Source of the DNA: Rhodospirillales bacterium
Lineage (GTDB): Bacteria > Pseudomonadota > Alphaproteobacteria > Rhodospirillales > Casp-alpha2
DNA: 17,873 nt
Direction of reading: 5' to 3'
Assembly: GCA_018664265.1 (NCBI GenBank)
Contig: JABJOR010000363.1
Span: forward strand, 1 to 17,873
The notes below the pieces were generated by a model. The model was given only the letters and a program-made list of their open reading frames with translations, searched no databases and had not been told where the DNA came from. Positions 1 through 17,873 of the stretch are shown piece by piece. The position numbers and the translations under genes were made by a program. The first letter of the stretch is position 1. Each line of letters begins with the position of its first letter.

Positions 1-2649
1 GACAGGGGTTATCGACGCCATGCCATCAACAAGCGTTGAAACTATGGTTAAGACATCCGGGTCATCTTCAACATGGAGGATGCTGGGCTCTGTATTATGT
101 GAATGCCATATGGCTTGGCGCAGTCCGGTTGACAGGCGGTCGTGATCTATTGGTTTTTCCAGCCAATCCAGTATACCGATGGCATCGCCAACAATTGTGT
201 TGGAGCTTGATCGTGCAGTGGCTGAAATGACGATTACGGGAAGGTCCTTCATTTCTGGGTTGGCCCGAATGTCCTTGAGCAGGGAAATACCATCTTTATC
301 AGGCAGGGCGATATCAAGTGTCATAGCGCTATAGGTGTTCAGGCTCAGCAACTCCATAGCTTCGGAAGCGCTTCTTGCAATGTCAGTGCTATAGCCTTCT
401 TTGCCTAAAATGAGGGACAGCAGTGTTGCAATATCCGGCTCGTCTTCGCAGATTAAAATACGGAACTTATTGTCGTGTGAAGTTTCATCTTCATTGGTTT
501 TGTTGGCACTGATTAGTGGCAAGTCAAAATAAAATGTTGTTCCTTTGCCAAGTTCTGTCTCGAAATCAATCTTCCCGCCGTGGTGGTCTATAATGGCCCT
601 GGATATGTTCAGCCCTAATCCCGTTCCGCCTATTTGTCGTGTGTTGGATGTATCAGCCTGAGAAAACTTGCCAAATATTTTGCCCCTGAACTCAACAGGA
701 ATTCCGCTGCCATGATCAGAAACTTTTATGCGCACAATTTCATCTCGTTGTTCCATGGAAAGCTCAGTATCAGACCCATCCGGGGAAAACTTTGCTGCAT
801 TGGACAACAGGTTCGTGAGAACCTGCATCAACCTGTCAGAATCACCCATAACACGGATGTTTTCTGGGCATTGTTTCAAGAGAAATTTTGCGTGATGAAC
901 TTCAGCGTAAGATTCATTGTTCTTTATCGCCAGCTCCAGCAATTCTTTTACGTCGATTGGCTCAAGTCTGTATTCCATCTTGCCAGCTTCAATTTTTTCT
1001 ACATCCAGAATGTCATTAATCAACCGAACCAGGCGATCGCTGTTGTTATAGGCGATGCTTAGCATGTCATTCATTTTTTGCGGAAACTCACCGGCGGATC
1101 CCCCCCGGATCAAACCCAACGCTCCTTTGATAGATGTCAGGGGGGTGCGCAATTCATGGCTTACAGTGGAGATGAATTCATTCTTCATATTTTCCGCTTG
1201 CTTACGCGCTGTAATGTCACGGAGAATTCCAATGTATTTTCTCTCTCCCTGGTGTTCCATGAAAGAGACATTCAATTCAATGGGGAATAAATTTCCATTC
1301 TTGTGACAGCCCTCCAGATCGCGTGCCTGATTAATGATGCGAGACGCATGAAGCTCTGACTTGGCAAGGTAGGCGGCATGTTCTTCGCGTTCACCAGGGG
1401 GCAACAACATATTGATATGGTTACCAATCAATTCACTGGAGTTATAGTCAAACAACTTTTCTGTCGCTGTATTTGCAGATTCAATAATACCCTTTGCATC
1501 AATGGTAATGATACAGTCAGCTGTGTTTTCAACAATTGCTGAAACGCGATTTTTGCTGTCGTTTAAATCTATAGTTCGGGATTTAACAAGGGTTTCAACT
1601 TCTGTACGCCTGTTGGTGTTCATGATCAGCAACAGGCAAAGAAAAGTGGTTATGGCAAAGCCCGTTAGAATAGCGCTCCACGCCTGCCAGTGAATTTTGG
1701 AGTAAATGGTTTCGCTGACGGGTTTTCCGATGATCAGCCATTCCCGGCCACCCACGTCAATCGTTCTGGGGTAAACAATGCCAGATAAAGCTTCTGTTTT
1801 GGTAAGCGTCGGGGCAGTATCATTAGTACGAACTCGCGAGCTATGAATAAAAACAAGGGATACATCTTCGGCAATAGTTTTATCAAAAATGTAAAAATCA
1901 ATACCTGCTGCTTTTAAGGTTTGCACATGGCTTGAATAAGCACTTTTGATTATTTCGTTGACTTGAATAACGCCAAGGGTATGTCCCCGTAAATTTAATT
2001 CCCGTTGTTCCTTATCGTACAGGGCGCCATCACCGTTATAGATAGGGTTGAAGATTAAAATCCCGGGCTCTCCAGTCTGGACAAGGGTAATCGTCTTGCT
2101 GGATACCAATTGGTTGGTGTCTCTGGAAAGCTTAAGTGCCGCCAAACGTGCCGGATTGGAGCCTAAATCAAAGCCCAGCACAGCCTCGTTTCCAATATAT
2201 GGCTCTACATAATAAACAGGATGGTAATGGGCCCGTTTATGGGCTGAAACCATATTTCGTTCTTTGGAAAGTTGGGTAAAATTGAAGTCCGAAAAGCCTT
2301 CTTCCCGCGCAGTGTTTTCAAAGTTTTTACGTTTGAGGTGGCTAACTTTGGGTATCCATTCCAAAGCCCGAATTGCGGGATTGTGTTTTATTATCGGAGT
2401 AACAAATTTTTGAAAACTGTCGCGACTAACATGGTGCTGGCTTTCATAGAAAGCCTTGGTGCCCTGGATGATTGCCAAATTTAGTTCTATGCTTCGTTCA
2501 ATGGCATCAACCCTGCTGATGGATGCAAGTTTAAAGGCTGTTATCAGCTTATGATGTTCATGATTATTTATAAAATTGAAAGCAAGGGCAGATAGTACTA
2601 CTCCGAGCAATGCAATCAGCACGACATTCCAGTATCGGCGAATTATCAC
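1..2649 (-). CDS. Hybrid sensor histidine kinase (CHASE-PAS-HisKA-HATPase-REC-REC), 3' end outside window
   Basis: This minus-strand frame is open for 883 codons from 2649 to the left edge, so only the C-terminus is missing. Start: GTG at 2649-2647, chosen because AAGGAG lies 8 nt upstream and the N-terminal membrane helix follows at once. Domains: TM helix (about residues 8-24); periplasmic CHASE ligand-sensing domain (about 60-270, with ALEWIP, a PVYYVEPY-like strand and LGFDL); second TM helix (about 324-344); PAS (about 365-480); HisKA with the H-box HELRTPL and phospho-acceptor His498; HATPase with N-box N613/N617 and G-box GGTGLGLN near 674; receiver 1 (about 727-845) with phospho-acceptor Asp779; and the start of receiver 2 (HVEDDPD near 857). 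The expected role is an inner-membrane sensor that autophosphorylates on His and relays to its receivers. The ligand is unknown; CHASE domains bind diverse small molecules. An output domain or Hpt domain could follow receiver 2 outside the window. It is divergent from ygiQ, and no cognate partner is visible. Confidence 0.93.
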   Translation of the reverse strand, partial: MIIRRYWNVVLIALLGVVLSALAFNFINNHEHHKLITAFKLASISRVDAIERSIELNLAIIQGTKAFYESQHHVSRDSFQKFVTPIIKHNPAIRALEWIPKVSHLKRKNFENTAREEGFSDFNFTQLSKERNMVSAHKRAHYHPVYYVEPYIGNEAVLGFDLGSNPARLAALKLSRDTNQLVSSKTITLVQTGEPGILIFNPIYNGDGALYDKEQRELNLRGHTLGVIQVNEIIKSAYSSHVQTLKAAGIDFYIFDKTIAEDVSLVFIHSSRVRTNDTAPTLTKTEALSGIVYPRTIDVGGREWLIIGKPVSETIYSKIHWQAWSAILTGFAITTFLCLLLIMNTNRRTEVETLVKSRTIDLNDSKNRVSAIVENTADCIITIDAKGIIESANTATEKLFDYNSSELIGNHINMLLPPGEREEHAAYLAKSELHASRIINQARDLEGCHKNGNLFPIELNVSFMEHQGERKYIGILRDITARKQAENMKNEFISTVSHELRTPLTSIKGALGLIRGGSAGEFPQKMNDMLSIAYNNSDRLVRLINDILDVEKIEAGKMEYRLEPIDVKELLELAIKNNESYAEVHHAKFLLKQCPENIRVMGDSDRLMQVLTNLLSNAAKFSPDGSDTELSMEQRDEIVRIKVSDHGSGIPVEFRGKIFGKFSQADTSNTRQIGGTGLGLNISRAIIDHHGGKIDFETELGKGTTFYFDLPLISANKTNEDETSHDNKFRILICEDEPDIATLLSLILGKEGYSTDIARSASEAMELLSLNTYSAMTLDIALPDKDGISLLKDIRANPEMKDLPVIVISATARSSSNTIVGDAIGILDWLEKPIDHDRLSTGLRQAIWHSHNTEPSILHVEDDPDVLTIVSTLVDGMASITPV

Positions 2650-2843
2650 GTAAGTGGCTCCTTAAGCTTCTCAAAATACAAATAATTAGTAATACAACGG
2701 TATGAAAGTACACGTTATAATTTTGTGCCTGGTAATGCAAATGCAAGGTTACAGCAGAAAATTTCTATTTGATTCTTTGTAATTAGCTCCCATTTCCATT
2801 ACAGACAGCACACTAATCCTTATTAATAGTTTTTGAAGCATCC
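2650..2843. promoter_or_regulatory. Divergent intergenic region between the hybrid kinase and ygiQ
   Basis: This 194-base AT-rich stretch holds the promoters of both flanking genes. Read on the plus strand, TATAAT at 2716-2721 is a perfect -10 hexamer but has only a weak -35 upstream. Read on the minus strand, TATAAC (2719-2714) follows TTGCAT (2740-2735) with a short 15-base spacer; a second TTGCAT sits directly upstream (2746-2741), making a tandem 6-base repeat. The kinase Shine-Dalgarno AAGGAG lies just inside this region. ygiQ has no strong Shine-Dalgarno before its ATG. No RNA gene, operator palindrome or small ORF with its own ribosome-binding site was seen. Confidence 0.4.
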
Positions 2844-4901
2844 ATGGATAAGATAAAAAACCTGTTTTCATATCGCAAATTCTGGGCTCATCGATTTAGC
2901 CCAGCGCCATTCTTGCCCATGTCACGAGAAGAAATGGACGTTCTCGGCTGGGATAGCTGTGATGTGATTCTGGTAACAGGGGATGCCTATATCGATCACC
3001 CAAGCTTTGGCATGGCTGTTATTGGTCGGGTATTGGAAGCACAGGGCTTCAGGGTCGGGATTATATCCCAACCGGACTGGACGGATAAAAAGCACTTTAA
3101 GGGACTGGGCAGACCAAATCTGTATTTCGGGGTTACAGCCGGGAATATGGATTCCATGGTTAATCGTTATACGGCGGAGCGCAGGATCCGCCATAATGAC
3201 AGCTACACCCCCGATGATGAAGGGGGCAAACGTCCGGATCGATCGACATTGGTTTATGCCCAACGTTGCCAGGAAGCCTATAAAGGTGTTCCCGTAGTAC
3301 TGGGCGGGATTGAGGCATCGTTGCGCCGCATTGCTCACTATGATTACTGGTCGGATAAAGTCCGCCGCTCCATGCTGATCGACAGCAAGGCTGATTTGTT
3401 GCTTTACGGGAATGCCGAACGCGCGCTGGTGGAAATCACCCACCGTTTTGCCAAGGGTGACAAGCCTGAAGACATGCACGATATCAACGGTGTTGCCTTT
3501 GCTGTGCCGGGCATTCCGGAAGGTTGGGCAGAGCTGGATATGAGCTCCATTGATGATCAGCCAGTTGAGCGTGGCTCCAAAGATACAGAGACTGTCATTC
3601 GCCTGCCATCTTATGAAACCGTATCGACAGAGCCTGAAACATATGCTTTGGCCTCGCGCGTTTTGCATCTGGAAAGCAATCCAGGCAATGCCCGCCCGCT
3701 CATTCAGCGTCATGGTGAGCGCGAGCTTTGGGTTAATCCACCGCCTTTCCCGCTATCCACGCCAGAAATGGATGGCGTTTTTGATCTGCCGTACGCGCGC
3801 AGCCCCCATCCATCCTATGGAGATGCTCGCATCCCGGCGTGGGAGATGATCCGGTTTTCGGTCAATATCATGCGGGGTTGTTTTGGTGGCTGTACGTTCT
3901 GCTCTATTACAGAACATGAAGGCCGGGTTATTCAAAACCGTTCGGAAGGCTCGATCATTCGCGAAATCGAGGATATGCGAGACAAGATACCGGACTTCAA
4001 AGGGCAAGTTTCAGACCTGGGCGGGCCAACGTCCAATATGTATGGGCTGGAATGCAAGGATGATGAAATCCAGAAAGTCTGCCGCCGCTTGTCCTGTGTC
4101 TATCCAGATATTTGTAAAAACCTGAAAACTGATCATGGCCCGCTGATCAGCCTTTATCGCAATGCACGCTCCGTGAAGGGTGTGAAGAAAATCTCCATTG
4201 CTTCTGGCTTGCGTTATGATCTGGCGGTTAAAAGCCCAGAGTATATTAAGGAATTGGTGACCCACCACGTCGGTGGTTATCTTAAGATTGCGCCAGAACA
4301 TACCGAAGAAAACTCGCTGTCTAAAATGATGAAGCCGGGTATAGGTTCCTATGATCGCTTTAAGGCCTTGTTTGACCAGGCTGCCAAAAAAGCTGGGAAA
4401 GAGTTATATCTGATTCTCTATTTTATTGCGGCCCATCCCGGTTCCAGTGATGAAGACATGATGAACCTGTCCTTGTGGCTCAAGCGTAATAAATTCCGGG
4501 CGGATCAGGTGCAAACCTTCATGCCGACACCCATGTCATTGTCATCAGCTATGTATTATAGCGAGCGTAATCCGCTCAAGCCTGTGCGGCGTACAGGCGG
4601 TGAGACGGTCAATACGGCAAAAGGTATGAAACAGCGACGCCTGCACAAGGCTTTCCTGCGCTATCATGATCCTGATAACTGGCCACTTTTGCGCGATGCG
4701 TTAAAACGTATGGGGCGATCGGATTTAATTGGTCGGGGCAATCAATGTCTGGTGCCAGGCGCTGTCGGGCGGCAAGGCCGACACTATCATGAGGGACCGA
4801 AGGGTGAGAAACCAACAGAATTCTTTACTCAGCAATCTGGCAAAGGCCGCAGGCGTATGGGCGATAAGCAAACAAAGAATACCCGTAAGAGAGTTCGCTA
4901 G
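2844..4901 (+). CDS. ygiQ: YgiQ family radical SAM protein
   Basis: This 685-residue protein belongs to the YgiQ (UPF0313) family, a conserved radical S-adenosylmethionine group with no established reaction. The YgiQ N-terminal signature is clear ([12 protein letters not shown] from about residue 21, then GWDSCD and VTGDAY). The radical SAM core carries the 4Fe-4S motif CxxxCxxC as Cys346, Cys350 and Cys353 ([10 protein letters not shown]), followed by SITEHEGR. Other family blocks are [32 protein letters not shown] and the C-terminal [14 protein letters not shown]; the tail is basic. Compared with the E. coli protein as I remember it, a stretch of about 40 residues in the middle (around residues 240-260) is absent. 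The ATG at 2844 has only a weak ribosome-binding site, but the homologous N-terminus begins before Met26, so this start is preferred. The gene is convergent with tctA and shares four bases with it. Confidence 0.95.
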
Positions 4902-6397
4902 TCCTGTGAAGGTTTTTTCCATCTACGTCTGTAGATGGGAACCGCAATCATAGCCAAACCGATTAATAACAAAACCAGCGTCATGGGCCTTTCATACATG
5001 AAATCAATGCCATCGGTCAGGTTGACTGCACGGGCAAAATTGTCTTCCATCATGCCGCCTAAAATAAATCCGATCAGCAGCGGCGCCAGCGGATAATTGG
5101 CAAATCGCAAGAGGGTTGCAAATACGCCGAGACCTACAAGAATTAAAAGCTCAGTTGCATTGTTCTGCCCGATGTAGGCACCGATCATGGTGAAAAATAA
5201 AATGAACGGAATCAGGTAATTGCGCGGGATGGTCAGCAATTTGGCAATGTAAGGGATCATGGGTAGATTCAAAAAAATCAAAACCAGATTGCCGATGTAC
5301 ATGGAGATAATAACTGCCCAGAAAACATCCGGGTTATCGATCATCAGACGCGGTCCCGGATTTACGTTCAGCGCGATCAAAGCACCCAGCAAAATAGCCG
5401 TTGTGCCGGACCCTGGAATACCCAATGTCAAAAGTGGTACGAAGGAGCCTGTACAGGCAGCATTGTTGGCGGCTTCCGGTGCGGCCAGCCCCTTGATAGA
5501 GCCCTTGCCGAATTCATCCTGCTCCTCACCTTTGGCAATATTTCGTTCGACTGCATAGCCAAGGAAGGACGCTATGGTAGCCCCGGCCCCTGGCATAACG
5601 CCGATTAGAAAACCTTGAATGGATTGACGCCCAATTACAGGCGCAATTTTTATAGCTTCTTCTTTGGTTATGCGCAGGTTCTTGATTTCGTTGCTTGTGC
5701 TACTTTGTTTGCCGCGTTTGGGATCAAGTACCAGATAGAGCGCCTCAGGCAGGGCAAAAAGCGCCATGGCCAGCGTGATAAAGCTGAACCCCGATTGCAG
5801 ATCTGATATACCCATGGTGAAACGCGGGGCATTAAATAAGGCACTTTCCCCAACCGTGGACATCAGCAATCCCATGACGGTCATCAGCAGCGCCTTAACC
5901 ACCATGCCTTTTCCGGCAAAGGCAGCAATGGCAGACAGGCCAACGATCATCAGGGCGAAATATTCCGCTGAATGAAACAACAGAGCGACCGAAGAGAGCG
6001 CTGGTGCAAACCCCATAAGCAAAATAGCGCCAATGGTGCCACCACTGAACGAGGCGATGGCGGCGATGGTCAGGGCTTTCCCGGCCTGTCCTTTTCGGGC
6101 CATGGGATAACCATCAAACGAGGTCGCCACAGTCCCGGCAACACCGGGCGCGTTGATCAAAATAGAAGATGTGGAGCCGCCAAATATGGCACCATAATAG
6201 ACACCTGCCAGAAGAATAAGCGCCGCCGAAGGATCGCCGATTTTGATGGCTATTGGAATCATGATGGCAATAATAGACATGGGACCGAGGCCCGGCAGCA
6301 TACCGATGAGAGTGCCGATTAAACACCCGGCAATAACCATGAGCAGGTTCTTGATGGTAAAGGCCGTTGCGAGGCCGAGCAGAATTCCTTCAAGCAT
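4898..6397 (-). CDS. tctA: Tripartite tricarboxylate transporter, large membrane subunit TctA
   Basis: This 499-residue protein, the usual TctA length, is a polytopic inner-membrane subunit that forms the transport path of a TTT secondary transporter, working with TctB and periplasmic TctC. Family motifs are present: [15 protein letters not shown] near residue 34, [13 protein letters not shown] near 73, [17 protein letters not shown] near 265 and the [18 protein letters not shown] block near 315. About a dozen hydrophobic helices are visible. Shine-Dalgarno AGGAAGGTGAG precedes the ATG. The gene follows tctB after 11 bases, so the two are co-transcribed. TTT systems typically carry di- or tricarboxylates such as citrate, but the substrate cannot be read from this subunit. 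Its TAG stop overlaps the ygiQ stop within the palindrome CTAG. Confidence 0.96.
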
Positions 6398-6408
6398 GTC
6401 TCACCTTC

Positions 6409-6894
6409 CTACATCAAAAACCAGGGCAGGGGCCGCAGGTACAATCCCAACGTCTCCTGCACCAGATACCAGATTAAGATCGCGCTAAAGATGGCAATAG
6501 GCGTCATGATATGGAGCTTTCGCTCACCCAATATCCATCCGGTAGCCATAAGAAACAGGGTTGTCGAAACAAGAAATCCGGTGGGGCGCAAGGCCAGGGC
6601 GTAGACGATCATGGCGATGATCAAATAACTAGCCTGTCCGATTTCATAATCCTTGACCAGCCTTGCTACATTAATGTTGTCACCTGAGGATTCCTCATCA
6701 CCAACGCTCTGACTTGGTGAAAGAATTATGATTAAGGACAAAACAGCAGCAATGATTGCCAGCGCATTGGGCAGGGTGTTGGGCAGAAAGGACATGTTGC
6801 GCTCGAACGGCAGCAATTGATAGGTAAATGACGTATAGCCATAAGCTATGGATACGACAAGAAAAAGGGCTGCAATCCACTTATCAAGAACCAT
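6409..6894 (-). CDS. tctB: Tripartite tricarboxylate transporter, small membrane subunit TctB
   Basis: This is a 161-residue hydrophobic protein with about four predicted TM helices (near residues 8-24, 40-60, 86-105 and a C-terminal pair from about 120). The TctB family has little sequence conservation, so the call rests on size, topology and position between tctC and tctA, the standard TTT gene order. AAGG lies about 10 bases before the ATG. TctB is thought to assist TctA in the membrane. The gene sits downstream of a strong intrinsic terminator that follows tctC, so its expression probably depends on read-through and should be lower than that of tctC. Confidence 0.9.
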   Translation of the reverse strand: MVLDKWIAALFLVVSIAYGYTSFTYQLLPFERNMSFLPNTLPNALAIIAAVLSLIIILSPSQSVGDEESSGDNINVARLVKDYEIGQASYLIIAMIVYALALRPTGFLVSTTLFLMATGWILGERKLHIMTPIAIFSAILIWYLVQETLGLYLRPLPWFLM

Positions 6895-6932
6895 CGTACT
6901 GGCCTTCTGTTATACTTGTAGGGTGTGAAATG

Positions 6933-6970
6933 AAAAAACCGGAACCTGATGTTTTTAATTCAGGTTCCGG
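6933..6970 (-). terminator. Intrinsic terminator between tctC and tctB
   Basis: A perfect 11-base inverted repeat (CCGGAACCTGA at 6939-6949 with TCAGGTTCCGG at 6960-6970) surrounds a 10-base loop. Read on the minus strand it is followed at once by six T residues (the A run at 6938-6933). It lies 17 bases past the tctC stop and inside the tctCBA operon, so it probably works as a partial terminator or mRNA-stabilising 3' end that raises TctC output relative to TctB and TctA. The same hairpin on the plus strand is followed only by CTTTCT. Confidence 0.88.
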
Positions 6971-6987
6971 CTTTCTATTAGCTTAGA

Positions 6988-7968
6988 TCAAAGGAATCCG
7001 AGCTTTGTCATCAAATCCTTGATAACTTTTTCCTGGCCTTCCAGGAATTTAGTGAAGTCACCACCCGAGTTATGGATGTTGACCCAACCATTGCGGGCTC
7101 GCACGACTTCCCATTCAGGGGTATCGTACATTTTAGCAATGACTGCACGGTAAGCATCGGCTTTGGCAGCAGGCAGCCCAGGGGCTGCAAAGAATCCACG
7201 CCAGTTGACGAATTCTGCATCATAACCCTGTTCTTTCAGGGTTGGTGCATCAGACGCTGCGCTGTTTCGCTCAGCCGATGTAACACCGATGATGCGAACT
7301 TCGCCTGCATTGGCAAGTCCGACAGCTTCAGAGAAACCTGTGGAAAGGGCTTTGATTTCCCCGGACAACAACGCAGCCATGGCTTTACCACCTGCATCGT
7401 AAGGAATGTATTTTACTTTCGTAGGATCTTGCCCGGCGGCTTGCATTGCCATCGCGACAACAAGGTGATCCATGCCACCTGGGACAGAGCCGCCACCAAT
7501 GGCAACGCTCTTTGAATCAGCTTTGTAGGCCGCGACCAAATCCTTGAAAGATTTAAGCGGGCTGTCTTTATTCACAACAAAAGCGGCGTAATCACCGATG
7601 GTTCCGGCAATCATGGTCAGATCCCGGAAGTTATGCGGGAACCTGCCAACTAACGAGCGAATGACGATCGGTGTGGAATTCACCATCAATGAGCCAGCAT
7701 TGGAATCAGCATTTTCAATCAGATAACCAATAGCTTTGCCGCCACCGCCGCCGGACATGTTTTCATAAGATGCAGAACCGACTAGTCCGGATTTGGTCAA
7801 GGCTTCGCCTGTGCCACGGGCCGTGCCGTCCCAACCGCCACCGGCACCGCCGGGAATTATAAAGTGAATAGAATCGATGTCTGCTGCGTTGGATATGCCT
7901 GGCATAGACATCATGCCAACGACACCAGCTATGTATGCCATAGCTTTAAATGTGGATTTTATCCGCAT
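6988..7968 (-). CDS. tctC: Tripartite tricarboxylate transporter substrate-binding protein TctC (Bug family)
   Basis: This 326-residue periplasmic solute-binding protein of the TctC/Bug family captures the substrate and delivers it to TctA/TctB. A signal peptide is clear: basic start MRIKSTFK, hydrophobic core, and likely cleavage after SNA at about residue 28. The mature part begins with IHFIIPGGAGGGWDGTAR, the glycine-rich first ligand-binding loop of the family; later blocks include NSTPIVIRSL, GGGSVPGGMDHL and NWRGFFAAPG. Shine-Dalgarno GGGAGAG sits 6 bases before the ATG. It is the first gene of the operon and is transcribed divergently from the regulatory operon, an arrangement typical of TTT systems controlled by a linked two-component system. 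Bug-fold proteins bind carboxylates in general; the ligand is not predictable here. Confidence 0.95.
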   Translation of the reverse strand: MRIKSTFKAMAYIAGVVGMMSMPGISNAADIDSIHFIIPGGAGGGWDGTARGTGEALTKSGLVGSASYENMSGGGGGKAIGYLIENADSNAGSLMVNSTPIVIRSLVGRFPHNFRDLTMIAGTIGDYAAFVVNKDSPLKSFKDLVAAYKADSKSVAIGGGSVPGGMDHLVVAMAMQAAGQDPTKVKYIPYDAGGKAMAALLSGEIKALSTGFSEAVGLANAGEVRIIGVTSAERNSAASDAPTLKEQGYDAEFVNWRGFFAAPGLPAAKADAYRAVIAKMYDTPEWEVVRARNGWVNIHNSGGDFTKFLEGQEKVIKDLMTKLGFL

Positions 7969-8006
7969 GAATTTCTCTCCCGTTAATAGAAATTTTAATT
8001 GTATTT

Positions 8007-8047
8007 TTGATGAACGTAAAAACTCTAACAGTCTTAACTTTCATCAA
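8007..8047. promoter_or_regulatory. Inverted repeat TTGATGAA-N25-TTCATCAA, candidate operator
   Basis: TTGATGAA at 8007-8014 is matched exactly by its reverse complement TTCATCAA at 8040-8047. The arm centres are 33 bases apart, about three helical turns, so both would face the same side of the DNA. It lies 39-79 bases upstream of the tctC ATG, with one arm between the candidate -10 and -35 elements and the other just upstream of the -35. By position it is the best candidate binding site for the OmpR-type regulator encoded at 8141. This is inference; a chance 8-base repeat cannot be excluded. Confidence 0.35.
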
Positions 8048-8100
8048 CCTTTCGCATTGGCAGCTGGATTTCAGTCTTATTTGCTCATATCATTTCCAGA

Positions 8101-8126
8101 ATTGGGCCCATTAAACATAACCCAAT
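8101..8126 (+). promoter_or_regulatory. Small hairpin ATTGGG-N14-CCCAAT next to the regulator ribosome-binding site
   Basis: Six-base complementary arms lie at 8101-8106 and 8121-8126, directly before the Shine-Dalgarno-like GAAAGG (8127-8132) of the GTG-started response regulator. If it forms in the mRNA, the hairpin abuts the ribosome-binding site and could affect translation. If used as DNA, it could be a half-site pair. The stem is short and both readings are tentative. Confidence 0.2.
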
Positions 8127-8140
8127 GAAAGGTTGTACTC

Positions 8141-8800
8141 GTGAGGGTTCTGTTAGCAGAAGATGATGCCATGCTTGCCGATGGATTGGTGCGTTCGCTC
8201 AGGCAAACCGGTTATATGGTTGATTGGACCGCCGATGGCGAGGAGGCTGAAGCCATCTTGCGTGTTCAGGAGTTTGATCTCGTTATCCTTGATTTAACAT
8301 TGCCCAATATGGATGGGTTGGAAGTTTTGCGTATTTTGCGCGCGCGTAAGATACTTGTGCCAATCTTGATTATTACAGCACGTTCAGAAGTTGAGGACCG
8401 TATTAAAGGTCTCGATTTGGGAGCGGATGATTATCTTACAAAACCATTCGAATTGGGAGAATTTGATGCAAGAGTGCGGGCTCTATTACGCCGTAGCCAC
8501 GCGGATGGATTGGAAAGTTTGTCATGTGGAGCGTTGAGCCTCGATATATCAGCAAGACGCGCCTATTTAAACGCAGAACCTCTGGATTTGCCACGACGTG
8601 AGTTCCATTTGCTTGAAGCTCTGATGTCAAAGCAAGGCCGCATTATAAGCAAAGATCAGATTATAGATTCCATATCAGATTTTGATGATGAGTTAACACC
8701 ATCAACAGTAGAGATCTATATACACAGGCTTCGCAAAAAACTTGAATCCACCAACGTATCTATCCGAACCGTTCGTGGTGTAGGGTATATTCTGGAATGA
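8141..8800 (+). CDS. tctD: OmpR/TctD-type response regulator
   Basis: This 219-residue two-component response regulator has an N-terminal receiver (about residues 1-115) with acidic pocket EDD (7-9), phospho-acceptor Asp51 (VILDLTLPNMDG), conserved Thr79 and Lys101 (TKPF). An OmpR-type winged-helix DNA-binding domain (about 125-219) follows, with the typical ending YIHRLRKKLE and RTVRGVGYILE. The start is GTG at 8141, supported by GAAAGG upstream and by the receiver beginning at residue 1 (MRVLLAEDD). The stop overlaps the kinase start in ATGA, implying translational coupling. Together with divergence from tctC and the TctE-like partner, this points to control of the adjacent TTT operon. The symbol marks resemblance to TctD, not proven orthology. 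Confidence 0.93.
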   Translation: MRVLLAEDDAMLADGLVRSLRQTGYMVDWTADGEEAEAILRVQEFDLVILDLTLPNMDGLEVLRILRARKILVPILIITARSEVEDRIKGLDLGADDYLTKPFELGEFDARVRALLRRSHADGLESLSCGALSLDISARRAYLNAEPLDLPRREFHLLEALMSKQGRIISKDQIIDSISDFDDELTPSTVEIYIHRLRKKLESTNVSIRTVRGVGYILE

Positions 8801-10182
8801 CCATCAGACCAACACCATCGTGGTCAATCCGGCGGCGAGTTCTGGCCTGGCTGTTTCTGGCGATGGCTTTTGTCTTCTCAGCGAACCTTCTGAGCAGCTA
8901 CTATAGTAATATTGAAGCGGCAAATAGTGCCTTTGACCGATTGCTTCTGGCTTCAGCATCAGCCATCGCTGAACGAACGGTTGCTCGCGAGGGCGGAATA
9001 CATGTAGATATTCCTTACGTTGCTCTGGATATGTTGGCATCGACAGCACAAGACAGGGTTTTCTATACCGTATTGGCGCCAGATGGAGAAATAGTGACGG
9101 GGTATGAAGATTTGCCTCTACCAAAGACCATATCCAACGTTCCAGTTTTCTATGATTCCATTTATAAACAGGTATCTGTTCGCATCGTTGTTCTCAGACG
9201 GTTTGTTTCCGGCAATAACCTGTCGGGTTACACTACCATTCAGGTTGCTCAGACACGAGGGGACCGGGATGGTTTGTCTTATAATCTTTTGAGACAAAGC
9301 GCCTTGTGGATGTTGGTGATTGCTATCGTCGGTGCTATCACCGCGTGGTTTGGTGTGAGTGTAGGCCTAAGACCTCTTGCTCGGTTGAGAGATGCTCTCG
9401 GGCGACGCTCACCAGACGACGTGCGCCCCGTGTTGCATGATGTACCAAATGAATTCAGACCTCTGGTTGGGGCTATTAATTCTATGTTGCATCGCTTGGA
9501 TAACGGCCTGCAATCCATGCGTAACTTTATAAGTGATGCTTCTCATCAATTGAAGACACCGCTTGCAAGTTTGCTGGCACAAAGCGAAATGGCGCTTAGG
9601 GAGTCCGACCCCGATGATCTGCGCGAGGCATTGATCAAGGTAAATAAAAGCGCGCAACGCACCAGCCGTCTGGCGCAACAATTGCTTGCTCATGCCAGTG
9701 CGGCCGGAGCATCTCCTGCATTCGCAGAATTGAATCTCGCTCGGCTGGTTCGGGAAACAATTGAAATTCTTTTGCCTCAGGCTATCGCCAAGAATATTGA
9801 CCTTGGATATGAGGGGGGCCAACAAGCCATAATGCAAGGCGATCGTATTTTGTTGGGCGAAATGGTTCTTAATCTTGTGGACAATGCAATTAAATATTCC
9901 CCTGACGGATCTATGGTAACCCTGGGAATAAAATTGGTGGATGGAGCACTTCATCTTATTATTGATGATGATGGACCGGGTATTCAACAGCAGGATCGTC
10001 AAAATGTTTTTGAGCGATTTGTCAGGCTTCAAAGTTCTTCTGCTGAAGGGTGTGGCCTTGGTTTGGCTATTGTAAATGAAATTGCCATTCATCATGGGGC
10101 TGAGGTATCGCTTGGTGACGCACCAGATGGCGGTTTGCGCGTTGATGTTGTGTTCCCGGCGAATACTAGGGAAGACTCATGA
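8797..10182 (+). CDS. tctE: TctE-type sensor histidine kinase
   Basis: This 461-residue inner-membrane sensor kinase has TM helix 1 (about residues 13-32), a periplasmic segment of about 130 residues resembling the N-terminal domain of TctE/QseC-type kinases, TM helix 2 (about 168-190), a HAMP-like linker, HisKA with H-box HQLKTPL and phospho-acceptor His250, and a HATPase domain with N-box starting at Asn359 (NLVDNAIKYS), DDDGPGI and the G-box GCGLGLAIV. It should phosphorylate the regulator encoded immediately upstream, with which it overlaps by four bases. The next gene, a secreted binding protein, starts one base after its stop. The periplasmic domain may therefore read the state of that binding protein rather than, or as well as, free ligand. 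Confidence 0.93.
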   Translation: MTIRPTPSWSIRRRVLAWLFLAMAFVFSANLLSSYYSNIEAANSAFDRLLLASASAIAERTVAREGGIHVDIPYVALDMLASTAQDRVFYTVLAPDGEIVTGYEDLPLPKTISNVPVFYDSIYKQVSVRIVVLRRFVSGNNLSGYTTIQVAQTRGDRDGLSYNLLRQSALWMLVIAIVGAITAWFGVSVGLRPLARLRDALGRRSPDDVRPVLHDVPNEFRPLVGAINSMLHRLDNGLQSMRNFISDASHQLKTPLASLLAQSEMALRESDPDDLREALIKVNKSAQRTSRLAQQLLAHASAAGASPAFAELNLARLVRETIEILLPQAIAKNIDLGYEGGQQAIMQGDRILLGEMVLNLVDNAIKYSPDGSMVTLGIKLVDGALHLIIDDDGPGIQQQDRQNVFERFVRLQSSSAEGCGLGLAIVNEIAIHHGAEVSLGDAPDGGLRVDVVFPANTREDS

Positions 10183-10183
10183 T

Positions 10184-11266
10184 ATGAAGGCTTTCAGGAT
10201 TTTTAGATTTTTGTTGCTGGTGAGTTTTCTATCAATTTTGTGGGGAACTTCATCGAATGCGATACTTGTTAGCTTCCAGGCTCCGAAAGCTGCGACTGAA
10301 AAATTGGTCATTTATAGCTCTGCTGACGTTGATCGAATTGTATCTTTGGTTAAGGCTTTTCAAAAAAGACACCCTACAATCACCATAGATTATTATGAAC
10401 TGGATACGCTTGAAATTAATCAGCGTGTTATTCATGAAACAGATAACGCTATGCCGACGGCTGATCTGGCATTGAGTTCGGCTATGGATTTACAAATTAA
10501 GCTGGTGAACGATGGTTACAGTTCACCATATTATTCCGAGGAAACCAAGGCTTTGCCCGATTGGGCAAATTGGCGCAATGAAGCTTTTGGTTTCACATAC
10601 GAGCCGGCAGTGATTCTTTACAACAAGGCACTTGCTCCAGATTTAAAACGGATCGACAGTCGTTTTGAACTTGCGAAATTACTGAATCAACAAAGCGCCA
10701 GAATGCAAAATCGTGTCATTACCTATGATCCTGAATTCAGCGGTCTTGGTTACTTGTATGGTACACAGGACGCAGTTCGCTCAGAGGATTTCTGGTATCT
10801 GGCACGGAGTTTGGGAGACAGCGGCGTACAGTTGGTGACCAATTCGGCTTCCATGATCAACAGCGTGGCAGATGGAGATGCCCTGATAGCCTACAATGTC
10901 TTGGGCTCTTACGCATTGGCTCGTGCCAGGGACAATCAGGATTTAGCTATTACAATTCCTCAGGACTATTGTTTGGTAATGTCGCGAATTGCCGTTATCA
11001 GCAAGGCTGCGCTTAATCCTGAGGCGGCAGGCAAATTTATTGATTTCTTGGTATCACGAGAAGGCCAGCAGCTAATCGCTGGCCCCGCGTCGCTGTATGC
11101 CATCAGGACAGATATCAGTGGTGTGGCTACGGCCAAGAAATTACAAGAGACGGCAAGCGGCCCACTTATTCCCATTCATCTGGGACCGGGGCTGCTGGTG
11201 TATCTTGACCGTATGAAGCGGAAAGATTTCCTGAGCCGTTGGAGAAGGGCCATGGAAGGCAAGTAG
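10184..11266 (+). CDS. Secreted solute-binding protein of the regulatory operon (PgtC/iron-binding-protein-like)
   Basis: The start is placed at ATG 10184 (360 residues). A longer frame reaches back to 10076, but that part overlaps the kinase gene, whereas from 10184 there is a proper signal peptide (MKAFRIFRF then a hydrophobic core) and AGGGAAG lies 9 bases upstream. The mature part reads LVIYSSADVDRI, a family 1-type ABC solute-binding fold, with FGFTYEPAVILYNK near residue 135 and FIDFLVSREGQQL near 285. No ABC permease or ATPase is nearby. It starts one base after the TctE-type kinase stop, so it probably acts in signalling. The nearest known parallel is PgtC of the Salmonella PgtABC phosphoglycerate system, a periplasmic protein needed with a two-component pair for transporter induction. 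The ligand is unknown; an ordinary transporter receptor remains an alternative. Confidence 0.85.
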   Translation: MKAFRIFRFLLLVSFLSILWGTSSNAILVSFQAPKAATEKLVIYSSADVDRIVSLVKAFQKRHPTITIDYYELDTLEINQRVIHETDNAMPTADLALSSAMDLQIKLVNDGYSSPYYSEETKALPDWANWRNEAFGFTYEPAVILYNKALAPDLKRIDSRFELAKLLNQQSARMQNRVITYDPEFSGLGYLYGTQDAVRSEDFWYLARSLGDSGVQLVTNSASMINSVADGDALIAYNVLGSYALARARDNQDLAITIPQDYCLVMSRIAVISKAALNPEAAGKFIDFLVSREGQQLIAGPASLYAIRTDISGVATAKKLQETASGPLIPIHLGPGLLVYLDRMKRKDFLSRWRRAMEGK

Positions 11267-11316
11267 CGAACAATCTATCAATTTTCTGTTCAGGCAAGAT
11301 ATGATAACTTATAGTA

Positions 11317-12222
11317 ATGACTATGAGTCAAAGACGCCTTTTGCCATCGACCAGTATGCTTGCCGCTTTTGATGCCGCTGCGCGCACCGGCAGCTTTACG
11401 GCTGCGGCTAAAACCCTTGATTTGTCACAAGGGGCAATCAGCCGACAAATCAGGGCACTGGAACAACAGCTGGGGCAGGATTTGTTCGTTCGTGACAAGC
11501 AATCGGTGAGTCTGACCGAGATCGGCCAGACGTATGCGACAGAGATACATGCGGCCCTCAATACCATTCGTTCAGCAAGCCTTTCAGTGATGACCAATCC
11601 TTATAGCGGGGAGTTGAAGCTTGCGATCTTGCCAACCTTTGGCACGCGCTGGTTGATCCCGCGCCTCCCATCATTTCTGGATAGCAATCCCGGTGTTACG
11701 GTGAATTTCTTTATGAAGGTTGATCCCTTTGATTTTGCCGAAGAAGGACTCCATGCGGCAATCCATTATGGGCTTCCAGACTGGCCTGAGGCAGATTGCA
11801 CATTTTTGATGGGCGAAGACGTTAGCCCGGTGTGTTCCCCCCAGTTTCGTGAAACATACGGCCTTGAAAAAGCAGAAGATTTTCTCGACATTTCCTTGCT
11901 GCACATTACGACCCGTGGCAATGCATGGAGCGAATGGTTCCGGTCCTGTGGCATCAATAATGAAGCCCATCAAGGCATGCACTTTGAGCAGTTCTCTTCT
12001 GTGGCCCAAGCCGCCGTTGCAGGGCTGGGTGCCGCCCTGCTACCCACCTTTCTTATTCGCAGTGAGCTGGATAGCGGGACGCTGGTCCATGCGCTGGATA
12101 TTCCGGTAGAGAGTTCCCGCGCGTACTATCTGGCTGTCCCGCACGCCAGGAAAGCCTATCCTCCCGCCGTGGCTTTTGGGGAGTGGTTGGTGAAAGAAAT
12201 CAAAAGTCATTACCAAAGGTAA
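11317..12222 (+). CDS. LysR-type transcriptional regulator (GcvA-like)
   Basis: This 301-residue regulator has an N-terminal winged helix-turn-helix (about residues 12-70; helix-turn-helix near 26-45, AAAKTLDLSQGAISRQI) and a C-terminal effector-binding domain (about 98-295). The opening LPSTSMLAAFDAAARTGSFTAAA and DLFVRDKQSVSLTE are typical of the GcvA/AmpR-like branch. Two ATG codons (11317, 11323) are possible and neither has a good Shine-Dalgarno, so the start is uncertain by two codons. It lies 50 bases after the solute-binding protein gene with no visible terminator between them, and 117 bases before the aminomutase-like gene on the same strand. By position it most likely controls the downstream amino acid operon in response to a substrate or intermediate; this is inference. 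Confidence 0.93.
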   Translation: MTMSQRRLLPSTSMLAAFDAAARTGSFTAAAKTLDLSQGAISRQIRALEQQLGQDLFVRDKQSVSLTEIGQTYATEIHAALNTIRSASLSVMTNPYSGELKLAILPTFGTRWLIPRLPSFLDSNPGVTVNFFMKVDPFDFAEEGLHAAIHYGLPDWPEADCTFLMGEDVSPVCSPQFRETYGLEKAEDFLDISLLHITTRGNAWSEWFRSCGINNEAHQGMHFEQFSSVAQAAVAGLGAALLPTFLIRSELDSGTLVHALDIPVESSRAYYLAVPHARKAYPPAVAFGEWLVKEIKSHYQR

Positions 12223-12339
12223 TGAAGTGTTGCATAATAGTCTCTTGAATTTGAAAATACTTTGGTAGATTGTCTAGCCAACCGGGGGGCCTCAACATGT
12301 GGAGCCTTCCATTATTGAAATAGCAATTTAGGTGACCAA
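12223..12339 (+). promoter_or_regulatory. Leader/promoter region of the aminomutase operon
   Basis: This 117-base gap between the LysR gene and the aminomutase-like gene must contain the operon promoter if LysR is not co-transcribed. TTGCAT near 12231 and TTGAAT near 12245 are possible -35 elements, but neither has a convincing -10. The sequence around 12285-12303 (GGCCTC, a palindromic ACATGT, then GAGCC) could form a weak bulged hairpin. AGGTGA, 4 bases before the ATG at 12340, is a good Shine-Dalgarno. No clear LysR T-N11-A box pair could be singled out. Confidence 0.35.
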
Positions 12340-13971
12340 ATGTTGGATTCCGTATCAAGCAACGCCGTTGATATAGCCCAAACCCTCGAATGCGGCGCAT
12401 TCTCTGATGAAACTAAGCAGATCATTGCTGATGAAGGCCTTCTACCGGAAGGTTTGGTAAACAGGCTTCATCGTCAGTACACATCCGTTTCTGCATTGGG
12501 CAGCACAGACAAGCCTCTGTTCACGGAACGTAATGATTACACCGGACTAGGTGGGTTTCGCGCTGTAAACCAGATCCTGCTCGATAATGGTATTGATATT
12601 GGTCATCAGGACGAACGCGAATTGTTTGTTGAGGTTTATCGGTTTCTAGCCACCAAACATACGTTGAACAGCATCAACTGGAATGACTTCGCCACGGACA
12701 GCATCTTCCAGCTTGTATTCCCGCAGCCCAGCATGATTAATAAAAAGGTCACCGATGCCTATGTTACGGCTCCGGAAGGCGAAGCCCGTACAGCTATAGC
12801 CCAGGAATACATGAAGGAAACCAATCCTCATGATGGCAACCAGCAGCTTAACAAGCCATGGTTTGTTAACAGTGAAGGCGTTTTGGAATTGCTGGCGGGC
12901 AGTCAGCACAAGTACCCGCAGTGCCAGTTGATCTTCGATAAAAGCACCCAGCATTGCTTTTCGTTCTGCACCTATTGTTTCCGCCATGCACAGGTCCGTG
13001 GTGATGAAGACATGTTTTTGCAAAATGATGTGGATCAGGCTCATGCTTACTTGCGTCTGCACACCGAAGTTTCTGATCTGTTGATTACGGGCGGTGACGG
13101 CGGGTTCATGCCTGCCAATCGCTTGAAGCAGTATTGCGATCCGATTATGCATGACCCAAGCTTGCAGCACATTCGCACCGTGCGTCTGGCAACCCGTGCA
13201 CTGACCTTTCATCCGGAAATGATGTTGACCAAAAAGTATGATGCCATGTTGGCTGTCTTTGATGAACTGCACGATAACGGTGTTCAGCTTGCCCTCATGG
13301 CGCATTTCTCAACCCCGCGTGAATTGCTCAACCCGGTTACTATTGCGGCGATTCGCCGCCTGCAAAAGCATGGCGTTGTGGTTCGAAGCCAATCTCCAAT
13401 CATGCGTCATATTTCCATGTTTGATAATGAAGATGGCACAATTGATATTGATCGTTCCGCCCAGAACTGGATTGATCTTGGCAATATCTTTGCCACATTG
13501 AAAGTCGGCTTCCACTCCATGTACTGTGCCCGTCCGACCGGAGAACATCATTACTTTACGGCTCCTCTGGCAGATGTTGCAAAAATCTTCGACAAGATTT
13601 ATCGCTCACTTTCATCCATCAATCGTCCGTCGCGTTATATCTCCATGACCACCTCGGCTGGAAAGTTATCCTTATTGGGAACTTCAGAAATCAATGGCGA
13701 AACAACGTTTGCTTTAAAGTTCTGTGAAAGCCGAAATATGCAGTGGATGGACAAAGTGTTCCATGCCAAGTACGACGAAAAAACCAACAATGTTTCTCTG
13801 CTAAATCCGATTGAAGGCAACAGCTTCTTCTTTGAAGATGAACTGGCCCAGATTGAGGAAGAACTGGCGTCCGACTTGAAGGCCGCCATGAATAGCTCAA
13901 AAGGGGTTCACATGGACGAAGTTTCCGTCGAGTATGATGAGCTTGGTTTAGACAGTCACAGCGTAGCTTAA
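12340..13971 (+). CDS. KamA-family radical SAM protein, predicted amino acid 2,3-aminomutase of unknown substrate
   Basis: This 543-residue protein belongs to the lysine 2,3-aminomutase (KamA) family, in which a 4Fe-4S cluster, SAM and PLP move an alpha-amino group to the beta carbon. The 4Fe-4S motif is Cys206, Cys210, Cys213; Arg215, two residues on, matches KAM Arg134, which binds the substrate carboxylate. A SAM-contacting GGD follows (ITGGDGG). Lys442 (TTSAGK) aligns with the PLP lysine Lys337 of KAM. The two KAM aspartates that hold the lysine side-chain amino group (Asp293, Asp330) correspond to Ala397 and about Ser435, so lysine is an unlikely substrate; Arg398 lies next to Ala397. 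It is longer than KAM (about 416), with roughly 80 extra residues before the radical SAM core and a long acidic C-terminal tail. It is the first gene of an operon with CoA-transferase, aminotransferase and thiolase. EpmB (EF-P modification) and AblA (osmolyte synthesis) are less likely given size and context. Confidence 0.88.
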   Translation: MLDSVSSNAVDIAQTLECGAFSDETKQIIADEGLLPEGLVNRLHRQYTSVSALGSTDKPLFTERNDYTGLGGFRAVNQILLDNGIDIGHQDERELFVEVYRFLATKHTLNSINWNDFATDSIFQLVFPQPSMINKKVTDAYVTAPEGEARTAIAQEYMKETNPHDGNQQLNKPWFVNSEGVLELLAGSQHKYPQCQLIFDKSTQHCFSFCTYCFRHAQVRGDEDMFLQNDVDQAHAYLRLHTEVSDLLITGGDGGFMPANRLKQYCDPIMHDPSLQHIRTVRLATRALTFHPEMMLTKKYDAMLAVFDELHDNGVQLALMAHFSTPRELLNPVTIAAIRRLQKHGVVVRSQSPIMRHISMFDNEDGTIDIDRSAQNWIDLGNIFATLKVGFHSMYCARPTGEHHYFTAPLADVAKIFDKIYRSLSSINRPSRYISMTTSAGKLSLLGTSEINGETTFALKFCESRNMQWMDKVFHAKYDEKTNNVSLLNPIEGNSFFFEDELAQIEEELASDLKAAMNSSKGVHMDEVSVEYDELGLDSHSVA

Positions 13972-13991
13972 CAGGAAAATTCGGGGGAGTT

Positions 13992-14699
13992 ATGGATAAA
14001 CGTATACAATCGGTTTCTGAAGCAGTAGCCGATATTCAGAATGGGTCAACGGTGATGATCGGGGGATTCGGCGAAGCCGGAAGTCCTATCGAGTTGATCC
14101 ACGCCCTGATCGACAGTGGCGCAAGAAATCTGACAGTCGTTAACAATAATACAGGTAATGGTGAGGTTGGTCTTGCTGCCCTGATCGGCAATGGACAGGT
14201 TCGCAAGATGATCTGCTCCTATCCCCGTTCCAGCCATTCCAAGGTTTTCCCGGAGCTCTACCGCGCTGGGAAAATTGAACTGGAGCTGGTTCCACAAGGA
14301 ACATTGGCCGAGCGTATCCGCGCTGGCGGTGCCGGTATTCCGGCGTTTTATACGCCGACCACTGTGGGGACACCTTTGGCTGAGGGCAAAGAGGTTCGTG
14401 AATTTAATGGTCGCAAATATGTTATGGAGCCCTGGCTTCAGGCTGATTACGCATTGATAAAATGCGAAACGGCTGATCACGCAGGCAATCTGACCTACAA
14501 CAAAACAGCCAGAAATTTCAGCCCCATCATGTGCATAGCCGCCACGACAACAATCGTTCAGGCTCGCAAGATTGTAGCTCCTGGCGATATTGATCCGGAA
14601 TGTGTTGTTACACCGGGATTGTTTGTTGACCGGATTGTTCAAGTGGCAGAACCGCTTCAGGAATCCAAACTTATTGCCGAGGGGGTAAGCTATCCATGA
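13992..14699 (+). CDS. pcaI: 3-oxoacid (3-oxoadipate-like) CoA-transferase subunit A
   Basis: This 235-residue alpha subunit belongs to a class I CoA-transferase, which moves CoA from succinyl-CoA to a 3-oxo acid. Family blocks seen: VMIGGFGEAGSPIELI near residue 22, NNNTGNGEVGLAALI near 50, YRAGKIELELVPQGTLAERIRAGG near 90, and GNLTYNKTARNF then TPGLFVD near the C-terminus. These are closest to PcaI as I remember it, but ScoA/AtoD-type enzymes share the fold, so the symbol denotes resemblance only. GGGGGAG precedes the ATG by 2 bases. It lies 20 bases after the aminomutase-like gene, and its stop overlaps the start of subunit B (ATGA), as expected for a two-chain enzyme. The second-gene position suggests the acceptor is made by the operon's own enzymes. 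Confidence 0.92.
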   Translation: MDKRIQSVSEAVADIQNGSTVMIGGFGEAGSPIELIHALIDSGARNLTVVNNNTGNGEVGLAALIGNGQVRKMICSYPRSSHSKVFPELYRAGKIELELVPQGTLAERIRAGGAGIPAFYTPTTVGTPLAEGKEVREFNGRKYVMEPWLQADYALIKCETADHAGNLTYNKTARNFSPIMCIAATTTIVQARKIVAPGDIDPECVVTPGLFVDRIVQVAEPLQESKLIAEGVSYP

Positions 14700-15358
14700 G
14701 CGATTCAACAGAAATGAAAAAAGGCTGGAGCCGCAATCAGATGGCCGAGCTTGCTGCCCATGATATTCCCGATGGCTCTTGTGTTAATCTGGGTATTGGT
14801 ATTCCGGAACTGGTTGCTCAGTATGTGCCGGAAGGGCGTGAATTCCTGTATCACACTGAAAACGGTTTGCTTGGAATGGGGCCTACTCCCGAGTCGGGCG
14901 AAGAAGATCCAGAATTGATCAATGCTGGCAAGAAACCTGTAACGGCCTTGCCCGGCGCGAGTTATTTTCACCATGCCGACAGCTTCGCCATGATCCGGGG
15001 CGGTCATATTGATGTTTGTGTTCTGGGTGCCATGCAGGTTTCCGGAAACGGCGATCTAGCCAACTGGTCTACGGGCGAAGTTGACGCCATTCCGGCTGTG
15101 GGTGGGGCTATGGATTTGGTTCAGGGCGTGAAAAACATTTTCGTGATCACCACCCACTGCACCAAAACGGGAGATGCCAAGCTGGTCGAAGCCTGCACCT
15201 ATCCGCTGACAGGCGTTGGTGTGGTCTCGCGAATTTATACTGATCTGGCTGTCATCGATGTTACACCGGAAGGCTTCCGGGTCAACAAATTGGCACCGGG
15301 CGTAAGCTTTGAAGAAGTTGTAGAAAAAACTGGTGCACCTGTGTTGCCAGCAGCTTAA
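14696..15358 (+). CDS. pcaJ: 3-oxoacid (3-oxoadipate-like) CoA-transferase subunit B
   Basis: This 220-residue beta subunit is the partner of the preceding gene. It carries the catalytic glutamate, Glu55, in the hallmark ENGLLGMGP; this residue forms the glutamyl-CoA thioester intermediate. Other family blocks are VNLGIGIPELVAQYVP near residue 30, SFAMIRGGHIDVCVLGAMQV near 100 and GAMDLVQGVKN near 140. Translation is coupled to subunit A through a four-base overlap. Length and motifs are normal for PcaJ/ScoB. The substrate is not fixed by sequence reading alone: acetoacetate, 3-oxoadipate or another 3-oxo acid are possible. Confidence 0.92.
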   Translation: MSDSTEMKKGWSRNQMAELAAHDIPDGSCVNLGIGIPELVAQYVPEGREFLYHTENGLLGMGPTPESGEEDPELINAGKKPVTALPGASYFHHADSFAMIRGGHIDVCVLGAMQVSGNGDLANWSTGEVDAIPAVGGAMDLVQGVKNIFVITTHCTKTGDAKLVEACTYPLTGVGVVSRIYTDLAVIDVTPEGFRVNKLAPGVSFEEVVEKTGAPVLPAA

Positions 15359-15375
15359 GAAACGGGGATACCAAA

Positions 15376-16695
15376 ATGAGCAAAAGCACTGAACTCTTCA
15401 CCCGTGCGCAAGGCGTGCTGCCCGGTGGAGTAAGCCGCAATACTTTGTTGCGTGATCCGCATCCTTTGTATGTTTCCCACGGACAGGGCTGCAAAGTCAC
15501 CGATGTAGACGGTGTTGAGCGTCTCGACTTTGCTAACAATATGGCATCGCTTATTCACGGCCATGCGCACCCGGCTATGGTAGAGGCAATTTCGGCACAA
15601 TTGGCGCGTGGAACGGCCTTCACCATGGCAACCGAAGCCGAAATTATTTACGCCGAACATCTTTGTTCTCGGGCGCCCGGGTTTGATAAAATTCGGTTTG
15701 TAAATTCCGGCACCGAAGCTGTGATGGCAGGTGTCAAGGCGGCCCGCGCTTACACAAACCGCCCAAAGATTGTGAAAGCTGAAGGCACCTACCATGGGGC
15801 CTATGATTATGTCGAAGTCTCGCAGGCTCCCGGCCCTGATGACTGGGGTGACGCCGGGCATCCAAAATCTGTCCCGCTCGCCGTTGGAACACCCGATGGC
15901 ATAATGAGCGACGTTGTCGTTATTCCCTACAACGATATCGAAGCCTCGCTGTCAATTCTGGATGAGCACCAAGATGACATCGCCTGTGTGCTGATTGACC
16001 CCATCCCGCACCGGGTTGGTCTTATCCCGGCAGATCAGCCGTTCGTTAAGGCGCTTCGTGAATGGGCAACAGCTAACGGCGCACTGTTGATGTTTGATGA
16101 AGTCATTACCTTCCGCTCAGAAGTTGGTGGAATGCAACAACGCTACGGTGTGCAGCCTGATCTTACCTCCATGGGTAAGGTTATCGGTGGCGGCTTCCCT
16201 GTCGGAGCCCTTGCCGGATGTGATGATGTGATGGATGTGTTTGTCTCCAAAGGTGCAGGCCCCCGTCTTCCTCATTCCGGCACGTTCTCAGCCAACCCTG
16301 TCACCATGACAGCAGGCCGGATTGCTATGGAGCTTTATGATGCCGAGGCCGTTACACGTCTGAATGGGCTTGGTGATATGGCCCGCAGCAAGCTTGAAGA
16401 AGCGATCAAGATCGCGGATGTGCCTGGCTCTGTTACGGGTGCAGGTTCCTTGTTCCGTCTGCATTTGAAGTCTGAACCACCCCGTAATTACCGCTCGACC
16501 TTCCCGACGCCTGCTGAAAAGAAAGCGCTGAGCCAGTTCATCAATGGTATGTATGACGAAGGTATCATGATGGTTCACACGGCTATGGGTGTATTATCAA
16601 CCCCAATGGGTGAAGCCGAAATAGATCGCCTTGCCGAGGCCGTCTTAATAAATCTTCGCACTATTCGAGAAGTTTTGCTAAAAGAAAAAAATTAA
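15376..16695 (+). CDS. Class III PLP aminotransferase, glutamate-1-semialdehyde/beta-amino-acid type
   Basis: This 439-residue fold-type I PLP enzyme has the PLP lysine Lys268 (TSMGKVIGGG), Asp241 in MFDEVITFR contacting the PLP ring nitrogen, the phosphate-binding Ser-Gly-Thr at 111-113 and YHG at 139-141, plus HSGTFSANPVTM near 300. Automatic annotation would probably say glutamate-1-semialdehyde 2,1-aminomutase, but the operon has nothing to do with haem. The sequence also resembles beta-phenylalanine-type aminotransferases: GGVSRNTLL places Arg21 where those enzymes, as I remember, use an arginine (Arg41 in the Variovorax enzyme) to bind the beta-amino acid carboxylate. An odd point is the usual EPxxG loop, which here reads DPIPHRVG (from residue 208). 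Predicted role: removing the beta-amino group made by the upstream aminomutase to give a 3-oxo acid. It starts 17 bases after the CoA-transferase subunit B gene. Confidence 0.88.
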   Translation: MSKSTELFTRAQGVLPGGVSRNTLLRDPHPLYVSHGQGCKVTDVDGVERLDFANNMASLIHGHAHPAMVEAISAQLARGTAFTMATEAEIIYAEHLCSRAPGFDKIRFVNSGTEAVMAGVKAARAYTNRPKIVKAEGTYHGAYDYVEVSQAPGPDDWGDAGHPKSVPLAVGTPDGIMSDVVVIPYNDIEASLSILDEHQDDIACVLIDPIPHRVGLIPADQPFVKALREWATANGALLMFDEVITFRSEVGGMQQRYGVQPDLTSMGKVIGGGFPVGALAGCDDVMDVFVSKGAGPRLPHSGTFSANPVTMTAGRIAMELYDAEAVTRLNGLGDMARSKLEEAIKIADVPGSVTGAGSLFRLHLKSEPPRNYRSTFPTPAEKKALSQFINGMYDEGIMMVHTAMGVLSTPMGEAEIDRLAEAVLINLRTIREVLLKEKN

Positions 16696-16705
16696 ACTGA
16701 AAGTT

Positions 16706-17873
16706 ATGATTATGTTTGATGCTTTTATCTGTGATGCTATTCGTACTCCCATCGGTCGCTTTGGTGGTGGCTTATCCTCGGTCCGTGCCGATGACTTAGG
16801 TGCTATTCCGCTTCGCGCGCTGATGGAGCGAAATGCAGATGTGGATTGGAGCGCTGTTGATGATGTGATTTTTGGTTGTGCCAATCAGGCGGGAGAAGAC
16901 AACCGTAATGTTGCAAGGATGTCGAGCTTGCTGGCGGGGCTTCCTGAAAGTGTCCCCGGTGCAACTATCAATCGCCTGTGCGGATCTGGTCTGGATGCAG
17001 TAGGTACAGCGTCGCGTTCTATTAAATCAGGCGAAACACAGTTGATGATAGCAGGCGGTGTGGAGAGCATGTCGCGCGCGCCATTTGTCATGCCAAAGGC
17101 CTCCAGTGCTTTTTCACGCAACGCAGAAATTTATGACACCACCATCGGTTGGCGCTTTGTTAACAAGATGATGAAATCCCAGTACGGTGTAGATTCCATG
17201 CCGGAAACCGGAGAAAACGTTGCAGAAGATTTTGATATCTCCCGTGAAGATCAGGATGCTTTTGCGGCGCTGTCTCAATCTCGGTGTGCTGCGGCGCAAG
17301 CGGCTGGTGTGTTTGCTGATGAAATCGTTCCGGTAAGTATTCCACAGCGTAAAGGTGATCCACTGGTCATTGGCACCGATGAGCACCCCCGCGCAGAATC
17401 AACTCTGGAAAAATTGGCAAAGCTGCCAACGCCGTTTCGTGATGGCGGCAGCGTTACCGCAGGCAATGCATCCGGTGTGAATGATGGTGCGTGCGCGCTT
17501 GTAATGGCATCAGAAGAAGCTGCCAATCTGCACGGATTAACCCCGAAAGCCCGTGTTGTTGCTATGGCAACGGCGGGGGTTGCGCCGCGTATTATGGGCT
17601 TTGGTCCGGCTCCGGCTATGAAGAAAGTTTTGGCGAAAACAGGCTTAAGTCTGGACGCCATGGATGTGATTGAGCTGAATGAAGCCTTCGCAGCTCAGGC
17701 CCTTGCCGTGACCCGCGATCTTGGCCTTGCCGATGATGACGCGCGTGTGAATCCCAACGGTGGTGCCATAGCCCTTGGCCATCCACTGGGTATGAGCGGC
17801 GCACGTCTGGCAACAACTGCTATGTACCAGTTACAACGAAATGGCGGCAGGTATGCGTTGTGTTCCATGTGTA
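16706..17873 (+). CDS. pcaF: Acetyl-CoA acyltransferase, PcaF/PaaJ-like 3-oxoadipyl-CoA thiolase, cut by right edge
   Basis: The frame is open for 389 codons to the right edge; thiolases of this kind have about 400 residues, so only about a dozen are missing. The start is ATG 16706 or 16712 (MIMFDAFICDAIRTPIG); a weak GAAAG precedes it. Nucleophile Cys92 sits in NRLCGSGLDA, His359 in the NGGAIALGHPLGMSGAR block, and the second catalytic cysteine, Cys389, is the last complete codon. QAGEDNRNVARM, TTIGWRFVN and DSMPETGENVAEDF are characteristic of the 3-oxoadipyl-CoA thiolase branch (PcaF, PaaJ), which splits 3-oxoadipyl-CoA to succinyl-CoA and acetyl-CoA. It follows the aminotransferase by 10 bases in the same operon and would perform the final cleavage. 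A broader 3-oxoacyl-CoA specificity is possible. Confidence 0.95.
   Translation, partial: MIMFDAFICDAIRTPIGRFGGGLSSVRADDLGAIPLRALMERNADVDWSAVDDVIFGCANQAGEDNRNVARMSSLLAGLPESVPGATINRLCGSGLDAVGTASRSIKSGETQLMIAGGVESMSRAPFVMPKASSAFSRNAEIYDTTIGWRFVNKMMKSQYGVDSMPETGENVAEDFDISREDQDAFAALSQSRCAAAQAAGVFADEIVPVSIPQRKGDPLVIGTDEHPRAESTLEKLAKLPTPFRDGGSVTAGNASGVNDGACALVMASEEAANLHGLTPKARVVAMATAGVAPRIMGFGPAPAMKKVLAKTGLSLDAMDVIELNEAFAAQALAVTRDLGLADDDARVNPNGGAIALGHPLGMSGARLATTAMYQLQRNGGRYALCSMC

Follow-up and report, generated by a model that had tools for sequence, protein, structure and literature searches.

The operon at the end of the window (the whole 17,873-nucleotide stretch of DNA analysed here) quite probably degrades L-2-aminoadipate via 3-aminoadipate into the beta-ketoadipate pathway. 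We favor 2-aminoadipate as the substrate because the operon encodes a PcaF-type thiolase and an aminomutase with an aspartate-to-arginine replacement, and because genes for the conversion of lysine to 2-aminoadipate lie beside some of the operons. In the proposed scheme, a radical SAM, PLP-dependent aminomutase would move the alpha-amino group of L-2-aminoadipate to the beta carbon, and a class III aminotransferase would convert the resulting 3-aminoadipate to 3-oxoadipate. A two-subunit CoA-transferase would then form 3-oxoadipyl-CoA, with succinyl-CoA as the donor as in PcaIJ, and a PcaF-type thiolase would cleave this to succinyl-CoA and acetyl-CoA. The 2-aminoadipate would originate from lysine via 2-aminoadipate 6-semialdehyde, supplied by the saccharopine pathway, lysine 6-transaminase (LAT), or a pipecolate oxidase, depending on the organism. 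All substrates, as well as the flux from lysine, are predicted.

Gene content of the operon and the aminomutase active site

Five same-strand ORFs (12340-17872, +) are separated by 20 bp, a 4-bp overlap, 17 bp, and 10 bp, and profile matches agree with the initial annotation, which had described five tightly packed genes of these families. The thiolase ORF is truncated by the contig end (17873), and any continuation of the operon past it lies outside the window.

11317..12222, +, LysR-type regulator (GcvA-like); PF00126, PF03466; best NCBIfam match PRK11139 (GcvA)
12340..13971, +, KamA-family radical SAM, PLP-dependent aminomutase; 543 aa; related to lysine 2,3-aminomutase in sequence and fold
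13992..14699, +, 3-oxoacid CoA-transferase subunit A (PcaI/ScoA type); 235 aa; TIGR02429, PF01144
14696..15358, +, 3-oxoacid CoA-transferase subunit B (PcaJ/ScoB type); 220 aa; TIGR02428, PF01144
15376..16695, +, class III aminotransferase, proposed 3-aminoadipate aminotransferase; 439 aa; PF00202; nearest solved structures 6k8h and 6ssd
16706..17872, +, 3-oxoadipyl-CoA thiolase (PcaF type), 3' end missing; 389 aa; TIGR02430; PDB 6pca

The LysR gene lies 117 bp upstream of the operon and scores 256.5 bits against the GcvA model PRK11139, under the cut-off of 288. Its relatives form a cluster found in 27 of 81 loci (L090 and L009 being the same genome), often adjoining the aminomutase gene, and it is likely the regulator of the operon.

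As judged from its sequence and a structural model, the 543-aa protein belongs to the KamA family of radical SAM proteins as a distant member. It has no Pfam match at E 0.001, and its best NCBIfam matches, TIGR03822 (70 bits) and the KamA-family subfamily model TIGR00238 (67.9 bits, cut-off 199.2), are both far under their cut-offs, as are the matches to the models for lysine 2,3-aminomutase (TIGR03820; 56.7 bits, cut-off 525.4) and glutamate 2,3-aminomutase (TIGR04368; 51.4 bits, cut-off 650). The only PDB sequence match is lysine 2,3-aminomutase (2a5h), confined to residues ~185-360, and the best fold match of an AlphaFold2 model is also 2a5h. Among 7999 candidates scored, 1467 proteins are related at E 0.001, which may include other KamA relatives; of the 120 listed, those that bear a name are annotated as hypothetical or as lysine 2,3-aminomutase.

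In KamA, two aspartates bind the amine of the lysine side chain. The positions corresponding to these and to other active-site residues were located by profile alignment and compared among 38 aligned sequences (L094 and L098 left out):

12955..12978, +, CxxxCxxC (C206, C210, C213), radical SAM iron-sulfur ligands; invariant in 38/38
13531..13533, +, R398, aligned to the Asp of the KamA QCD motif; invariant in 38/38
13642..13644, +, S435, aligned to the other KamA Asp that contacts the lysine side chain; Ser in 27, Thr in 10, and Val in 1 of 38
13663..13665, +, K442, aligned to the KamA PLP lysine; invariant in 38/38

We take the R398 position to be D293 of Clostridium subterminale KamA, and S435 and K442 presumably correspond to D330 and to the PLP lysine K337. 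The operon protein thus shares with KamA/AblA the radical SAM core, the CxxxCxxC motif, the PLP lysine, and the best fold match, whereas both amine-binding aspartates are absent, replaced by arginine and mostly by serine or threonine. Since an invariant arginine stands in place of an amine-binding aspartate and the PLP lysine is kept, a carboxylate is expected on the substrate side chain, and we propose that the enzyme is a 2-aminoadipate 2,3-aminomutase.

The thiolase scores 693.3 bits against the pcaF equivalog model TIGR02430 (cut-off 597), and its best PDB match is the beta-ketoadipyl-CoA thiolase 6pca. All eight operon thiolases picked from other groups also pass this cut-off; in L043, a thiolase adjoining the operon on the opposite strand does not (512 bits). 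In eight genomes without a thiolase in the fetched locus, one passing the pcaF cut-off is encoded elsewhere in six, only a sub-cut-off one in another, and none in the last. CoA-transferase subunits A and B score 356.5 bits against pcaI_scoA (TIGR02429, cut-off 128.5) and 298.2 bits against pcaJ_scoB (TIGR02428, cut-off 243.55), subfamily models that cover 3-oxoadipate and acetoacetate enzymes alike. The aminotransferase is a class III enzyme (PF00202) as first annotated, but its likeness to beta-amino acid aminotransferases is weaker than claimed: its closest structures are 6k8h (unnamed) and ForI (6ssd), followed by glutamate-1-semialdehyde aminomutases, and the beta-transaminases 6iz9 and 2yku score under 6k8h, ForI, and several of the latter.

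Conservation of the operon and linkage to lysine genes

To describe gene order, we abbreviate the aminomutase as KAM, CoA-transferase subunits A and B as CTA and CTB, the aminotransferase as AT, and the thiolase as THI. Among the best 80 of 165 aminomutase loci, 62 extend 4.8 kb or more past the aminomutase gene and 18 were excluded for too little downstream DNA. Within these 62, CTA follows in 52, CTB in 52, AT in 51, and THI in 45, and all four partners are present in 43. The order KAM-CTA-CTB-AT-THI is kept across phyla, and since the arrangement recurs in many groups it is not due to chance. This conserved co-occurrence, which the initial annotation had named as a check, supports the generic route it had outlined, from an alpha-amino acid through a beta-amino acid and 3-oxo acid to a 3-oxoacyl-CoA and thiolysis. 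In Colwellia-type genomes the aminomutase gene is separate from the other operon genes, and a search at E 1e-80 of the 98% complete genome of a congener of the window organism yielded no homologue of the operon aminotransferase.

The fetched flanks of the 80 loci contain genes for 2-aminoadipate-semialdehyde dehydrogenase (AASADH) in 10, saccharopine dehydrogenase (SDH) in 6, and both in 5; AASADH was not found in the flanks of the other 70. Two of the AASADH proteins were scored (808 and 818 bits, cut-off 730), with the L047 dehydrogenase left out. The linkage can be tight: on one strand of L057 (the same genome as L139) the order is AASADH, SDH, KAM, CTA, CTB, AT, THI; in L060 it is AASADH, KAM, CTA, CTB, AT, THI, SDH; and in L086 (again as L132) SDH lies 37 bp behind the thiolase gene. 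An aldehyde dehydrogenase cluster (c7) was rejected as a single family, since some members, from Shewanella (L020, L022, L025, and L029) and L014, fall below the AASADH identity threshold; these were not counted. One BKACE gene is located near the operon in L055.

Co-occurrence was counted in one order represented by 118 genomes, where the aminomutase is present in 10 and AASADH in 23. All 10 aminomutase genomes have AASADH (9 over the cut-off), compared to 13 of the 108 others (Fisher test, 1.2e-8, or 6.1e-5 after removing five genomes first reached via aminomutase loci; phylogeny ignored in both), and in 7 of the 10 the aminomutase and AASADH genes are no more than 6 kb apart. Genome-wide, among 50 aminomutase genomes picked for diversity (those of 30 of the 80 loci left out), AASADH was detected at E 1e-150 in 24, of which 23 exceed the cut-off. 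Outside the Alteromonadales and Vibrionales, 30 of 38 aminomutase genomes have AASADH, a lysine-type saccharopine dehydrogenase, or LAT. The only baseline for SDH in genomes without the aminomutase is its presence in 2 of 14 control genomes. Genes for three feeder routes occur among the aminomutase genomes: LKR and SDH; LAT adjoining AASADH, in two genomes; and an AmaA-like oxidase adjoining AASADH, in two loci (459 and 447 bits, under the cut-off of 600).

Neither AASADH nor LAT was found in any of the 12 sampled Alteromonadales and Vibrionales genomes with the aminomutase. The window's own genome (78% complete) has a small SDH, and AASADH was not found in it; the congener has both a small SDH and AASADH. 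The absence of AASADH from these 12 genomes and from the incomplete window genome counts against a lysine origin. Among the window genome and its relatives (61 genomes), AASADH occurs in one of the two with a full-length aminomutase and in 10 of the remaining 59, and no association is apparent in this group. HglS-domain genes (PF07063), present in 20 of 51 genomes, were rejected by gene context as an explanation of the missing lysine genes in the Alteromonadales and Vibrionales. In four of six stretches from these orders (L152, L155, L156, and L157) the short PF07063 form ends a putative arginine succinyltransferase gene run, a set identified from sequence starts only, and its neighbours in L153 and L154 are different; therefore HglS does not account for the missing genes.

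Alternative substrates

The nearest solved relative of the aminomutase is lysine 2,3-aminomutase, and lysine genes are close by in some loci, so lysine itself might pass through beta-lysine, 6-amino-3-oxohexanoate, and its CoA ester to acetyl-CoA and 4-aminobutyryl-CoA. This would not need AASADH, which fits the Alteromonadales and Vibrionales. Lysine is nonetheless very unlikely as the direct substrate: an amine-contacting aspartate of KamA is an invariant arginine here, the thiolase belongs to the 3-oxoadipyl-CoA type, and lysine would be diverted ahead of the aminomutase step by the products of the linked AASADH and saccharopine dehydrogenase genes. A basic residue at this position suits any acidic amino acid, and glutamate 2,3-aminomutase has a lysine there. 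Glutamate could be converted through beta-glutamate, 3-oxoglutarate, and 3-oxoglutaryl-CoA to malonyl-CoA and acetyl-CoA, which would account for the genomes without AASADH. We regard this as improbable, as a PcaF-type thiolase suggests a C6 dicarboxylate and the linkage and co-occurrence of AASADH point elsewhere; the low TIGR04368 score does not bear on glutamate, because no aminomutase model was passed.

The missing AASADH in all 12 Alteromonadales and Vibrionales genomes, together with the 70 loci lacking it in their flanks, would also fit another acidic or N-substituted amino acid, with lysine genes adjoining merely through general amino acid catabolism. However, the tight linkage of AASADH and SDH recurs in unrelated groups, as do genomes with LAT and AASADH side by side, and along with the thiolase type this makes such a substrate an unlikely one. 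Membership in the PcaIJ and PcaF families raises the further possibility that the downstream genes are an aromatic-degradation set, accompanied by an unrelated aminomutase and aminotransferase. This is scarcely credible given that the KAM-CTA-CTB-AT-THI order is conserved across phyla with the aminotransferase gene between those for CoA-transferase and thiolase; a reading by eye of some of the loci also turned up no adjacent ring-cleavage gene.

Relation to known pathways

The proposed 2-aminoadipate route has its last two steps in common with the lower beta-ketoadipate pathway (PcaI, PcaJ, and PcaF), in which 3-oxoadipate comes from protocatechuate or catechol ring cleavage, whereas here it would derive from an amino acid. 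Its upper part, from lysine to 2-aminoadipate, is that of saccharopine/2-aminoadipate catabolism (LKR, SDH, and AASADH). That pathway continues by transamination to 2-oxoadipate, then glutaryl-CoA or HglS, whereas the operon would branch off at 2-aminoadipate through a 2,3-amino shift, avoiding both decarboxylation and the O2-dependent HglS step. Clostridial lysine fermentation (KamA, KamDE, Kdd, and Kce) also starts with a KamA-type 2,3-amino shift; in agreement with the initial annotation, none of the five operon genes, nor the LysR gene, is identified by Pfam and NCBIfam profiles as KamDE, Kdd, or Kce, and the operon ends instead with aminotransferase, CoA-transferase, and thiolase.

Many routes of lysine breakdown are known. 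According to a 2017 Phaeobacter paper, almost all of the eleven in MetaCyc at that time end at glutaryl-CoA (PMC5653290), and a later 2-oxoadipate route uses the O2-requiring HglS (PMC7286885). Among 5.39 million openly accessible PMC papers, a collection that mostly lacks subscription journals, neither "3-aminoadipate" nor "aminomutase" combined with "3-oxoadipate CoA-transferase" has a match. In the same literature, beta-aminoadipate or its enzyme under other names occurs only in a meteorite context, and "aminomutase" with "oxoadipyl-CoA" only in a synthetic-pathway review concerning a different route. The titles and abstract openings listed contain no description of a lysine route through 3-aminoadipate, and to that extent we found none.

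It is fairly likely that the operon represents a widespread, O2-independent lysine route via a new 2-aminoadipate 2,3-aminomutase, which joins the beta-ketoadipate pathway, with all six carbons retained in succinyl-CoA and acetyl-CoA. If true, lysine could be degraded without O2 or loss of CO2, feeding the TCA cycle directly via succinyl-CoA. Such a route would also yield an enzyme for the beta-amino acid 3-aminoadipate, and would assign a function to the large protein family of the aminomutase.

The operon and its conservation

The last five genes of the window are tightly packed. In order, they encode a distant KamA-family protein, a putative aminomutase (KAM), subunits A and B of a 3-oxoacid CoA-transferase (CTA and CTB), a class III aminotransferase (AT), and finally a thiolase (THI) whose 3' part is cut off by the window end. 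Family searches bear out this gene set, which had been proposed in the initial annotation. The window corresponds to G000:C167:1-17873, and this genome (G000) is 78% complete in 603 contigs. The operon and its surroundings are as follows.

2844-4901: YgiQ-family radical SAM protein (TIGR03904, 848 bits)
4898-11266: upstream of the operon, tripartite tricarboxylate transporter-like genes and a divergent TctDE-type response regulator and sensor kinase, all by sequence, and a further solute-binding protein, the one among them that was compared with family libraries
117 bp upstream of the five-gene run: GcvA-like LysR gene
12340 to the window end: KAM, CTA, CTB, AT, and THI

KAM has no Pfam match and matches the NCBIfam KamA-type models weakly. 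In sequence comparison with the PDB its sole match is lysine 2,3-aminomutase, which is also the best fold match of its AlphaFold2 model (pLDDT 85.9, pTM 0.89); with TM-scores of 0.49 to 0.65 and a high rmsd, this fold match is partial. THI exceeds the curated cut-off for pcaF (3-oxoadipyl-CoA thiolase), as do all eight operon thiolases picked from other groups, and the CoA-transferase exceeds the cut-offs of models spanning PcaIJ and ScoAB alike. Among solved structures, the nearest relatives of AT are 6k8h and ForI. A second aminotransferase in the same genome (G000:C576:5559-6842) is 46% identical to AT.

With each species represented by a single genome, a scan recovered 165 KAM relatives, and the best 80 of these loci were analyzed. 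They include Alphaproteobacteria, Gammaproteobacteria, Desulfuromonadales, other deltaproteobacteria, Thermoanaerobaculia, Bacteroidota, Sumerlaeota, Krumholzibacteriia, Ignavibacteriae, Edwardsbacteria, Elusimicrobia, Planctomycetota, and others. Co-occurrence of the five families, which the initial annotation had put forward as a check, is conserved: among the 62 of these best 80 loci with at least 4.8 kb downstream of KAM, 43 have all four partners there (CTA in 52, CTB in 52, AT in 51, and THI in 45). Loci L013 and L014 are exceptions, having KAM and AT without the other partners in the stretch examined. Eight genomes whose locus is without THI (L010, L012, L013, L014, L047, L052, L061, and L062) were searched for it elsewhere; six yielded a thiolase that exceeds the pcaF cut-off, the L061 genome yielded only one below it, and none was found in the L013 genome. 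L043 has an opposite-strand thiolase (512 bits, under the pcaF cut-off) beside the operon. In Colwellia-type genomes KAM is separate from the other genes, with AT and THI together in the three searched; in L033 these two occupy the strand opposite KAM, roughly 7 kb away.

Several loci contain additional genes. In L015 a different class III aminotransferase (L015:7402-8730, 33% identical) replaces the usual AT, behind THI. A small gene of one cluster adjoins the operon in five loci (L041, L045:3921-5329, L046, L055, and L056); it is a hotdog thioesterase in L041 (Pfam), and a short HglS-domain gene precedes it in L045. A thiamine pyrophosphate-dependent enzyme is encoded near the operon and the 2-aminoadipate-semialdehyde dehydrogenase (AASADH) gene in L061, with Pfam domains, and in L012, by eye.

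Active-site residues of the putative aminomutase

When 36 KAM sequences plus two distant relatives were compared by profile with five sequences of KamA type, R398 of the window KAM aligned with the 'QCD'-motif Asp of KamA, S435 with its second Asp, and K442 with its PLP lysine. We take the counterparts in C. subterminale lysine 2,3-aminomutase to be D293 and D330, which grip the lysine side-chain amine, and K337. Both Asp residues are kept in all five KamA-type proteins. Two of these were scored, and they exceed the TIGR00238 cut-off but reach 482 bits against the cut-off of 525 for the lysine 2,3-aminomutase model, which makes their own activity uncertain. All 38 sequences have R398 and K442, and position 435 varies among Ser, Thr, and Val. 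Replacement of the KamA Asp by Arg is compatible with a carboxylate on the substrate side chain. Glutamate 2,3-aminomutase has a comparable change at this position.

A family of shorter KamA-like proteins (437 to 463 aa), with 31 to 36% identity to the window KAM, shares this Arg and may represent a further aminomutase of acidic amino acids. The gene immediately upstream of it in L161 resembles a class III aminotransferase (462 aa, by eye). Sites of this family are:

L161:8390-11121: shorter KamA-like family
L162:357-1733: shorter KamA-like family

Association with lysine degradation genes

Among the best 80 of the 165 loci, the flanks examined contain AASADH in 10, saccharopine dehydrogenase (SDH) in six, and both in five. 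The AASADH proteins of L012 and L058 exceed the L-piperidine-6-carboxylate dehydrogenase cut-off. In L057 (fetched again as L139) the order on a single strand is AASADH, SDH, KAM, CTA, CTB, AT, and THI; in L060 all seven again share a strand, SDH being the last, and in L086 (fetched again as L132) SDH is 37 bp downstream of THI. In six further stretches from KAM genomes, an alanine-dehydrogenase-like gene is beside a LYS9-type SDH (L130, L131, L134, L136, and L137) or one gene apart (L133). Three of these alanine-dehydrogenase-like genes were run on Pfam, and the L130 gene corresponds, along almost its full length, to the lysine-ketoglutarate reductase part of AASS. AASADH comes later in the same run in L134 and L136. 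Lysine 6-transaminase adjoins AASADH in two Thermoanaerobaculia genomes (one is L160), and L058 and the window's congener each have a sub-cut-off AmaA-like oxidase adjoining it.

Of 118 genomes taken as a sample of the order to which L058 belongs, 10 contain KAM and 23 contain AASADH. AASADH occurs in all 10 KAM genomes (over the curated cut-off in nine), compared with 13 of the 108 without KAM (Fisher 1.2e-8, phylogeny ignored); without the five genomes first reached via KAM loci the value is 6.1e-5, phylogeny again ignored. One of the 10 has a partial KAM match with an internal stop, and in seven the two genes are within 6 kb. AASADH is encoded in 24 of 50 KAM genomes picked to be diverse, and in 23 of these it exceeds the cut-off. 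Neither AASADH nor lysine 6-transaminase was found in the 12 that belong to Alteromonadales/Vibrionales (G068-G078 and G086; Shewanella, Colwellia, Litorilituus, Photobacterium, Pseudoalteromonas, and Aliivibrio). AASADH, lysine-type SDH, or lysine 6-transaminase is present in 30 of the other 38. Five of these count through SDH alone (four of the five SDH were checked further, and that of G062 was assessed from its score and length), and one counts through lysine 6-transaminase alone.

The window genome has a small SDH (G000:C378, L127), with an Lrp-type regulator-like gene nearby and an alanine dehydrogenase two genes further on; AASADH was not found in this 78% complete genome. Its congener G001 (the genome of L009, by coordinates) carries both SDH and AASADH, and a search at E 1e-80 found no homologue of the operon AT there. 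Across the window genome and 60 relatives, full-length KAM is confined to two, one of which has AASADH, compared with 10 of the 59 others.

Proposed route from 2-aminoadipate

The saccharopine route leads from lysine to 2-aminoadipate (PMC7253579). In the literature cited here, the routes described beyond this point proceed to 2-oxoadipate and then to glutaryl-CoA or, via the O2-dependent HglS, to D-2-hydroxyglutarate (PMC5653290, PMC7286885), whereas the route proposed here would proceed to 3-aminoadipate. Searches of the open-access literature yielded no description of 3-aminoadipate in metabolism, nor of a route of this kind that joins an aminomutase to 3-oxoadipate enzymes; most subscription journals lie outside this coverage, so an earlier report is possible.

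The gene identities, their order, the linkage, and the residue change are direct results, and we infer every substrate as follows. KAM would convert 2-aminoadipate to 3-aminoadipate, and AT would convert this to 3-oxoadipate. CTA and CTB would then form 3-oxoadipyl-CoA with succinyl-CoA as the CoA donor, and thiolysis by THI would yield acetyl-CoA and succinyl-CoA, restoring the succinyl-CoA spent. By its chemistry, this route from 2-aminoadipate into the beta-ketoadipate pathway would require no oxygen and release no CO2.
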